64,000 bases of DNA, taken from NCBI RefSeq assembly GCF_012849555.1, contig NZ_CP051685.1:4588001-4652000 (forward strand), in the 5' to 3' direction. Both the position numbers and the translations under genes were made by a program. The notes beneath the pieces are model-generated. The model did no database searches and was not told the origin of the DNA. It was given only the letters and a program-made list of their open reading frames with translations. The stretch is from Massilia forsythiae (GTDB lineage Bacteria > Pseudomonadota > Gammaproteobacteria > Burkholderiales > Burkholderiaceae_D). Below are positions 1 through 64,000 of this stretch, in pieces (the stretch's first letter is position 1; each line of letters begins with the position of its first letter).

Positions 1-2
1 AC

Positions 3-1520
3 GCGCTGTTCTGCGAAGCCGGCCTGGCGCAGACCGCGGAATACCAGCAGTTCTGGCGCGAGCTGGGTGAAGGCACCGTCAAGCGCGCCGAGTACAAGCG
101 CTTTGCCAAGAACGGCCGCGAGATCTGGATCAACGCCTCTTACAACCCGGTGATCGACGCCAACGGGCAAGTCAGCAAGATCGTCAAGTTCGCCACCGAC
201 GTCACCCAGGAAAAGATGCGCGCCGCCGAATTCCGCGGCCTGGTGCAGGCGATCCACAAGTCGCAGGCGGTGGTCGAGTTCGACATGGACGGCCGCGTGA
301 TCGACGCCAACGAGAACTTCCTCAAGGTAATGGGCTATTCGCTCGACGAAGTGCGCGGCGAGCACCACCGCGTGTTCTGCGAGGACGAGTACGCCGCCGG
401 CGCCGCCTACCGCCGCTTCTGGCTCAAGCTGCAGCGCGGCGAATTCGACAGCGGCCGCTACAAGCGCATCGGCAACAACGGCCGCCCGGTATGGATCCAG
501 GCCACCTACAATCCGATCTTCGACCTCAACGGCAAGCCGGTCAAGGTGGTCAAGTTCGCCACCGACATCACCGAACAGGTGGCGCTGGAGCAGATGGAGG
601 CCGAGCGCGCCGCCGCCGAGCAGCGCAAGGTGGCCTGCCTGCTGGACCAGGTGGCGCGCGCCTCGCGCGGCGACCTGACCGGCGCCACCGAGGTGTGCGG
701 CGACGATTCGCTCGACCAGCTGGCGCGCGGCGTGATGAAGATGATCGTCGACCTGCGCGGCGTGATCGGCCAGGTGGTCGGCGCCGCCGGCCGCCTGTCG
801 GATTCCTCGCGCACCATCGCCGAGCGCTCCAACGTGGTGGCGGCCAGCGCGCAGGCGCTCGGCGCCACCGTCGAGGAGATGAACGCCTCGGTGGACGGCC
901 TCACCGCGTCGATCGGCACCATCGCGCGCAGCACGCAGGACGCCAACACCATGGCGCAATCGACCCAGAACGAGGCGGAACTGGGCGCCAAGGCGGTGTC
1001 CAAGTCGATCGAGGCGATGGCGCTGATCAACCAGTCGTCCGAGGACATCGGCGAGATCGTCAAGGTGATCGGCGAGATCGCCAGCCAGACCAACATGCTG
1101 GCCTTTAACGCCGCCATCGAGGCGGCGCGCGCCGGCGAGCACGGACTGGGCTTCTCGGTGGTGGCCGACGAGGTGCGCAAGCTGGCCGAGCGCTCGTCGC
1201 AGGCGACCAAGGAAATCTCGAAACTGATCAACGAATCGGTGCGCCGCGTGGCCCAGGGCAGCGACATCTCGCGCCAGGCCAGCGACGCCTTCGATCGCAT
1301 CGCCGCCGGCGTGGCCAAGACCTCGCTGGCGATCGCCGACATCTCGCGCAGCACCGGCGAACAGTCGCTGACCGCCAAGGAAGTGGCGGTGGCGATCGCC
1401 TACATCGCCCAGGAAACCGAGAAATCGGCCGGATCCTGCGACAGTATCGCACGCTCCACCGAGGGCCTCAATGAAAATGCCGAGGCGCTCAACGGCATCG
1501 TTTCCGGCTTCGTGGTGTAA
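3..1520 (+). CDS. Soluble PAS-PAS methyl-accepting chemotaxis protein (5' partial)
   Basis: The frame is open from the window edge, so the true start lies upstream; 505 residues are visible. In order: the end of a first PAS domain, a second PAS domain (about nt 225-575), a short HAMP-like linker, then a complete MCP signalling domain. The conserved hairpin is plain ([19 protein letters not shown], nt about 1080-1140), followed by [13 protein letters not shown]. No membrane segment is seen in the visible part, so it is probably a cytoplasmic sensor that signals to CheA/CheW arrays, perhaps for energy or redox taxis through a PAS cofactor (inferred). The C-terminus lacks a CheR-tethering NWETF-like pentapeptide. 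cheR follows 4 nt later, which marks an operon. Confidence 0.93.
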
Positions 1521-1524
1521 GCGC

Positions 1525-2355
1525 ATGGACGCGGTCCTCGAACTCGACGGCGGCGACCTGGCCTCCCTGATCGGGCTGGTGCGCCAGCATACCGGCATCG
1601 CCATGAACGAGCACAAGCGCGTGCTGCTGCAGGGCCGCCTGCGCCCGCGCATGCGCGCGCTCGGGCTGTCCAGCTACCGCGACTACATCGCGCGCGTACG
1701 CGGCGGCGGCACCGAGGTGCAGGCCTTCGTCGACCTGGTCACCACCAACGACACCGCCTTCTTCCGTACCCCGGCGGTGTGGGGCTACCTGGAACGCGAA
1801 TTCCTGCCGCAATGGCTGGCGCGCTGCGGCGACGTGGTGCTGCAGGCCTGGTCGGCGGCCGCCGCCAGCGGCGAGGAAGCGTATTCGCTGGCCATGCTGT
1901 GCCGCGAGTTCCAGGAAAGGCACCCGCAGTTCCGCTTCCAGATCCACGCCACCGACATCTCGGGCGCGGTGCTGCGCACCGCCGCCGCCGGCCATTACGC
2001 CGGGCGTTCCGTCACGCGCCTGGCCGAGACCCATCCGGCGCTGCTGGCCAAGTACCTGCGCCCGGAAGGGACGGGGCAGCGCGTGCTGCCAGAGCTGCGC
2101 GAGCGCATCCGCTTCGGCGAGCACAACCTGCTGGCGGCGCCGTGCAGGGTGGCGCGCTTCGACCTGGTTCTGCTGCGCAACGTGCTGATCTATTTCGACG
2201 AAGAGCACCAGCGTCGCGCCCTGCACGGCGTGCGCGCCGCCATGGCCCCGCACGCGCGCCTGCTGCTGGGCGAGCAGGAATCCATCACCCGCATCGACAC
2301 CCCGTTCGAGTTCGAACGGATGCACGTCTACCGCATTCGCAAGGAGCATGCATGA
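1525..2355 (+). CDS. cheR: Chemotaxis protein methyltransferase CheR
   Basis: 276 aa, the usual CheR length. CheR transfers methyl groups from S-adenosylmethionine to glutamates of chemoreceptors and so sets sensory adaptation. The N-terminal helical domain (about 1-75) is followed by a Rossmann methyltransferase domain with the SAM motif AAASGEEAYSLAM and the late motif LLRNVLIYFD, both typical of the family. The ATG at 1525 is chosen because it lies 4 nt after the MCP stop and the protein then aligns as a normal CheR; an upstream in-frame ATG at 1471 would run into the MCP gene. The stop overlaps the cheD start (ATGA at 2352), suggesting translational coupling. Confidence 0.95.
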   Translation: MDAVLELDGGDLASLIGLVRQHTGIAMNEHKRVLLQGRLRPRMRALGLSSYRDYIARVRGGGTEVQAFVDLVTTNDTAFFRTPAVWGYLEREFLPQWLARCGDVVLQAWSAAAASGEEAYSLAMLCREFQERHPQFRFQIHATDISGAVLRTAAAGHYAGRSVTRLAETHPALLAKYLRPEGTGQRVLPELRERIRFGEHNLLAAPCRVARFDLVLLRNVLIYFDEEHQRRALHGVRAAMAPHARLLLGEQESITRIDTPFEFERMHVYRIRKEHA

Positions 2356-3023
2356 GCGCCATCGCCATCGAACATACCCGCCACGTCTGGAGCGGCCAGC
2401 TGCAGGTCGGACGCGACGGCGACGTCCTGAGCGCCTTGCTCGGCTCCTGCGTCGGTATCGGCATGATCTGGCGCGCGGGCGGGCGCTGCGCCCTGGCGCA
2501 CTGCCTGCTGCCCGATGCGTCGGCATGCGGCGGCGGCGCCGACGACATCGACGGCGCGCGCTACGTCAGCGCCGCCGTGCCGCGCCTGCTGCATGCGCTG
2601 GGCGTGCGCCGCGAGCAGTACGGGCAGGTCGAGGTGGTGCTGGCCGGCGGCGCCAGCATGCTGGGCGGGCTGCGCGGCGCCGATGGCGTGGGCCGGCGCA
2701 ACGTGGCGGCGGCGCAGGCGCAGCTGGCGCAGCGCGGCCTGCGGGTGGTGCACCTGGACGTCGGCGGCCACCAGGGCCGGCGCCTGAACATCGATTGCGC
2801 AGGCCATGCCTATACGGTGCTGCGGGTGGGCGAGGGCGCCCAAGCCCGCGGCGACGCCGATGCGGCGGCCGGCATGCGCGCTGCAGCCGAGGTGCGCGCG
2901 GCGGCCGGCGCGCGCGGCGCCGCCCATTGCGCCGCCCATTGCGCCGCCCTGGCGCGCAGTACGGCACGCAGTACAGCACAACGTACAGCGCGCGTGCGCG
3001 CCCTGGCCGGAGCGTGCGCGTGA
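2352..3023 (+). CDS. cheD: Chemoreceptor glutamine deamidase CheD with Ala/Arg-rich tail
   Basis: 223 aa. CheD deamidates receptor glutamines and, in some systems, binds CheC. The catalytic pair is visible: Cys33 in LGSCVGI and His50 in HCLLP; the family pattern GGASML follows. The CheD fold ends near residue 160 (YTVLRVGEG). About 60 extra residues of Ala/Arg/Gly follow, with short tandem repeats in both DNA and protein; this tail is unlike a normal CheD and may be disordered. The gene overlaps cheR upstream and the CheW-like gene downstream (GTGA at 3020). Confidence 0.92.
   Translation: MSAIAIEHTRHVWSGQLQVGRDGDVLSALLGSCVGIGMIWRAGGRCALAHCLLPDASACGGGADDIDGARYVSAAVPRLLHALGVRREQYGQVEVVLAGGASMLGGLRGADGVGRRNVAAAQAQLAQRGLRVVHLDVGGHQGRRLNIDCAGHAYTVLRVGEGAQARGDADAAAGMRAAAEVRAAAGARGAAHCAAHCAALARSTARSTAQRTARVRALAGACA
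2917..2949 (+). repeat. 12-bp tandem repeat in cheD tail
   Basis: The unit GCGCCGCCCATT occurs twice head to tail (2917-2928, 2929-2940) plus nine bases of a third copy. It encodes repeated Ala-Ala-His-Cys in the CheD extension. The unit is a multiple of three, so copy-number change would keep the frame. Confidence 0.8.
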
Positions 3024-4720
3024 ACGCGCCGCTGACGGCGGCCGGCGCCGTGGCCGGCTACGCCGCCGCGCCCGAGGTGCGCCGGGCCGCGGCCGCGCTG
3101 GACGCGGCGCGCGCCGCCGCCGCGCGCGTGCTCAGCGACGCTGCCGGCATGGAGCTGTTCGGCACCTTCCTGCTGGACGGCCAAGAATTCGCGCTGCCGG
3201 CGGCGTCGATCCGCGAAGTGGTCGGCCTGCCGGATCGCATCATGCCGATCCCGCTGTCGCCGCCCTGCCTGGAAGGCATCTTCACGCTGCGCGGCGCCGC
3301 CATCCCGGTGCTGAACCTGGCGCGCATCTTCGATGCGCAGGCGCCGGGGCCGCGCCCGGACCAGCGCATCGCCATCCTCGACCACGACGACGTGCAAGTC
3401 GGCCTGCTGTTCGACGCCACCGGCGAAGTGCTGCGGGTGCGGCCGGAGCAGCGCAGCAGCGTGCACTACACGCCGGCGCCGGCGGAGGTGGACATGCGCG
3501 ATGCGGGTCCCGGCGCCGGCGGCGTCATCTGCGGCGCGCTGCTGCTGAACGACGGCGCGCGCCTGGTGCAGGTGCTGGACGCGGCGGCGCTGGTACGGGT
3601 CGACAACGTGCCCCAGGTGCGTTCGCTGGGCGCGGCCGCGCGCAGCGCCGAGCGCGCCCGCTTCCTGCGCCAGGCCGAGGGCCACAAGTGCATCGCCTTC
3701 GGCGCGGGCGGGCTCGGGTTTGCGCTGCCGATGCTGGCGGTGCAGGAAATCCTGCGCGTGCCGGAACTCAACGCATCCGTCATGTTCGGCACGCTGTGCA
3801 AGGGCTGGATCAACCTGCGCGGCAGCGCCGTCGGCGTGGTCGATTTCGGCGCGCTGCTGCAGTGCGCGCCGCGCACGCCCGACGATGCCGCCGCCGCCGA
3901 GGCGCGCCGCATCGTGGTCGTGCGCGTGGGCGAGGAGCGCCTCGGGCTGCTGGTCGACTCGGTCGACGACGTGCGCGCCTACTTCGACAGCGACATCCTG
4001 CCGGTGCCGATGCTGGGCACGCGCCGCGCCGCCATGTTCCGCGGCTGCCTGCCGCACGCCGAGCGCGGCGATTTGCTGTTCCTGTCGCACGAGCGCATCT
4101 TCAGCGAAGGCGAGGCGGCGGAAATCTGCGCCGGCCACCGCCGCCTGTACCAGCAGCAGGCGCTGGACGCTGCCCGGCAAGCCGCGCGCGGCGCCGCCGC
4201 GGCCCGGCGCCGGGTCTACCTGGCGTTCTCGGTGGACGCGCCGTGGGCCGCCGACATCGGCCAGGTGCGCGAGATCGTGGCGCACGGCGCGCCGCTGGTC
4301 CGTGCGCCCGGCATGCCGGCCTTCGTGCACGGCATGGTGCAGCTGCGCCAGCAGATGATCTGCGTGATCGACCTGCGTACGCTGTACGGCATGGCGCCGC
4401 TGGAAGCGCAGGCCGGCGAAACGACAGCCGGCGAACCCGCGGCCGGCGAACCCGGCGCCGAGCGGCGCGTGCTGGTGCTCGAGCACGAAGGCGAGTGCTA
4501 CGGCGTGGTGGTCGACCGCGTCGACAGCCTGCTGACGCTGCCCGACAGCCAGCGCCGCCCGGCCCCGCGCCTGGCGCGCACCGGCGATCCGGCCGCCGAC
4601 ATGCGCCGCGACCTCGACGAAGTGCTCGAAGTCCCCGGCGAGCACGGCACCGACACCGTCGTCAGCCTGTTCGACAAGACCCGCTTCTTCGCCACCCTGC
4701 GCGCCCGCCTGGACGAGTGA
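3020..4720 (+). CDS. Protein with three tandem CheW-like domains
   Basis: 566 aa from GTG 3020, which overlaps the cheD stop. Three CheW-like beta-barrel domains are seen: about 44-200 (ALPAASIREVVGLP), 222-375 (ALPMLAVQEILRVP) and 398-560 (DIGQVREIVAHGAP). A single CheW is about 160 aa, so this is a three-domain scaffold rather than an ordinary adaptor. CheW domains join receptors to CheA, so a protein with three could cross-link or re-shape receptor arrays (inferred). No histidine kinase or response-regulator domain is present. An ATG at 3149 directly before domain 1 is an alternative start; GTG is preferred for the coupling. It is the last gene of the chemotaxis operon. Confidence 0.85.
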   Translation: MNAPLTAAGAVAGYAAAPEVRRAAAALDAARAAAARVLSDAAGMELFGTFLLDGQEFALPAASIREVVGLPDRIMPIPLSPPCLEGIFTLRGAAIPVLNLARIFDAQAPGPRPDQRIAILDHDDVQVGLLFDATGEVLRVRPEQRSSVHYTPAPAEVDMRDAGPGAGGVICGALLLNDGARLVQVLDAAALVRVDNVPQVRSLGAAARSAERARFLRQAEGHKCIAFGAGGLGFALPMLAVQEILRVPELNASVMFGTLCKGWINLRGSAVGVVDFGALLQCAPRTPDDAAAAEARRIVVVRVGEERLGLLVDSVDDVRAYFDSDILPVPMLGTRRAAMFRGCLPHAERGDLLFLSHERIFSEGEAAEICAGHRRLYQQQALDAARQAARGAAAARRRVYLAFSVDAPWAADIGQVREIVAHGAPLVRAPGMPAFVHGMVQLRQQMICVIDLRTLYGMAPLEAQAGETTAGEPAAGEPGAERRVLVLEHEGECYGVVVDRVDSLLTLPDSQRRPAPRLARTGDPAADMRRDLDEVLEVPGEHGTDTVVSLFDKTRFFATLRARLDE

Positions 4721-4725
4721 ACGGT

Positions 4726-4939
4726 AATTCGGGGTCAGAGCACAATTCGGGGTCAGGGCACAATTCGAGGAAATTTTCCCAGCGGTGTCTTGCATTGACG
4801 CTGCCAACTGGATGGCGTCGTGCAGGGCAAGCGCTACCTGCATACTGTCGCCTCCACGCTGCCCGACGATGGCGGCGTGGTCAGGAAACCATGTTTCTAC
4901 AATGTGCTCCGACCCCGAATTGTGCTCTGACCCCGAATT
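4726..4939. mobile_element. MITE-like element with inverted pairs of an 18-bp repeat
   Basis: Two direct copies of AATTCGGGGTCAGAGCAC (4726-4743, and 4744-4761 with one change) plus a partial third copy at 4762 form the left end. Two inverted copies (4904-4921, 4922-4939) form the right end. About 140 bp lies between with no recognisable gene. The element begins 5 nt after the CheW-protein stop and ends directly against the udh stop codon. Repeats of this GGGGTCAGAGCAC type commonly flank Y1/REP-associated transposase genes in proteobacteria (from memory). No transposase is encoded here, so it would be non-autonomous. Confidence 0.7.
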
Positions 4940-5752
4940 TCAGGGTTTGTATTTCGGGCCGTTGTTGAGAAACACGCCGCCCTGGTACACCAGCGTGATG
5001 TCGTCGGGGTCGCGCCAGTCGACCTGTCCGGCATAGACCTGGTCGGCGAACTGCGCCGAGCTGTCCTTGGGCGCGTAGCCCAGGAAGCGCGAATGGCGCG
5101 CGTCCCACCATTTGCCGTCGTTGTCGGAAATGCCGAAGGTGACGGTGTGGCCGACGCGCGGTGTCAACAGCGAGCGGCGCAGCAGCTGGACCAGGTCGTC
5201 CAGGCTGAGCCAGGTGGCCAGCTGGCGGTGATTGGTCGCTTCCGGAAAGCAGTAGCCGATGCGGATGCACACGGTCTCGATGCCGAAGCGGTCCCAGTAG
5301 TAGCGCGACAGCGATTCGCCGAACACCTTCGACAGCCCGTAGTAGCCGTCCGCGCGCGGCGGCATGGTGGCGTCGACCGTGTCGGTGGTCTTGTACATGC
5401 CCATCGTGTGGTTCGAGCTGGCGAACACCACGCGCCGGATGCCGAGCTTGTGCACCGCTTCGTACAGGTTGGCCATGCCGAGGATGTTCGCCTGCATGAT
5501 CGGTGCGAACTCGACCTCGGTGGAGACCCCGCCGAAGTGCAGGATGGCGTCCACGCCCTCGCACATGGCCAGCACCTGGTCGCGCTCGGCCAGGTCGCAG
5601 CGCACGGTTTCCTCGCCCGGCCCGGCCGGGCCGAGGTCGGCGATGTCGGCCAGGCGCACGATGTCGGCAAATTGTCCCAGGTGCGGGCGCAGGCGCTGGC
5701 CCAGGCCGCCGGCGGCGCCGGTCATCAGGATGCGTTTGAAGGGTTTCGTCAT
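4940..5752 (-). CDS. udh: Uronate dehydrogenase (NAD-dependent)
   Basis: 270 aa, the usual Udh length (about 265). It oxidises D-galacturonate or D-glucuronate to the aldarolactone with NAD+. It is an extended-SDR Rossmann protein: nucleotide motif TGAAGGLG at 11-18, active-site Y138-xxx-K142 in YYGLSKVFGE, and the Udh-typical stretches FASSNHTMG and IRIGYCFPEA. Its pattern matches the Agrobacterium Udh as I recall it. It is the last gene of a minus-strand group: the lactonase gene ends 25 nt upstream, which fits its product, a lactone, being the next substrate. The stop codon directly touches the repeat element at 4726-4939. Confidence 0.9.
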   Translation of the reverse strand: MTKPFKRILMTGAAGGLGQRLRPHLGQFADIVRLADIADLGPAGPGEETVRCDLAERDQVLAMCEGVDAILHFGGVSTEVEFAPIMQANILGMANLYEAVHKLGIRRVVFASSNHTMGMYKTTDTVDATMPPRADGYYGLSKVFGESLSRYYWDRFGIETVCIRIGYCFPEATNHRQLATWLSLDDLVQLLRRSLLTPRVGHTVTFGISDNDGKWWDARHSRFLGYAPKDSSAQFADQVYAGQVDWRDPDDITLVYQGGVFLNNGPKYKP

Positions 5753-5777
5753 CGGTATCGCAGAAAGAAAGGATGAT

Positions 5778-6707
5778 TCAGCCGCCGAACGGCGTTTCCG
5801 GGATGCCGGTCACACCCGGCCGCAGCAGCAGCGTGGCGCCGGCCCAGCCGCCCTGCGGCGCGCCGCCGCCCGCCGCGGACGGATCGATGGAAGTGACCAG
5901 CAGCGTGTCCAGCCCGGCGCCGCCGAAGCAGCACATCGACGGCTTGGCCATCGGCAGCGCGAGTTCGCGGTCCAGGTGGCCGTCCGGCGTGAAGCGCAGC
6001 AGGCGGCCGGCGTCGTTGGCGGCGATCCAGTAGCAGCCGTCGGCATCGACGGTGGCGCCGTCCGGCCGGCCGGGGTAGGCGTTCATGTCGACGAACAGGC
6101 GGCGGTTGTGCGGCACGCCTTCGACGGTGTCGTAGTCGAAAGCCCAGATCAACTGGCGCGACGGGTGCGAGTCGGACAGGTACATGGTGCACCCGTCCGG
6201 CGACCAGGCCAGGCCGTTCTGCGTGACCAGGCCCTCGGCCAGCGGCGCCGACAGGCCGCGCACGGCGTCGTAGCGGTACAGCAGGCCGTCGGCGCGCGCG
6301 GCGCCCATGTCCATGCACATGGTGCCGCTCCAGAAGCGCCCCTGGCGGTCGCAGCGGCCGTCGTTGAAGCGCCGGCCCGGGCCCAGCGTCGGCGGCGCCG
6401 CCAACAGCGTGGCGTCCAGCGCGCCGTCCGGCGTTAAGCGTAGTGCGAAGATGCCGCTTTCCATGCCGGCCACCAGGCCGCCGCCCGCGGCCGGCGTGAC
6501 GCAGGCCACCATCTCCGGCGCGGCGAAGGAAGCCACGGCGCCGCTTGCGGCATCCAGGCGCCACACGCGCCGTGCCGGAATGTCGACCCAGTACCAGGCG
6601 TTTTCCAGCGCGCTCCAGGCCGGGCTTTCGCCCACCGCGCAGGCCGGTGCGTCGACCCGCTCGATGCCGCGCCAGCCGTCCGCCACGGCCGCGTGCTCAG
6701 CGCGCAT
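5778..6707 (-). CDS. SMP-30/gluconolactonase-family lactonase (probable aldarolactonase)
   Basis: 309 aa six-bladed beta-propeller of the SMP-30/Gluconolactonase/LRE family. Metal-ligand motifs are present: Glu27 in VGESPAW, the Asn of NDGRCDRQGRFW, and NGLAWSPDG. The family hydrolyses sugar lactones with a divalent metal. Next to udh the likely substrate is galactaro- or glucaro-1,5/1,4-lactone (inferred from context; the family also includes gluconolactonases and arabinonolactonases). The start overlaps the end of the exuT-like gene by 11 nt, so the two are probably co-translated. Confidence 0.85.
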   Translation of the reverse strand: MRAEHAAVADGWRGIERVDAPACAVGESPAWSALENAWYWVDIPARRVWRLDAASGAVASFAAPEMVACVTPAAGGGLVAGMESGIFALRLTPDGALDATLLAAPPTLGPGRRFNDGRCDRQGRFWSGTMCMDMGAARADGLLYRYDAVRGLSAPLAEGLVTQNGLAWSPDGCTMYLSDSHPSRQLIWAFDYDTVEGVPHNRRLFVDMNAYPGRPDGATVDADGCYWIAANDAGRLLRFTPDGHLDRELALPMAKPSMCCFGGAGLDTLLVTSIDPSAAGGGAPQGGWAGATLLLRPGVTGIPETPFGG

Positions 6708-8094
6708 TGGCCAGCTCCGTCGCCGGCAGCGTCGGCAGCGTGCGGTTCGGCACCAGCAGCTTCATCACGCACCAGGCGACCAGGTAGGCGGTGGCGCAGA
6801 AGGTGAACATGATCATGTAGCCGGTCTGGATCTGTCCGAGCGCGCCGTAGTAATCGAACAGCAGGCCGCCCAGCTTGGTCACCAGCACGCCGCCGATGCC
6901 GCCGGCCAGGCCGCCGATGCCGACCACCGAGGCCACACTGTGCTTCGGGAACAGGTCCGAGGTGGTGGTCAGGATGTTGCACGACCAGGCTTGGTGGGCC
7001 GAGGCGCCCACGCCGATCAGGAGCACCGGCAGCCAGTAGCTGATCGCGCCCAGCGGCTGCGCCAGCAGCACCACCAGCGGGAAGAAGGCGATGCGCAGCA
7101 TGGCCTTCATGCGCGCCTCGAACACGGCATCGCCGCGGCGGATGAACACCGAGGGCCACCAGCCGCCGGCGATGCTGCCGACCATGGTCATGCTGTACAG
7201 AACCGTCAGCGGCAGCACCATGTCGGTGGTGCTGATGCCGTAGGTGGTGGACAGGTATTTCGGCAGCCAGAACAGGAAGAACCACCACACGCCGTCGGTC
7301 AGGAATTTGCCGGCGGCGAAGGCCCAGGTCTGGCGCATGCCGAGCAGCTCGCCCCAGCCCGGCTTGCGCTGCGGCGTGTCGACCAGCGGCGATTCCTGGG
7401 TCTGCTGCACCACGTCGGCCTGGATGTAGGCCAGCTCGGTCTTGCTCAGGCGGCGTTGCTGCGCCGGCTCGTCGAAGAAGATCGCCCAGAACACCATCCA
7501 CAGGAAGCCGATCGCGCCGATCCAGATGAAGGCGGCCTGCCAGCCCCAGATCGAGGCGATGATCGGCACCGACAGCGGGGCCAGGATGGCGCCGATATTG
7601 GCGCCGGAATTGAAGATGCCGGTGGCGAACGAGCGCTCGGCCTTCGGAAAATATTCGGCGGTGGCCTTGATCGCCGCCGGGAAGTTGCCGGCCTCGCCGA
7701 TCGCCAGGATCGCGCGCGCCACGATGAAGCCGGCCACCGATACCGGCACCGCGGCCAGGCCGATCGACGTGAACAGGCTGTTGACGGCTTCGCCGACCGC
7801 GATCGAATACGCGTGCGCGACGGCGCCCAGCGACCACACCAGGATCGCCAGGTGATACGACAGCTTGGTGCCGAGGCGGTCGACGATGCGGCCGGCGAAC
7901 AGCAGTGCCACCGCATAGATGAACTGGAAGGCCGCGGCGATGTTGGCGTAGTCGGTGTTGGACCAGCCGAATTCCTTGGTCAGCGATGGCGCCAGCAGGC
8001 TGAGGACTTGCCGGTCGAGGTAATTGATGGTGGTGGCGAAGAACAGCAGGCCGCAGATGGTCCACCTGTAGTTGCCGATAGCGTTCCGGGTCAT
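6697..8094 (-). CDS. Hexuronate transporter, ACS-family MFS (ExuT-like)
   Basis: 465 aa, about 12 hydrophobic segments, anion:cation symporter family. The N-terminal motif NYLDRQVLSLLAP and the loop RIVDRLGTK are typical of the ExuT/GudP group, which imports galacturonate, glucuronate or aldarates with protons. The ATG at 8094 is used; 24 in-frame codons lie upstream but they are Arg-rich and not transporter-like. The gene leads the exuT-lactonase-udh group. Whether it carries uronates or aldarates cannot be settled from the sequence; udh next door favours uronates. Confidence 0.87.
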   Translation of the reverse strand: MTRNAIGNYRWTICGLLFFATTINYLDRQVLSLLAPSLTKEFGWSNTDYANIAAAFQFIYAVALLFAGRIVDRLGTKLSYHLAILVWSLGAVAHAYSIAVGEAVNSLFTSIGLAAVPVSVAGFIVARAILAIGEAGNFPAAIKATAEYFPKAERSFATGIFNSGANIGAILAPLSVPIIASIWGWQAAFIWIGAIGFLWMVFWAIFFDEPAQQRRLSKTELAYIQADVVQQTQESPLVDTPQRKPGWGELLGMRQTWAFAAGKFLTDGVWWFFLFWLPKYLSTTYGISTTDMVLPLTVLYSMTMVGSIAGGWWPSVFIRRGDAVFEARMKAMLRIAFFPLVVLLAQPLGAISYWLPVLLIGVGASAHQAWSCNILTTTSDLFPKHSVASVVGIGGLAGGIGGVLVTKLGGLLFDYYGALGQIQTGYMIMFTFCATAYLVAWCVMKLLVPNRTLPTLPATELANAR

Positions 8095-8203
8095 GGTCTC
8101 GTCTTTATCGTTGGTATTGCATGACGTGGGTCGCGGGCGGCGTCTCCTCCACCCGCGGGCGCGCACGATGACGCGCCGATGTACTGCCGCTACTGTAATG
8201 CGC

Positions 8204-8215
8204 TTGCGCGCGCAA
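8204..8215. promoter_or_regulatory. 12-bp palindrome upstream of the transporter gene
   Basis: The perfect palindrome TTGCGCGCGCAA lies 110 nt upstream of the exuT-like start. It could be an operator, but GC-rich alternating palindromes can occur by chance in this genome. Confidence 0.25.
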
Positions 8216-8278
8216 TATCGCTCAAATCGGTGATCGATCGGCGCGCGCGGCGCCGCCCGCGGACGGCGCCGGCAGGAC

Positions 8279-9190
8279 TTACTGCGGGCCTTGCGTCAGG
8301 ATCAGCTTGTGCAGCATATCGCATTCCTGCTCGGTCAGGTCGGTCAGCGGCGGGCGCACCGGACCGCCGTCGTGTCCGACCAGGCGCGCGCCGGCCTTGA
8401 CGATGCTGACCGCGTAGCCCGGCTTGCGGTTGCGGATTTCCAGGTAGGGCAGGAAGAACTCGTCCAGCATGCGGTTCTGGGCGTCGTGGTCGTCGCCGGC
8501 CACGGCCTGATAGAAGTCCATCGCCAGCTTCGGCATGAAGTTGAACACGGCCGACGAATACACCGGCGTGCCCAGCGCCTTGTAGGCGGCGGCGTAGACT
8601 TCGGCGGTCGGCAGGCCGCCCAGGTAGCTGAAGCGGTCGCCCATGCGGCGCCAGATCTGCATCATCAGCTCGATGTCGCCCAGGCCGTCCTTGAAGCCGA
8701 TCAGGTTGGGGCAGCGGTCGGCCAGCTTCTGCAGCGAGTCGGCATTCAGGCGGCACTGGGCGCGGTTGTACACCACCACGCCGATGCTCACCGACTTGCA
8801 GACCGCTTCCACGTGCGCCATCAAGCCTTCCTGGCCGGCTTCGGTGAGGTAGTGCGGCAGCAGCAGCAGGCCCTTGGCGCCCAGGCGCTCGGCTTCCTGC
8901 GCGTACTGGATGGCGGTGCGGGTCGGGCCGCCGGTGCCGGCCAGGATCGGCACCTTGCCGGCGCAGGTGTCGACCGCGGTCTTGATCACGTCCGAATACT
9001 CTTCGCGCGTCAGCGAAAAGAACTCACCGGTGCCGCCGGCGGCGAACAGCGCGGTGGCGCCGTACGGGGCCAGCCACTCGAGGCGCTCGGCATAGGTGCT
9101 GGGGCGGAAGTTGCCCTCGGCATCGAAATCGGTGATCGGGAAGGACAGCAGGCCCGAGGACAGGACTTGTTTCAATTCTTGCGGATTCAT
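8279..9190 (-). CDS. kdgD: 5-dehydro-4-deoxyglucarate dehydratase (decarboxylating)
   Basis: 303 aa, exactly the usual KdgD length. This DHDPS/NAL-superfamily TIM barrel converts 5-keto-4-deoxyglucarate into 2-oxoglutarate semialdehyde, water and CO2. The Schiff-base Lys167 lies in IGFKDG, the catalytic Tyr141 in VVVYNRAQ, and the barrel motif GGTGEFFSL is present. The ATG at 9190 is chosen by length and by the family-typical N-terminus ([10 protein letters not shown]). It is transcribed toward the exuT-lactonase-udh group with a 184-nt gap, so it may have its own promoter; an operator-like palindrome lies upstream at 9255-9276. Confidence 0.92.
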
Positions 9191-9254
9191 GGCATCTCCA
9201 GTGTCGTGATATGCGGTGGCAGGTGCCGGCCTGTCGTGGGTTGCCGGCGAGTTA

Positions 9255-9276
9255 AGTTGTAAGTCATCGTACAACT
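9255..9276. promoter_or_regulatory. Candidate GntR operator upstream of kdgD
   Basis: Inverted repeat AGTTGTA (9255-9261), 8-nt spacer, TACAACT (9270-9276), 65 nt upstream of the kdgD start and 127 nt beyond the 3' end of the adjacent GntR regulator gene. FadR/FCD-type GntR proteins often bind TTGT...ACAA-type palindromes, so it is a natural site for that regulator. The binding is inferred. Confidence 0.5.
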
Positions 9277-9403
9277 GAACGCGTGCCGAGGCAAGGAAAA
9301 ATCGTGCCGTCGCCATCGATGTGGCAATCCGGCTGTATGCGGCGCCGCCCGCCGCAGCGCAGGGGCCTTCGGCACCGCGCCGCGCCCGCGCCGGACCGCT
9401 GCC

Positions 9404-10159
9404 TTAGGCCTGGCCGAGATTCGCTTCCAGCCGCTGCTGTGCCAGACGCAGCCGTTCGCGGCTGTTCGAGAGGTGGGTGCGCATCGCCGCGCGCGCCGCT
9501 TCCGGATCGCGCCGCAGGATCGCGCTGCAGATGTCCTCGTGCTCGCGGTTGACGCGGTCCAGGTAGTCGGCCGGCCGTTCCAGCTGCAAGCCGGGCGTGT
9601 TCAGGCGCGCGCGCGGGATCAGGGCGTTGCCGAGCTGACCCAGCATCTCGACGAAATACCGGTTGCCGGTGGCTTCCGCCACCAGGCGGTGGAAACGCAC
9701 GTCGGCCTCGACCGACGCCCGGCCCTGTTCCATCGCGCGCCCCATGTCGGCCAGCGCCTCGCCCAGCGCGATCGCCTGCGCGTCGCTGCGGCGCGACGCC
9801 GCCAGCCAGGCCGCCTCGGTCTCCATGCTGATGCGCAGTTCCAGGATCGCCAGCACGTCGCGCACGGTGACGATGCTGTCGGCGTCGATGCCCAGGCTGC
9901 TCGGCTGGCGCTCCAGCACGAAGGTGCCGATGCCGTGGCGCGTCTGCACCAGGCCGGCCGCCTGCAGGTGCGAGATCGCCTCGCGCACCACGGTGCGGCT
10001 GACGCCGTGCTGTTCCATGATCGCGGACTCGGTCGGCAGCTTGTCGCCCGGTTTCAGCAGCGACTGGCGGATGCGCTCGTTGATGTCCTCGATGACGCCC
10101 TGGGCCAGGGTGCGGTGCTTCTTGCGACCGGCGTGGGCGGGAGAAATGGAGGTATTCAT
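9404..10159 (-). CDS. GntR-family (FadR subfamily) regulator of uronate genes
   Basis: 251 aa. N-terminal winged helix (about 20-80) with LPTESAIMEQHGVSRTVVRE and the wing RHGIGTFV; the C-terminal all-helical FCD ligand domain (about 105-235) has the conserved VRFHRLVAEATGN and EHEDICSAI motifs whose Asp/His residues usually bind metal. FCD proteins of this kind sense small carboxylates such as sugar acids. The gene lies upstream of kdgD in the same direction, so repression of kdgD and the uronate genes relieved by a pathway intermediate is likely (inferred). The start at 10159 follows GGAGGTATTC on the minus strand (ribosome site AGG near the ATG is weak). Confidence 0.85.
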   Translation of the reverse strand: MNTSISPAHAGRKKHRTLAQGVIEDINERIRQSLLKPGDKLPTESAIMEQHGVSRTVVREAISHLQAAGLVQTRHGIGTFVLERQPSSLGIDADSIVTVRDVLAILELRISMETEAAWLAASRRSDAQAIALGEALADMGRAMEQGRASVEADVRFHRLVAEATGNRYFVEMLGQLGNALIPRARLNTPGLQLERPADYLDRVNREHEDICSAILRRDPEAARAAMRTHLSNSRERLRLAQQRLEANLGQA

Positions 10160-10575
10160 GCGGGGAAGGATGGTGGCCGAGACAAGGCCATTATACCCTC
10201 GCCGATATCGTCTGATGTCTGATAAGTTGCTACTGGTGGAACACTTGTTCGGGAACGCGTTCATGAGGGAAGGGAAGGGAGAATCAGTCGCCACGTGCCG
10301 CACTCATTCCTCACTAATTGTCCTAAGGAATTTCTGTTCAGGGCGTAATTCTTTTCCTACTCTAGCTCAGGGAGTGTACTGACATATGATTGTCTTTATT
10401 TTGTTACCATGAATTAACGATCTGTCAACGGTCTATTTGCGCGTGTCATGATGACTTGTTTCTAAAAAATTAGCAGAATCGCATGGGGCAGTCTCAAGAA
10501 CCAACTGCAATACTGGGGATAATGAGTTGACTATTTAAATCAATCGTAGATATTCTTTTCAGGTAATTTTATTTA
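10160..10575. other. Gene-free divergent region, GC-poor
   Basis: The 416 bp between the minus-strand gntR gene and the plus-strand HAD gene hold no recognisable gene. They carry the promoters of both. Composition drops sharply: by direct count 10381-10440 is 33% G+C, against the strongly GC-rich surroundings. A tandem GTCTGATGTCTGAT (10210-10223) lies in the likely upstream promoter area of gntR. I see no transposase, tRNA or clear attachment site. Confidence 0.6.
10190..10195 (-). promoter_or_regulatory. Possible -10 box for the gntR gene
   Basis: TATAAT on the minus strand, 31 nt upstream of the gntR start. No good -35 is seen at 17 nt; the 7-bp tandem repeat (GTCTGAT twice, 10210-10223) occupies that place and might bind a regulator. 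Confidence 0.35.
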
Positions 10576-11244
10576 ATGACTAAAGTCGCGCTAAAAGCTG
10601 TTCTTTTCGACATTGACGGTACGCTTATCGACAGCAACGATGCGCATACGCGAGCATGGGTTCAAACCCTTCAAAGCCACGGCTATTCTGTCGGTTACGA
10701 GCAGATCAGGCGTTTGATCGGCAAGGGATCCGACAAGGTTTTCGCTGAGGTACTCGGCATCGAGTCGGACTCGGCGCTCGCGAAACAGATTACCAAAGAC
10801 CGCACGCAGTTATTGCTGAGCAGCTTCATCCCGAACCTGGACCCTGCACCAGGCGCCAGGCCGTTGGTGCAACGCATGAGGTCCGAAGGCCTGCGTCTGG
10901 TCATTGCGTCGTCCAGTGGAGAAGAGCTGCCGGCCCTGCTCGCGCAGGCCGGCCTGCGTGACCTGCTCGACACGGCGGTCTCTTCCGACGAGGTAAAAGA
11001 GTCCAAACCCGACGGTGACATCATCGAAGTGGCCTTGAAGAAGGCCGGCGTTCAACCCGACGAGGCCGTGATGGTGGGTGATACCCCCTACGACATCGCA
11101 GCAGCCAAGGCAGCCGGGGTCAAGTGCATTGCACTGCGCTGCGGGGGGTACTGGGACGATGTGGCCTTGTCCGAGGCGGCAGCCATCTTCGATGATCCCG
11201 CAGCCTTGTTGCGTCATTGGGCCGACTCGCCGCTGGCCGGCTGA
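10576..11244 (+). CDS. HAD-superfamily phosphatase (subfamily IA)
   Basis: 222 aa. All four HAD motifs are visible: I, DIDGTLIDSN with nucleophile Asp12 and acid/base Asp14; II, VIASSS; III, the Lys of KESKPDGD; IV, GDTPYDIAAAKAAG. A helical cap lies between motifs I and II (about 18-85), as in phosphoglycolate phosphatase and beta-phosphoglucomutase relatives. The substrate cannot be told. Codon use is less GC-rich than in neighbouring genes (for example AAA, CTA, TCT, ATT early on), which suggests a different history. The antiporter gene follows 4 nt later, so the two form an operon. Confidence 0.85.
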   Translation: MTKVALKAVLFDIDGTLIDSNDAHTRAWVQTLQSHGYSVGYEQIRRLIGKGSDKVFAEVLGIESDSALAKQITKDRTQLLLSSFIPNLDPAPGARPLVQRMRSEGLRLVIASSSGEELPALLAQAGLRDLLDTAVSSDEVKESKPDGDIIEVALKKAGVQPDEAVMVGDTPYDIAAAKAAGVKCIALRCGGYWDDVALSEAAAIFDDPAALLRHWADSPLAG

Positions 11245-11248
11245 TTCG

Positions 11249-12883
11249 ATGACGACTTTCGAAATCCTGCTCGGCCTGGTGGCATTCTGCGTCCTGCTTG
11301 CGATGGTGGCGCAGCGCCTGGATCTGCCGGTGGCAATTCCGCTGGTATTGGGCGGCATGGGCCTCGCCCTGATACCGGGTTTGCCTGCGGTCGAGCTGGA
11401 TCCGGAACTTGCGCTGGCCCTGTTTCTGCCGCCGCTCCTGCAGGTCAGTGCCTACCGCACGGATTGGCCTGCGTTCCGTTCGAACCTTCGACCGATTCTT
11501 TTACTGGCGTTCGGCGCTGTCCTGTTTACCGCAGCCGCGGTAGCCATCGTGGCGCACTTGCTGGTGCCTGGACTTCCGTGGTGGGCTGCAGCAGCGCTGG
11601 GTGCCATCGTGGCGCCGCCCGATGCCGTTGCCGCCAGCTCGGTCCTGAAGAAATTCAAGCTTCCCAAGCAGATCGTCACCGTCCTGGAAGGCGAAAGCCT
11701 CATCAACGATGCGTCGTCGCTGGTCCTGTACCGTTTCGCTGTCGCGGCGGTAGCAGCGAGCTCGGTGAGCTATGCAAGCGGCCTGCTCCAGTTCTTTGGC
11801 ATGGGAATCGGCGGCATCGCCATCGGCTGGCTGATCGGTCGCCTGGCGATGTGGGTTTTCAGCAAGATCGATGACACGATGCTCGACATCACGACCAGCA
11901 TCCTGGCGGGCTTTGCAGCCTACCTGGGCGCCGAGGCGCTGCACACATCGGGCGTCCTGGGGGCGGTCGTGTGCGGTCTCGTACTGGGCCGAAAGCAGCA
12001 TGCGGAGTTCACCGCCCGTACCCGACTGGAACTCAACGCAGTCTGGAACTTTATCGAGTTCTTGCTCGCCAGCTTGATCTTCATGCTCATCGGCCTGCAG
12101 ATGCGGGGCATCGTCGAGCGGCTTGCGAACGAGAGTGCCACTACGCTTGCCCATCTTGCCTTGCTCGCACTTGCCGTGTCGGCGACGCTCATTGCCAGCC
12201 GCTTCGTCTGGGTGTTCATCACGGGCTGGCTGCCGGGCGCGTTCTCTCGCGGCGGGGCCGCGCAGCCGACGGCGCCGCTATGGACGCACCATGCGGTCGT
12301 GTCGTGGGCTGGCATGCGAGGGGTGGTCAGCCTGGCCGCGGCGCTTGCCCTGCCGTCGAACTTTCCCGCGCGGGATGTGATCGTCTTCCTGGCGTTCTGT
12401 TCGATCTTTGCGACGCTGATCGTCCAGGGCACCACGCTCGGCTGGCTGGTACGCAGACTCGACGTGATCGAGCCGGAGCAGGTGGCTGCCGAACCGACGG
12501 AAGCGCTGGCCCGGGCAGAGATTGCCGACGCCGCACTCGAAGCGGTCAAGGAACACCTCGAACCAGACGCCAGCCCGGAGCATTCGGCCGCGGCATCCGC
12601 ACTCGTCGACGAGTACGAAGCCAGGGCCGAGCGGGCGGCTGACGAGAAAGAAGCCGAATCGCCCGAGAACGCCGAACACTTCAATGCGCAGAGACGCCTG
12701 CGGCTGGTGGCAATCGAGGCCGCCCGGGAGAAGCTGTCGGAGCACACGGACCAAGTGGATGCAGATACGCACCGCTCACTTGCAGAGGAATTGGACCTCG
12801 AGGAGCAGCAAATCAGAAGCGCAATGACCAAGTCCGGCGAACTTGCAAGTGCCAGCCTGCAAAGCACGCGAAAACTGCAATGA
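11249..12883 (+). CDS. CPA1-family Na+/H+ antiporter
   Basis: 544 aa. About 12 transmembrane segments fill residues 5-410; a hydrophilic, charged, Glu/Ala-rich cytoplasmic tail of about 130 residues follows. The antiporter core motifs APPDAVAAS and GESLINDASSLVLYR match the NhaP/YjcE group of cation:proton antiporters, where the Asp pair binds the cation. It likely exports Na+ (or K+) in exchange for protons and helps pH or salt tolerance. The ATG at 11249 follows the HAD stop by 4 nt and gives a normal start for TM1. Confidence 0.88.
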   Translation: MTTFEILLGLVAFCVLLAMVAQRLDLPVAIPLVLGGMGLALIPGLPAVELDPELALALFLPPLLQVSAYRTDWPAFRSNLRPILLLAFGAVLFTAAAVAIVAHLLVPGLPWWAAAALGAIVAPPDAVAASSVLKKFKLPKQIVTVLEGESLINDASSLVLYRFAVAAVAASSVSYASGLLQFFGMGIGGIAIGWLIGRLAMWVFSKIDDTMLDITTSILAGFAAYLGAEALHTSGVLGAVVCGLVLGRKQHAEFTARTRLELNAVWNFIEFLLASLIFMLIGLQMRGIVERLANESATTLAHLALLALAVSATLIASRFVWVFITGWLPGAFSRGGAAQPTAPLWTHHAVVSWAGMRGVVSLAAALALPSNFPARDVIVFLAFCSIFATLIVQGTTLGWLVRRLDVIEPEQVAAEPTEALARAEIADAALEAVKEHLEPDASPEHSAAASALVDEYEARAERAADEKEAESPENAEHFNAQRRLRLVAIEAAREKLSEHTDQVDADTHRSLAEELDLEEQQIRSAMTKSGELASASLQSTRKLQ

Positions 12884-12992
12884 TGTGCCCGCGCTTTCCT
12901 GGAGGCCGGAGCGCGACGATGCGTTCCTGCGACGCTTGCTCATCGCCGCAACGCGGAATGTACAACCACCGCCTCGATCAAGGGAGCCATGC

Positions 12993-13721
12993 ATGATCAA
13001 TAACCTGCAAGAAGTAAATTTGCTCGGCTTCGATGTCTTCGGCACGGTCGTCGACTGGCGCAGCGGCGTCGCGCGCGCCGCCGAGCCCATCCTGCGCCGC
13101 CACGGCATCGCGCTCGATCCGCTCGCCTTCGCCGACGAATGGCGCGCGTTGTACCAGCCGTCGATGCAGCAGGTGCGCGCGGGCGCACGGCCGTGGGTCA
13201 AGCTGGACGTGCTCAACCGCGAAAGCCTGGAGACGGTGCTGGCGCGCCACGGTGCGGACATCAAAGCCATGCCGGACGCCGAACTGGCCGAGCTGAACCG
13301 CGCTTGGGAGCGCCTGGATGCCTGGCCCGATGCGGTGGCCGGCTTGACGCGCCTGAAGCGGTACTAGGCCATCGCGCCGATCTCCAACGGCCACATCGCC
13401 GGCATGCTGAACCTGGCGCGCTTCGCCGGCCTGCCGTGGGATGCGATCCTCGGCGCCGAGATCGCCGCCGACTACAAGCCGCAGCCGCAGGTCTACCTGA
13501 AGTCGGTGGCCGCCGCCGGGCTGGCGCCGCCGCAAGCCGCGATGGTCGCGGCGCACAACGCGGACCTGCACGCGGCGCGCGCGGTCGGCCTGCGCACGGT
13601 GTTCGTGGCCCGCCCGCGCGAACACGGGCCGGGCCAGACCAGCGACCTGCAGGCGGATGCGCAGTGGGATGTGGTGGCGGACGACCTGGAGGCGCTGGCG
13701 GATATCCTCGGCTGCGCCTGA
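12993..13721 (+). pseudogene. Type II 2-haloacid dehalogenase interrupted by an in-frame TAG
   Basis: The full frame would encode 242 aa, the normal length of L-2-haloacid dehalogenases, HAD enzymes that hydrolyse 2-haloalkanoates. Motif I (FDVFGTVVDW, nucleophile Asp14) is in the first half. A TAG at 13365-13367 follows LTRLKRY, and the same frame continues with API-SNGH, the KPQPQVY lysine motif and AAHNADLHAARAVG. Both halves are intact otherwise, so a single nonsense change (or a sequencing error) split the gene. The N-terminal half alone lacks motifs II-IV and should be inactive. Start chosen at ATG 12993 after GGGAGCC. Confidence 0.8.
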
Positions 13722-13802
13722 CGCCGCTGCCGGGCGCCGCGCGGCGCTGTCATGACCACAGCCGCCGCAGCAGTGAGGGCAGCGGTTCGCAGAGGCGGAA
13801 TG

Positions 13803-14786
13803 CTAGTGTTCCAGCCCGTCCAGCTTGCCGAAGCAGCGCCGCTGAAAACTGCTCAAGCCATCGCTGACCAGCGCATCGTTCTCGCCCAACACATGGGCGT
13901 CGACCAGCATGCGCAGCTTGGCGATGCGGTCGCCCTGCGCCAGCGCCTGCGCCAGGTGCGCGGCGCCGGGCTGGCCGGCGGCGGCGATGGCCTCGGCCAC
14001 GTCGCGCGGAAAATCCCAGTGCAGCGCGATCGCCGCCGACAGTTGGCGGGACGCGTCCAGCAGCGCCGGTACGAAGGCCGGTGCGAAGCCGGGCGCGCCG
14101 GGAAGAAGGCCCTCGCTGCGCAGCTGGCCGGCCAGGCGCAGCCCGATCACCAGTCCCAGGTTCTGCATCAGGCCGGCCAGGTAGCACTCGAACACGCCGG
14201 TCGACAGGCCCGGCGCCATCAGGCTGGCGGCGAGCGCGCATTTCACCGACTGGTCCCAGACGCGCGGGATGGCGTGGCGCACGAAGCGGTCGGCCGGCAT
14301 GTTGATCACGGGGCGGAAGGCGATGCGCGCCAGCAGCATGCGCAGGCCGTTCTCGCCCAGCATCACGATCGCCGCCTCGGCATTCTTGACCGGGGTGATC
14401 GGCCGGTAGTAGGCGCTGTTGGCTTCGCGGATCACCTCGGCCACCAGCACCACGTCCTGCGCTACCTGGCGCGCCAGGTCGGCGGTGGAAGCGCCTTCGT
14501 CGGCCAGGCTGTGCAGCAGCTGCGGCACCACCTCGGGAACGCGCGGCACCAGGCCGGCGGCGCCGGCGGGGTCGCGCGCCAGCGCGTGCAGGCGTTCCAG
14601 CAGGACCGCGCCGTCGCCGCCGCCGGTATCCGGCTCGCCCGACGCGGTCAGCCAGCGGTACCAGGCCAGGTCGACGCCGGTGTCAGCCGGGGCTGCCGCC
14701 GCCGTGTCCGCGACGGGCGCCGGCGCCGTGCTCGCCGGCGCGCCGCCGTCCGTACCCCCGATGAGCCGATTGAGCCACTTCTTCAT
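13803..14786 (-). CDS. HDOD-domain protein
   Basis: 327 aa. A short positively charged N-terminus and a Pro/Ala-rich linker (about 12-40) precede an HDOD domain (about 75-290) with the characteristic start VPRVPEVVPQLLHSLAD and a helical body. HDOD is related to HD phosphohydrolases but usually lacks the metal-binding His/Asp pair; such proteins act in signalling, motility and c-di-GMP networks. No GGDEF, EAL or receiver domain is fused here. It stands alone between two plus-strand genes, so context gives no specific role. Confidence 0.8.
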   Translation of the reverse strand: MKKWLNRLIGGTDGGAPASTAPAPVADTAAAAPADTGVDLAWYRWLTASGEPDTGGGDGAVLLERLHALARDPAGAAGLVPRVPEVVPQLLHSLADEGASTADLARQVAQDVVLVAEVIREANSAYYRPITPVKNAEAAIVMLGENGLRMLLARIAFRPVINMPADRFVRHAIPRVWDQSVKCALAASLMAPGLSTGVFECYLAGLMQNLGLVIGLRLAGQLRSEGLLPGAPGFAPAFVPALLDASRQLSAAIALHWDFPRDVAEAIAAAGQPGAAHLAQALAQGDRIAKLRMLVDAHVLGENDALVSDGLSSFQRRCFGKLDGLEH

Positions 14787-14988
14787 TTGCCACCCGCATC
14801 CGTGCCGCCGAAACAGCGGCCATTGTAGCGCGCCGCGGGTCCCGATCGATCACGATGGTGAGTGATTCGCGCACCGGACCCGAAAGCGGCGTCCAGGACG
14901 ATCCGCTGCGGATGGCCGGCTGCTACCATTCCGGCGCCGGCCCCGTGGCGATCCGCGTCCGCCCGGCTTCACCGATGAATGGATGCCC

Positions 14989-17988
14989 ATGAAACTGCGT
15001 CTCGTCCCGCTGCCGCGCCTGTCGGCTGTCCTGTCGACCGGCCTTCCGGCCATCTTCCTGGCCGGCGCCGCCCTGGCCGCCTTGCCGGCCCACGCCGGGC
15101 GCGCGCTGTACGACTTCAATCCCGGCTGGAAGCTGATGGTGGGCGACCCGCCCGACGCGGCGCGCGCCGGCTTCGACGACGGCGCCTGGAAAGCGGTGAC
15201 GCTGCCGCGCGCCTGGAACGAGGACGACGCCTTCGCCAAGGACATCGCCGACCACTCGACGGGCGTGGCCTGGTACCGCAAGCACTTCGCGCTGCCCGGA
15301 CGCGAACCGGGGCAGAAGGTGTTCCTGGAATTCGAAGGCGCGCGCCAGGCCGCCGAGGTGTACGTCAACGGCAAGCGCGTCGGCCTGCACGAGAACGGCA
15401 TCAATGCCTTCGGCTTCGAGATTTCCGGCGCCCTGGTCGAGGGCGACAACGTGGTGGCGGTGCGCACCGACAACCGCTGGGACTACCGCGAGCAGGCGAC
15501 CGGCCAGCGCTACCAGTGGGCCGACAAGAATTTCAACGCCAACTACGGCGGCCTGCCCAAGAACGTGCGCCTGCACGTGACCGATCCGCTGCACCAGACC
15601 CTGCCGCTGTATGCGTCGCTGGGCACGGTCGGCGTCTACGTGTATGCGCGCGACTTCGACGTGCGCGGAAAGAGCGCCACCGTCTGGGCCGAGTCCGAGG
15701 TGCGCAACGACAGCGCGCAGGCGCGCACCTTCGCCTACGAGGTCGAGCTGCGCGACAAGGACGGCAAGGCGGTGGCGCGCTTCGCCGCGCCCGCGCAGAC
15801 GCTGGCCGCCGGCGCCACCGCCGTGGTCAAGGCGGGCGCGCCGGTGCAGGGCCTGGAATTCTGGAGCTGGGGCTACGGCTACCTCTACGACGTGGTCACC
15901 ACGCTCAGGGTGGACGGACGCGCGGTGGACAGCGTGAGCACGCGCACGGGTTTCCGCAAGACCGCCTTCGGCAACGGCACGATCGCGCTGAACGACCGCG
16001 TGATCCAGGTGCACGGCTATGCCCAGCGCACCTCGAACGAATGGCCGGCGCTGGGCATGTCGGTGCCGGCCTGGCTGAGCGACTACGGCAACGGCGTGGC
16101 GCTGGAGGGCAACGCCAACCTGTTCCGCTGGATGCACATCGCGCCGTGGAAGCAGGAGGTCGAATCGTTCGACCGCATCGGCCTGATGCAGGCGATGCCG
16201 GCCGGCGACTCCGAGGCCGACGTGACGGGACGCCGCTGGGAGCAGCGCATCGAAGCGATGCGCGACGCCATCGTCTACAACCGCAACAGCCCGAGCATCG
16301 TGTTCTACGAGAGCGGCAACAAGGGCGTCAGCGCGGCCCACATGCGCGAGATGAAGGCGCTGCGCGACCGCTACGACCCGTACGGCGGGCGCGCCGCCGG
16401 CAGCCGCGAGATGCTGAGCAGCGAACTGCAGCAGGTGTCCGAATACGGCGGCGAGATGCTATACGTGAACAAGAGCGCGCGCATGCCGGTGTGGGCGATG
16501 GAATATGCGCGCGACGAGGCGGCCCGCAAGTTCTGGGACGACCTGACGCCGCCGTTCCACAAGGACGGCGACGGCCCGCTGTACAAGAACCAGAGCGCGG
16601 CCGTCTACAACCGCAACGCGGACAGCTTCGCGCTGGAAGACGTGGCGCGCTGGTACGACTACTGGCGCGAGCGGCCCGGCACCGGCACGCGCGTGTCCAG
16701 CGGCGGCGTCAACATCATCTTCTCGGACAGTAACACCCACCACCGCGGCGCCGAGAATTTCCGGCGCAGCGGCGAGGTCGACGCCATGCGCATCCCGAAG
16801 GACGGCTATTTCGCGCACCAGGTGATGTGGGACGGCTGGGTCGACGTCGAGAAGCCGCGCGCCCACATCGTCGGCCACTGGAACTACGCGCCGGGCACGG
16901 CCAAGCCGGTGCACGTGATCTCCAGCGCCGACAGCGTGCGCCTGACCCTGAACGGCAGGGAAGTGGGAAAGGCGCGCCAGAGCCAGCGCTTCCTGTTCAC
17001 CTTCGACGCCGTGCCGTGGCGCGAAGGCGAACTCAAGGCGGTCGGCTACGATCGCGCCGGCCGCCCCGTCTGCGAGGCGGTGCTGGCCACGGCCGGCAAG
17101 CCGGCGGCGTTGCGCCTGACCCGCATTGCCGCCCCGCACGCGCTGCGCGCCGACGGCGCCGACGTCGCCCTGCTGCAGGTGGAAGTGGTGGACGCGCGCG
17201 GGCGCCGCAACCCGGTGGCGCTGGACAGCGTCGCCTTCGACCTGCAGGGGCCGGCCGAGTGGCGCGGCGGCATCGCCCAGGGACCGCACAACCACATCCT
17301 CGACCGCACGCTGCCGGTGGAAGGCGGCGTCAACCGGGTGCTGGTGCGCAGCACCACGCAGGCCGGCCGCATCGTGGTGCGCGCCCGCGCGCATGGCCTG
17401 GCGCCGGCCGAACTGGCCTTCGAGTCGGCGCCGGTGGCGGTGAGCGGCGGCCTGGCCCGGCCGGCGCCGCCGCCGCCGCTGCGCCTCGATCGCGGCCCGA
17501 CCCCGGCCACGCCGTCGTTCGCCGTGTCGCGCGTGGCGGTGCCGGTGGCCGGTGTCGAAGCGGCCAGCAACGCCGGCGAGGCGGGCCGCTCGTTCGACGA
17601 CGACGAGACCACGCGCTGGACCAGCACGCCGGGGCAGGGCGCCGCCATCACGTATCGGCTGGCGCGCCCGGCCCGGCTGAGCGAGGTGGTACTCAAGCTG
17701 ACCGGCTGGCGCGAGCGCAGCTATCCGCTGGTGGTGTCGGTCGACGGCGAGGAAGTGTATCGCGGCGCAACGCCGAAGAGCCTGGGCTACGTGACGCTGC
17801 CGCTCAAGCCGCGCATGGGCGGCGCGGTGCGCATCGCGCTGGATACCGATGCCGCCGCCAAGCAGGATGGCGGCGAGGAATTCAAACTGACCGAGGTGGC
17901 CAACCAGGCCAATGTCGATAGCGGGGCGCAGCAGGCGGGCAAGGGGACGCTGTCGATCGTCGAGGCCGAGTTCTACGAGCAGCCCTGA
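14989..17988 (+). CDS. Secreted glycoside hydrolase family 2 enzyme with C-terminal F5/8-like domain
   Basis: 999 aa. A Sec signal peptide (cleavage after ALPAHA, about residue 37) precedes the GH2 sugar-binding jelly roll (about 45-215), Ig-like domain, TIM barrel (about 325-590), further beta domains and a galactose-binding F5/8-type domain (about 850-930; EAASNAGEAGRSFDDDE). The candidate nucleophile is Glu505 (VWAMEYARDE). At the usual acid/base place the sequence reads YESGNKGVS, with Lys445 instead of Glu after Asn. GH2 covers beta-galactosidases, glucuronidases and others, so the substrate is open; the pectin genes suggest galactosides or uronides. ATG 14989 rather than 14983 gives the cleaner signal peptide. 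Confidence 0.85.
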   Translation: MKLRLVPLPRLSAVLSTGLPAIFLAGAALAALPAHAGRALYDFNPGWKLMVGDPPDAARAGFDDGAWKAVTLPRAWNEDDAFAKDIADHSTGVAWYRKHFALPGREPGQKVFLEFEGARQAAEVYVNGKRVGLHENGINAFGFEISGALVEGDNVVAVRTDNRWDYREQATGQRYQWADKNFNANYGGLPKNVRLHVTDPLHQTLPLYASLGTVGVYVYARDFDVRGKSATVWAESEVRNDSAQARTFAYEVELRDKDGKAVARFAAPAQTLAAGATAVVKAGAPVQGLEFWSWGYGYLYDVVTTLRVDGRAVDSVSTRTGFRKTAFGNGTIALNDRVIQVHGYAQRTSNEWPALGMSVPAWLSDYGNGVALEGNANLFRWMHIAPWKQEVESFDRIGLMQAMPAGDSEADVTGRRWEQRIEAMRDAIVYNRNSPSIVFYESGNKGVSAAHMREMKALRDRYDPYGGRAAGSREMLSSELQQVSEYGGEMLYVNKSARMPVWAMEYARDEAARKFWDDLTPPFHKDGDGPLYKNQSAAVYNRNADSFALEDVARWYDYWRERPGTGTRVSSGGVNIIFSDSNTHHRGAENFRRSGEVDAMRIPKDGYFAHQVMWDGWVDVEKPRAHIVGHWNYAPGTAKPVHVISSADSVRLTLNGREVGKARQSQRFLFTFDAVPWREGELKAVGYDRAGRPVCEAVLATAGKPAALRLTRIAAPHALRADGADVALLQVEVVDARGRRNPVALDSVAFDLQGPAEWRGGIAQGPHNHILDRTLPVEGGVNRVLVRSTTQAGRIVVRARAHGLAPAELAFESAPVAVSGGLARPAPPPPLRLDRGPTPATPSFAVSRVAVPVAGVEAASNAGEAGRSFDDDETTRWTSTPGQGAAITYRLARPARLSEVVLKLTGWRERSYPLVVSVDGEEVYRGATPKSLGYVTLPLKPRMGGAVRIALDTDAAAKQDGGEEFKLTEVANQANVDSGAQQAGKGTLSIVEAEFYEQP

Positions 17989-17999
17989 AGCGTAGAAAG

Positions 18000-18140
18000 G
18001 TGGATGCATTCCATGCCGCCGCGCTGTAGCAAGGCGGCGGTTGCAACCGCCTGCCGGGTCTGCGGCCCGAGTATGGCGAGTGATACGACGCCGCCTTCGT
18101 CATCGATCCGGGTAGCGACCGGATCGACGCGGTGCTTACC
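18000..18140 (+). pseudogene. Relic of a VOC (glyoxalase/bleomycin-resistance) family gene
   Basis: In one frame from 18000 the sequence reads VDAFHAAAL, stop, QGGGCNRLPGLRPEYGE, stop, YDAAFVIDPGSDRIDAVL. These are the closing motifs of small VOC-superfamily proteins (AFHAAAL..GG...PGLRP.Y...YYAAFV.DPDG..IEAV). Two in-frame stops (TAG 18027, TGA 18081) and the absence of the first half show a dead 3' fragment. It begins 11 nt after the GH2 stop. Confidence 0.65.
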
Positions 18141-18208
18141 GACGTGCTGACGGCATTACACATTGATATTCATTACTAGTTTCTAGAACCTTCGATACCC
18201 CGACCGAC

Positions 18209-18700
18209 ATGGACAATGCGCCGGCTTCGCTGGATTTCTCGCAGGGCGCCTACGCGTACACCGCGACGGCGCGCTACGGCCTGTACGGGAATGGCGATTT
18301 CCTGAGTGTCGTCCTGGGGGGCGATGCCCTGGTCATCACCTTCACCGGCGCCAACGTCGATGCGATCGGCGGCAATTTCTACAACACCGGCTTCGATGAA
18401 GAATTCCAGGCGCTGGCGATCACCATCGCCCTGAGCGACGGCACCAGCACCACCTTCGCGCCGACGTCGATCGCCGACAGCTACCGCGGCTTCACCAGCG
18501 ACGTCGCCATCCGCTCGCTGACGATCTCGAACGGTATCTTCTCCAGCTTCGTCACCGTCGACAACCTGACGGTCGGCACGGCCCTGGCCGGGCCGGGCGC
18601 CGACGTGCCCGAGCCGGCCAGCCTGGCGCTGATGGGCGCCGGCCTGGCCGGGCTGGCGCTGCTGCGCCGGCGCCGCACGCCAGCTTCGTCGGCCTTCTAG
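18209..18700 (+). CDS. PEP-CTERM protein lacking its signal peptide (probable pseudogene)
   Basis: 163 aa. The C-terminus is a textbook PEP-CTERM sorting signal: VPEPASLALMGAGLAGLALL then RRRR, recognised by exosortase in cells that export these proteins to the surface or matrix. The rest is a beta-rich extracellular-type domain. No signal peptide is present, although PEP-CTERM proteins need one. In-frame homologous-looking residues (TFDTPTD) continue upstream of ATG 18209 to a TGA at 18164 without any other start. The 5' end has therefore been lost, next to the VOC relic. It could be translated but should not be exported. Confidence 0.7.
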   Translation: MDNAPASLDFSQGAYAYTATARYGLYGNGDFLSVVLGGDALVITFTGANVDAIGGNFYNTGFDEEFQALAITIALSDGTSTTFAPTSIADSYRGFTSDVAIRSLTISNGIFSSFVTVDNLTVGTALAGPGADVPEPASLALMGAGLAGLALLRRRRTPASSAF

Positions 18701-18847
18701 GCCTCCTATGCTATCCCGTCCGGCTGCTTTGCTTATCAGCCGCGGCGAATTTGAAACCGAGGATTCATTGGTTCTGCGGGCAAAACCCCGGTGCTAATCT
18801 GGCCCCGGCCGTGCGCACCAGCGCCGGCCGTCCACGCCGGAGAGCCA

Positions 18848-20266
18848 ATGACGCAGCACCCGAAACAGCACCCGAAGCAGATCCGCCTCAACGCCTTCAA
18901 CATGAACTGCGTCGGGCACATCCACCACGGATTGTGGAAGCACCCGCGCGACAATTCGGTCGACTACCACAAGCCGGCATACTGGACCGAACTGGCGCAG
19001 CTGCTGGAGCGCGGCCTGTTCGATGCCGTGTTCCTGGCCGATATCGTCGGCGTCTACGACGTGCTCGGCGGCGGCATCGAGGTCACGGCGCGCGAAGCGG
19101 TCCAGCTGCCGGTGAACGACCCGACCTACGTGGTGCCGATCATGGCGCAGGCCACGCGCCATCTCGGCTTCGGCGTCACCGCCAATCTCACCTACGAACA
19201 CCCGTACCTGTTCGCGCGCCGCATGGCGACGCTGGATCACCTGACGTCCGGCCGGGTCGGCTGGAACATCGTCACCGGCTACCTGGACAGCGCCGCGCGC
19301 GCGGTCGGCCTGAAGCAGCAGTTCGACCACGACGACCGCTACGACCGCGGCGACGATTTCCTCGACGCCTTTTATAAGCTGCTGGAAGGCAGCTGGGAGG
19401 ACGGCGCCGTGCTGGCCGACCGCGAACGCGGCGTGTACGCCGATCCGGCGCGCATCCACCGCGTCTGGCACGAGGGGCCGTACTACAAGGTCGACGGCGT
19501 CTACAACCTGACCGCGCCGTCGCCGCAGCGCACGCCGGTGCTGTTCCAGGCCGGCGCCTCGCAGCGCGGCAACCGGTTCGCCGCGCGCCACGCCGAATGT
19601 GTATTCACCGGCGCGCCCGACCGCGCCGGGCTGGCGCGCATCGTCGCCAACATCCGCGCGCTGGCGGTGGAGGCGGGCCGGCGCGCCGACGACGTCAAGG
19701 TGTTTTCCAGCCTGTCCGTGATCGTCGACCGCAGCGCCGCCGCCGCCCGCGACAAGTACGAGGACTACCGCCGCTATGCCAGCGCCGAGGGCGCGCTGGC
19801 GCACATGGTCAGCGGCACCGGCGTCGACCTGGAACGCTTCGGCCTGGACGAGGAAATCACCGACGCCAAGCTGGAAGCGCTGTACCCGGACCGCCTGCGC
19901 CGCGTGGGAGAAGCGCGCGCCGGCCGCTTCCCGCCGGGGACCACGCGCCGCCAGCTGCTGGCCGCGCGTCCGTTCGGTTCGCAGCAACAGCCGCTCGTCG
20001 GCACGCCGTCGCAAGTGGCGGACGAGATCGCCCGGCTGGTCGAGGAGACCGGCGTGGACGGTTTCAACCTGACCCGCACCGTGGCGCCGGAAAGCTACCG
20101 CGACTTCATCGAGCTGGTGATCCCGGAATTGCAGCAGCGCGGTCTGTACAAGACCGCCTACGAAGAAGGCACGCTGCGCGAAAAACTGTTCGGCGCCGGC
20201 CAGGCGCACCTGCCGGCGCGCCACCACGGCGCCAGCCATCGCAGCTGGCAACGGAGCGCGGCATGA
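18848..20266 (+). CDS. FMN-dependent monooxygenase, NtaA/SnaA/DszA family
   Basis: 472 aa, the usual length of this luciferase-like (LLM) group. These enzymes use FMNH2 supplied by a separate reductase and O2 to open C-N or C-S bonds (nitrilotriacetate, pristinamycin, dibenzothiophene sulfone; also alkyl sulfone and sulfonate relatives). Family features: RLNAFNMNCVGHIHHGLW near the N-terminus, RVGWNIVTGYLDSAAR, and VLFQAGASQRGNRFAARHAE. The ATG at 18848 follows GGAGAGCC. The stop overlaps the next gene (ATGA, 20263). Being first in an operon with an ABC importer and an SfnB-like enzyme points to desulfurisation of an organosulfur compound (inferred). Confidence 0.87.
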   Translation: MTQHPKQHPKQIRLNAFNMNCVGHIHHGLWKHPRDNSVDYHKPAYWTELAQLLERGLFDAVFLADIVGVYDVLGGGIEVTAREAVQLPVNDPTYVVPIMAQATRHLGFGVTANLTYEHPYLFARRMATLDHLTSGRVGWNIVTGYLDSAARAVGLKQQFDHDDRYDRGDDFLDAFYKLLEGSWEDGAVLADRERGVYADPARIHRVWHEGPYYKVDGVYNLTAPSPQRTPVLFQAGASQRGNRFAARHAECVFTGAPDRAGLARIVANIRALAVEAGRRADDVKVFSSLSVIVDRSAAAARDKYEDYRRYASAEGALAHMVSGTGVDLERFGLDEEITDAKLEALYPDRLRRVGEARAGRFPPGTTRRQLLAARPFGSQQQPLVGTPSQVADEIARLVEETGVDGFNLTRTVAPESYRDFIELVIPELQQRGLYKTAYEEGTLREKLFGAGQAHLPARHHGASHRSWQRSAA

Positions 20267-22107
20267 ACGCGCCTCGGCACGACGGCGGCGAGGGGTCCGG
20301 CGCCTGGCGCGAGCGCGGCCTGGGCGGACGGCCCGGCGCCAACGATGCGCCGCCGCTGCTGCAGGTGCGCGGCCTGGAGGTGTACTACCCGGACGGCGCG
20401 GCCGTGCACGGCTTCGACCTCGACGTGCACGCCGACGAGGTGGTGGCGCTGGTGGGCGAATCCGGCTGCGGCAAGTCGACCGTGGCGGCCGCCATCGCCG
20501 GCCTGCTGCCGGCGCGCGCGCGGGCGCAGGGCACGATCCGCTTCGAGGGCCGCGAATTGCTGGGCGCGCCGGACGCCGTGCTGCGCGATCTGCGCGGCAG
20601 CCGCATCGGCATGGTCTTCCAGGAGCCGATGACTTCCTTGAATCCGGTCCTGACGATCGGCGTGCAGATCGGCGAGGTGCTGCGGCGCCACTGGAAGCTG
20701 TCCGCGGCGGCGGCGCGCGCCCGCGCCATCGAACTGCTCGACCTGGTCGGCCTGCCCGAGCCGCAGCGGCGCATCGACGATCATCCGCATCACCTGTCCG
20801 GCGGCCAGCGCCAGCGCGTGATGATCGCCATCGCCGTCGCCTGCGAACCGCGCCTGCTGGTGGCGGACGAACCGACCACGGCGCTCGACGCCACCATCCA
20901 GGCGCAGGTGCTGGAACTGCTGGACGGCCTGCGCCGCCGCCTCGGCATGGGGCTGCTATTGATCACGCACGACCTGGCGGTGGTCGGGAAGTGGGCCGAC
21001 CGCGTCGCCGTCATGCGCGGCGGCGCCAAGGTCGAGGAGGGCACGCGCGAGCGCTTGTTCTTCGCCCCGCAGCACCCGTACAGCCGCGGCCTGCTGGCGG
21101 CCTCGCTGCACGTCGGCGCCGGTTGCCACCACGGCACCGTGCGCCTGACCGAGATCGGCGGCGCGGACGAGGGCATCGAGACCACGCCACGGCAGCCGCA
21201 TGCGGCGCCACCGGCGATCCGGGGCGCGGCCGGAGCGGATGCCGGCGCCGTTGCGGCGAACGCCTCGCAAGCGTCCGCTGCCGGACCGGTGCTGGCGGTA
21301 CATAACCTGGTCGCGCAGTACTCGTCGCGCTACGGCACCATCTCGGCGGTCAAGGACGTGTCCTTCGAGATCGCCCGCGGCGAGACGCTCGGCCTGGTGG
21401 GCGAATCCGGCTGCGGCAAATCGACCCTGAGCAAGACCATCGTCGGCCTCAATCCGGCCGTAGGCGGCCAGGTGATCCTGGACGGCACCGACATCGCGCC
21501 GCTGCGCGGGCGTGCCCTGCGGCCGCACCGCAGCAAGGTGCAGGTGGTGTTCCAGGATCCGTACGCTGCGCTCGACCCGCGCCAGCGCATCGGCGATGCG
21601 CTGGACGAGGTACTGGCCGTGCAGCGCGTGCGCGACCGCGGCGAACGGCGCCGGCGGGTGGCGGCCATGCTCGACGCGGTCGGCTTGCCGGCGAGCGCCG
21701 CGCGCCGCTATCCGCACGAGTTTTCCGGCGGCCAGCGCCAGCGCATCGGCATCGCACGCGCCCTGATCCTGCGGCCGAAACTGCTGATCTGCGACGAGCC
21801 GGTGTCGGCGCTGGACGTGTCGGTGCGCGCGCAGATCCTCAACCTGTTCGTCGACCTGAAGCGCGAGTTCGGCCTGTCCTACCTGTTCATCTCGCATGAC
21901 CTGGCGGTGATCGACTACATGGCCGACCGGGTGATGGTGATGCAGAAGGGCGAGGCCGTGGAGACCATCGCGCGCGAGCGGCTGTTCACGGACGCCGCGC
22001 ATCCGTACACCCGTTCGCTGATCGCCGCCGCGCCGCGCTGGCCGGAATCATCAACGCCGGCCCAGGCGCCCGCGCCAATGCCGGCGCCGCTCGCCCGCTT
22101 CGCCTGA
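20263..22107 (+). CDS. Dipeptide-type ABC transporter, fused double ATPase
   Basis: 614 aa with two complete ABC ATPase domains in one chain (about 30-290 and 340-600), as in glutathione importer GsiA. Each half has Walker A ([24 protein letters not shown]), signature ([18 protein letters not shown]) and Walker B ([19 protein letters not shown]). It energises import through the two permeases encoded directly downstream. The start overlaps the monooxygenase stop. The substrate is not readable from ATPases; the locus suggests an organosulfur compound rather than peptides. Confidence 0.92.
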
Positions 22108-22116
22108 GAGGACCGC

Positions 22117-23106
22117 ATGGGCCCCTACATCCGCCGCCGCCTGCTGCAATTCATCCCGATCGCCTTCAGCATCTGCGTGCTGAACTTCCTGCTGATCCAG
22201 CTCGCCCCCGGCGACCTGGCCGAGATCGTCGCCGGCGAAACCGGGCAGGGCGACGCCGGCGCCGACAATGCCGCCTACGTGGCCGAGCTGCGCAAGTCGT
22301 TCGGGCTGGACCAGCCGGCCTGGATGCGCCTGCTCGCCTACCTGGGCCGGCTGGCGCGCTTCGATCTCGGCTATTCGCACCGCTTCGGCGCGCCGGTGGC
22401 GGAGCTGGTCGGCGCACGCATCGGCGCCAGCGCGCTGCTCGGCCTGTCCAGCCTGGCCATCGCGGTAGTGGGCGGCGTGCTGCTCGGCGTGCTGTGCGCG
22501 CGCCGCCGCAACGGCCGCCTCGACCGCCTGGTGTCGGCGCTGATGGCGCTGTGCTATTCGGTGCCGGTGTTCTGGCTGGCGCTGATGCTGGTGGTCGCCT
22601 TTGCCGTCAAGCTGCAGTGGTTCCCGGTCGGCGGCATGCAGGAAGTCGGCATCGAGGCGCAGGGGCGCTGGGCGCAGGTGCGCGACGTGTTGTGGCACCT
22701 GGTGCTGCCGGTGGCGACCTTGTCCGTGTATTCGCTGGCGGTGTACGCCCGCTTCACGCGCGCCTCGATGCTGGATGCGCTGCAGGAAGACTATGTGCGC
22801 ACCGCGCGCGCCAAGGGCTTGTCGGAAGCGGCGGTGCTGCTGCGCCATGCGCTGCGCAATGCCGTGCTGCCGGTGCTGACCCTGGTCGGCGCCCACTTCG
22901 GCGAACTGCTGGCCGGCAGCATCGTGGTCGAGACCGTGTTTTCCTGGCCCGGCCTGGGCAAGCTGACCTACGACGCCGTGCTGGGCCGCGACACCAGCCT
23001 GCTGCTGTCGATCCTGTTCCTCAGTTCCATGCTGGTGCTGGCCACCAGCCTGGCGCTCGACATCCTGACGGCGCGGCTCGATCCGCGCATCGACCTGCAA
23101 CGCTGA
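22117..23106 (+). CDS. ABC transporter permease (DppB/GsiC type)
   Basis: 329 aa inner-membrane permease with six hydrophobic segments. It begins MGPYIRRRLLQFIP, standard for the DppB group, and has the EAA loop around DYVRTARAKGLSEAAVLLRH that contacts the ATPase. It starts 9 nt after the ATPase gene with a GAGAGGA ribosome site. It pairs with the DppC-type permease that follows. Confidence 0.92.
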   Translation: MGPYIRRRLLQFIPIAFSICVLNFLLIQLAPGDLAEIVAGETGQGDAGADNAAYVAELRKSFGLDQPAWMRLLAYLGRLARFDLGYSHRFGAPVAELVGARIGASALLGLSSLAIAVVGGVLLGVLCARRRNGRLDRLVSALMALCYSVPVFWLALMLVVAFAVKLQWFPVGGMQEVGIEAQGRWAQVRDVLWHLVLPVATLSVYSLAVYARFTRASMLDALQEDYVRTARAKGLSEAAVLLRHALRNAVLPVLTLVGAHFGELLAGSIVVETVFSWPGLGKLTYDAVLGRDTSLLLSILFLSSMLVLATSLALDILTARLDPRIDLQR

Positions 23107-23113
23107 AGCCATG

Positions 23114-23144
23114 ACGACGAATCCACGACGAATCCACGACGATG
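23114..23144 (+). repeat. 11-bp tandem repeat at the second permease start
   Basis: ACGACGAATCC occurs twice (23114-23124, 23125-23135) with a partial third copy that runs into the ATG at 23142. The spacing between the first permease gene and the second is made almost wholly of this repeat, and no Shine-Dalgarno sequence is visible in it. Confidence 0.7.
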
Positions 23145-24059
23145 AGCATACCGCAACCGATCCCGGCGTCCGTTTCCGCGGCCGCCTCCCTGTCCGATTC
23201 CGCGCCGGCGCCGGCGACGCCGCCGTCCCCGGCGCGCCAGACGGCCGCCTTCCCGGCGCAGGCGCGGCTGGCCCTGGCGGCGCTGCTGCTGGTGCTGCTG
23301 GCCGCCGTATGCGCGCCGCTGCTGTACCCGGGCGACCCGCTCGACATGACGCTGCCGCCCTACCTGTGGCCGGGCCAGGACTGGCGCCACCCGCTGGGCT
23401 CCGACCTGATGGGGCGCGACCTCGGCGCCGGCCTGGCGCACGGCGCGCGCGTGTCGCTGCTGGTGGGCGCCGCCGCCGCGGCCTTGAGCTTGTCGATCGG
23501 CGTGGCGGTCGGCACGCTGGCCGGCTGGCATGGCGGCTGGATCGACAACGCCCTGATGCGCGTGACCGACTTCTTCCAGATCGTGCCGCGCTTCCTGCTG
23601 GCGATCGTGCTGGTGGCGGCGCTGGAGCCGTCGCTATGGGTGGTGGTGCTGGCGCTCGGCGTGACGTCCTGGACCCACACCGCGCGCGTGGTGCGCGCCG
23701 AGGTGCTGGGCCTGCGCAACCGCGAGTACGTCCAGGCCGGCATCGCCGCCGGCATGGGCCAGGCGCGCATCGTGCTGCGCCACGTGCTGCCGAACGCGTT
23801 GACGCCGATCCTGGTCAGCACCTCGATCGTGGTGGCCGGCTGCATCCTGTCCGAGTCGGCCCTGGCCTTCCTCGGGCTGGGCGACCCCAACCTGCCCAGC
23901 TGGGGCGCGATGATCGCATCGAGCCGCGAGGCGATCCAGAGCGGCTGGTACATGATCGCCATCCCCGGCGCCGCCGTGACGCTGACCGTGTGGTCGCTCA
24001 ACGTGCTGGGCGACGCCCTCAACCAATACTTCAACCCCAAGCTGAGAGACCGAGCATGA
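23142..24059 (+). CDS. ABC transporter permease (DppC/GsiD type)
   Basis: 305 aa. An extended Ala/Pro-rich N-terminal cytoplasmic stretch (about 1-40) precedes six membrane segments. DppC-group features are HPLGSDLMGRDLGAG and the EAA loop NREYVQAGIAAGMGQARIV. It forms the heterodimeric channel with the preceding permease. The start codon lies within an 11-bp tandem repeat and lacks an obvious ribosome site, so translation may depend on coupling. Its stop overlaps the SfnB-like start (ATGA at 24056). Confidence 0.92.
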   Translation: MSIPQPIPASVSAAASLSDSAPAPATPPSPARQTAAFPAQARLALAALLLVLLAAVCAPLLYPGDPLDMTLPPYLWPGQDWRHPLGSDLMGRDLGAGLAHGARVSLLVGAAAAALSLSIGVAVGTLAGWHGGWIDNALMRVTDFFQIVPRFLLAIVLVAALEPSLWVVVLALGVTSWTHTARVVRAEVLGLRNREYVQAGIAAGMGQARIVLRHVLPNALTPILVSTSIVVAGCILSESALAFLGLGDPNLPSWGAMIASSREAIQSGWYMIAIPGAAVTLTVWSLNVLGDALNQYFNPKLRDRA

Positions 24060-25393
24060 CACCACCCATCACCGCCATCGGCCCGGGCAGGGCGCACCTG
24101 ATCCGCGACGACGAAGAGGCATTGGCCGTCGCCGCCGCGCTGGCCGCGGAGTTCGCGCCCGGCGCCGCGCAGCGCGACCGCGAACGCCGCCTGCCGCTGG
24201 CGGAACTGCGCCGCATCCGCCAGAGCGGCCTGTGGGGCATCACCGTGCCGCGCGAATACGGCGGGGCCGGCGTGTCGTACGCGACGCTGGCGCGCGTGAT
24301 CGCGCTGCTGGCCGCGGCCGACGGTTCGATCGGCCAGATCCCGCAGAACCATTATTTCATTATCGAGATCATCCGCCACGAGGGCAGCGAGCAGCAGAAG
24401 CGCTTCTTCTTCGAGCGCGTGCTGGCCGGCGACCACTTCGGCAACGCGCTGGTGGAGCCGGACGTGCGCAGGCCGGAAGACCGCAAGGTCAGCCTGACCC
24501 GCGACGCGGGCGGCGAAGGCTGGCGCGTCAGCGTGCGCAAGTTCTACTCGACCGGCGCGCTGTTCGCCGAGTGGGTGCCGGTGGCGGTCGGCGACGCCGA
24601 CAGGAAGCACTGGCTGGCGATCTATCCGCGCGACGCCGAGGGCTTGAGCGTGATCGACGACTGGGCCGCCTTCGGCCAGCGCACCACGGCCAGCGGCAGC
24701 GTGCTGGTGGACGACGCGTACCTGGCGCCGCACCTGCTGGTGCCGCACACGCTGAATGCCGACCATGTGAAACCGGTGGCGCCGATCGGCCAGGTACTGC
24801 ACGCGGCGATCGACACCGGCATCGCGCGCGCCGCCTTCGAGGCGACGATCGCCTTCATCCGCGCGCGCAATCCGCTGCCGCCGGATGCGCCGCCCGGCAC
24901 GCCGTGGGAAGAGGACCAATTGAGCATCCGCGAGGTGGGCGAGCTGGCCGTGGCGCTGCATGGCGCCGAGGCGCTGCTGGAGCGTGCCGGCCTGGCCATC
25001 GACCGTGCCTGGCAAACGGCTGCCGCGCACGACTGGACGCGCGCGGCGGTGGCGGTGTCGGAAGCGCGCGCCGCCTCCACCCACGCGGCGCTGCTGATCA
25101 CGAATAAACTGTTCGAACTGGCCGGTACGCGCTCGACCGCGCCGGAACACGGCCTGGACCGCCTGTGGCGCGACGCGCGCACGCACACGCTGCACGATCC
25201 GGTGCGCTGGCGCCTGTTCGACGTCGGCAACTACTACCTGAACGGCAAGGCGCCGCTGCGCCGGCCGAAGTATCTGGAGCAGCCGCAGGCGGCGTCCGCG
25301 CATCCGGTGCCGGCACCGGCGCCCGATGCGCAGGCCGTACCGGCGCAGGCAACGACCGCGCCGGCGCCGGTGCGCGCCGCGGCGGCGCTGTGA
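24056..25393 (+). CDS. SfnB/DszC-like flavin-dependent monooxygenase (acyl-CoA dehydrogenase fold)
   Basis: 445 aa with the acyl-CoA dehydrogenase fold: helical N-domain (about 10-135), beta barrel (about 140-240, RKFYSTGALFAEWVPV) and C-terminal helical bundle. The LWGITVPREYGGAGVSY and IPQNHYF motifs fit the SfnB family of sulfur acquisition oxidoreductases, related to DszC, which use reduced flavin and O2 rather than dehydrogenate CoA esters. About 40 disordered Ala/Pro residues close the chain. It is coupled to the permease gene upstream and followed 11 nt later by the binding-protein gene. The substrate is unknown; sulfones or sulfides are likely by family. Confidence 0.87.
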   Translation: MTPPITAIGPGRAHLIRDDEEALAVAAALAAEFAPGAAQRDRERRLPLAELRRIRQSGLWGITVPREYGGAGVSYATLARVIALLAAADGSIGQIPQNHYFIIEIIRHEGSEQQKRFFFERVLAGDHFGNALVEPDVRRPEDRKVSLTRDAGGEGWRVSVRKFYSTGALFAEWVPVAVGDADRKHWLAIYPRDAEGLSVIDDWAAFGQRTTASGSVLVDDAYLAPHLLVPHTLNADHVKPVAPIGQVLHAAIDTGIARAAFEATIAFIRARNPLPPDAPPGTPWEEDQLSIREVGELAVALHGAEALLERAGLAIDRAWQTAAAHDWTRAAVAVSEARAASTHAALLITNKLFELAGTRSTAPEHGLDRLWRDARTHTLHDPVRWRLFDVGNYYLNGKAPLRRPKYLEQPQAASAHPVPAPAPDAQAVPAQATTAPAPVRAAAAL

Positions 25394-25404
25394 GGAGGGC
25401 GCAT

Positions 25405-27087
25405 ATGCAGCGAACCGGCATCAATCCCGTTTTCGATTCCCTGTCCGATCCGGCGCGCCGGCGCCTGCTGCGCCTGGCCGGCGCCGCGCTCGCCGGCGGC
25501 GCGCTGCCGCGACTGGCGCACGGGACGGCAGCCGCGCCTGCGCCTGCCGCGCCTGCGCCGGCCAAGGCCGCGCCGTCCGCCGCCACGCCCGAACGCGGCG
25601 GCACGCTGGTGGCGCTGGCCTTTCCGGAACCGTCCACGCTCGCCTTCCACGTCAACGGTTCCAACCCGAACCTGCTGGTCACCTCGAAGATCTACGACCG
25701 CCTGTTCGTCAACGGCAACGACGGCAAGCTGGTGCCGCGCCTGGCGCTGTCGGCCGAGGAATCGAAGGACGGGCTGGCCTGGACCATCCGGCTGCGCCGC
25801 GGCGTGACTTGGCACGACGGCCACCCGTTCGGCGCGGACGACGTCAAGTACTCGATCGAGACCATGTGGCCGCGTTCGATGAACAGCAGCTTCACCGCCG
25901 TCATCGAACGGGTGACGGCGCCGGACCCGCTGACGGTGGTGGTGCGCCTGAAGGAACCCTGGCCGGTGCTGGTCAACTACCTGGGCAGCAACAGCGGCGT
26001 GATCATGCCGCGCCACCTGTACGAGGGCACCGACCTGGTCACCAACCCGTGCAACAACCGGCCGGTCGGCACCGGGCCGTTCGTGTTCAAGGAATGGCAG
26101 CGCGGCAGCCACATCGTCCTGGAACGCAACCCGAACTATTATCTCCCTGGCTTGCCGCACCTGGACCGCATCGTCTGGAAGGTGGTCAACGATTCCGCCA
26201 GCCGCGCGGCGATGCTGGAAACCGGCGCCGCCCACTACGCGGCGCGCAACCCGGTCACCTTCAGCGACGCCGCGCGCCTGCGCCAGCTGCCCGGCCTGGC
26301 GCTCGACACCGCCCAGTACGAGCCCAGCACCTACTGGCTCGAATTCAACCTGCGCGACCCGCTGCTCGGCAAGCCGGCGGTGCGCCAGGCCATCGCCCAC
26401 GCCATCGACCGCGCCGCGCTGGTGCGCACCGTGTGGGGCGGCTACGGCGCCGCGCTCGATGCGCCGGTGCCGTCCGGCCTGCCGCAGTACGTGGTGAAGG
26501 ACGCCGCGCGCTATCCGTTCGACCCGCGGCGCGCCGAGCAATTGCTGGATGCGGCCGGGCTGCCGCGCAAGGCCGGCGGCTGGCGCTTCCGCCTGGTGCA
26601 CGACTTCATTCCCTTCGGCGACGACTACCGCCGCACCGGCGAGTTCGTGCGCCAGGCGCTGCGCCGCGTCGGCATTGATTGCGTGCTGGGCGGCAAGGAC
26701 TTGTCGACCTGGACGCGCGACGTGTTCACCGGGCGCCAGTTCCAGATGATCAGTTCCTGGGGCAGCTGGATGCCCGATCCCCAGAGCAGCTTCGACATCC
26801 GCTACGGCAAGCGCGGCGACCGCGTCGGCGTCCCTTGGAGCAAGGTGTCCGGCTACAGCAACGCCGAGATCGACCGTCTGCTCGACCAGACCCGTTCCGG
26901 CGTCGATCGCGCCGCGCGCGCCGTCAACTACCAACGCGTGCAGCGCATCGTGCAGGCCGACCTGCCGGTGCTGCAATTGCTGGAAGTGCGCTTCTTTTCG
27001 GTGGTCGGCAGGCGCGTGCACAACATCGACGAGTTTCCTTACCAGACCCGCAATAATTTCGCGAATGTGTGGCTGAGCAAGGCATAG
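25405..27087 (+). CDS. ABC transporter substrate-binding protein, family 5
   Basis: 560 aa periplasmic binding protein of the oligopeptide/nickel (SBP_bac_5) family. The N-terminus RRRLLRLAGAALAGGALPR resembles a Tat or Sec signal, followed by an Ala/Pro linker. Family landmarks: LAFPEPSTLAFHVNG, the WTIRLRRGVTWHDGHPF stretch, and GTGPFVFKEWQRGSHI. It delivers the ligand to the two permeases encoded upstream. Start ATG 25405 after GAGGAGG. It closes the import part of the sulfur locus. Confidence 0.92.
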   Translation: MQRTGINPVFDSLSDPARRRLLRLAGAALAGGALPRLAHGTAAAPAPAAPAPAKAAPSAATPERGGTLVALAFPEPSTLAFHVNGSNPNLLVTSKIYDRLFVNGNDGKLVPRLALSAEESKDGLAWTIRLRRGVTWHDGHPFGADDVKYSIETMWPRSMNSSFTAVIERVTAPDPLTVVVRLKEPWPVLVNYLGSNSGVIMPRHLYEGTDLVTNPCNNRPVGTGPFVFKEWQRGSHIVLERNPNYYLPGLPHLDRIVWKVVNDSASRAAMLETGAAHYAARNPVTFSDAARLRQLPGLALDTAQYEPSTYWLEFNLRDPLLGKPAVRQAIAHAIDRAALVRTVWGGYGAALDAPVPSGLPQYVVKDAARYPFDPRRAEQLLDAAGLPRKAGGWRFRLVHDFIPFGDDYRRTGEFVRQALRRVGIDCVLGGKDLSTWTRDVFTGRQFQMISSWGSWMPDPQSSFDIRYGKRGDRVGVPWSKVSGYSNAEIDRLLDQTRSGVDRAARAVNYQRVQRIVQADLPVLQLLEVRFFSVVGRRVHNIDEFPYQTRNNFANVWLSKA

Positions 27088-27102
27088 GTCTGCCGTTCGC
27101 CA

Positions 27103-27123
27103 AGCCGCGTCCATGGCGCGGCT
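27103..27123 (+). terminator. Possible terminator after the ABC/monooxygenase operon
   Basis: AGCCGCG (27103-27109), 7-nt loop, CGCGGCT (27117-27123), with a T-run only at 27136-27141. The distance between stem and T-run makes it a weak candidate. Confidence 0.35.
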
Positions 27124-27256
27124 GTCACTTCGCGTCTTTTTATCATGACAACCATCTGTTGCGATTCGTTCCCTGAATGATCGGAAGTACTTTATTTCTG
27201 TTTGCTAATCACTGAGGCTGCCCTTATCATTTCATCCGCAATCTTGTTGCGAATGC

Positions 27257-28489
27257 ATGGTTCTTGAACACTTGATAACAATGACAACGAAGACACCCGC
27301 GGCGGGCAGCCGCTTCGACCAGCAACAGGACCTGCAGGCGATCGACGCGCTGCGCGGCTATGCCGTGTTGCTGGTGATCTGCATGCACGTCTTCATCCAT
27401 GTGCCGACGCTGGCCTGGCCCGTCAAACGCCTGCTGCTGCTCGGCCACACGGGCGTGCAACTGTTCTTCCTGGTGTCGGCGGTGACGCTGCTGATGTCCT
27501 GGAGCCGCGATACCGGACATGCGTTCGGCGCCCGGGCGCGCCAGTTCTTCGTCAACCGCTGGTTCCGCATCGCCCCGCTGTATTTCCTGGCGATCGCCTT
27601 CTACTGGTTCTTCGAACAGCGCACGCTGGACGAATTCAACCTCGCGCGCCTGGTCGGCACGCTGCTGTTCTATAACGCCTGGTCGCCCTACCTGCTGCCG
27701 ACGATCGGCGGCTGGATGCCGGCGCCGGGCGGCTGGAGCATCAGCGTCGAATTCATGTTCTACCTTGTGTTTCCGCTGCTGGCCATGCTGGTCACGACCA
27801 TGCGCCGCGCCGTGCTGTTCGTGGTGCTGGCGTACGCGCTCATGCTGGCGGCGTCGGTGTTCGGCCAGGGGCTGTATCCGGAAGTCGGCGCCGAGGCGCG
27901 CGACCGCTTCCTGTTTTTTTGGCCGCCGAACCAGCTGGTGGTGTTCGCCATCGGTTTCCTGCTGTACCGCGCGGTCAAGTCCGCCGCCGTGCAGGACTGG
28001 GTGCGGCGCTCGCGCCTGGACGCCGGCGGCGCCACGGCGCTGCTGGTCGCGGCGCTGCTGGCGGTCCAGTTCTATCCCGGCAAAGGGTGGGAGCTGCTCG
28101 TGTTCCTGTTGCCGCAGCACCTGTTGCTGACGCTGCTGTTCGCGGGCTGGGCGCTGTTCATGCTGCTCAAGCCGCGGGCCGCGGTGGCGCCGGGCACGGT
28201 GGTCGAGATCGGCAAGATGAGCTTCAGCATCTACCTGATCAACTTCGCCGCGCTGGCATCGGTCGAGACCCTGCTGTCCATGCTCTGGCCGTTCGGCGTG
28301 ACCGGCATCCTGTCCGTGGTGTACGCGGCGATCCTGTTCGTGCTGGCGACGTTCGCGTCGTACCGGGTGGCGCGCTTCACCTACCGCTACGTGGAGCGGC
28401 CGTGCGTGCGCTTCGGCAAGGCGCTGCACGGCGCCGACCGGCATGCCTGGCTGTCCATCAAGACCGGCGATCGGCGCGAGGGCCTGTAA
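27257..28489 (+). CDS. Acyltransferase 3 family membrane protein
   Basis: 410 aa (402 if ATG 27281 is used) with about ten membrane segments. The N-terminal signature AIDALRGYAVLLVICMHVF with its catalytic-type His, and APGGWSISVEFMFYLVFP further on, identify the OafB/OatA-type acyltransferase-3 family that O-acetylates or O-acylates surface sugars. It has no link by family to sulfur use yet lies in the middle of that locus, separated by 169 nt from the binding-protein gene. Neither start has a clear ribosome site. The target glycan is unknown. Confidence 0.87.
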   Translation: MVLEHLITMTTKTPAAGSRFDQQQDLQAIDALRGYAVLLVICMHVFIHVPTLAWPVKRLLLLGHTGVQLFFLVSAVTLLMSWSRDTGHAFGARARQFFVNRWFRIAPLYFLAIAFYWFFEQRTLDEFNLARLVGTLLFYNAWSPYLLPTIGGWMPAPGGWSISVEFMFYLVFPLLAMLVTTMRRAVLFVVLAYALMLAASVFGQGLYPEVGAEARDRFLFFWPPNQLVVFAIGFLLYRAVKSAAVQDWVRRSRLDAGGATALLVAALLAVQFYPGKGWELLVFLLPQHLLLTLLFAGWALFMLLKPRAAVAPGTVVEIGKMSFSIYLINFAALASVETLLSMLWPFGVTGILSVVYAAILFVLATFASYRVARFTYRYVERPCVRFGKALHGADRHAWLSIKTGDRREGL

Positions 28490-28582
28490 AGCGTGGCGCC
28501 TCGACGCGCATGCTTATGCCCGTCAAATGGCATCCCGCATAGGGCGTCGAAGCCGCGCGGTTGATCCGGCACGGGCGGCGCA

Positions 28583-29506
28583 TCAGATCGTCGCAGGCTC
28601 CGCCAGGTGCTCGGCCTGCAGGCCGGGCGCGAACATCTCGATGAAGCGGTGCGCGAAGCTGGGCAGGAATACGCCGTTGCGCACGCCCAGCATGGTGGTG
28701 CAGGTGCCGAACAGCTGGCCGTCGGTGTCCAGCACCCGCAGGCCGTCGCGCGCCAGGTCTTCCAGCGCCATCTCGGCCACGATGCCGACGCCGAGCCCGC
28801 GCCGCACGTAGGTCTTGATGACGTCGGCGTCCATCGCCGTCAGGCGCAGGTCCGGTACCAGGCCGGCGGCGCTGAAGGCGGCATCCACGCAATGCCGTCC
28901 GGTGAATTGCTCGTTGTAGGTCACCAGCGGATAGGCGGCGATGTCGGCCAGCGTCACCGGCGCGCGCGCCAGCAGCGGGTGGCCCGGCGGGACGATCACC
29001 ACGTGGCGCCAGGTGAAGCAGGTGTAGGCGCGCACGTCCGGCGCCCCGTCGAGCGCTTCGCTGGCGATGCCGATGTCGGCGTCGCCGTCGCTCAGCATGG
29101 CGGCGATCTGGCGCGGCGTGCCCTGGTGCAGCTCCAGCGCCACCTTCGGAAACGCCCGGTTGAATTTCTCGACCACGCCCGGCAGCGTGTAGCGCGCCTG
29201 CGTGTGGGTGGCGGCGATCACCAGGCGGCCGCTGTCCACGCCGGCGTACTGGCTGGCATAGCGGCGCAGGTTTTCCGTCTCCAGCAGGATGCGGCGCACG
29301 ATGTCGACGGCGCCGTCGCCCGCACGGGTGACGCCGGTCAGGCGCTTGCCGGAGCGCACGAACAGCTCGATGCCCAGCTCTTCCTCTAGATCCTTGATCT
29401 GCTTGCTCACGCCGGACTGCGAGGTGTACAGCACGGCCGCCACTTCGGTCAGGTTCAGGTTGTTGCGGACGGCTTCGCGCACGAAGCGCAATTGCTGGAA
29501 ATTCAT
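28583..29506 (-). CDS. LysR-type regulator, CysB/Cbl-like
   Basis: 307 aa. The N-terminal winged helix-turn-helix (MNFQQLRFVREAVRNNLNLT, then YTSQSGVSKQIKDLEEELG) and the inducer domain pattern (AATHTQARYTLP, TYNEQFTGRHCVDAAF) are those of CysB and Cbl. These LysR activators respond to sulfate, APS or O-acetylserine and switch on sulfur-starvation genes. It is divergent from the TonB receptor gene and next to the organosulfur operon, so it likely activates both under sulfate limitation (inferred). It is a plain LysR length with no extra domains. Confidence 0.9.
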   Translation of the reverse strand: MNFQQLRFVREAVRNNLNLTEVAAVLYTSQSGVSKQIKDLEEELGIELFVRSGKRLTGVTRAGDGAVDIVRRILLETENLRRYASQYAGVDSGRLVIAATHTQARYTLPGVVEKFNRAFPKVALELHQGTPRQIAAMLSDGDADIGIASEALDGAPDVRAYTCFTWRHVVIVPPGHPLLARAPVTLADIAAYPLVTYNEQFTGRHCVDAAFSAAGLVPDLRLTAMDADVIKTYVRRGLGVGIVAEMALEDLARDGLRVLDTDGQLFGTCTTMLGVRNGVFLPSFAHRFIEMFAPGLQAEHLAEPATI

Positions 29507-29849
29507 TCTGGCTCCATTAAATACCTATTGGGCACCTCGAAAACCGTCGCGAGCGGCAGCCAGGGTGGTCGAGAAACGCAGCTGTACGAGAGGTACAGCG
29601 AGCATCGCAGACCGCCCTGGCAACGCGCAGCAGGTTTTTCGGGGTGTCCATTCTCATCTTCATCAAAAAGTACGGTTTTGCCAACGAATCCTTCCGAATA
29701 TGGTTACTCAAACCATGCCGCATGGGGAAGCTGCGCAGGTTGCGCATCGGATGGATATGACGTTTCTCCTGCAAAGCATCGCAGTTTTGATTGTTTGTGC
29801 GGCGCAGCAGGATTGGCTAACGTGCGGGGACCGTTTCATCCACCCCACC
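29507..29849. other. Divergent lysR / TonB receptor intergenic region
   Basis: 343 bp without a recognisable gene. It must hold the promoters for the CysB-like regulator and the TonB receptor, and it is richer in A+T toward 29640-29720. The clear structure is the nested inverted repeat at 29559-29621. I found no match to a riboswitch I know. Confidence 0.5.
29559..29621. repeat. Nested inverted repeat, possible structured RNA or operator
   Basis: The outer arms GCCAGGGTGGTC (29559-29570) and GACCGCCCTGGC (29610-29621) pair over 12 bp with one G-T position. Inside is a perfect 7-bp hairpin, GCTGTAC (29581-29587), GAGAG, GTACAGC (29593-29599). The two strands between the stems are near-identical 10-mers, GAGAAACGCA and GAGCATCGCA. 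It lies 53 nt upstream of lysR and 229 nt upstream of the receptor gene. Confidence 0.6.
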
Positions 29850-32201
29850 ATGAAAGCAGACATGAGCAGACAAGCGACCCCGGCGCAGCAGGCCGCCATC
29901 CGATCCGTTACCGCACATCCGGCCCGCGCCGGCCGCCACGCCCCGCAGCGCGCCTTGCGCTGCACGGCGATCGGCGCCGCCGTGGCGGCCATGTGCATGG
30001 CGAGCGGGATGGCGGCCGGCGCCGTGGACGCGGCGCCGGCACTGGCGGCGGCAACGCCGGCGGCGGGCGTCGACAATGGCGCCGGCGTGGCCACGGCGAG
30101 CGCCGCAACGGCCGACGCCGGCGCTGCCGCGGCGCCGGCGGCCGACGCGTTGCCGCCGGAAGGCGCGGGCGGCGTGGTCCACGTGCGCGGCAAGGCGCTC
30201 AGCGGCGCCGACAAGGCCAAGCTGCGCCTGGACGACATTCCCGGCGGCGTCAGCGTGGTCGACGCCGCGCAGGTCGAAAAGGGGCGCGTGTTCACCAACG
30301 AGGACGTGCTGGCCTTCCAGCCCGGCGTGTACGCGCAGGCGGCTGGCGGCACCGACGGCATCAAGATCTCGATCCGCGGCTCGGCCATCAACCGCGGCAC
30401 CAACTTCTTCCGCTCCGGCACCCTGTTCCTGTTCGACGGTCTGCCGGTCACCGGCCCGGGTGGCACCCCCTACGAACTGTTCGAGCCGCTCGGGCTGTCG
30501 CGCACGGAAGTGCTGCGCGGCGCCAACGCCTTCGACGCCGGCGCGCTGATGCTGGGCGGCGCTATCAACTACGTCACTCGCACCGGCCAGGACGCGGCGC
30601 CGTTCGAGGCGCGCGTGGAGGGCGGCAGCTACGGCTACCGCAAGGCCTACGTCAGCTCGGGCCAGGTGATCGGCAAACTGGATTACTACGTCGCCGCGGT
30701 GGACGCGGAGCGGCGCGGCTACCAGGCGCTGTCGCACGGCGAGTCGCGCGGGGTGATCGCCAATCTCGGCTACCGGTTGGCCGACGACGTGCAGACCCGC
30801 TTCTACTTTCGCTGGCGCCAGACCGACAACGAGCAGCCGGGCGCGCTGACGGTGGCGCAGGTGGAAAGCGACCCGCGCCAGGCCAATCCGGTGGCGGTGC
30901 AGCAGAATGCCCACCGGCGCCAGCCCGGCTCGACCTGGATCGCCAACAAGACCACCTGGAATATCGACGCCGATTCGACGCTGTCGGCCGGCCTGGTGTA
31001 CCACAACTACCCGATCGACCAGGAACTGTCGGTGAACGCCGGCCGCTGGGGCTTCGCCGACGCCTCGGCCGTGCTCGACTACGAAACGCGCGGCATCCTG
31101 TTCGGCCGCGCCAGCAAGACCAAGGTCGGCCTGCTCTACACCGGCCACCTGCACGGCTGGCTCGACACCTATGTGCGCATCCCGGCCGCCGCCACCGCGG
31201 CGCTGGCGACCGGCACGCGCATCCGCCACTCGAACTACGACGGCGCCGACACCACGCTGCACGCCGGGAACGACCTGGAACTGGCGCCGCGCCTGTGGCT
31301 CACCAGCGGCGTCTCGGCGGTGCACACGCAGCGCCAGACCGCGGTCACCTTCCCGGTCACGAACGAGGACTACCGCCGCACCACCAACGCGCTGGCGCCG
31401 CGCCTGGGCCTGCGCTATACGCTCGACAACGACGTGCAGCTGTTCGCCAACGCCAGCCGCAGCATCGAACCGCCCAACAGCTGGGCCTTCCTCACCACGC
31501 CGCCGACCTTCACCAGCGGGCCGGCCACCGGCCTGGCACGGCGCGGCCTCGATTTGAAGGACCAGGCAGCCAACACGCTCGAACTGGGCACGCGCGGCCA
31601 GGCCGGCGCGGCCAGCTGGAGCCTGAGCGTGTACCGTGCGCACGTGCGCAACGAACTGCTGTCGGTCGAAGTGGTTCCGGCCACGGCCACCACCGCCGCG
31701 CTGACGGCCGAATCGAACGCCAGCCCGACCATCCACCAGGGCGTCGAGGCCGGGCTGGAATCGCGCTTGTGGGACGGCGGCGCGGCCGGCAGGCTGAGCA
31801 CGCGCCATTCGTTCACGCTGAACGATTTCCGCTTCCGCCGCGACGCCAGGTTCGGCGACAACACGCTGCCCGGCATCCCGCGCCGCTGGTACCAGGGAGA
31901 ACTCCAGTACGAGCGCCCCAACGGCCTGTATGCGGGCGTGAGCGTGCAGGCGGCCTCGCGCATCGACGTCGACTACGCCAACTCGTTCAAGACGCACGGC
32001 TACGCCATCCTCAACGCCAGCCTCGGCTACGACCACCCGAGCGCCGGCTGGAAGGTGTTCCTCGACCTGCGCAACCTCGCCAACAAGCATTACGTGTCGA
32101 GCGTGGCGCCGGCCTACAACGATGCCGGCACCGACCAGCGCCGTTCGGCGCCGGGCGAGGGCTTCGGCATCTACGGCGGCCTGTCGGTCGCGTTCCGCTG
32201 A
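29850..32201 (+). CDS. TonB-dependent receptor of the sulfur locus
   Basis: 783 aa. A long Ala-rich leader (signal segment about residues 30-60) precedes a plug domain (about 110-230: KLRLDDIPGGVSVVDAAQV, KISIRGSAINRGTNFF) and a 22-strand-type barrel ending in the aromatic GGLSVAFR. It imports a scarce ligand across the outer membrane using TonB. The size (about 700-800 aa) is that of siderophore-like receptors, unlike the 1000+ aa carbohydrate-type receptors later in the window. It lies divergent from a CysB-like regulator and 13 nt before an SfnB-like gene, so the ligand is probably an organosulfur compound (inferred). ATG 29862 is an alternative start. Confidence 0.87.
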   Translation: MKADMSRQATPAQQAAIRSVTAHPARAGRHAPQRALRCTAIGAAVAAMCMASGMAAGAVDAAPALAAATPAAGVDNGAGVATASAATADAGAAAAPAADALPPEGAGGVVHVRGKALSGADKAKLRLDDIPGGVSVVDAAQVEKGRVFTNEDVLAFQPGVYAQAAGGTDGIKISIRGSAINRGTNFFRSGTLFLFDGLPVTGPGGTPYELFEPLGLSRTEVLRGANAFDAGALMLGGAINYVTRTGQDAAPFEARVEGGSYGYRKAYVSSGQVIGKLDYYVAAVDAERRGYQALSHGESRGVIANLGYRLADDVQTRFYFRWRQTDNEQPGALTVAQVESDPRQANPVAVQQNAHRRQPGSTWIANKTTWNIDADSTLSAGLVYHNYPIDQELSVNAGRWGFADASAVLDYETRGILFGRASKTKVGLLYTGHLHGWLDTYVRIPAAATAALATGTRIRHSNYDGADTTLHAGNDLELAPRLWLTSGVSAVHTQRQTAVTFPVTNEDYRRTTNALAPRLGLRYTLDNDVQLFANASRSIEPPNSWAFLTTPPTFTSGPATGLARRGLDLKDQAANTLELGTRGQAGAASWSLSVYRAHVRNELLSVEVVPATATTAALTAESNASPTIHQGVEAGLESRLWDGGAAGRLSTRHSFTLNDFRFRRDARFGDNTLPGIPRRWYQGELQYERPNGLYAGVSVQAASRIDVDYANSFKTHGYAILNASLGYDHPSAGWKVFLDLRNLANKHYVSSVAPAYNDAGTDQRRSAPGEGFGIYGGLSVAFR

Positions 32202-32214
32202 AAGGAGGCACGCC

Positions 32215-33504
32215 ATGAACATCGACCGAATCCCACTGCCGCCGCCGCAGCCGCCGCAAGCACCCAGCGACGCCGAACTGGCCGCGCGCTTCCGTCCCGT
32301 GTTTGCGCGCATCGCCGCCGGCGCCCTGGCGCGCGAGCAGGAGCGCCGCCTGCCGTTCGAGGAAGTCGAATGGCTGCGCGCCGCCGGCTTCGGCGCGCTG
32401 CGCATCCCGCAGGCCTGGGGCGGCATCGGCGCCAGCCTGCCGCAGTTCTTTGCCCTGCTGGTGGAACTGGCGGCCGCCGATTCCAACCTGGCGCACCTGT
32501 TGCGCGGCCATTTTTCCTTTCTCGAGAGCCGCCTGAACCACGAGGACGAGGCCACGCGCGCGTTCTGGTTCCCCAAGGTGGTGGACGGCGCCCTGATCGG
32601 CTACGCCATGGCCGAGCAGACGGCCGGCTCGACCATCGCCACCACCATCACCCGCGCCGGCAACGGCTGGCGCCTGGACGGCAAGAAGTTCTACAGCACC
32701 GGCACGCTGTACGCCGACTGGATCGTCGCCACCGCGCTCGACGGCGCGCAGGTCGTCAGCCTCGCCTTTCCCGCGACGCTGGCGGGCGTGACGCGGCTGG
32801 ACGACTGGGACGGCTTCGGGCAGCGCATGACCGCCAGCGGCACCACCGTGTTCGAGGACGTGGCGCTGGGCGACGAGCACATCGTGCGCCGCTTCGACGG
32901 CAAGCCGCCGGGCGGCTACCACAAGGCCTTTTTGCAGCTGGTGCTGCTGGCCAGTATCGGCGGGGTCGGGCGCGCGGTGCTGCAGGACGCCGTCGCGTTC
33001 GTGCGGCGCAAGACGCGCGCCTTCGACGTGGCGGGCGAATCGCGCCCGCGCCACGACCCGCTGGTGCAGCGCGTGGTCGGGCGCCTGGCCAGTTTGTCGT
33101 ACGCGGCGGACAGTTTGGTGGCCGGCGTGGCGCGTTCGCTGGAGGCGGCACGCGCACGCATCGTCGACGGCAGCGCCGACGATGCGCTGTTCACGGCGAC
33201 CGAGATCGAGGCGTTCCAGGCGCAGCAGGTGGTGATCGACCTGGTGCTGCAGGCCAGTAACCTGCTGTTCGAGGTCGGCGGCGCTTCCGCCACCAGCGAG
33301 GCGCGCCGGCTGGACCGCCACTGGCGCAATGCGCGCACGGCGGCCTCGCACAACCCGGCCATCCTGCGCGAGCGGATGATCGGCGACTATCACCTGAACG
33401 GCACGGCGCCGGCGCAGGGCGGGGCGGGGGCGCCGCCGGCGCGGGAAGAGGAAACGGCGCCGCCGGCGCCGGTGGATGTTCAGCCGCGCGACGCCGTCAC
33501 GTAG
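32215..33504 (+). CDS. Second SfnB/DszC-like flavin-dependent monooxygenase
   Basis: 429 aa with the acyl-CoA dehydrogenase fold. N-domain GALRIPQAWGGIGASLPQF, barrel motif GKKFYSTGTLYADWIV, and DGFGQRMTASGTTVFEDV match the SfnB/DszC type. It is related in pattern to the enzyme at 24056-25393 but clearly diverged. A strong ribosome site (AAAGGAGG) precedes ATG 32215, 13 nt after the receptor gene, so the two are co-transcribed. The last 25 nt overlap the end of the opposite-strand Sel1 gene. The C-terminal 40 residues are Pro/Ala/Glu-rich and probably disordered. Confidence 0.87.
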   Translation: MNIDRIPLPPPQPPQAPSDAELAARFRPVFARIAAGALAREQERRLPFEEVEWLRAAGFGALRIPQAWGGIGASLPQFFALLVELAAADSNLAHLLRGHFSFLESRLNHEDEATRAFWFPKVVDGALIGYAMAEQTAGSTIATTITRAGNGWRLDGKKFYSTGTLYADWIVATALDGAQVVSLAFPATLAGVTRLDDWDGFGQRMTASGTTVFEDVALGDEHIVRRFDGKPPGGYHKAFLQLVLLASIGGVGRAVLQDAVAFVRRKTRAFDVAGESRPRHDPLVQRVVGRLASLSYAADSLVAGVARSLEAARARIVDGSADDALFTATEIEAFQAQQVVIDLVLQASNLLFEVGGASATSEARRLDRHWRNARTAASHNPAILRERMIGDYHLNGTAPAQGGAGAPPAREEETAPPAPVDVQPRDAVT

Positions 33505-34349
33505 CCGGCCTTCGCGGCGCGCGCGCGGTAGTCGTGCGCCTTCGCCTCGTCGCGGCGCCCGAATTCTCCCGAGTTCCAGCCATCCGCCAGGATCGCCAGC
33601 GCCGGCACGAAGCCGAATTCCGCGGCCTTGGCATACCACCCGGCCGCACGCGCCGGATCGGCCTCGACGCCGATGCCGCGCTCGTACATGCGCGCCAGCA
33701 TGAAGGCGGCCTGGACCTGCGCGCTCATCAACTGCGGATGGGCGGGATCGAAGCGCATGCGCTGCTGCCGCGGATCGAAGTAGCCGCCCGCGAGCCGGTC
33801 CAGCCAGTACACCGCCTGCCTGCCGTCCGCCGGGACACCCTGGCCGTACAGGTGCATCTGGGCCAGCATCAGCGCCGCTTCCGGATAGCCGACCTGGGAC
33901 CAGGCCGCGCGGAACCCGGACAGTGCGCCGGCATGGTCGCCACGGTCGTAGGCATCGAAGGCGTGCGCCAGCGCTGCGTACGCGCCGGCAGATCCCTTGT
34001 CGACGACGGCCGGCGCGCCGCCGGTGCGGCAACCCGTCATCGATACGGGCACCGTCGCGGCGCCGCCAGCGGCCGGATCGAGTGCGGGATTGTAGGGGCC
34101 GAGGAAGGGACAGCCGCCGGAGGTGCGCCCGGTCAGGGTCGCGCTCATGAGGCGGTCGTGCGGCGCCGGGGGCGCGACGGTGTCGCGGATGGAAAGCGGC
34201 CGATTGTCGATGAGACTGGACGGGGCGCTGAACGACGGTTCTCCGGTGCGGTCGGCGGCGCCCGCGGGCAAGGATGCGGCCAGCGCAATCGTGAGCGCGA
34301 GCGGCGCCGGCGCCAGGGTACGCCGCGGGCGGCGCAGGGCATTCTTCAT
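33480..34349 (-). CDS. Exported Sel1-repeat protein
   Basis: 289 aa. The signal peptide ends near PAGAA (about 32). Sel1-like (TPR-related) repeats fill about 125-285: AALMLAQMHLYGQGVPADG, AAFMLARMYERGIGVEADP, AAGWYAKAAEFGFVPAL. Such repeats mediate protein-protein contacts. It is a paralogue of the protein at 41753-43351: the repeat regions run in parallel over about 120 residues. AGGAGG lies 4 nt before the ATG at 34349. It is convergent with, and overlaps by 25 nt, the SfnB-like gene. The role in the pectin region is unknown. Confidence 0.82.
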   Translation of the reverse strand: MKNALRRPRRTLAPAPLALTIALAASLPAGAADRTGEPSFSAPSSLIDNRPLSIRDTVAPPAPHDRLMSATLTGRTSGGCPFLGPYNPALDPAAGGAATVPVSMTGCRTGGAPAVVDKGSAGAYAALAHAFDAYDRGDHAGALSGFRAAWSQVGYPEAALMLAQMHLYGQGVPADGRQAVYWLDRLAGGYFDPRQQRMRFDPAHPQLMSAQVQAAFMLARMYERGIGVEADPARAAGWYAKAAEFGFVPALAILADGWNSGEFGRRDEAKAHDYRARAAKAGYVTASRG

Positions 34350-34495
34350 GATTCCTCCTGTATCGTTGTCGTTGGATGGGGAACATGCTGCGGGTCGAGT
34401 ATAGCCCTGCACCGGCGGGCGTGTATCGCTCAATCGGATGAGTGTTTTGCAGGCGATGGACCGGAGCCCATGCGCCGGCCCCTACACTGCGCAGC

Positions 34496-37400
34496 ATGGA
34501 ACACATCAAAGCTACCCGCCGGGCGTCCCGGTACGCATCCTGGTGCGCGTGCATGCTCGCGGGCGCGCTGACCTGGCCTGCGGCCCACGCCGCCGACACC
34601 ATGGACCTGTCCGGCACCTGGCAGTTCGCCCTCGACCGCGACGACCAGGGCGTGGCGCAGGGCTGGATCGACCAGGCGCTGCCGCAGCGCATCCGCCTGC
34701 CCGGCATCCTCAACGCGCAAGGCTACGGCGACGAGATCACGGCGTCCACGCCCTGGGTGCTGTCGCTGTACGACCGCAACTGGAACCTGCGCGACGACTA
34801 CCGGGCCTACACCGCGCCGGGCCGGGTGAAGGTGCCGTTCCTGAGCCAGCCGCCGCGCCATTACCTGGGCGCCGCCTGGTACACGCGCGAAGTGGATGTG
34901 CCGCGCGGCTGGCAGGGCAAGCGCGTGCAGCTGTGGCTGGAGCGCCCGCGCTGGGGTTCGAGCGCCTGGATCGACGGGCGCGAGGTCGGCAGCGTGCGCA
35001 GCCTGGTGGCCGAACACGCCTACGAACTCGGCACGCTCGCGCCGGGCAAGCACCGCATCGCGGTGCGCGTCGACAGCCGCCTGCTGATGGCCTACCGGCC
35101 GGATGCGCACAGCGTGTCCGACTCGCTCGGCATGAGCTGGAACGGCATCGTCGGCAAGGTGGAACTGCGCGCGACCTCGCCGGTGTACATCGACGACGTG
35201 CAGCTGTACCCGCGCGTCGCGGACCGCAGCGTGCTGGTCAAGCTGCGCATCGGGAATACCGGCGCGCCGGCCGCCAAGGGCAGCGTCGGCGCAACCGTGG
35301 GCGGCAAGACGCAGCGCATCGCGGTCGCGTGGGACGAACGCGGCGGCGCCGCCGAGTTCCGCGTGCAGTACCCGCGCGATGCCAAGACCTGGGACGAGTG
35401 GCAGCCGGCGCTGCAGAAGCTGGCGCTGGCGCTGGCCGGCCCGGCCGCCGACGACCGCCGCACCCTGTCGTTCGGCTTCGTGCAGATCGCCGCGCGCGGC
35501 ACGGATATCCTGGTCAACGGCCGTCCGACCTTCCTGCGCGGCACCCACCACGGCGGCGACTTTCCGCTGACCGGTTATCCGCCCACCGACGTCGACTACT
35601 GGAAGAAGATCTTCGCGATCAACAAGGCGTGGGGCATTAACCACATGCGCTTCCACTCGTTCACGCCGCCGGAAGCCGCGTTCCAGGCGGCCGACGAGGT
35701 CGGCATCTACCTGCAGCCCGAGCCGGGCATGTGGAACAACGTCTCGCCCGGCACGCCGATGGAAGCCATGCTGTACGACGAGACCGAGCGCATGATCCGC
35801 GCCTACGGCAACCACCCGTCGTTCCTGCTGCTCAGCCCCAGCAACGAGCCGTCCGGGCGCTGGAAGGAAGCGTTCGACAAGTGGATCGCGCATTACCGCA
35901 CGGCCGACCCGCGCCGCCTGTACACCAACGGCACCGGCCACACGGAGCCGAAGGTGCCGGACGTGGACAAGGGCACCGATTACCTGGCGATCCAGCGCAT
36001 CGGGCCGAAGCCGCTGCGCAACAAGACCGGCTGGTTCGGGCGCGACTACGCCGCCTCGCTGGAAGGCATCACGGTGCCGGTGCTGTCGCACGAGACCGGG
36101 CAGTGGGTGGCCTATCCGGACTTCGGCGTGATCGACAAGTTCACCGGCTACCTGCGGCCGGGGAACTACGAGATCTTCCGCGACTCGGCGCGCAGGCACG
36201 GCGTGCTGGACAAGAACCGCGACTTCGCGCTGGCCTCCGGCGCATACCAGCTGCTGTGCTACAAGGAAGAGATCGAGGCGATCCTGCGCACGCGCGGCAT
36301 GAGCGGCTACCAGCTGCTCGACCTGCACGACTACCTCGGCCAGGGCACGGCGCTGGTCGGCCTGCTCGACACCTTCTGGGAACCGAAGGGCTACGCCACC
36401 GCCGCGCAATTCCGCCGCTTCAACGGCGAGACGGTGCCGCTGGCGCGCGTGACTAGGAACGTGCTCACGGCAAGCGAGCGCCTGGACGTGCCGGTGGAGA
36501 TCGCCCACTACGGCGCGCGCCCGCTGTCCGCTGCACGTCCGTACTGGCGCATCGAGGATGACAATGGGCGCGCGCTGCTGTCGGGCCGCTTCGCGCCGCG
36601 CGACGTGCCGATCGGCCTGAACACGCCGCTCGGGCGCATCGACGTCGCGCTGGATGGCTTGCCGGCGCCGGCGCGCTACACGCTGGTGGTGGGGCTGGAG
36701 GGCGGCAAGGATAGCAAAAGCGCGCCGATCGCCAACGATTGGCATTTCTGGGTGTATCCCGAGCCGGGCGCCGCCCCGGACGTGGCGCAAGCGCCGGACC
36801 AGGGCACCGGCGCGCGCAGCGCACCGGCTGCGGACGCCGCCGCATCCGCCGTGCTGGCCACGCATTCCTGGGCCGAAGCCGAGCGCCGCCTGGCGCAGGG
36901 CGGCAGCGTGCTGTACCTGCCGCGCAAGGCGGACCTGGACTGGACCTCGCCGCCGCTGGCCGACGTGCCGGTGTTCTGGAACCGCCTGATGAACCCGGGT
37001 TGGGGCCGCATGCTGGGCCTGTGGATCGATGACAAGCACCCGGCGCTGGCGCAGTTCCCGACCGCGTCCCACTTCGACTGGCAATGGACCGAACTGGTGA
37101 ACGGCGCGCGCGCCATGAACGTGGAGCGCCTGCCGCGCGGCCTGCAGCCGATCGTGCAGCCGATCGACGACTGGAATCGGAATTACAAGCTGGGCGCGCT
37201 GTTCGAGGCGCGCGTCGGCCCGGGAAAATTGATGGTGTCGACCTTCGACCTCGACGGCCGCCTGGCCGAGCGCCCGGTGGCGCGCCAGCTGCGCCGGTCC
37301 CTGCTGGCCTACATGGCGGGCGACGCCTTTCGGCCGCGCACCGAGGTCGACCCGGCCGCCTTGCGCGCCGTGCTGTTCGACACCCGCGTCATGAAGAAGC

Positions 37401-37909
37401 TGGGCGCGCGGGCCAGCGGCTGGCCGGACGCCGCCAACGCCATCGACGGCGATCCGAATACGTATTCACTCGTCGCGGTCAAGGGCGACACGCCGCGTCC
37501 GCAGCCGGCATTGACCATCGCCTTTCCGGCGCCGGTGCCGTTCACCGGGCTGGTGCTGATGCCGCGCCAGAACCACCGCGAGCACGAGGGCGACGTGCGC
37601 GAGTGGCTGGTTCAGGCCAGCGACGACGGCCGCGACTGGCGCGACCTCAAGCGCGCCACGCTGGGTTCGACCTTCGATCCGCAGACGGTCGACTTCGGCC
37701 GCAGCGTCAGTGCGCGCTACCTGAAGTTGACGGCGCTGTCCGGCTTCGGCAACGACCGCGCCAGCGCGCTGGCCGACGTGGCCGTCGTGTATGCGGGACC
37801 GCCGCTGCCGGAAGAAGCGGGCGAGGTCGACTACCAGCGCTCGCGCTCGATGTCGGCCGATGTCGACGAGGCGGGGATGGACGAGCGCAAGCCGGGGCGG
37901 CGCAAGTAG
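34496..37909 (+). CDS. Secreted glycoside hydrolase family 2 enzyme with discoidin-like C-terminus
   Basis: 1137 aa. The signal peptide ends at AAHAA (about 34). The GH2 sugar-binding domain (about 38-240, SGTWQFALDRDD) is followed by an Ig-like domain, a TIM barrel (about 330-610), further beta domains, and an F5/8-type carbohydrate-binding domain (about 965-1105). Acid/base Glu451 (SPSNEPSG) and a candidate nucleophile Glu533 (LSHETGQW) are both present. This GH2 group acts on beta-galactosides or uronides of plant polysaccharides; the exact linkage is unclear. It stands near a rhamnogalacturonan lyase gene, which supports a side-chain or backbone exo-activity. Start at ATG 34496. Confidence 0.87.
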   Translation: MEHIKATRRASRYASWCACMLAGALTWPAAHAADTMDLSGTWQFALDRDDQGVAQGWIDQALPQRIRLPGILNAQGYGDEITASTPWVLSLYDRNWNLRDDYRAYTAPGRVKVPFLSQPPRHYLGAAWYTREVDVPRGWQGKRVQLWLERPRWGSSAWIDGREVGSVRSLVAEHAYELGTLAPGKHRIAVRVDSRLLMAYRPDAHSVSDSLGMSWNGIVGKVELRATSPVYIDDVQLYPRVADRSVLVKLRIGNTGAPAAKGSVGATVGGKTQRIAVAWDERGGAAEFRVQYPRDAKTWDEWQPALQKLALALAGPAADDRRTLSFGFVQIAARGTDILVNGRPTFLRGTHHGGDFPLTGYPPTDVDYWKKIFAINKAWGINHMRFHSFTPPEAAFQAADEVGIYLQPEPGMWNNVSPGTPMEAMLYDETERMIRAYGNHPSFLLLSPSNEPSGRWKEAFDKWIAHYRTADPRRLYTNGTGHTEPKVPDVDKGTDYLAIQRIGPKPLRNKTGWFGRDYAASLEGITVPVLSHETGQWVAYPDFGVIDKFTGYLRPGNYEIFRDSARRHGVLDKNRDFALASGAYQLLCYKEEIEAILRTRGMSGYQLLDLHDYLGQGTALVGLLDTFWEPKGYATAAQFRRFNGETVPLARVTRNVLTASERLDVPVEIAHYGARPLSAARPYWRIEDDNGRALLSGRFAPRDVPIGLNTPLGRIDVALDGLPAPARYTLVVGLEGGKDSKSAPIANDWHFWVYPEPGAAPDVAQAPDQGTGARSAPAADAAASAVLATHSWAEAERRLAQGGSVLYLPRKADLDWTSPPLADVPVFWNRLMNPGWGRMLGLWIDDKHPALAQFPTASHFDWQWTELVNGARAMNVERLPRGLQPIVQPIDDWNRNYKLGALFEARVGPGKLMVSTFDLDGRLAERPVARQLRRSLLAYMAGDAFRPRTEVDPAALRAVLFDTRVMKKLGARASGWPDAANAIDGDPNTYSLVAVKGDTPRPQPALTIAFPAPVPFTGLVLMPRQNHREHEGDVREWLVQASDDGRDWRDLKRATLGSTFDPQTVDFGRSVSARYLKLTALSGFGNDRASALADVAVVYAGPPLPEEAGEVDYQRSRSMSADVDEAGMDERKPGRRK

Positions 37910-37963
37910 GCACGGGCTCGGCGCCATATGCATTCTGGGCCAAGGACCCGTCGTTCCCGCGCA

Positions 37964-37994
37964 GGGTGAAGAATGCCACTGGCATTCTTCACCC
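37964..37994. terminator. Perfect 14-bp stem hairpin, likely terminator between convergent genes
   Basis: GGGTGAAGAATGCC (37964-37977), loop ACT, GGCATTCTTCACCC (37981-37994). It lies 54 nt after the GH2 stop. There is no T-run, so it may be a REP-type palindrome or an RNA-stabilising hairpin rather than a true intrinsic terminator. Confidence 0.55.
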
Positions 37995-38071
37995 CATACT
38001 GAGCAATAGAATTCGTTGCAATAAAAGTCACGCGAATTTTGACATATACCGACTTTGGAGACTCAGCATGG

Positions 38072-38091
38072 GTCCCCGCTTTCGCGGGGAC
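38072..38091. repeat. REP-like hairpin
   Basis: GTCCCCGC (38072-38079), loop TTTC, GCGGGGAC (38084-38091). Intergenic palindromes of this GTCCCCGC-GCGGGGAC type are widespread in proteobacterial genomes (general knowledge). Confidence 0.6.
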
Positions 38092-38204
38092 GACGGTCTT
38101 TACGTCAGCAATATTATCTTGGACAGCAATGCGCTTTGGCGGGGAGTCGTTTCAAGCAGTGCCTGGAACGACGGTCTTGAGGTTAGCAATATCGTCTTGG
38201 ACAG
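38091..38204 (+). repeat. Two copies of a 36-bp intergenic direct repeat
   Basis: Copies at 38091-38126 and 38169-38204 both run from CGACGGTCTT to TCTTGGACAG and differ at a few inner positions. The second copy ends 6 nt before the PEP-CTERM stop codon. The first begins inside the REP-like hairpin, so the pair looks like a duplicated repeat unit. Confidence 0.65.
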
Positions 38205-38210
38205 GCCCGC

Positions 38211-38783
38211 TCAGGCGCGCTTGCCGCTCCGGCGGCGCCCCAGCAGCAATGCGGCCAAGCCGGAACCGACCAGCGCCAGCGACGCCGGTTCCGGCACTTC
38301 CGCCTGGGCGGCATCGGTATTCACCGCGAACACGCTCAATCCGGCCATGGCGTCGCCGGGCGACACCGCATAGTTCCAGCCGGTCCAGCCGTACGGGTTG
38401 GCGGCGGCGCTGGTGTTCCACGCCGTGTCGAAGTCGCTTTTCCAGGCGTACTGGCTGCCGTCGCCGTACCAGCCCCAGACGATGTCGCCGGCGGCGGCGC
38501 CCATGACGGCGGCGTCGCGGGCGAAGCCGGCCGGGTCGGCCGGCGCGGCGGCGGTGAGCGTGGCCAGTTCGGCGGCGCTGGCAACGTGCCAGCCGGCAGG
38601 CAGCAGGGCTGTGGCGGCGCCGTAGTCGAGCCCGTCGTACTGGGACAGGGTGCGCCACAGGTAGCCGGTGGCCGTGTCGCCGAAGCTGCCGTCGTCGTGG
38701 GTCACCAGGGCGGCGCCGGCGAGCGGGCTGGCCAGCGCCATGGCGGTTGCGGCGGCGGGGATGAGGATGCGCAGGGCTTGCAT
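38211..38783 (-). CDS. PEP-CTERM surface protein
   Basis: 190 aa. Signal peptide (MQALRILIPAAATAMALASP, cleavage near GAALV), a middle domain rich in Trp, Ala and Asp with a repeated WxxG-type pattern, then the exosortase signal VPEPASLALVGSGLAALLLG followed by RRR. It would be exported and anchored or released by exosortase, commonly linked to extracellular polysaccharide. Its start lies just downstream of the rhamnogalacturonan lyase gene on the same strand (29-nt gap), so they are likely co-transcribed. The middle domain was not recognised. Confidence 0.85.
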   Translation of the reverse strand: MQALRILIPAAATAMALASPLAGAALVTHDDGSFGDTATGYLWRTLSQYDGLDYGAATALLPAGWHVASAAELATLTAAAPADPAGFARDAAVMGAAAGDIVWGWYGDGSQYAWKSDFDTAWNTSAAANPYGWTGWNYAVSPGDAMAGLSVFAVNTDAAQAEVPEPASLALVGSGLAALLLGRRRSGKRA

Positions 38784-38812
38784 GCCGGGAGTCTCCTTGT
38801 TTTCGCTAGTGG

Positions 38813-40525
38813 TTACAGCATGTCGAGCGTGTCGTAGACCCAGCTCGGGCTCAGGTAGCCCGTGCCGCCCGAGCCGGAAGCGACGTTGATGGTCAGGGTA
38901 TTCGTGCCGGCGACGAAGGCGCTGGCCGGCACCGCATAGGTGAACAGCTTGTTGTTGCCGCGATAGTTGCCGACCGTGACATTGCGCGTGCTCGGCTGCG
39001 TGGATGCCGCCGGCACCGCCGAAGTCCAGCCGTTGACGCTGATCTGCGGACGGCCGCCGCCGCTGGCGGTGGTGATGCCGATGCGGATGGTATGGTTGGC
39101 GACCTGCTCCGGCGCCAGTACGAAGGTGACCCGGGTCGGGTTGTTGGCCGCGACCTTCCATTGCGCGGCCGGGAAGGTCGTGGCCGGCGCGCCGATGGCG
39201 TAGGTGACCGGCCCCCAGGAGGCGTTGCGGGTGTCGGACGGGTGGCGCAGGTTGATGCTCGTGCCGTTGAGGAATTCCAGCGGCGTGCCGTCCCAGGTGC
39301 CGATGCGCCAGACGGCGGCCGCCTTGTCCGGATCGGCGTCGAGCGTGCGCACGGGCAGGGTGCTGGTGGCGCCGGCCGCCACGCTGACGCTCTCGCTGTA
39401 CAGCTCGAGCTCGTCCTTGAACACGGTCATGGTGTAGGCGCCCGGCTTCATGGCGGGCGTGGCGAAGGCGCCGTTCGGGGCCTTGGCTACCGTCCAGTAC
39501 TGCGCCGTGTCGTTCTTGAAGGCGACCGTGAAGCGGTGCGCCAGGTCGAAGCCGAGCAGGCCGCGTCCGTTGACTTTGCCGCGTCCGCTGGCCGGCACCC
39601 AGCCGGACAGGTTCTGCGATTCCATCCAGGCCATGTCGGGAATGCTGGGCGCGGCGCCGTCGGTGAACACCAGCGCGTACGGGCCGTGGAAGCCCATGCG
39701 CCAGGCTTCGGTCTGGGCGTGGCCCGAATTCATGTAGTTGTAGACCTCGGTGTCGCCGCCGCTCTGGTTCTGGATGTCGCGGTAGAACGGGCCGCCGGAA
39801 CTGCTCTCGCGGCTGCCGTAGACCATGTAGGCGCCGACGCCGGCGCCGGTCACGCCGCGCACCGACAGGTCCATGGCGCGCTGGTTGCCGTAGTACTTCG
39901 AGGTCGAGGTGCCGTCGGCGTAGCCGAACACGTCGCTGCTCTCGATGGCGCCGGTGCTGCCGGCATTGTTCGATTCGCGCGGCACGCCGGTGAACACGCT
40001 GCCGTTCAGGCGCGTGATCCAGCGCAGCTCGCCCACCGAGGGCTCGGCGGTGACGTAGGTACCCATGTAGACGGTGTTGTCGCCCTGGCGCACCAGGAGG
40101 TAGTGGACCAGGGTGGCGGTGGTGAGCGTGATCTTCGCGACCCCATTGGCGACCGCGTACGACACCGCCGCGCCGATGCCCGACGAGATGTGCGATCCCT
40201 TCGACTGGCCCTGCAGTTCCGGCCCGCCCTTGTAGTGGATCGAGGTGATGTCGCCGCCCGCCTGCCTGACCTTGAACACCAGGCCGGCGCCGCTGTCGAC
40301 GGTGAGATAGCCGCCGGCCTCGCCGATGCCGAAGGTGCTGGCGGCGTCCTGGCTGCCGCTTGCCGCGATGGATGCCGAAGAAACCGACGAGGCGCCCGCC
40401 AGCAGGCGCGTGCCGGACGAGTCGGCGCCGGATATGTCGCCGCCGCAGGCAACGAGCAGGCCGGATGCGGCGATCAGGCTGGATGCGATGAGACGGGTGG
40501 ACCGGACAAGGGACGGGTGATGCAT
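38813..40525 (-). CDS. Rhamnogalacturonan lyase, polysaccharide lyase family 4, lipoprotein
   Basis: 570 aa. A lipobox LLVAC places the lipidated Cys at 27, so it should sit in the outer membrane or on the cell surface. The PL4 catalytic beta-sandwich fills about 60-330 (DITSIHYKGGPELQGQSKGS; AEPSVGELRWITRLN), followed by the FnIII-like domain (about 345-400, MKPGAYTMTVFKDELELY) and a C-terminal carbohydrate-binding-like domain (about 415-570, WRIGTWDGTPLEFLNG), the standard PL4 order. PL4 enzymes cut the rhamnose-galacturonate backbone of rhamnogalacturonan-I by beta-elimination. This is the most diagnostic gene for the region's substrate. GGAGGAG precedes the ATG at 40525. Confidence 0.9.
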   Translation of the reverse strand: MHHPSLVRSTRLIASSLIAASGLLVACGGDISGADSSGTRLLAGASSVSSASIAASGSQDAASTFGIGEAGGYLTVDSGAGLVFKVRQAGGDITSIHYKGGPELQGQSKGSHISSGIGAAVSYAVANGVAKITLTTATLVHYLLVRQGDNTVYMGTYVTAEPSVGELRWITRLNGSVFTGVPRESNNAGSTGAIESSDVFGYADGTSTSKYYGNQRAMDLSVRGVTGAGVGAYMVYGSRESSSGGPFYRDIQNQSGGDTEVYNYMNSGHAQTEAWRMGFHGPYALVFTDGAAPSIPDMAWMESQNLSGWVPASGRGKVNGRGLLGFDLAHRFTVAFKNDTAQYWTVAKAPNGAFATPAMKPGAYTMTVFKDELELYSESVSVAAGATSTLPVRTLDADPDKAAAVWRIGTWDGTPLEFLNGTSINLRHPSDTRNASWGPVTYAIGAPATTFPAAQWKVAANNPTRVTFVLAPEQVANHTIRIGITTASGGGRPQISVNGWTSAVPAASTQPSTRNVTVGNYRGNNKLFTYAVPASAFVAGTNTLTINVASGSGGTGYLSPSWVYDTLDML

Positions 40526-40630
40526 GGGATCTCCTCCGTGGTGTGCCGCACTGGGCATCTTGTGGGTGACTGCACGGAAGAGGATAGCAGCGGCGTGCGC
40601 GCTGCGATCCGGGGCGGCAGCGGCGCCGCC

Positions 40631-40658
40631 AAAAAATCACGGCGCTGAGCGCGCCGTG
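40631..40658 (-). terminator. Intrinsic terminator after the aldo/keto reductase gene
   Basis: On the minus strand: CACGGCGC, loop GCTCA, GCGCCGTG, A, then six T. It begins 25 nt after the reductase stop codon and separates that gene from the lyase operon downstream. Confidence 0.85.
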
Positions 40659-40682
40659 CCGGAAGGATCGAATCGGAGCCGA

Positions 40683-41672
40683 TCAGTACGGCCCGCGGAT
40701 ATGCTCGCGCACGTTGTCGCGGTACACCTGCGCCAGCGCGGCGTGCAGTGCATCCGGCAGCGGCGCCAGGCTGGAAGCGCTCACGTTGCCCTGCACCTGC
40801 GCCGGCGAACTGGCGCCCGGGATCACCACCGTCACCGCCGGGTGATCGAGGATCCAGCGCAGCGCCATCTGCGCCATCGTCATCCCTGGCGGCACCAGCG
40901 CGGCCACGCGCTCGGCCGCTTCCACGCCGCGCTGCTGGCCCAGGCCGGCGAAGGTCTCGCCGACGTTGAACTGCTGGCCGTCCTGGTTGAAGTTGCGGTG
41001 GTCGTCGGCGCGGAAGGTGGTGGCGCGCGTGATCTTCCCGCCCAGCAGGCCGCTGGCCAGCGGCAGGCGCACGATGATGGCCACGCCCCGGGCCGCCGCG
41101 CGCGGCAGCAGTTCCTCGGCCGGTTTCTGGCGGAAGATGTTGAAAATCACCTGCAGCGACGCCAGCCCGTCCTGTTCCAGGCAGATCATGCCTTCCTCGC
41201 TGGATTCGACGCTGGCGCCCCAGCGTTGGATGAGGCCTTCCTGCTGCAGTTCGCGCAGCCACTCGAACACGCGACCCTGGCGCAGCACCTCGGTCGGCAC
41301 GCAGTGCAGCTGGGTCAGGTCGAGCCGTTCCACGCCCAGGCGCTCGATCGAGCGCAGGGTGGCGTCGCGCAGCGCGCCGCGCGTGTAGCCGTCCGGGTAG
41401 ATGCCGGCGCGTCCCAGCTTGGTGGCGATGGTCAGATCGCGCGGCCGGCGCTCTGCCAGGTACGCGCCGATCGAGCGCTCGCTGGCGCCGTCGCCGTACA
41501 CGTCGGCGGTGTCGATGAAGCGCACGCCGGCGGCGTAGGCCTGCTCCAGCGTCTGGCGCGCCACCGCGTCGTCCCAGTCGTCGCGCCAGCCGCCGCCCAG
41601 CTGCCAGCAGCCCAGGCCGATCTCGGGCACGCGCAAGTCATCCTTGCCGAATTGTCGCAGGTGCATCGTCAT
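40683..41672 (-). CDS. Aldo/keto reductase
   Basis: 329 aa TIM-barrel NADPH oxidoreductase. The catalytic tetrad is seen: Asp54 and Tyr59 (IDTADVYGDG), Lys85 (IATKLG) and His123 (LTQLHC). The C-terminal NADP site includes VVIPGASSPAQVQGN. It belongs to the IolS/Tas-like group that reduces sugar-type or other carbonyls. In this region a sugar substrate such as L-rhamnose- or galactose-derived aldehydes is possible (inferred), but the family is broad. It is closed by its own terminator. ATG 41666 is an alternative start. Confidence 0.88.
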   Translation of the reverse strand: MTMHLRQFGKDDLRVPEIGLGCWQLGGGWRDDWDDAVARQTLEQAYAAGVRFIDTADVYGDGASERSIGAYLAERRPRDLTIATKLGRAGIYPDGYTRGALRDATLRSIERLGVERLDLTQLHCVPTEVLRQGRVFEWLRELQQEGLIQRWGASVESSEEGMICLEQDGLASLQVIFNIFRQKPAEELLPRAAARGVAIIVRLPLASGLLGGKITRATTFRADDHRNFNQDGQQFNVGETFAGLGQQRGVEAAERVAALVPPGMTMAQMALRWILDHPAVTVVIPGASSPAQVQGNVSASSLAPLPDALHAALAQVYRDNVREHIRGPY

Positions 41673-41752
41673 CTTTTCGTCTCCAGTGAAGGTCAGGCTG
41701 GCATCTTAGCCGTCTTCGTGGAACCGGTGCGCCGGCGACGCCGCCGAACCTT

Positions 41753-43351
41753 TCAAGACTTCGCCGCCGGCTTCAGGATGGCATCGGCCTTGGCGCGGTC
41801 CTGCGCCGTCAGCTTGGGCGCCAGCGCCTTCAGCGCGGCATCCGCGCCGGCGTGGCCGGCCGCCTTGGCCAGGCTGAACCACACCCAGGCCATGGCCTGG
41901 TCGGCCGGGCCGCCTTCGCCGTTGGCGGCCATCGCGCCCAGGCTGAACATGGCGTCGGCCTGGCCCTGGCGGGCGGCGGCGTCGAACAGCTTGCGCGCGG
42001 TGTCGAGGTTCTTCGGCACCTGCTCGCCTTCGTAGAAGAAGGTGCCGAGCGCGAATTCGGCGTCGCCGTTGCCCTTCAGCGCGGCTTCCTTGTAGTAGAC
42101 GATGGCGCGCTTCGGATCGGCCGGCACGCCTTCGCCCAGGTCGAACATCCGTCCCGCGGCGAACAGCGCGCCCGGATGCCCGGCGCGGGCGGCGGCGTCG
42201 AACCAGGCGCCGGCCTGCTTCAGGTCGCGCGGCACCGCGCCGTCGCCGCTGCCGTCCCCTCGATAGTACAGCCTGGCGAGGTTGTACTGGGCGCTCACGT
42301 AGCCGGCCCGCGCCGCGTCCTGCAGGTAGGCCTGCCCCTTGCGCGCGTCGCGCGGGCCGCCGTAGCCGGCCAGCCAGGCTTGCCCCAGGATGTCGCGCGC
42401 CGGGACGAAGCCGAAGTCGGCGGCGCGGGCGTACCACTTGCGGGCCTGGTCCGGATCGGGCTTGATGCCGATGCCGCGTTCGTGGATGCGCGCCAGCATG
42501 AACGCCGCTTCCACCTTCTCGGTCATGAACTGCGGCTCCTTCGGATCGAAGCGCAAGCCGTCGCTGGCCGGGTCGAAGCGGCCATCCGCCACCAGGCGCA
42601 GCCAGCGCACGGCTTCCCCGGTATCCCTGGGCGTGCCCATGCCGTACAGGTGCATCTTGGCCAGCGCCAGCGCCGCCTCGTCGTAGCCGATCTTCTTGTA
42701 GGCGGCCGTGAGCAGCGCCAGCGCGCGCGCGTAGTCGCGCCTGTCGAGCGCTTCGAAGCCCTGCGCCAGCGACTTGTCCTTGCGCAGGATGGCGTTGCGG
42801 CCGGCGGCGAAGCGGCGGTCGCCGGCGCCGCATTTCACCGACGGGGCGTTCGGATCGGGCGCTCCGGGAATCGCGCCGATCGAGGAAGGCAGCCGGGCGT
42901 TCGACACGTCGCCGTCCGGCGCGCGGTCGGAAAAGCGCCTCGGGTCGCCGGCCGCGCCATTCGAATTGGCGGCGTCGCCGTCCGGCGCCAGGTCGGAATA
43001 ACGCGGGGCATCGTTGGAGATGCTGTCTTCCATGCCGAAGTCGGCCATGTAGGCGAGGGCGACATCGTCCTCGGCCGCGTTAGGGGAGCTCATGAAGGCG
43101 CACGAGGAGGCGTACTTGCGCGACAGGACGCGGCTCTTGGCGGCGATGACGGTATCGGCCTGGGTGGCGCCGCCGCGCGCGCCCTTGATCACGACGCTGG
43201 CGGCGCCCTGGGCGGCGGCGGTCTGTTCGGCGGCGGCTGGCGCAGTCGTCGGGGCGGCAGCCATCTGCGCCTGCGCCAGGCCGGGCAGGGGCAGGGCACC
43301 CAGTGCGGCGATGACCAGCGCCAGCCGCGTCCTGTGCATCGATGGCGTCAT
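41753..43351 (-). CDS. Exported Sel1-repeat protein
   Basis: 532 aa. The signal peptide ends at AQAQ (about 28). A low-complexity region (30-190) contains a duplicated motif, YSDLAPDGDAAN and FSDRAPDGDVSN. At least seven Sel1 repeats follow (about 200-500), such as ALALAKMHLYGMGTPRD, AAFMLARIHERGIGIKPDP and AEFALGTFFYEGEQVPKN. Sel1 repeats form a superhelix that binds partners, often with regulatory roles. It is a longer paralogue of the 33480-34349 protein. The start at 43351 is preferred over 43378 because a GGGAGA ribosome site lies before it and it gives a compact signal peptide. It is divergent from the GH43-like gene. Confidence 0.85.
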   Translation of the reverse strand: MTPSMHRTRLALVIAALGALPLPGLAQAQMAAAPTTAPAAAEQTAAAQGAASVVIKGARGGATQADTVIAAKSRVLSRKYASSCAFMSSPNAAEDDVALAYMADFGMEDSISNDAPRYSDLAPDGDAANSNGAAGDPRRFSDRAPDGDVSNARLPSSIGAIPGAPDPNAPSVKCGAGDRRFAAGRNAILRKDKSLAQGFEALDRRDYARALALLTAAYKKIGYDEAALALAKMHLYGMGTPRDTGEAVRWLRLVADGRFDPASDGLRFDPKEPQFMTEKVEAAFMLARIHERGIGIKPDPDQARKWYARAADFGFVPARDILGQAWLAGYGGPRDARKGQAYLQDAARAGYVSAQYNLARLYYRGDGSGDGAVPRDLKQAGAWFDAAARAGHPGALFAAGRMFDLGEGVPADPKRAIVYYKEAALKGNGDAEFALGTFFYEGEQVPKNLDTARKLFDAAARQGQADAMFSLGAMAANGEGGPADQAMAWVWFSLAKAAGHAGADAALKALAPKLTAQDRAKADAILKPAAKS

Positions 43352-43496
43352 CTCGTGTCTCCCGTTCGTGATTGGCATGGTGCCGGTTGCGGCGGCTGCG
43401 CCGAGTGTAGCGGATGGCCGCCGGGCCGGAACCCGCGGCGGCGATCAAGATGATGATTCTTTCCGCGGGGAGGGCGGGAGCGACGGCGCGCTCGCC

Positions 43497-43502
43497 TAGA
43501 AT
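43497..43502 (+). promoter_or_regulatory. TAGAAT -10-like box before the GH43-like gene
   Basis: TAGAAT in the context GCCTAGAATCGG, 54 nt before the start codon. The same hexamer lies before the genes at 48704 and 53850. No matching -35 is seen. Confidence 0.35.
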
Positions 43503-43555
43503 CGGCGCCACCCGCACAGCCGCCCCCTTTCCATCCCGTTCGCCCGGAGCCGTTC

Positions 43556-44674
43556 ATGAAAGCCATTTTGCACCGCCTGTCGATCCTGCTGCTGGCCGGC
43601 CTGGCCTGCATCGCCGCCGGTTGCACCGTCGGCGGCGGCGCTGCGCCCACCAAGGCGGCTGCGGACGATGCCGGCCCGGTCGCCGCCAAGCCGCTGCTGC
43701 GCGACCCGGTGTTCGACGGCGCCGCCGACCCGGTGCTGGTGTACAACCGCGAGCGCGGGCGCTGGTGGATGTTGTATACCAACCGCCGCGCCACGGCGCA
43801 GGGCTTGCCGGGCGTGAGCTGGGTGCACGGCACCCGCATCGGCATCGCCGAATCGCCCGACGGCGGCGCCCACTGGGACTACCTCGGCACCGCCGACATC
43901 GAACTGCCGCCGACGATGGGCGGTGCGGACGCCACCCACTGGGCGCCGGACATCGTGCGCGGGGACGACGGCCTGTATCACATGTTCCTGACCGTGGTAC
44001 CGGGCGTGTTCCAGGACTGGAAGCACCCGCGCACGATCGTGCACCTGACCAGCAGCGACCTGCGCGCCTGGCACCATGCGCGCGTCGTGCCGCTGGCGAA
44101 CGAGAAGGTGATCGACGCCTCGCTGGCGCGCCTGCCGGACGGCGGCTGGCGGCTCTGGTACAACAACGAACTGGACGGCAAGAAGACCTGGTACGCCGAC
44201 AGTCCGGACCTGGAACACTGGACCGACCGCGGGCGCGCGCTCGACCAGCGCGGCGAAGGCCCCAAGGTGTTCCGCTGGCGCGGCGCCTGGTGGCTGATCC
44301 TCGACCTGTGGCGCGGCCTGGGCGTGTACCGCTCGAGCGATGCGCTGCACTGGCACGCGCAGCCGGGCGCGTTGCTGGCGGAACCGGGGCAGGGCGCCGA
44401 CGACGGCGTGATCGGCGGGCACGCCGACGTCGTGGTCAGCGGCGAGCGCGCCTGGCTGTTCTACTTCACCCATCCCGGCCGGCGCGGCGCGGATGCCAAG
44501 GCGGACGGCCCGGCGCAGCGCCGCAGCGTGATCCAGGTGGCCGAGCTGCAGGAAGCCGGCGGCGTGCTGGGCGTCGAGCGCGACCGGCCGGCGCACATGC
44601 GCCTGCTACCCGAAGCGCCGCCGAAAAACAACGATCGCGCCGCGCGCGCCGGTGCCGCGGCGCCCTCCAACTGA
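43556..44674 (+). CDS. GH43-like five-bladed beta-propeller lipoprotein
   Basis: 372 aa. Lipobox CIAAGC, lipidated Cys23. The chain is a GH43/GH32-type propeller with candidate acidic triad: Asp in GAADPVLVYN, Asp in VIDASLARL and Glu in GEGPKVFRW. Trp-rich blade motifs (RWWMLYTNR, YHMFLTVVPGV, WWLILDLWRG) bind sugars in such enzymes. GH43 enzymes include alpha-L-arabinofuranosidases, arabinanases and galactanases, fitting RG-I side chains. The exact subfamily cannot be fixed by eye. It is followed by the tandem TonB receptors in the same direction. Confidence 0.78.
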   Translation: MKAILHRLSILLLAGLACIAAGCTVGGGAAPTKAAADDAGPVAAKPLLRDPVFDGAADPVLVYNRERGRWWMLYTNRRATAQGLPGVSWVHGTRIGIAESPDGGAHWDYLGTADIELPPTMGGADATHWAPDIVRGDDGLYHMFLTVVPGVFQDWKHPRTIVHLTSSDLRAWHHARVVPLANEKVIDASLARLPDGGWRLWYNNELDGKKTWYADSPDLEHWTDRGRALDQRGEGPKVFRWRGAWWLILDLWRGLGVYRSSDALHWHAQPGALLAEPGQGADDGVIGGHADVVVSGERAWLFYFTHPGRRGADAKADGPAQRRSVIQVAELQEAGGVLGVERDRPAHMRLLPEAPPKNNDRAARAGAAAPSN

Positions 44675-44804
44675 TTCGCCTTCCAGCGCCCAACCGCGCA
44701 GCATCTGCGCACTGTCTGCGCATTTCGCTCATGTTGGTGAGTGTTTTCCGGGGGCATGTCACTTCGCGGTAACGAGGCCATACACTAAAAAAAACACCAC
44801 CTGC

Positions 44805-44821
44805 GTGGTCATACAGTGGTC
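44805..44821. promoter_or_regulatory. GTGGTC direct repeat upstream of TonB receptor
   Basis: GTGGTC at 44805-44810 and 44816-44821, start points 11 bp apart, one helical turn. This is compatible with a dimeric activator or repressor site about 70-85 nt before the receptor start codon. Confidence 0.35.
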
Positions 44822-44856
44822 CGGGACATGCCGCATCGCCGGGACTACATAAAAAC

Positions 44857-44873
44857 TGCCGTCACCGACGGCA
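44857..44873 (+). promoter_or_regulatory. Hairpin next to the TonB receptor ribosome site
   Basis: TGCCGTC, loop ACC, GACGGCA, followed by AAAAGGGAGACAG and the ATG at 44889. The hairpin ends 4 nt before the Shine-Dalgarno GGGAGA. It could stabilise the mRNA or affect ribosome loading. Confidence 0.45.
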
Positions 44874-44888
44874 AAAGGGAGACAGTAA

Positions 44889-47800
44889 ATGCGTGAAATC
44901 AAACAAGGATTCCGTCCGAATCGCCTGAGCTACGCCGTCTCGGTGGCGCTGGCTTCGCTGGTGGCCAGCCAGGCTGCGATGGCGCAGGAAGCCGCGCCGA
45001 ATCCGGGCAGCGCCGCGCCGGAAGTGGCGGCGGCGACCCCGGTGTCGAAGGTGATCATCAGCACCCGCCGTTCGCAGCAGTCCAGCATCGAGCGCAAGAA
45101 AAATGCCGCCACCGCGGTCGATTCGATCGTGGCCGAGGATGTCGGCTCGCTGCCCGACCGGAACATCGGCGAGGCGATCTCGCGCATGGCCGGCATCGCG
45201 CTCGACCGCGGCGACTTCGGCGACGGCGTCAGCGTCGCGGTGCGCGGCAACGGTCCGGACCTGACCCGCGTCGAGATCGACGGCATGGCCGTGCAATCGG
45301 CCGGCGGCACCGACCTGAACGGCGGCGGCAGCGGCCGCGGCACCGAGTTCCGCCAGTTGTCCGCCGACCTGATCAAGAGCGTCGACGTGGTCAAGGGCTC
45401 CACCGCCGACATGGTCGAAGGCTCGCTGGGCGGCGGCATCATCGTCAAGACCCGCACCGGCCTTGATTTCAAGGAACCCTTCGTCTCGGTGCGCGTGGCC
45501 GGCCAGCAGAACAACCTGAACAAGAAGTGGGAGCCGGACACCAACCTGATCCTGTCGCGCAAGTTCCTGGACGACCGCCTGGGCGTGCTGTTGAACACGT
45601 CGCAATCGACCATGCTCAACGAACAGCACCAGCAGCAGGTGGCCACCAGTTCGGTGGCCGGCTACTCGCGCTCGGTCGACTTCGACAACTCGCCGCAAAA
45701 GACCTTCACCTACAATCCGGCCACGCTGAATGCGGCCGATGCCGCCACCAACATGCCGGTGTTCAGCTCCGGCAACTTTAATTCGGACACGCCGCTGCAG
45801 ATCCTGCAGAAATCGGCCGCGGCCCAGAGCAAGGCCGACTGCTACACCGCCTATCCGCAACTGACCACCGCGTCGCCGGTGATCGCCAGCCTGAGTGCAT
45901 CGAACAAGACCGGTGCGATCAATGCCAGGCAGAACGAGGTGCTCAGCTGCCTGAACCAGTGGAACGACTACACGCCGTCGCTGGTGCGCTCCAGGGTATC
46001 GACCCAGCTGCAGAAGACCAAGAACCTGGACCTGCGCGCCGACTTCAAGGTCAACAACGACCTGACCGTCTACGCCAAGGGCAGCTACTCCAAGTTCACC
46101 GCCGACAACAAGACCTCGTACCTGAGCCTGGGCGGCCTGGCCACCAACACGGCCGGCAGCCTTGTCGACACCAACGGCCGGCGAGCCGTGACCCCGGCCG
46201 GCGTCGCCTCGGGCTACTACCTGTATCCGGGCAATGCCAGCTACCTCAGCGGCGGGCTGGTGCAGGGCTTGACAGCCAACGTCGACCCGTCCTCGGTGAA
46301 GGTGGACGCCAGCCACCACGTGACCGAGCTCACGACCAACAACAACGCGGCCGGCATCGACCAGCTGCACGACACGGTCCAGACGGTCAGCAAGTATTTC
46401 CAGACCGGCGGTACCTGGCAGCGCGGCGCGTTGAAGGCCGAATGGCTGGTCGGCGACGCCAAGTCGGATTTCCAGCGCGAGACCAAGCGCACCTCGTTCG
46501 CACAGTACTACGGCACCTCGACCATGAGCGTGACGCCGCAGGGCCTGTGGAACTACACCTTCCCGGCCAACTCGACCTTCGACCTGTCGAACACCGCCAA
46601 CTACGTCAAGTTGAACGCGCCGGTCGCCACCGCGTTATCGACCGCCAGCGCCACCGTGATCAGGTCGCTGCCGGCGTACACCGCGACCCAGTCGCCGCAG
46701 TTGACCTATTCGCAGCCGCAGCTGACCTACACGCCGCAGATGCGCGATACCGAGGAGCGCACCGCCAAGCTCGACCTCACCTACGCGGCGCCGGACTCGA
46801 TTCCCTTCTTCACCCGCTTCAAGGCCGGCGGCAACCTGCGCGACACCTTTGTCAACGCGTATGGCGGCGGTGGTTACGTGGCCAGCACCAACCCCCTGGC
46901 CGTGGTGCCGGCGGCGTACATCCGCAGCACGCTGGTCGGCTGCCAGGACACCGCCGGCTCGCTGGCGGCGGGCGGCAACAAGTGCCCGTCCGGCTTCGTG
47001 CCGAGCAATGCCTACGCCAGCGCCAACTCGGGCGTGGTCTACGTGAGCCCGGCCCAGCTGCAGGACATCATCGCCCAGTCCACCACGGGCAACGCCACCG
47101 CCACCTCGTTCTTCAACGGGGCCAAGGGCATCAGCACCGGCGCCATCACCAACTGGCCGGCCATCGACGTCGACAAGGTGTTCGCGCTGTCGGGCGTCCC
47201 CAACATCAACCTGAACTGCCTCAAGGAGTGCGTCGGCAGCGACGGCAAGACCTACCAGCAGCCCGTGTCGAAGATGAAGGAACGCTCCGAAGCCGTGTAC
47301 CTGATGGGCGACTTCAACCTCGATCACATCCCGTTCAGCGACCGCAAGCTGCCGTTCGGCTGGGAACTGGAAGGCAACATCGGCTACCGCTACATCCGCA
47401 CCAAGGTGCACGGCATCGGCGCGATGACCTTCAACTCGATCTCCAAGACCGCGGCCTACGACCCGGCCAATTCGACCGCGGCGGCCGGCATCAGCACCAC
47501 CACGATCACCACCAACACGGTGGTGGACGGCACCTCGCACGACTTCCTGCCGATCTACAACCTGGCGGCGTGGGTGGTGCCGGACCAGGTGGTGCTGCGC
47601 TACAACCGCGCACGCACGGTGGCGCGTCCGCCGGTCGGCTACCTGGTGCCGCAGGGGACCTGCACCTACGACCAGCGTCTCGACGACGGCGACGTCGACC
47701 AGCGCTGCTCGTCGACCGTGGGCAACCCGGACTTGCTGGCGCAGAAGAACCTGAACCAGAACTGGAGCGCCGAATACTACCCGAACAAGGACACCTCGGT

Positions 47801-48524
47801 GTCGCTGGCCTACTTCAAGCAGCAGGGCATCATCGGCCCCGCGCTGGCGCAAAGCGCGTACGGCAGCACGCTCGGCATTTCGCTGGTGGACCCGGTCACC
47901 GGCGTCTCGCTGGGGAACATCCCGTTCGACTATTCGGTGTGGACCAACGCCGTGCCGACCACGCGCAAGGGTTGGGAGTTCGGCGCCAGGACCGCCTTCA
48001 CCTTCCTGCCGTCGGTGCTGCGCTTCACGGGCTTCGACGCCAACTACACCAAGCTGGCATCGGTGACCTCGACCCAGAACATCGTCGACCTGCTCACCGG
48101 CACCGCCTTGCCGCCGCTGCGCGAATCGAAGTTCCAGTACAACTGGGCGATCTGGTACGACGACGGCCGCCTGCAGGCGCGCATCGCGGTGCAGGGCGTC
48201 GACGCCTACTTCAACAACATCGCAGGCTCGACCGGCAACACCCTGAACAACTACCCGAACGCCAGCGGCAATACCCGTGCGCCGGCCTACAACCCGGGTT
48301 CGCCGAACTTCAAGGACGCCACCCGCTACGTCGACGCCAAGATCTCCTACAAGATCAACCCGAACTTCGAGGTGTTCGTGGAAGGCCGCAACCTGGGCAA
48401 CGCCATCGACAGCCGCAGCCAGGGCTCCTACGTGCCGTTCTCCGACGGCACGCCGAGCATCCTGGACTACAGCTACTCGGGGCGCCGTATCATGGCCGGC
48501 ATCAACTTCCGCTACGGCGGCTGA
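44889..48524 (+). CDS. Large TonB-dependent receptor (carbohydrate type)
   Basis: 1211 aa. Sec signal peptide cleaved after AAMA (about 32). The plug (about 60-215) has AVDSIVAEDVGSLPDRNIGE and VAVRGNGPDLTRVEIDGMAV, typical of the Xanthomonas/Caulobacter-type receptors that take up plant-derived oligosaccharides. The barrel ends with INFRYGG, an aromatic-containing C-terminus. It is longer than usual (about 900-1000), with insertions around 220-480. It lies between GH43-type enzymes and probably imports pectin or side-chain oligomers (inferred). A strong intrinsic terminator follows, so it is a separate unit from the next receptor. Confidence 0.9.
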   Translation: MREIKQGFRPNRLSYAVSVALASLVASQAAMAQEAAPNPGSAAPEVAAATPVSKVIISTRRSQQSSIERKKNAATAVDSIVAEDVGSLPDRNIGEAISRMAGIALDRGDFGDGVSVAVRGNGPDLTRVEIDGMAVQSAGGTDLNGGGSGRGTEFRQLSADLIKSVDVVKGSTADMVEGSLGGGIIVKTRTGLDFKEPFVSVRVAGQQNNLNKKWEPDTNLILSRKFLDDRLGVLLNTSQSTMLNEQHQQQVATSSVAGYSRSVDFDNSPQKTFTYNPATLNAADAATNMPVFSSGNFNSDTPLQILQKSAAAQSKADCYTAYPQLTTASPVIASLSASNKTGAINARQNEVLSCLNQWNDYTPSLVRSRVSTQLQKTKNLDLRADFKVNNDLTVYAKGSYSKFTADNKTSYLSLGGLATNTAGSLVDTNGRRAVTPAGVASGYYLYPGNASYLSGGLVQGLTANVDPSSVKVDASHHVTELTTNNNAAGIDQLHDTVQTVSKYFQTGGTWQRGALKAEWLVGDAKSDFQRETKRTSFAQYYGTSTMSVTPQGLWNYTFPANSTFDLSNTANYVKLNAPVATALSTASATVIRSLPAYTATQSPQLTYSQPQLTYTPQMRDTEERTAKLDLTYAAPDSIPFFTRFKAGGNLRDTFVNAYGGGGYVASTNPLAVVPAAYIRSTLVGCQDTAGSLAAGGNKCPSGFVPSNAYASANSGVVYVSPAQLQDIIAQSTTGNATATSFFNGAKGISTGAITNWPAIDVDKVFALSGVPNINLNCLKECVGSDGKTYQQPVSKMKERSEAVYLMGDFNLDHIPFSDRKLPFGWELEGNIGYRYIRTKVHGIGAMTFNSISKTAAYDPANSTAAAGISTTTITTNTVVDGTSHDFLPIYNLAAWVVPDQVVLRYNRARTVARPPVGYLVPQGTCTYDQRLDDGDVDQRCSSTVGNPDLLAQKNLNQNWSAEYYPNKDTSVSLAYFKQQGIIGPALAQSAYGSTLGISLVDPVTGVSLGNIPFDYSVWTNAVPTTRKGWEFGARTAFTFLPSVLRFTGFDANYTKLASVTSTQNIVDLLTGTALPPLRESKFQYNWAIWYDDGRLQARIAVQGVDAYFNNIAGSTGNTLNNYPNASGNTRAPAYNPGSPNFKDATRYVDAKISYKINPNFEVFVEGRNLGNAIDSRSQGSYVPFSDGTPSILDYSYSGRRIMAGINFRYGG

Positions 48525-48554
48525 TTCCAGCAACGGCAGTCGCATCGCGCTTGC

Positions 48555-48582
48555 AACGCCGGCCCTCGTGGCCGGCGTTTTT
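48555..48582 (+). terminator. Intrinsic terminator between the tandem TonB receptor genes
   Basis: AACGCCGGCC (48555-48564), loop CTCGT, GGCCGGCGTT (48570-48579) running into a five-T tail. It begins 31 nt after the first receptor's stop. Confidence 0.88.
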
Positions 48583-48642
48583 CGTTTCGCTCACCGTCCT
48601 GATTCTTTCGTCCAGGGCCGTCGATACGCGGCGACGCACGCA

Positions 48643-48648
48643 TAGAAT
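48643..48648 (+). promoter_or_regulatory. TAGAAT -10-like box before the second receptor
   Basis: TAGAAT within CGCATAGAATCGA, 56 nt before ATG 48704 and downstream of the terminator. It closely matches the box before the GH43 gene (53769). Confidence 0.4.
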
Positions 48649-48703
48649 CGATCTCCATCACGTCAATACAACAGGCCCGCAGGGCCGCTCCAGGAGACGA
48701 ACC

Positions 48704-51700
48704 ATGCCCATCTTGCGCGCCGCCGCAACGGCCGATCGCACCCATTCCTTCCAACCCTTCCAACGGCGCCGCAGCGCCGCGGCGGTGGCCGCCGTGCTGG
48801 CGCTGCTGGCCGCGCAGGCCGCGTCGGCGCAGCAGGCGGCGGCGCCCGCCACCGGCGATGCGCCACCGCCGGCAACCGCGCAGGACGCCGTCCCGGCCGC
48901 CAGCGTGGTGCGCGTGGCCGGCACGCGCCAGTCGGTGGCCTCGGCCATCGACCGCAAGCTGCGCGCCAGCACCGTGGTCGATTCGATCGTGGCCGAGGAC
49001 ATCGGCCAGTTCCCCGACAAGAACGTGGGCGAGGCGCTGTCGCGCGTCACCGGCGTGCAGTTGTCGCGCGATTTCGGCGAAGGCTCGCAGGTGTCGATCC
49101 GCGGCGTCGAGCCGGACTTGAACCGGATCGAGATAAACGGTATGTCGGTGCTGAGCACCAACGGCACCGCCGGGCGCGGCGCCGAGCTGCGCGAGCTGGC
49201 CTCGGAGCTGATCGGCTCGATCGACGTCTACAAGGGCATCACCGCCGACATGACCGAGGGCGGCGTCGGCGGCACCGTCAGCATCAACACGCGCAAGCCG
49301 CTCGACTTCAAGAAGCCGACCATCGGCGGCACGCTGTCGGCCGAGCAGTCGTCCAGCCGCGGCGGCGTGCAGCCGCGCGCCAACCTGTACATGGCCGACA
49401 AGTACCTGGACGGGCGCCTCGGCCTGATGGCCAACATCGTGTTCGACAAGGTCTATACGCGCAACGACTATGCGCGCAACACCTCGTGGCGCTTCCTGCA
49501 GGACTGGGACAATTCACTGGAAAAGACCGTGGTCAGCCGCGACCCGCTGCTCGCCGCCATCGGCGCCAAGAGCGGCTGCTCGGCCACCACCCTGGACGCG
49601 ACCCAGCGCGCCGCCTGCCTGGCGCAGTGGAACGACTACTCGCCCGGCATCGCCCGCTACGGCATCTGGACGCGCGACCACAAGCGCTCGTCGGCGGAAT
49701 TCACCGCGCAGTACAAGGTCAGCAACGAACTGAGCGCCTGGACCAGCTTCCAGGCCAACACCCAGCGCCAACTGCTCAACGACCGCAACTTCGGCACCGA
49801 CTTCGGCGCCGTCTCGCGCCTGGCGAATGCCGGCAACGCGCCGGTGTACGGCGCCAACGGCGTGCCGACCGCGGCCGGCAGCTGCGTCACCCCGGCCACG
49901 ACGCCGGACAGCATGGTGGTCAGCAATCACTACGTGACCTCGTACACGGTCGGCAACTGCCTGAACGTGGCCGGGCAGGGCGGGCAGGGCGCCTTTTCCA
50001 CCTCGGCGCGCGCCTTCAAGCTCGACGTCGATTCGCGCTATCTTTCCGGCGGCTTCAACTACAAGAGCGGGCGCCTGGACGTCGATGGCTTGTTCAACAC
50101 GGCGAAGTCGACCTACAACAGCGACAGCAACAACATCGTGCTGACCCAGAACGCGCCCGGCCTGAAGGTGACGCTGGACGGCAAGGGCATCCCGCACTTC
50201 ACCTTCCCGGCCGCCTACGACCCAGAAAACGCGTCGTCCTATGTGCAGGCGCAGCTGCAGTACCGTCCGACCGAGACCAGGAACAGCGAAGACCAGGCCA
50301 AGCTCGATTTCAGGTACCGCTTGAGCACGCCGTTCTTCAAGCGCGTGCTGTTCGGCGCGCAGGCGCGCAAGGCCGACTCGAAGCAGTACGGCGCCGGCGG
50401 CTACCTGGCCAGCGCCGGCAGCAACCTGTCCTCGACCGCGGACGACGTCAACGTGCTGAGCGCGAACGTCAACCAGACGGTCATCTACGACCCGCTGTAT
50501 CGCGGCAGCGCGCAGCGGCCCAACGACACCCAGAGCTTCATCAACGGCAGCTTCGCCACCCGCTACGTGAACGCGGCGCAGATGGCGGCGCTGGTGAATT
50601 CGCTGCGCGAGCGCTCGCCCGGCACCTTCTTCAAGGGCTACGGCGGCCTGTCGAACCTGCCCGCCGGCTGGATCGCCCCGTCCTACGACGCCGCCGCGCC
50701 CAACTTCGACACGTCGCGCTTCAACCACGGCTACCTGTTCAGCGCGCCGGGCAGCGACGGCCAGACCTACCCGCAGATCCCGGCTTTCTCGGTTGGCGAG
50801 CGCATCGCCGCCACCTACCTGCGCCTGGACTACGGCACCGAGCTGTTCGGCTACGACATCGACGGCAACGTCGGCATGCGCTACACCCGCACGCGCGACA
50901 ACGCCGCCGGCCTGTTCAAGCTGCAGCAGCGCGTCGCCACCTCGCTCGGTTCGTCCAGCTATAGCGACGTCGTGCTCAGCAACGTCACCACTGCGGTGAA
51001 CAACACCTACAACGACGTGCTGCCGAGCTTCAATGGCACGATCTGGCTGATGCCCGACAAGTTCCTGGCGCGCGTCGGCTGGGCCAAGGCGATGGCGCGC
51101 CCGCGCATCGACCTGCTGGCGCCGAACGCCACCTGCACCCGGGGCAGCGGCCTGGCGCAGTTCGGCGGCGACGGCACCGACGACTGCACCGCCGGCAACC
51201 CGTCGCTGAAACCCTACCGCTCGACCAACACCGACTTCAGCCTGGAGTACTACCCGAGCGCGGACAGCCAGTTGAGCGTGGCACTGTTCAAGAAGGACAT
51301 CTCCAGCTATGTGCTGGAACGCGTGCTGGTGAAGAACGTCGACCTGTTCGGCAGCGGCGACCGCTTCGACGTGACCCAGCCGGTCAATGGCCAGGGCGCG
51401 ACCACGCGCGGCATCGAACTGGCCGCGCGCAGCGCCTTTACCTTCCTGCCGGGCTGGCTGGGCGGCTTCGGCGGCGACGCCAACTACACGCGCATGGGCT
51501 ATACCTATGCCAGGGGCAACGAGCGCCTCAACATCCTGGACGGCAGCGTGCTGCCGTACCCGGGCATGTCGCGCAACAGTTACAACGTCTCGCTGTGGTA
51601 CGACCGCGGCCCGATCAACGCGCGCATCGCCTACAACTACCGCGACCGCTTCTTCACCGGCGCCAACGACGTTTCCGGCAACCCGAATTTCCAGGAAAAG

Positions 51701-51877
51701 ACCGGCTTCCTCGACGCCAAGATCCAGTGGCGCTACAACGAGCACGTGACGCTGTCGCTGGAAGGGAAGAACCTGACCGACCAGGCGCAGATCACCGATG
51801 CCGGCGACCTGTTTCGCATCAACGAGCTGGCCTTCTCCGGCCGGCGTTATTTCGTGAGCCTGTCGATCAAGAACTGA
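48704..51877 (+). CDS. Large TonB-dependent receptor (carbohydrate type)
   Basis: 1057 aa from ATG 48704, preceded by CAGGAGA. Signal peptide cleaved after ASA (about 41), then a short Ala/Pro linker. The plug has STVVDSIVAEDIGQFPDKN, EALSRVTGVQLSRDFGEGS and VSIRGVEPDLNRIEINGMSV; barrel to the C-terminal RRYFVSLSIKN. It is the same receptor class as the one upstream; the two share the SIVAED plug motif but differ widely in the barrel, so they probably import different oligomers. A strong terminator closes it. Regulation is probably by substrate, but no regulator gene adjoins. Confidence 0.92.
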   Translation: MPILRAAATADRTHSFQPFQRRRSAAAVAAVLALLAAQAASAQQAAAPATGDAPPPATAQDAVPAASVVRVAGTRQSVASAIDRKLRASTVVDSIVAEDIGQFPDKNVGEALSRVTGVQLSRDFGEGSQVSIRGVEPDLNRIEINGMSVLSTNGTAGRGAELRELASELIGSIDVYKGITADMTEGGVGGTVSINTRKPLDFKKPTIGGTLSAEQSSSRGGVQPRANLYMADKYLDGRLGLMANIVFDKVYTRNDYARNTSWRFLQDWDNSLEKTVVSRDPLLAAIGAKSGCSATTLDATQRAACLAQWNDYSPGIARYGIWTRDHKRSSAEFTAQYKVSNELSAWTSFQANTQRQLLNDRNFGTDFGAVSRLANAGNAPVYGANGVPTAAGSCVTPATTPDSMVVSNHYVTSYTVGNCLNVAGQGGQGAFSTSARAFKLDVDSRYLSGGFNYKSGRLDVDGLFNTAKSTYNSDSNNIVLTQNAPGLKVTLDGKGIPHFTFPAAYDPENASSYVQAQLQYRPTETRNSEDQAKLDFRYRLSTPFFKRVLFGAQARKADSKQYGAGGYLASAGSNLSSTADDVNVLSANVNQTVIYDPLYRGSAQRPNDTQSFINGSFATRYVNAAQMAALVNSLRERSPGTFFKGYGGLSNLPAGWIAPSYDAAAPNFDTSRFNHGYLFSAPGSDGQTYPQIPAFSVGERIAATYLRLDYGTELFGYDIDGNVGMRYTRTRDNAAGLFKLQQRVATSLGSSSYSDVVLSNVTTAVNNTYNDVLPSFNGTIWLMPDKFLARVGWAKAMARPRIDLLAPNATCTRGSGLAQFGGDGTDDCTAGNPSLKPYRSTNTDFSLEYYPSADSQLSVALFKKDISSYVLERVLVKNVDLFGSGDRFDVTQPVNGQGATTRGIELAARSAFTFLPGWLGGFGGDANYTRMGYTYARGNERLNILDGSVLPYPGMSRNSYNVSLWYDRGPINARIAYNYRDRFFTGANDVSGNPNFQEKTGFLDAKIQWRYNEHVTLSLEGKNLTDQAQITDAGDLFRINELAFSGRRYFVSLSIKN

Positions 51878-51902
51878 GCCGCACCGCTTGCGTCTCCCCG
51901 TT

Positions 51903-51937
51903 GCGCCGGTTCTCCGATGGAGGGCCGGCGCTTTTTT
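51903..51937 (+). terminator. Intrinsic terminator after the second TonB receptor
   Basis: GCGCCGG (51903-51909) pairs with CCGGCGC (51925-51931) over a 15-nt loop that holds a short TCTCC/GGAGG extension, followed by six T. It begins 25 nt after the stop codon. Confidence 0.87.
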
Positions 51938-51996
51938 GCGTCTTGCGCCGCGCGCTTGCCAGGGCACGATTACAATCGCCGCAAGGAGGAAGTGCG

Positions 51997-52863
51997 ATGC
52001 TGGACCAACTACGCGACCTGGCGCGCCCGCCGCCCGGCATGGCCTTCGATTTCAGCCGACCGGCCGGCGAACCGGCGCTGGCGCCGGCGCACGGCGTGTC
52101 CTGGCGCGTGTTCGCCAATCCGGTGGCGCTGTTCATCGGCGGTGTGGCGGCGGTGCTGCTGGAACTGGCCGAACCGTCGGTGCGCTCCGGCGTATGGGAC
52201 CACAGCGGCTTCCGCCGCGACCCGGTGCTGCGCCTGCGCCGCACCGGCTTCGCCGCCATGATGACGGTGTATGGCCCGCGCTCCGACGCCGAAAGGATGA
52301 TCGCGCACGTGGCGCGCATGCACGCGCGCGTCACGGGTGTCACCCCGAGCGGCATCGCCTACCGCGCCGACGACCCGCGCCTGCTCGATTGGGTGCAGGC
52401 CACCGCCGGCTTCGGCTTCGCCGAGGCCTACCACCGCTACGTGCGCCCCTTGTCGGCGGCCGAGATGGATGCCGCCTTTGCCGAAGGCCGGCCCGCCGCG
52501 CGCCTGTACGGCGCTACCGGCGCACCATGCTCGCGCGCCGCCTGGGACGCGCTGCTGGCGGCCACTGCGCCGGGGCTGGAAGGGTCGGCGATCCTGGCCG
52601 AGTTCCTGCGCATCATGTGCGCGGCGCCGATCCTGCCGGCGCCGCTGCGCCCGCTGCAGCGGCTGCTGGTGCGCGCCGCCGTGCAGATCGTGCCGGAACC
52701 GGTGCGCTCGCTGCCGCAGTTGCGCGGGTACGGGCTGCGCGCCGGCGAGGCGGCACTGGTGCGCGTGCTGGCACGAGTGGCCGGGCTGCTGCCGCTGGGG
52801 GACACGCCGCCGCGCCAGGCGGCGCGGCGGGTTGCGGCAGGCTGGCAGATGCCGCCACCGTGA
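51997..52863 (+). CDS. Oxygenase MpaB family protein (DUF2236)
   Basis: 288 aa. The pattern FANPVALFIGGVAAVLLELA, FRRDPVLRLRRTGFAAMMTVYG, HARVTGVTPSGIAYRADDPRLLDWV is typical of the DUF2236/MpaB family, which is related to latex-clearing protein Lcp and probably binds haem. Functions in the family are poorly known (mycophenolate side-chain cleavage in fungi, rubber cleavage for Lcp). No signal peptide is seen. A ribosome site AAGGAGG precedes ATG 51997. It shows no link to pectin use. Confidence 0.82.
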   Translation: MLDQLRDLARPPPGMAFDFSRPAGEPALAPAHGVSWRVFANPVALFIGGVAAVLLELAEPSVRSGVWDHSGFRRDPVLRLRRTGFAAMMTVYGPRSDAERMIAHVARMHARVTGVTPSGIAYRADDPRLLDWVQATAGFGFAEAYHRYVRPLSAAEMDAAFAEGRPAARLYGATGAPCSRAAWDALLAATAPGLEGSAILAEFLRIMCAAPILPAPLRPLQRLLVRAAVQIVPEPVRSLPQLRGYGLRAGEAALVRVLARVAGLLPLGDTPPRQAARRVAAGWQMPPP

Positions 52864-52891
52864 TCTGCACGGTGGCGGGCGGCTCTCCGCA

Positions 52892-53593
52892 TCACGCGCG
52901 GCGCGGTCCCGTCAACGCCGGCACGATCTCGCCCAGGCGCGCCACCTCGTAATGCGCCACCGCCTCCGAGGCGTTGGCCAGCCCGCCCGGATTGAACCAG
53001 CAGGCGTCGATGCCGAAGCGGTTGGCGCCCAGTATGTCGGCGTCCAGGCGGTCGCCGATGATGACGGTCTTGTCCGGGTCGAAGGCGCGCGCCATCCTGG
53101 TGGTGAATGCGAAGAAGCGGCTGTCCGGCTTGGCGAAGCCGCAGGCCTCCGACGTCGCCACGAACGAGATGTGGTCCTGCAGGCCGGAACTGGCGATGCG
53201 GCGGTGCTGGATGTGGTGCACGCCGTTGGTGATGATGCCGACCTCGCCGAGCGCAGCCAATTGTTCGCATACTTCGCGGGCGCCGTCGACCAGCACCACG
53301 GTGTCCGACAGCGATTCGAGATACAGCCCGCTGGCGGCGTGCGCATCCAGGTCCAGGCCGTGCGCGGCGAAGGTGCGGCGGAAGCGTTCCACCTTCAGGA
53401 AGTCCTTGGAGACGGCGCCCAGTTCGAACTGCCGCCACAGCGCCAGGTTGATCGCCTGGTAGTCGCAGAACAGCGGTTCCAGGCCATCGGCCAGGCCCAG
53501 TGCACACAGCGTGCGGGTGAAGGAAAGCCGTTCGGAGGCCTTGAAGTCGAGCAGGGTGTCATCCAGGTCGAACAGGAAGAGGGCGTGCTTCAT
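52892..53593 (-). CDS. HAD-superfamily nucleotidase, YjjG-like
   Basis: 233 aa. HAD motif I FLFDLDDTLLDF, motif II GIITNGVHHIQHRR, motif III Lys in GFAKPDSRFF, motif IV IIGDRLDADILGANRFG. The long helical cap and the ITNG motif fit the YjjG group of pyrimidine 5'-nucleotidases that clear non-canonical nucleotides. ATG 53593 is used; 53608 and 53662 are other in-frame starts, giving extra Arg-rich residues that are not family-like. It is convergent with the MpaB-like gene (28-nt gap) and divergent from the GH43 gene. Confidence 0.85.
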   Translation of the reverse strand: MKHALFLFDLDDTLLDFKASERLSFTRTLCALGLADGLEPLFCDYQAINLALWRQFELGAVSKDFLKVERFRRTFAAHGLDLDAHAASGLYLESLSDTVVLVDGAREVCEQLAALGEVGIITNGVHHIQHRRIASSGLQDHISFVATSEACGFAKPDSRFFAFTTRMARAFDPDKTVIIGDRLDADILGANRFGIDACWFNPGGLANASEAVAHYEVARLGEIVPALTGPRRA

Positions 53594-53768
53594 CGTGCGG
53601 CGTTCCATCGTGGCGCGGGTCGGCGATGATAGCACGGGCGATCGCCGCCGGATGCGGGCCATTGGCGTCGGGCCGGTGCGCTGGAACGCCGCAGGATGGT
53701 TCGCCGGGCGCAGCGCTCAGCGTCGTGATTGTTTGGCGGCAGGGCATGATGGGCGCGGATCGATCGCA

Positions 53769-53774
53769 TAGAAT
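53769..53774 (+). promoter_or_regulatory. TAGAAT -10-like box before the GH43 gene
   Basis: TAGAAT within CGCATAGAATGA, 76 nt before the GH43 start. If used, transcription would begin near 53781 and the leader would contain the whole hairpin at 53808-53840. Confidence 0.35.
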
Positions 53775-53807
53775 GACTCGGATGCGTCTCACTTTGTGTC
53801 TCGTTAC

Positions 53808-53840
53808 GCCAGCCATCCGACCATGGCTGGCATTTTTTTT
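53808..53840 (+). terminator. Terminator-type hairpin in the GH43 leader (possible attenuator)
   Basis: GCCAGCCAT (53808-53816), loop CCGACC, ATGGCTGGC (53823-53831), A, then eight T. The Shine-Dalgarno GGAG of the GH43 gene follows at once, and its ATG is at 53850. No plus-strand gene ends upstream that would need a terminator, so control by attenuation is possible. Confidence 0.7.
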
Positions 53841-53849
53841 GGAGCTTCC

Positions 53850-54923
53850 ATGATCCGCATCCCGCGTTTCCCCATGGCGCGTGTCGCGTCCGGCATCCTT
53901 CTCGCCGCCGTCCTGGCCGGCTGCGCCGCCGACCACGCCCCCAGCGGAGCCGACCCCGGCGCCCGGGCCGAGGCCGCCGAACCCGTGTTCGCCAACCCGC
54001 TCGTGCGCCAGCGCGCCGACCCGCAGGTGAGCCTGTCCGCCGATGGCTGGTATTACCTGACCGCCACCGTGCCCGAATACGACCGCATCGAGCTGCGCCG
54101 CGCGCGTTCGCTGGACGAGTTGGGCAAGGCCGAGGCGAAGACGGTCTGGCGCAAGCACGCCAGCGGCGAAATGGGCGCGCACATCTGGGCGCCGGAACTG
54201 CACCGCATCGACGGCAAGTGGTACCTGTACTTCACCGCCGGCCGCGCCGAGGACAAGTGGGCGATCCGCCTGTACGTGCTGGAGAACGCGTCCGCCGATC
54301 CGCTCGACGGCGCGTGGATCGAGCGCGGCCAGCTGAAGACCGGTTGGGAATCGTTTTCGCTGGACGCCACCACCTTCGCCCACCGCGGCCAGCGCTACCT
54401 GGTGTGGACCCAGCGCGCGCCGGATGGCAGCAAGGGCACCAACATCTACATCGCGCGCATGGATAGCCCACTGTCGATCGCCGGGCCGGCCATTATGCTG
54501 ACGAAACCCGAGTATGCGTGGGAAAAAGTGAAATTCGACGTCAACGAGGCGCCGGCGGTGCTGGTGAAAAATGGCCGCGTTTTTCTCACCTACTCGGCCA
54601 GCGCCACCGACGCCAGCTACGCCATGGGCATGCTCACCGCGCGCGCGGATGCCGACCTGCTGGATGCGACATCGTGGTCGAAGTCGCGCGAGCCGGTGTT
54701 CAAGTCGAGCCCCGCCAACGGCCAGTGGGGACCGGGGCACAACAGCTTCACCACCACGCCGGACGGCAAGACGGACATTCTGGTCTACCACGCGCGCAAC
54801 TACCGCGACATCCCCGGCGATTCGTTGAATGACCCGAACCGGCATACGCGCGCGCAAGTCATCCATTGGCGCGCCGACGGCACGCCGGATTTCGGCGAGC
54901 CGGTGGCGGACATGAAGCGGTGA
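53850..54923 (+). CDS. Glycoside hydrolase family 43 lipoprotein
   Basis: 357 aa. Lipobox VLAGC, lipidated Cys25. Five-bladed propeller with GH43 catalytic candidates: base Asp in RADPQVSL, Asp in SLDATTF and Glu in VNEAPAVLV; also the GH43-typical HIWAPELHRIDGKWYLYF. Family activities are alpha-L-arabinofuranosidase, arabinanase, xylosidase and exo-galactanase; the pectin genes favour arabinan or galactan trimming. ATG 53850 sits after GGAG directly behind a terminator-type hairpin. It is convergent with the third large TonB receptor gene (47-nt gap). Confidence 0.87.
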   Translation: MIRIPRFPMARVASGILLAAVLAGCAADHAPSGADPGARAEAAEPVFANPLVRQRADPQVSLSADGWYYLTATVPEYDRIELRRARSLDELGKAEAKTVWRKHASGEMGAHIWAPELHRIDGKWYLYFTAGRAEDKWAIRLYVLENASADPLDGAWIERGQLKTGWESFSLDATTFAHRGQRYLVWTQRAPDGSKGTNIYIARMDSPLSIAGPAIMLTKPEYAWEKVKFDVNEAPAVLVKNGRVFLTYSASATDASYAMGMLTARADADLLDATSWSKSREPVFKSSPANGQWGPGHNSFTTTPDGKTDILVYHARNYRDIPGDSLNDPNRHTRAQVIHWRADGTPDFGEPVADMKR

Positions 54924-54970
54924 AAACGGCACACGCGGTGATACGCGGCGTCGTATCCGCCCCGTGCGCA

Positions 54971-57900
54971 TCAATACTTGTAGTTCAACCCCAGCACGAA
55001 CGAGCGTCCCGAATGCACGTACAGCAGCGTGTCGTTGCGCTGCGTATCGCGCCCGTAGCGCAGCGGCGTGTCGGTCAGGTTCTGCCCCTCCACCGAAAGA
55101 CGCAGCTGCGGGGTCAGGTTGTACGAGATGCTGGCGTCGACGTTGGTCGAGCCGTCCACGGTGGTGTAGTCGTGGCCGTTGACGTCGCCCAGCACCGCCA
55201 GCAGGTAGCTGGAGCGGTGCGCGGCCGACACGCGCGCGCTGAACTTGGCGTCCTCGTAGAACAGCGTCAGGTTGTGCGCGCGCGGCGACAGGCCGGTGAA
55301 GTTGGCCACCTGCGTCAGCTGTTCGTTGGCGGCGGTGCGCGGGTTGTCGACGCGGGTGATGTAGGTGATCTTCGACTTCACCGCGGTGGCGTTGGCCAGG
55401 AAGCCGAAGTTGCTCCAGAAGCCCGGCAGGAAGCTGAACGGCGCCTGCAAATTGAATTCCAGGCCGTTCAAGGGGCCGCCGGCGGTGTTCACCTTGCGGC
55501 TGACCACCACTTCGGTGCTCGGCAGCGTCGGGCACACCGGCGTGCCGGTCAGCGAGCAGCCGCCGAACACCAGCAGGTCGTTCGGCAGGCCCAGCGACGA
55601 ATAGGTGGCGCGCTCGGACACGGTCTGGATGAAGCTGGCGATGTCCTTGCGGAAGTACCCGAGCGAGACCATCGCGTTCTTGGCGTAGTACCACTCGGCC
55701 TGCAGGTCGTAGGTCTTGGCGCGGATCGGGTCCAGGTTCGGGTTGCCGATCGAGACCGATTGCGCGATCTGCGAGACCGTGGCCGACGGCGCCAGGTCCA
55801 CGTACTCCGGGCGCGACAGCGTCTTGCCGGCCGAGAAACGCACGAACACGTCCTTCGGCAGCTGCGCCGTGAGGTTGAAGGCGGGCAGCCAGTCGCGGTA
55901 TTTCTTGGTGCCGGTGTTCGGCTGCAGCTGGCCGTTCACCGCGATCAGCGCCGTGGACGTGGCCTTGGTGTCGGCGCCGCGCACGCCGACGTTGCCGCGC
56001 CAGCCGATGCCGAGCAGGTCGTAGTTGAAGTCGACCATGCCGTACAGCGCGTCGATCTTTTCCTCGACGCGGCGGTTGGCCTGGCCCAGCACGTTGTACT
56101 CGGAGCCCGGCACCGCTGAACAGTGGCACTCGATGTTGTACACCGCCAGGAACTTGTTCAGGTCGACCGCCGCCCATTGCGACGGCACGCCGCTGCCGCC
56201 CAGGCCGTTGCCGAAGCCGGTGATCTGGCGCGAGATGCTGGCCATGGTCACGCCGGACGGCAGCGTCAAGCCGTTGCCGCCCGAGCCGATCTCGAAGTTC
56301 GACCAGGTATTGGTGCGCTTGGACAGGCCGAAGCGGCTGGTCAGGTGGTCGTTCATCTCCCAGCTCAGGTTGACCTCGGAGGTCTTGAGCTTGTTGGTGG
56401 TGTCCAGGTAGCGGCCGACGAACTGGCCGTGCACGGTGCCGTCGGCATCCTGCGGCGCGAAGCCGAAGCTGGCCGGATTGGCGATGTCGGTGCCGAAGTT
56501 CAGCGTCGGCACGTTGCGGTTGTTGCGGAAGTCCCAGGAAAAGTTGTTGACGTTGGGCGCGTCGAACTGCACGGTGGCGCGCATCGGCTCGTTCAGGTTG
56601 GCGTTCGAGGCGCCGGTCAGGAAGTTCAGCTTGACGGTGTCGCTGAACTTGTGGCTGCCGGACAGCACGTGCTGGCGGAAGGTGGTGTCGTACACGTCCA
56701 GCAAGCCCTCGGTGCGCACGTCGACGCCGTTGAAGCGGCCGTAGTCCCAGCTGCCGTTGCCGTCGAAGTGCGTTTCCAGGATCGAGGTCTGCGGCTTGCC
56801 GTTGGCCTGCGCCAGCGTGCGGCCGAACGAGATCGCCTCGATGTAGTTGTCGTAGCGCTTGTTGGCGAATTTCCCGTACATGAGGTCCAGGTTCACCTCG
56901 GTGCTCGGCGCCGGGCGCCATTGGAACGAGCTGGTGATGCCGGTGCGTTCGTAGTCGGTCTGCGAGCGGCGGTAGCGCGGGATGCGCGGGGCGTAGGCGC
57001 CGGAACCGGCGGCCGGCGTCGCCACCGTGCCGCCGTAGTTGTCGGTACGGCCGAACACCGAATTGTAGGCGGCCGGGTCGGAGGTGCGCGGCACGCCGAA
57101 GCCGCAGGCGGTCGGGGTGATGCCCTTGACGGCGCTGTTGGCCGGGTTCTGGGCGGCGCCGAGCGGCGAGCAGAAGCCGCCGTCGGCGCTGGCGCTGAGC
57201 AGCTCGACCGCTTCGTAGCCTTCCTCGGTGGCGCGCCGCTTGGAGTAGGCGCCGGAGACCAGCGCGCCGACCTTGCCGTAGGCGGTGTCCCAGCGGTCCG
57301 ACAGCAGGGCGGTCACGCGCGGCTGGGTCTTCTTCGACAGCTGGTTGTAGAACTCCTGGCCGCCGACGCTGACGGTGCGGCCCTTGAAGTCGAACGGGCG
57401 CGCGGTGCGCAGGTCGACGGTGGCGCCGAGCGAGCCTTCCTCGACCGCCGCCTCGGACGTCTTGCGCACTTCCAGGCTGTTGAACAGTTCCGAGGCGAAC
57501 ACGGAGAAGTCGAAGCCGCGCCCGCGGTTGGTGCTGCCGTTGATGTCCGATGCGCCGGTGGCGGCCACGCCCTCGATGCCGTTGATGCGCACGCGGGTGA
57601 AGCCGGCGTTCAGGCCGCGCACCGTGATCTGCTTGCCTTCGCCGCCGTCGCCGCGCGCCAGCGCCACGCCGGGCACGCGCTGCAGCGACTCGGCCAGGTT
57701 CGCATCCGGGAACTTGGCGATGTCCTCGGCCTTGATCACGTCGACGATGCCGTCGGCGTTCTTCTTGGTGTTCAGGGCGCTGTTCAGGCTGGCGCGAAAG
57801 CCCGTGACGACCACCGTTTCCACCGCCTTGGGCGCGCTGCGCGCGGCGTTGGCGTCGACCGGGTCGGTGTTGGTATCAAGGGGTGCGGCCGTGCTGGATT

Positions 57901-58054
57901 GCGGCGCGGCGGCATCGGCTGCGGCGGCGCTCTGCTGGGCGTGCGCCTGCAGCGATGCCAGCATCGCCAGCACGCCCAGGCTGACCAGGGTGCGGCGGCA
58001 GCCGGTGCCGTGGCGCGTTCCGGCGCGCGGCGTGGGTTCGTGGGCAGGTTTCAT
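54971..58054 (-). CDS. Large TonB-dependent receptor (carbohydrate type)
   Basis: 1027 aa. Signal peptide cleaved after QAHA (about 39). A linker is followed by the plug (about 80-230): VETVVVTGFRASLNSALNTK, DVIKAEDIAKFPDANLAESL and ITVRGLNAGFTRVRINGIEG, the classic Xanthomonas/Caulobacter TonB receptor pattern. The barrel ends in FVLGLNYKY. It would import oligosaccharides. It is divergent from the GH35 beta-galactosidase gene across a 347-bp region, suggesting shared regulation and a galactoside ligand (inferred). GAGGAGA precedes the ATG on the minus strand. Confidence 0.92.
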   Translation of the reverse strand: MKPAHEPTPRAGTRHGTGCRRTLVSLGVLAMLASLQAHAQQSAAAADAAAPQSSTAAPLDTNTDPVDANAARSAPKAVETVVVTGFRASLNSALNTKKNADGIVDVIKAEDIAKFPDANLAESLQRVPGVALARGDGGEGKQITVRGLNAGFTRVRINGIEGVAATGASDINGSTNRGRGFDFSVFASELFNSLEVRKTSEAAVEEGSLGATVDLRTARPFDFKGRTVSVGGQEFYNQLSKKTQPRVTALLSDRWDTAYGKVGALVSGAYSKRRATEEGYEAVELLSASADGGFCSPLGAAQNPANSAVKGITPTACGFGVPRTSDPAAYNSVFGRTDNYGGTVATPAAGSGAYAPRIPRYRRSQTDYERTGITSSFQWRPAPSTEVNLDLMYGKFANKRYDNYIEAISFGRTLAQANGKPQTSILETHFDGNGSWDYGRFNGVDVRTEGLLDVYDTTFRQHVLSGSHKFSDTVKLNFLTGASNANLNEPMRATVQFDAPNVNNFSWDFRNNRNVPTLNFGTDIANPASFGFAPQDADGTVHGQFVGRYLDTTNKLKTSEVNLSWEMNDHLTSRFGLSKRTNTWSNFEIGSGGNGLTLPSGVTMASISRQITGFGNGLGGSGVPSQWAAVDLNKFLAVYNIECHCSAVPGSEYNVLGQANRRVEEKIDALYGMVDFNYDLLGIGWRGNVGVRGADTKATSTALIAVNGQLQPNTGTKKYRDWLPAFNLTAQLPKDVFVRFSAGKTLSRPEYVDLAPSATVSQIAQSVSIGNPNLDPIRAKTYDLQAEWYYAKNAMVSLGYFRKDIASFIQTVSERATYSSLGLPNDLLVFGGCSLTGTPVCPTLPSTEVVVSRKVNTAGGPLNGLEFNLQAPFSFLPGFWSNFGFLANATAVKSKITYITRVDNPRTAANEQLTQVANFTGLSPRAHNLTLFYEDAKFSARVSAAHRSSYLLAVLGDVNGHDYTTVDGSTNVDASISYNLTPQLRLSVEGQNLTDTPLRYGRDTQRNDTLLYVHSGRSFVLGLNYKY

Positions 58055-58401
58055 GGTGCGGTATCTCCTCGTTCTTGTAATGCTCCCGTCGATGCGGGCG
58101 CTGTTGTCGCGACTGAAGGAACGGCGTGGCGCCCGGCGGCGCGGGGCCGGCGCGGGCGGTCGTCAAGCCTGGCCATGCGGCGGGCGCCGCGGCCGGTCCG
58201 GCGTGCTGCTTGGGGTCCGGAAGCCGGCGCGCTGCGCCGGTATTGACGCGTCGATGGTAGCCGCAACCCGCCATCGAAATCCGCGCCGCATTCCCGCGGC
58301 GATGGAATAATCATGTTGTTGAGCGCTTGCATGGCATTTGGCCAACACATGCGCGATCGCGGCGACAATACGCGCCATAACGATCATCAGGAGACGAGCC
58401 G
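58055..58401. other. Divergent TonB receptor / GH35 promoter region
   Basis: 347 bp without a gene. Near the GH35 side lies TTGAGCGCTTGC (centre AGCGCT, 58322-58327), which loosely resembles a LacI-family operator, and the short A+T-richer stretch 58306-58345. These are the only signals I can point to. No regulator gene adjoins. Confidence 0.45.
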
Positions 58402-61400
58402 GTGCCGAGTTTTGCTTCGAACGATGCGTCGCCGTCCGCGTGCGGCGCGGCAGGTGCGGATGCCATGCAGGATGTGATGCAGTGCGTCGCCGCGCCCACG
58501 CGCTTGGCGCTGCCGACGCGCTTGGCGCGGCTGGTGCGGCTGGTGCTGGCCGCGCTTGCAGGCACGGCGCTCGGCGGCGCCGGCGTGGCGCAGGAACTGG
58601 GCATTCCGCAGGCCTCGGATGCGGCGGCGGTGCAAGCGCGGCCAGTGCAAGCGCCGCCGGCCGCGCAGGCCGTGCGGGCAGCCGGCGTCGCGGCGGCGCC
58701 GCTGGCGGGCGCCAGGAACGAGCCCAGGCAGGTCAGTTGGGACCGGTACTCGCTGCTGGTCGACGGCAAGCGCATCGTGCTGTGGTCAGGCGAGATCCAT
58801 CCGTTCCGCCTGCCCGACCCGGCGCAGTGGCGCGACGTCATCCAGAAGATGAAGGCGCTCGGCTTCAATGGCGTCTCCTTCTATTTCGACTGGGCCTACC
58901 ATTCGCCGGCGCCGGGCGTCTACGATTTCACGGGCGTGCGCGACATGGAGCGCGCGCTGGCGACCGCCGAGGAAGAGGGCATGTACGTCATCGCCCGTCC
59001 CGGCCCCTACGTGAACGCCGAACTGTCCGGCGGCGGCTTTCCGGGCTGGATGCTGCGCAACAAGGCCGAGGCGCGCACCGACGATCCGGTCTACCTGGCC
59101 GCCATGGACGAATGGATGACCCGGATTAACGCCATCATCGCGCGCCACCAGATAACGAATGGCGGCGGCAACGTGATCGCCTACCAGCTCGAGAACGAGC
59201 TGGGCAAGGTCGAGCCCAAGCACGCGCGCATGATGGAACACCTGGCCGCCAAGGCCAGGCGCGACGGCATCACGGTACCGATGTTCCACAACGCCGCCGG
59301 GCGCCTGCCCGACTGGACGCCGAAGGGATCCGGCGCGCCCTGGACCAATCCGGGACCGACCGACCTGTACGCCTTCGACGGCTACCCCGGCGGCACCTGC
59401 GACGTGCACGCCGACCCGCGCGGCCCGGCGCGCGCGCCCGACTGGGGCATGTATGCGGCGCCGGGACCGAAGTCCGGCGCGCTGTCCTCACCCGCCACGC
59501 CGGGCTTCCTGGCCGAGATCGGCGCCGGCTGGTTCGACTACTGGGGCTCGAACGGCACGTATGACTGCACCGCCCAGCGCCAGGGCACCGGCTATCAGCG
59601 CGTGTTCTACGGCACCGACCTGATCAATCGCATCACCATCCACAACCTGTACATGGCCTTCGGCGGCACCTCGTGGGGCTGGCTGCCGGGGCCGATCGTG
59701 TACACCTCGTACGACTACGGCGCGCCGATCGCCGAAGACCGCGGCCTGCGCCCCAAGGCGCTGGGCCTGAAGCAGCAGGGCATGTTCGTGCAGGCGGCCG
59801 AGCCGGTGCTGGCGCGCATGGACAAGGGCGCGCCGGTCAAGACGACCAGCGACAGGGTCAAGGTCTACCACAACGTCAACCAGGAACTCGGCGCGCACGT
59901 GCTGTTCGCCGTGCACAGCCCGTCCGACCTCACCGGCGACGACCGCTTCCGCTTCGACCTGGCCACGCGCGACGGCAGCTACACGATCGAATCGCGCCTG
60001 AACGGCCAGGACGGCAAGATGCTGCTGGCCGGCGTCGATTTGCAGCGCCAGCGCCTGGTGTATTCGACCTCCGAGCTGCAGGCGCAATTCCGGAACGGCG
60101 CGCGCGACATCGTGCTGCTGCAGGGCCGCGGCGGCGAGCAGGCCGAGACCGTGCTGCGCTACGCGGGCGCGCCCAAGGTCGAGGTGCTGGCCGGGCAGGT
60201 GGCGTCCAGGTTCGACGCCGGGCGCGGCGATTTGCGCCTGGCCTACACGCACGGGGGCCTGGCGCGCGTGCGCATCAGCGGCGGCGGACGGGCGCCGCTG
60301 CTCCTGCTGCTGGCGGACGAAGCGACCAGCCAGCGCTTCTGGCTGCAGGATGTAGGTAAAGGCGCGGACGCCGGCAAGGTGCTGCAGCTGACGCCGGCGC
60401 TGGTGCGATCAAGCACGCTGGCGGGCGGCACGCTGGCTCTCACCGGCGACACCGCCGAGGACAGCACGCTGGAAATCTGGGGGCCGGCCTTCGCCGCGCT
60501 CAGCTTCAACGGCCAGCCCCTGGCTTTCCGCGCGCAGCCGGACGGCAGCGTCAGGAGCGGCGTCGTGCCCGGCCCCGCGCGCGTGGCGCTGCCCGACCTC
60601 GGCCGCGCGGCCTGGACGCGGCGCATGGACAGTCCCGAGGCGCAGCCCGCCTTCGACGACAGCGCCTGGGCCAAGGCCGACCGGCGCGCCTCGGCCGCCC
60701 AGACCTGGACCCTGCCCGAGCGCGGCCAGCCGACCCTGGCGATGAGCGACTACGGCTTTCACCACGGCGACGTCTGGTACCGCGGCCACGTCGACATCGG
60801 CGCCGTCCGCGCCGACCGGCTGGAACTGTTCTACGGCGGCGGGGGCGGCGGCATGCTCCAGGTCTGGGTCGACGGCCGCTTCGCCGGCCAGCACGAACTC
60901 GACACCGGCCGTTCCTTCCCCGAGACCACCGACAGCGTCAAGCTGGCGCTGGGCGACCTGGCGCCGGGCCGGCACGTGATCGCCGCCATGGTGCGCAACA
61001 ACTCGCACAACTGGGACCTGATGGCGGACGACGCCCACCGCGAGGCGCGCGGCCTGATATCGGCCTCGCTGACGTCGAAGGGCGGGCGCCGCTTCGCCGT
61101 GCCGATCGAGTGGCGCATCCAGGGCAACCGCGGCGGCGAGGACATCTTCGATAAGCTGCGCGGGCCGCTCAACAACGGCGGGCTGTACGGCGAGCGGGAA
61201 GGGTGGTACCTGCCGCTCACCGGCGCCGCTGCGACGGCGGACGCCGGCTGGGCCGCGGCCAGGGCGGAGGATGCGCCGCCGGCGCCCGGCACCTACTGGC
61301 TGCGCACCCGCGTCAAGCTGGACCTGCCCGAGGGCCACGACGTCCAGCTCGGCCTGGCCTTCGGCGACGCCGCGCAGCCGCGCTCCGCGCGCGAAAACCG

Positions 61401-61641
61401 CGCGCTGATCTTCGTGAACGGCTGGAACATGGGCCAGTTCATCGCCCACGTCGGCCCGCAGCGCACTTTCGTGATCCCGCCGGGCATCCTCGATCCGCAC
61501 GGCGACAACACCATCGCGCTGGCGGTGACCACCGACGGCAAGCCGGAGAATGCGCTGGAGCCGGTGCGGCTGGTGACGCTGCGCGCCGTGCGCGGCGGGG
61601 TGGCGCCGGCAAGCGTGACGCCTGGCGGAGGAGGCGGATAG
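58402..61641 (+). CDS. Glycoside hydrolase family 35 beta-galactosidase
   Basis: 1079 aa. The start is GTG 58402, supported by AGGAGA eight nt upstream; ATG 58465 is a possible alternative. A long N-terminal stretch ends in a signal-type segment (LVRLVLAALAGTALGGAGVA). The GH35 TIM barrel covers about 110-450: LWSGEIHPFRLP, RPGPYVNAELSGGGFPGW, acid/base Glu266 in YQLENELG and nucleophile Glu372 in FLAEIGAGWFDYWG. Domains 2-3 and two galactose-binding jelly rolls (about 770-880 and 960-1060) follow, ending RALIFVNGWNMGQF. It releases terminal beta-galactose from side chains such as RG-I galactan. Confidence 0.92.
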   Translation: MPSFASNDASPSACGAAGADAMQDVMQCVAAPTRLALPTRLARLVRLVLAALAGTALGGAGVAQELGIPQASDAAAVQARPVQAPPAAQAVRAAGVAAAPLAGARNEPRQVSWDRYSLLVDGKRIVLWSGEIHPFRLPDPAQWRDVIQKMKALGFNGVSFYFDWAYHSPAPGVYDFTGVRDMERALATAEEEGMYVIARPGPYVNAELSGGGFPGWMLRNKAEARTDDPVYLAAMDEWMTRINAIIARHQITNGGGNVIAYQLENELGKVEPKHARMMEHLAAKARRDGITVPMFHNAAGRLPDWTPKGSGAPWTNPGPTDLYAFDGYPGGTCDVHADPRGPARAPDWGMYAAPGPKSGALSSPATPGFLAEIGAGWFDYWGSNGTYDCTAQRQGTGYQRVFYGTDLINRITIHNLYMAFGGTSWGWLPGPIVYTSYDYGAPIAEDRGLRPKALGLKQQGMFVQAAEPVLARMDKGAPVKTTSDRVKVYHNVNQELGAHVLFAVHSPSDLTGDDRFRFDLATRDGSYTIESRLNGQDGKMLLAGVDLQRQRLVYSTSELQAQFRNGARDIVLLQGRGGEQAETVLRYAGAPKVEVLAGQVASRFDAGRGDLRLAYTHGGLARVRISGGGRAPLLLLLADEATSQRFWLQDVGKGADAGKVLQLTPALVRSSTLAGGTLALTGDTAEDSTLEIWGPAFAALSFNGQPLAFRAQPDGSVRSGVVPGPARVALPDLGRAAWTRRMDSPEAQPAFDDSAWAKADRRASAAQTWTLPERGQPTLAMSDYGFHHGDVWYRGHVDIGAVRADRLELFYGGGGGGMLQVWVDGRFAGQHELDTGRSFPETTDSVKLALGDLAPGRHVIAAMVRNNSHNWDLMADDAHREARGLISASLTSKGGRRFAVPIEWRIQGNRGGEDIFDKLRGPLNNGGLYGEREGWYLPLTGAAATADAGWAAARAEDAPPAPGTYWLRTRVKLDLPEGHDVQLGLAFGDAAQPRSARENRALIFVNGWNMGQFIAHVGPQRTFVIPPGILDPHGDNTIALAVTTDGKPENALEPVRLVTLRAVRGGVAPASVTPGGGGG

Positions 61642-61730
61642 CGGGTATGCTCGTCAATACGTCCGGATTCGAAAGCGAACGACCATGCGCCGGAGCGCCG
61701 GCATGATCGAATTGCTGGTCCTGCCGGTCG

Positions 61731-62375
61731 CTACGACACCGCCCGCTTTTGGGAAATCGTCCGGTTGAATTCCAGCCAACCGACGCCGAGCTCGGTGACC
61801 GTGTAGCCGTTGCCGATGCGCTGCATGAACAGGTTCGATTCCAGCCAGGTCCGGATTTCCTCGCTCATCGGGATCGCGTCCACGCCGCTTTGAATGCGGT
61901 CGAGCGCGCGTACGCAGGCGAAGTGCTTGAGCGCCTGCCGCCCCTTTGCAGTGATCGCAGGCTTGCCGTCCTCGTCCAACTGAATCAGCGCGAAACGCAT
62001 CAAATCGGCCGGACACTCGGCGATCGTGATTCTCTGCATGCCGGTATCCACTTCGAAACGAAGGCGGTACAGGATTGCCATGCCGGCCGCGTCGAGCGTG
62101 ACGGCTTCGTCATCGTCGACAGCCGGCCTGTCACGCCGATCCGCAGGCATGGACGGCATCTCGTCGGTACGGCGCCGCTGCACGCGGCGGTCTTCGGGAA
62201 TGGCCAATACGCGCTCGATCAGTTCCTCGTCGAGACCGTTGCGCAACAAGAGATTTTTCGCGGCACCGCTGCCGAAGCCGCGCCGCATGGCGAACATGGT
62301 GCGCAAGATTTTTGCGGTGACGCCATCGGTACGCCGGTCCGCCGAGCGTCGCTCGGGATGAGGTTCAAGAGTCAT
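61731..62375 (-). CDS. Unrecognised protein with possible winged-helix repeats
   Basis: 214 aa, no signal peptide or membrane segment. The N-terminus is rich in Arg with two similar basic clusters (ERRSADRRTD, 9-17; EDRRVQRRRTDEMP, about 61-74). In the second half two similar stretches, ITAKGRQALKHFA and VTELGVGWLEF, look like the closing helices of small winged-helix units. DNA or RNA binding is therefore possible but not shown. It reads away from the gene pair at 62661-63862. I do not recognise the family. Confidence 0.6.
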   Translation of the reverse strand: MTLEPHPERRSADRRTDGVTAKILRTMFAMRRGFGSGAAKNLLLRNGLDEELIERVLAIPEDRRVQRRRTDEMPSMPADRRDRPAVDDDEAVTLDAAGMAILYRLRFEVDTGMQRITIAECPADLMRFALIQLDEDGKPAITAKGRQALKHFACVRALDRIQSGVDAIPMSEEIRTWLESNLFMQRIGNGYTVTELGVGWLEFNRTISQKRAVS

Positions 62376-62660
62376 GGTAGTCGAAAGGCCTGTCGATCAC
62401 TGATCATAGCAAAAAATCATCGAACTCGAGGGGCGGGGCCTTGGATGGGATCGTCCCGGCTAGGTACCGCACATGGACGCTCGAAAACGCCGATGCGCGT
62501 GCGACATTTGCCGTCCCAGCCGTAACAGCGCGTAACGTTACTTGAGTGCTACTTATGCCGATGCCTTGCAGGCGCGATGATGGATTCCGTGTTCAAGACC
62601 TCGTGTCATGTTCACCCACCCATCCGCGGCATCGACCGCTCATTTTTTATAGAGACAATC

Positions 62661-63311
62661 ATGGCCCAATATACTATTCAGGTGTATAACCAGTCCGGTT
62701 TCCCGAAAAGCTACGTCGTCTTTTCGGAACCGCCCACCGTGACTTCCGCCGGTTCGCAGGTGCAAGTGTTCACCAACGCGTGGGTCACTTTCCCCAGCGT
62801 GCGCAATGGCGGCATCGACACGCTCGTGTATACCGACATTATTGACGCCTACTGGGGCACTGTTCCGGAAGCGTTGTCGCCTTCCGTTGTCGTGCACCAA
62901 GGCGGGGTGGCGGCCGTCAATACCAGTTCCCGCGACGGCGTGGTATTCCAGGGAACCTCTCCCGCGGGTTTCGGCACGACGACCGGTGGCGTCGCGAATG
63001 CCGGCGCCTTCGAGATCAAGGCGAATACCGATTTCACAAGCGACTTCAACTACGTGTTCGGCATGGCCAAACCGACCGGCACCGGTATTCCAGCGCCGGT
63101 GGCGACCTTCGCTGCCGAGCCTAACGACACCTTTGAGATCATTCCAGTCGTTAAGTTCTACGTTGCTGACGGGGCATTCACCCAAGGCGAAATCATCGAC
63201 GTGAAGGCTTTCACTACGGTTCCGGCAGAAATTGATTTTACTGGGAAACCGCAAATGACTGCCACCGTCATCCAGAACGCCAATGGATCGTTCGCCGTCC
63301 AGTATTCGTAA
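62661..63311 (+). CDS. Unrecognised beta-rich protein
   Basis: 216 aa from ATG 62661, after AGAGAC (weak ribosome site). It has no signal peptide or membrane segment and no Cys, is rich in Thr, Val, Phe and Gly, and appears all-beta (YTIQVYNQSGFPKSYVVFSE; VQVFTNAWVTF; FEIIPVVKFYVADG). The DNA is clearly less GC-rich than the pectin genes (22 of 60 G+C in 62641-62700). The next gene starts 62 nt later, so the two form a likely operon. The function is unknown; such folds occur in secreted lectin-like or effector-associated proteins, which is only a suggestion. Confidence 0.7.
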   Translation: MAQYTIQVYNQSGFPKSYVVFSEPPTVTSAGSQVQVFTNAWVTFPSVRNGGIDTLVYTDIIDAYWGTVPEALSPSVVVHQGGVAAVNTSSRDGVVFQGTSPAGFGTTTGGVANAGAFEIKANTDFTSDFNYVFGMAKPTGTGIPAPVATFAAEPNDTFEIIPVVKFYVADGAFTQGEIIDVKAFTTVPAEIDFTGKPQMTATVIQNANGSFAVQYS

Positions 63312-63373
63312 GATGAAGTGCCGGGTGGCTCGACCCGCCCGGCCACCGTATCGGACATATCGAGGAGAATCGT

Positions 63374-63862
63374 ATGACATTGGATTGGTCACACGTGAGG
63401 AAGTTGAAACACCCGATCCAGACAACGGGTCTGGACGTGATCTTCAGCGGCCATGGCACCTTCGAATACACGGGCGAAACGATCGTGCCGGAAGGGTTCG
63501 AATTCTGGGTGCTGGCGCCGCCGGGTGCGACGATAGCGGATGCGACCGGCCAGGCGCTGGAAAATCGTGACTTGATCAGTATGCTGGGTATCAAGAACCC
63601 GAGTAGTAATGTTCTGGTCAGCGATACGCCGGTGCATTATGCGGCTGGAGAAAAGGCGCCGAATTACCTGCTCCATCCGCCGCGCGGTATCCATCTCAAG
63701 CCGGGTGGACCACATATCATCGGGGTCGAAAGCCCGACGTCGCTGTCGGCATTGTGGCAGCGTGCTGAGCCATTCCGAATAGAAGGTGGCATCGTTCGCT
63801 GTTTCTGGGCTGCATGCACCGCTATCGAGCACGCGAAGAACCCGTTAGTACTGGCTAGATAA
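63374..63862 (+). CDS. Small protein with an Stv-adhesin-like pattern
   Basis: 162 aa. The stretch VIFSGHGTFEYTGETIVPEG then APPGATIADATGQALEN recalls the putative adhesin Stv domain (GHG near a strand end, VP.G, a PPG turn, a D.G..LE strand). That assignment is from memory and tentative. No signal peptide. GAGGAGA precedes ATG 63374. Its partner upstream (62661) is also unknown. Stv-like domains occur in surface or toxin-type proteins. The GH pair and the single His/Asp candidates might be catalytic, but nothing in the sequence proves it. Confidence 0.6.
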   Translation: MTLDWSHVRKLKHPIQTTGLDVIFSGHGTFEYTGETIVPEGFEFWVLAPPGATIADATGQALENRDLISMLGIKNPSSNVLVSDTPVHYAAGEKAPNYLLHPPRGIHLKPGGPHIIGVESPTSLSALWQRAEPFRIEGGIVRCFWAACTAIEHAKNPLVLAR

Positions 63863-63878
63863 ATTAGGCGGCGACACG

Positions 63879-63912
63879 TACGCGATGCCGGGCAGAGCGC
63901 CGGCATCGCGTA
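63879..63912. terminator. Bidirectional terminator-type hairpin between convergent genes
   Basis: TACGCGATGCCGG (63879-63891) pairs with CCGGCATCGCGTA (63900-63912) over an 8-nt loop, a perfect 13-bp stem. It lies between the stop at 63862 and the minus-strand stop at 63917. T-runs are absent on both sides. Confidence 0.6.
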
Positions 63913-63916
63913 GCGA

Positions 63917-64000
63917 TCAACCAGGGCGGTTGATGATTTGCGGATCGGACAGCAGAATGCCATTGCCCGGTTGGGACAGCATGAGCGACACCGAGTACAC
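63917..64000 (-). CDS. C-terminus of an unidentified minus-strand protein
   Basis: The last 27 codons and stop (TGA, minus strand) of a gene that continues beyond the window. They read VYSVSLMLSQPGNGILLSDP and end QIINRPG. The stop lies 5 nt after a strong hairpin, which supports a real gene end. The family cannot be told from so short a piece. Confidence 0.5.
   Translation of the reverse strand: MYSVSLMLSQPGNGILLSDPQIINRPG

Follow-up and report, generated by a model that had tools for sequence, protein, structure and literature searches.

A candidate organosulfur-scavenging locus pairing a TonB-dependent receptor with flavin monooxygenases in Massilia forsythiae

The soil-type bacterium Massilia forsythiae carries, at positions 18848-33504 of the 64,000-nucleotide stretch of DNA analysed here (the window), a group of genes best explained as a sulfur-starvation locus that scavenges a scarce or bulky organosulfur compound, a reading to which we give a probability of roughly 0.58. 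The TonB receptor would bind the compound and carry it into the periplasm, where a family-5 binding protein would take it over and a dipeptide-type ABC importer would pass it inward. In the cytoplasm, an SfnB/DszC-like flavoprotein would oxygenate the sulfur, after which an NtaA/DmoA-type FMN monooxygenase would break the C-S bond to give an aldehyde and a sulfur product for assimilation. A cluster-specific CysB-like LysR regulator would turn on the receptor-SfnB2 unit from a conserved intergenic site, probably upon sulfur limitation. Soil sulfur is mostly organic and largely held in large molecules, and known bacterial desulfurisation routes mostly handle small, porin-crossing molecules. If the proposed scheme is true, coupling an energised step at the outer membrane with several C-S-cleaving flavoenzymes would give access to organosulfur compounds that are large or very scarce, and the search for the natural ligand would have a defined target in this recurring set of genes.

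All nine genes named in the initial annotation are present with open reading frames, and its observation is confirmed; its gene list had left out an acyltransferase gene that separates the LysR regulator from the binding protein. The features are as follows:

18848-20266, + strand: LLM-a, an LLM-class FMN monooxygenase of the NtaA/DmoA/LadA type (TIGR03860, 512.6 bits; cut-off 279.7)
20263-22107, + strand: fused two-domain ABC ATPase of the dipeptide/nickel/glutathione importer type (two stretches of PF00005, ABC_tran, and PF08352, oligo_HPY)
22117-23106, + strand: ABC permease 1, DppB/OppB type (PF00528)
23142-24059, + strand: ABC permease 2, DppC/OppC type (PF00528)
24056-25393, + strand: SfnB1, an SfnB-family, DszC-like flavin oxidoreductase (TIGR04022, 507.1 bits; cut-off 430.9)
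25405-27087, + strand: periplasmic binding protein, SBP (SBP_bac_5, PF00496)
27257-28489, + strand: acyltransferase-3 membrane protein (Acyl_transf_3, PF01757)
28583-29506, - strand: cluster-specific CysB-like LysR regulator (CysB-family model, 391.8 bits; cut-off 402)
29682-29706, + strand: candidate operator CAACGAANNNNTCNGNATATGNNTA in the gap between LysR and receptor, conserved in four loci
29862-32201, + strand: TonB-dependent outer-membrane receptor (PF07715, plug, 54.9 bits; PF00593, barrel, 115.6 bits)
32215-33504, + strand: SfnB2, a divergent SfnB/DszC-like flavoprotein (TIGR04022, 281.7 bits, under the cut-off of 430.9)

With spacing that ranges from 4-nt overlaps up to 35-nt gaps, the genes from LLM-a through the ATPase, both permeases and SfnB1 to the SBP suit a single unit. 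The second unit, divergent from the LysR gene, consists of the receptor and SfnB2, separated by exactly the 13 nt first reported; the ATG at 29862 was chosen as receptor start, 29700 being possible as well. The acyltransferase gene begins 169 nt past the SBP gene and is preceded by terminator-like and promoter-like matches (weak evidence), and 24 related-locus segments contained no counterpart of it at E ≤ 1e-20; it is probably a neighbour outside the system. Among the 10 cluster proteins and the 10 flanking ORFs scanned, a part of the flanking ORFs, no flavin reductase was found, so that the original description of the system as self-contained was too strong. By profile models, none of the ten cluster proteins is of the SsuD type, and the host genome's own SsuD lies elsewhere (C1:1347179).

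The gene combination recurs as a unit in other bacteria. An operon combining a receptor of this clade, an ABC importer of the dipeptide type, a gene of the SfnB2 subtype and monooxygenases of the NtaA/DmoA type occurs in Herminiimonas, Pseudomonas, Sphingomonas and two further MAGs, and the gene set is patchily spread over alpha-, beta- and gammaproteobacteria. An SfnB2-type gene (at least 50% identity, within 10 kb on either side) lies near the receptor relative in 9 of 80 loci, eight being evident operons with importer and LLM genes and one (L030) showing the same split as the window. This association of receptor, importer, SfnB2 and monooxygenases is beyond chance. Since the other 71 receptor relatives have no SfnB2 nearby, the receptor clade by itself is not tied to sulfur. 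In the SfnB2 tree, the 11 receptor-linked proteins (the nine loci, G080 and the window) and two unlinked ones form one clade with 100% SH-aLRT support. The idea that SfnB2 marks the receptor in general was rejected, as SfnB2-type genes also occur apart from it. Of 398 genomes sampled across the phylum, 14 had a match (the window's own genome included); none of the segments around 14 other SfnB2 loci (44-52% identical, 13 genomes) contained a receptor of this clade, 13 of these segments spanning 19.9 kb and one (L121) 10.9 kb. Titles, abstracts and passages of the open-access PMC literature yielded no description of this gene set.

Several sister loci contain further genes that bear on function. 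SsuD or SsuD-like alkanesulfonate monooxygenases occur in three of them, scoring 466 and 462 bits (L144 and L145, both under the TIGR03565 cut-off of 518) and 625 bits (L031, above it); L144 also encodes an SfnB1 over its cut-off and a flavin reductase (PF01613). Aldo/keto reductases, expected if an aldehyde is formed, are found in six loci, as called by Pfam (L113, L042) or by similarity (L018, L021, L033, L034). Together with the recurrence of receptor, SfnB2 and importer, the CysB-like paralogue and the candidate operator described below, the SsuD-type genes lend better support to a role in sulfur scavenging, and to this extent the organosulfur interpretation of the initial annotation, partly supported overall, has gained ground. 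Four of the 11 genomes (Pseudoduganella, Herminiimonas, G080 and Sphingomonas folli) have a paired ABC exporter next to the cluster. A broader and more tentative view, which we hold possible without favouring it, regards the set as a sulfur analogue of a polysaccharide-utilisation locus: the TonB receptor would work with an Opp-type importer to bring in a bulky organosulfur compound intact, its sulfur would be removed by as many as five flavin monooxygenases, and some versions would export the sulfur-free skeleton through the paired exporter, the window being a shortened version in which the receptor and SfnB2 stand with a different importer.

The closest solved relatives of LLM-a are LadA (482 bits) and, second, DmoA (440 bits; 47.0% identity over 451 aligned residues), followed by hexachlorobenzene dehalogenase (332), riboflavin lyase (320) and, more distant, YtnJ (195.5), which we take to be CmoJ. 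NtaA/DmoA relatives take in alkane, chlorobenzene and riboflavin enzymes too, which counts against a sulfur reading. These scores are what would be expected if the locus served the catabolism of a sulfur-free compound for carbon supply, with the SfnB-like proteins acting as hydroxylases and LLM-a as a monooxygenase of the alkane, chlorinated-aromatic or riboflavin type. Such a role is improbable, however, given that LLM-a has a Tyr at the position of LadA His138, like DmoA, that SfnB1 passes the SfnB sulfur-acquisition model, that the regulator is CysB-like and that three sister loci carry SsuD or SsuD-like genes. The product of DmoA is a thiol and that of CmoJ, discussed below, a sulfenic acid with an aldehyde; the release of sulfite originally suggested for the window is therefore conjectural. 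Among the 20 DmoA binding residues of a list whose available text stops after position 366 (PMC9259527), LLM-a keeps 13 and changes 7 (Q18I, V59I, S137G, G231Q, and GLG 366-368 to SQQ). DmoA being an enzyme that cleaves C-S bonds, the identity to it and the kept positions were counted for the scavenging scheme, the changed positions against it.

Of the two SfnB/DszC-like flavoproteins, SfnB1 exceeds the TIGR04022 cut-off with its 507.1 bits. SfnB2 is SfnB-like without being an SfnB under this model, and its Herminiimonas relative also falls below the cut-off (265.3 bits). At the positions of DszC, SfnB1 has His at H388 and H391, Gln at H92, Asn at Y96 and Thr at S163; SfnB2, placed by alignment to the DszC relative 5xb8, has His at H92 and H391 and Ala at H388. 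The loss of His92 in the one and of His388 in the other counts against the scavenging scheme, in which sulfur oxidation would precede cleavage.

The receptor is 70% identical to a relative in Pseudoduganella lurida, and its nearest solved structure is PqqU/YncD (84.6 bits). Judged by E-value, it fits the TonB siderophore receptor family (TIGR01783) best, yet with 128.6 bits it remains under the cut-off of 223.5. The ATPase for its part passes the nickel and staphylopine models NikD, NikE, CntF and CntD, its two domains summing in the whole-protein score; these passes were counted against the scavenging reading. Both observations would suit a siderophore, nickel or other metallophore route, with a TonB receptor and a Nik/Cnt-type importer lying beside sulfur genes by chance. 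This seems very unlikely: the permeases and SBP fall under all nickel and staphylopine cut-offs examined (NikB 247.6 against 447, NikC 204.3 against 358 and NikA 135.8 against 393 bits), the two-domain ATPase alone passing, and the receptor is linked to SfnB2 and a CysB-like regulator. The window has no Fur box at ≤3 mismatches, and upstream of the lone receptor relatives (70 of 71 loci usable), Fur-like matches are about as frequent as in a single shuffled version of those sequences (≤7 mismatches in 7/70 and 3/70, respectively).

As regards the importer, of the Dpp/Gsi type, the fused ATPase scores above the cut-off of the dipeptide ABC subfamily model NF008453 (511.2 bits against 408). Ranked by E-value, GsiA (524 bits, cut-off 1077) and GsiB come first for the ATPase and the SBP, respectively, both far under their cut-offs. 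The SBP leader is twin-arginine-like as judged by eye. These matches raise the question of plain peptide or glutathione uptake beside unrelated oxidoreductases. In the alignment, however, the window SBP has a Trp in the column of E. coli DppA D408 and OppA D419, the Asp that we take to grip the peptide N-terminus, and Asp is absent from this column in all 19 related SBPs aligned. From this residue, a classical peptide is an unlikely ligand; GsiB itself has Ser in this column, so this test leaves room for a glutathione-like ligand. On the whole, peptide or glutathione uptake with unrelated neighbours is very unlikely.

The LysR regulator was first described as CysB/Cbl-like. Its match to the CysB-family model is nearly full-length, pointing to a divergent relative, and it falls narrowly short of the cut-off (391.8 against 402); it is also under the Cbl and CysB equivalog cut-offs. 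At E ≤ 1e-85 the genome has three matches, of which it is one; its in-cluster relatives are 75-87% identical and the next paralogue 55%, and by sequence it is a third, cluster-specific CysB-like paralogue. Of 145 family genomes, five carry a member of its clade (at least 74% identity), among them all four with receptor and SfnB2 at 68% or more. In all four cluster-bearing Oxalobacteraceae genomes (G000, G133, G140 and G080), the 25-bp candidate operator has a single perfect copy, always in the gap adjoining LysR, and the backward pattern gave no match in 8 genomes, nor did 100 window shuffles. Allowing ≤2 mismatches gave 10 matches in 6 of 8 genomes: the four perfect ones and six that deviate at one or two positions, of which G142 and G080 have two each and G133 and G018 one each. 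One imperfect G142 site (L130) adjoins OsmC-like and cysteine-dioxygenase-like genes identified by eye, which fits a sulfur regulon, and one in G080 (L137) adjoins an AraC-like gene. Outside the Oxalobacteraceae, the best matches have 5-8 mismatches and no clear site emerged from a scan that under-reports, as it used the most upstream receptor start codon and so overlooked the perfect sites of Pseudoduganella and Herminiimonas.

No candidate operator precedes the LLM unit at ≤3 mismatches, which leaves co-regulation of the two units unsupported. The window SBP is only 24-29% identical to 13 aligned SBPs of receptor operons (from Herminiimonas, Pseudomonas, Sphingomonas, G080 and two MAGs) and belongs to a different branch, and the window-type importer module stands without a receptor in 20-kb segments of G142, G116, G112 and G350. 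For these last two reasons, the claim of one obligatory route coupling the outer-membrane step to this importer lacks support in that form. All three findings are compatible with two independent neighbouring sulfur systems: the LLM-ABC-SfnB1-SBP unit would import small organosulfur compounds entering through porins, and the receptor, SfnB2 and LysR would be the remnant of a larger receptor operon that lost its own importer and uses another importer or ligand. In Herminiimonas, moreover, a complete receptor operon adjoins a separate SfnB1-LLM pair. We nonetheless consider such independence rather unlikely: Pseudoduganella lurida keeps both units paired as in the window, and in two Sphingomonas and the MAG GS10 the receptor operon is followed directly by LLM-a and SfnB1, an arrangement that points to a shared pathway. 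Within the scavenging scheme, the window importer would carry what the receptor brings in.

Several known sulfur systems invite comparison. LLM-a is 47% identical to DmoA, and both SfnB proteins resemble DszC with its C-terminal His kept; to our knowledge, the DmoA and DszC/DszA pathways include no TonB receptor or dedicated importer. The window resembles the SfnB/SfnG, SsuD and MsuCD systems in that SfnB1 passes TIGR04022 and flavin monooxygenases stand in a sulfur-acquisition context; unlike them, it has a dipeptide-type importer and an added receptor, and no SsuD-type gene in the cluster. The salvage of S-alkylcysteine by CmoO and CmoJ, the latter a DszA homologue, is an established route of two flavoenzymes in which oxidation is followed by C-S cleavage, CmoJ giving a sulfenic acid and an aldehyde (PMC10863075). 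The route proposed for the window would follow the same order with two flavoenzymes, and the available passages of that article mention no TonB receptor. The initial annotation knew of no described pathway coupling a TonB step with this enzyme set; a TonB step in organosulfur uptake as such is described for Pseudomonas, whose atsACBR-sftR-atsK-sftP sulfate-ester cluster includes the TonB receptor SftP (PMC3596284). According to the accessible part of that source, the two loci are alike in gene content, each uniting a TonB receptor, an ABC importer, a LysR regulator and desulfurising enzymes; the Pseudomonas cluster differs in its aliphatic-sulfonate/sulfate-ester importer and its alkyl- and arylsulfatases, and the genes listed there include none for the SfnB or NtaA/DmoA enzymes present in the window. 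In SftP, the use of a TonB receptor for sulfur scavenging already has a precedent.

Every gene listed by the initial annotation was present at the cluster, as verified by ORF and family-model checks, and the 13-nt gap it gave between the TonB receptor and SfnB2 was exact. Its inventory was nevertheless one gene short, as it had missed an acyltransferase-3 gene. The genome containing the window is 6.37 Mb in three contigs, and the closest named relative at the cluster locus is Pseudoduganella lurida, by which it is presumed to belong to Oxalobacteraceae. The gene content is as follows (window positions):

18848-20266, LLM, an NtaA/DmoA-type FMN monooxygenase
20263-22107, fused ABC ATPase
22117-23106 and 23142-24059, two ABC permeases
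24056-25393, SfnB1, the SfnB/DszC-like flavoprotein of the importer unit
25405-27087, family-5 binding protein
27257-28489, the missed acyltransferase-3 gene, flanked by the binding-protein gene and LysR
28583-29506, minus strand, LysR regulator
29862-32201, TonB receptor
32215-33504, SfnB2, the SfnB/DszC-like flavoprotein of the receptor unit

The first six genes, from LLM to the binding protein, are spaced by 4-nt overlaps or gaps of 9-35 nt. The acyltransferase-3 gene starts 169 nt past the end of the binding protein and, judged from this spacing, is predicted to be a separate transcription unit. It had no counterpart at E<=1e-20 in the 24 related-locus segments searched; in P. lurida, the genes after the binding protein are instead those of an aldo/keto reductase and a pair of ABC exporters. 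No flavin reductase was detected among the ten cluster proteins and ten flanking ORFs scanned. Genes for three proteins in the flanks (14983-17988, 34442-37909, 38813-40558), two of the glycoside hydrolase 2 family and one rhamnogalacturonan lyase, give the cluster plant-polysaccharide surroundings. A small PEP-CTERM sorting-motif protein is encoded immediately 5' of LLM (18209-18700), and the G+C content falls to 58% at 10001-12000, a region that encodes a HAD hydrolase along with a sodium/proton exchanger.

Searches of 145 genomes of the family identified the receptor in 10 (E<=1e-60), SfnB2 in 5 (E<=1e-90), and LysR in 131 (E<=1e-85), with only five LysR proteins reaching at least 74% identity among the matches listed in order of E-value. 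Close relatives of all three occurred on one contig in four genomes (the window's own, G133, G140, and G080); in G097, LysR is present and the other cluster genes are absent from its 19.9 kb segment. Genome contigs were also scanned with a seven-receptor alignment, in which the window's receptor was joined by six relatives selected on score in G133, G140, and G080. The best 80 of 287 receptor loci were retained (73 of at least 20 kb), of which 9 included an SfnB2-type gene (at least 50%). Three of the nine derive from Pseudomonas (one being a metagenome-assembled genome, MAG) and two from Sphingomonas; the others are from P. lurida, Herminiimonas, a Lysobacterales MAG, and MAG GS10. The receptor-SfnB2 gene set recurs across three classes. 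The other 71 loci (70 Pseudomonas and one Paucimonas MAG; six on segments below 20 kb) carry a receptor without SfnB2 nearby. These receptors (L036-L109) belong to the same clade, at 46-52% identity, and their neighbours differ between the three loci inspected (L070, L093, and L108).

The operon genes usually run from the receptor(s) through one or two binding proteins, Perm1, SfnB2, a monooxygenase designated LLM-b, sometimes an aldo/keto reductase, and Perm2 to the ABC ATPase, with variants. In the two Sphingomonas and GS10, the operon runs on to a relative of the window's LLM (50-51% identical) and an SfnB1, and the GS10 locus additionally encodes a flavin reductase. An SsuD-like gene lies between the LLM relative and the SfnB1 in L144 (466 bits) and L145 (462 bits), both under the cut-off of 518, and an SsuD above it (625 bits) is found upstream of the receptors in L031. 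Herminiimonas sp. KBW02 (L017, L035) has three tandem clade receptors within one operon.

In a quick tree of SfnB2 relatives (32 rows, near-copies kept), 11 receptor-linked and just two unlinked proteins formed one clade (SH-aLRT 100%). Linkage labels changed twice, as compared with 9.3 times in shuffles (0 of 500 as low), a figure that partly reflects selection since the linked rows came via the receptor search. A sample of 398 genomes of the phylum, picked independently of the receptor, yielded 14 further SfnB2-type loci (44-52% identity), none with a clade receptor within the segments examined; importer genes occurred in two (L117 and L116) and an LLM (45-58%) in four (L117, L120, L122, and L126). 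Based on this clade and the receptor-free wider family, this SfnB2 branch is receptor-associated, and the wider family often lies beside sulfur-type enzymes.

LLM, at 512.6 bits, exceeded the NtaA/DmoA model cut-off of 279.7; its closest solved structures are LadA (482 bits) and DmoA (440 bits; 47.0% identity over 451 residues). It retains 13 of the 20 DmoA binding residues listed in the part of PMC9259527 consulted. LadA Phe10, Cys14, His17, Tyr63, Gln79, and His311 are all conserved, whereas the position of LadA His138 is Tyr, as in DmoA. The description of both flavoproteins as SfnB/DszC-like was borne out at the level of the SfnB model for SfnB1 (507.1 bits, cut-off 430.9), SfnB2 falling below it (281.7 bits). 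SfnB1 retains DszC Asn129, Trp205, Ser215, His388, and His391, with His92 replaced by Gln, Tyr96 by Asn, and Ser163 by Thr; in SfnB2, aligned via the DszC relative 5xb8, His is kept where DszC has His92 and His391, and His388 is replaced by Ala. The positions compared are those that we take to matter in DszC and LadA.

The ATPase passed the dipeptide ABC subfamily model as well as those for nickel and staphylopine ATPases, which weakens any specific ligand call for the importer. In the alignment, the column of E. coli DppA Asp408/OppA Asp419 is Trp in the window binding protein, Ser in GsiB, and Asp in none of 19 related binding proteins. A classical peptide is thereby an unlikely ligand, and a glutathione-like one is possible. 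The solved structure closest to the receptor is PqqU/YncD, yet at only 84.6 bits.

Whether receptor and importer serve a single route was also considered. The 13 receptor-operon binding proteins aligned are only 24-29% identical to that of the window, and 12 of them contain the string WHTNT, absent from the latter. Window-type importers occurred without a receptor in segments from G142, G116, G112, and G350. SfnB1 directly adjoins LLM in 14 of 18 family genomes with an SfnB1 match, 13 of these 14 being without a receptor match at E<=1e-60. Together, these observations count against a single receptor-to-importer route and suggest that, in the window and P. lurida, a receptor unit may have been joined to a pre-existing importer unit.

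LysR, initially described as CysB/Cbl-like, came close to the CysB-family threshold without reaching it (391.8 versus 402); its genome holds three matches at E<=1e-85, the next paralogue being 55% identical. Alignment of the LysR-divergent gaps revealed an element common to four loci and missing in G097. This candidate operator, CAACGAANNNNTCNGNATATGNNTA (29682-29706), occurs once in the window, where none is expected. As the pattern was derived from these four loci, its presence there follows by construction; the informative result is that scanning with up to two mismatches found exactly one perfect site per genome in all four, each in the LysR gap, and that the reversed pattern gave none in eight genomes. 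Six weaker matches (at most two mismatches) were found elsewhere in these eight genomes, and the pattern was not found before the LLM unit in the window. A one-mismatch copy in L130 (G142:C1:3863415-3866439), beside OsmC-like and cysteine-dioxygenase-like genes named by eye, hints at a possible wider CysB-type sulfur regulon.

P. lurida, Herminiimonas, and G080 each combine an aldo/keto reductase with an ABC exporter pair (PF00664 plus PF00005), and Sphingomonas folli also has the pair beside its receptor cluster (L021 2291-7028; L113 3662-8655; L018 3292-8211; L087 6073-9710). Of 11 genomes bearing the cluster, these four have the exporter beside it, and in three of the four the reductase directly adjoins the pair. 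GS10 has an exporter relative (60%) on a different contig; the remaining genomes have no close relative, the best in the window's own genome being 36%.

In the CmoO/CmoJ system, according to the part of PMC10863075 consulted, a flavoenzyme oxidises a thioether and a DszA homologue then cuts the C-S bond, giving an aldehyde and a sulfenic acid. The pairing of DszC-like and DszA/DmoA-like enzymes here suggests, by analogy, the same oxidise-then-cleave logic. The DszC-like enzyme would oxidise the sulfur and the DszA/DmoA-like enzyme would cleave the C-S bond; in sister loci, the aldo/keto reductase would reduce the aldehyde, and the exporters might, as a guess, expel the spent skeleton. The initial annotation knew of no described pathway that couples an outer-membrane TonB step with this enzyme set; a TonB receptor within an organosulfur cluster is already described, in atsACBR-sftR-atsK-sftP (PMC3596284, consulted in part). 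In the consulted part of PMC12581299, on sulfur starvation in P. aeruginosa, the single mention of TonB-dependent concerns FpvA, and no recognisable description of the present gene set was found in the open-access literature searched.
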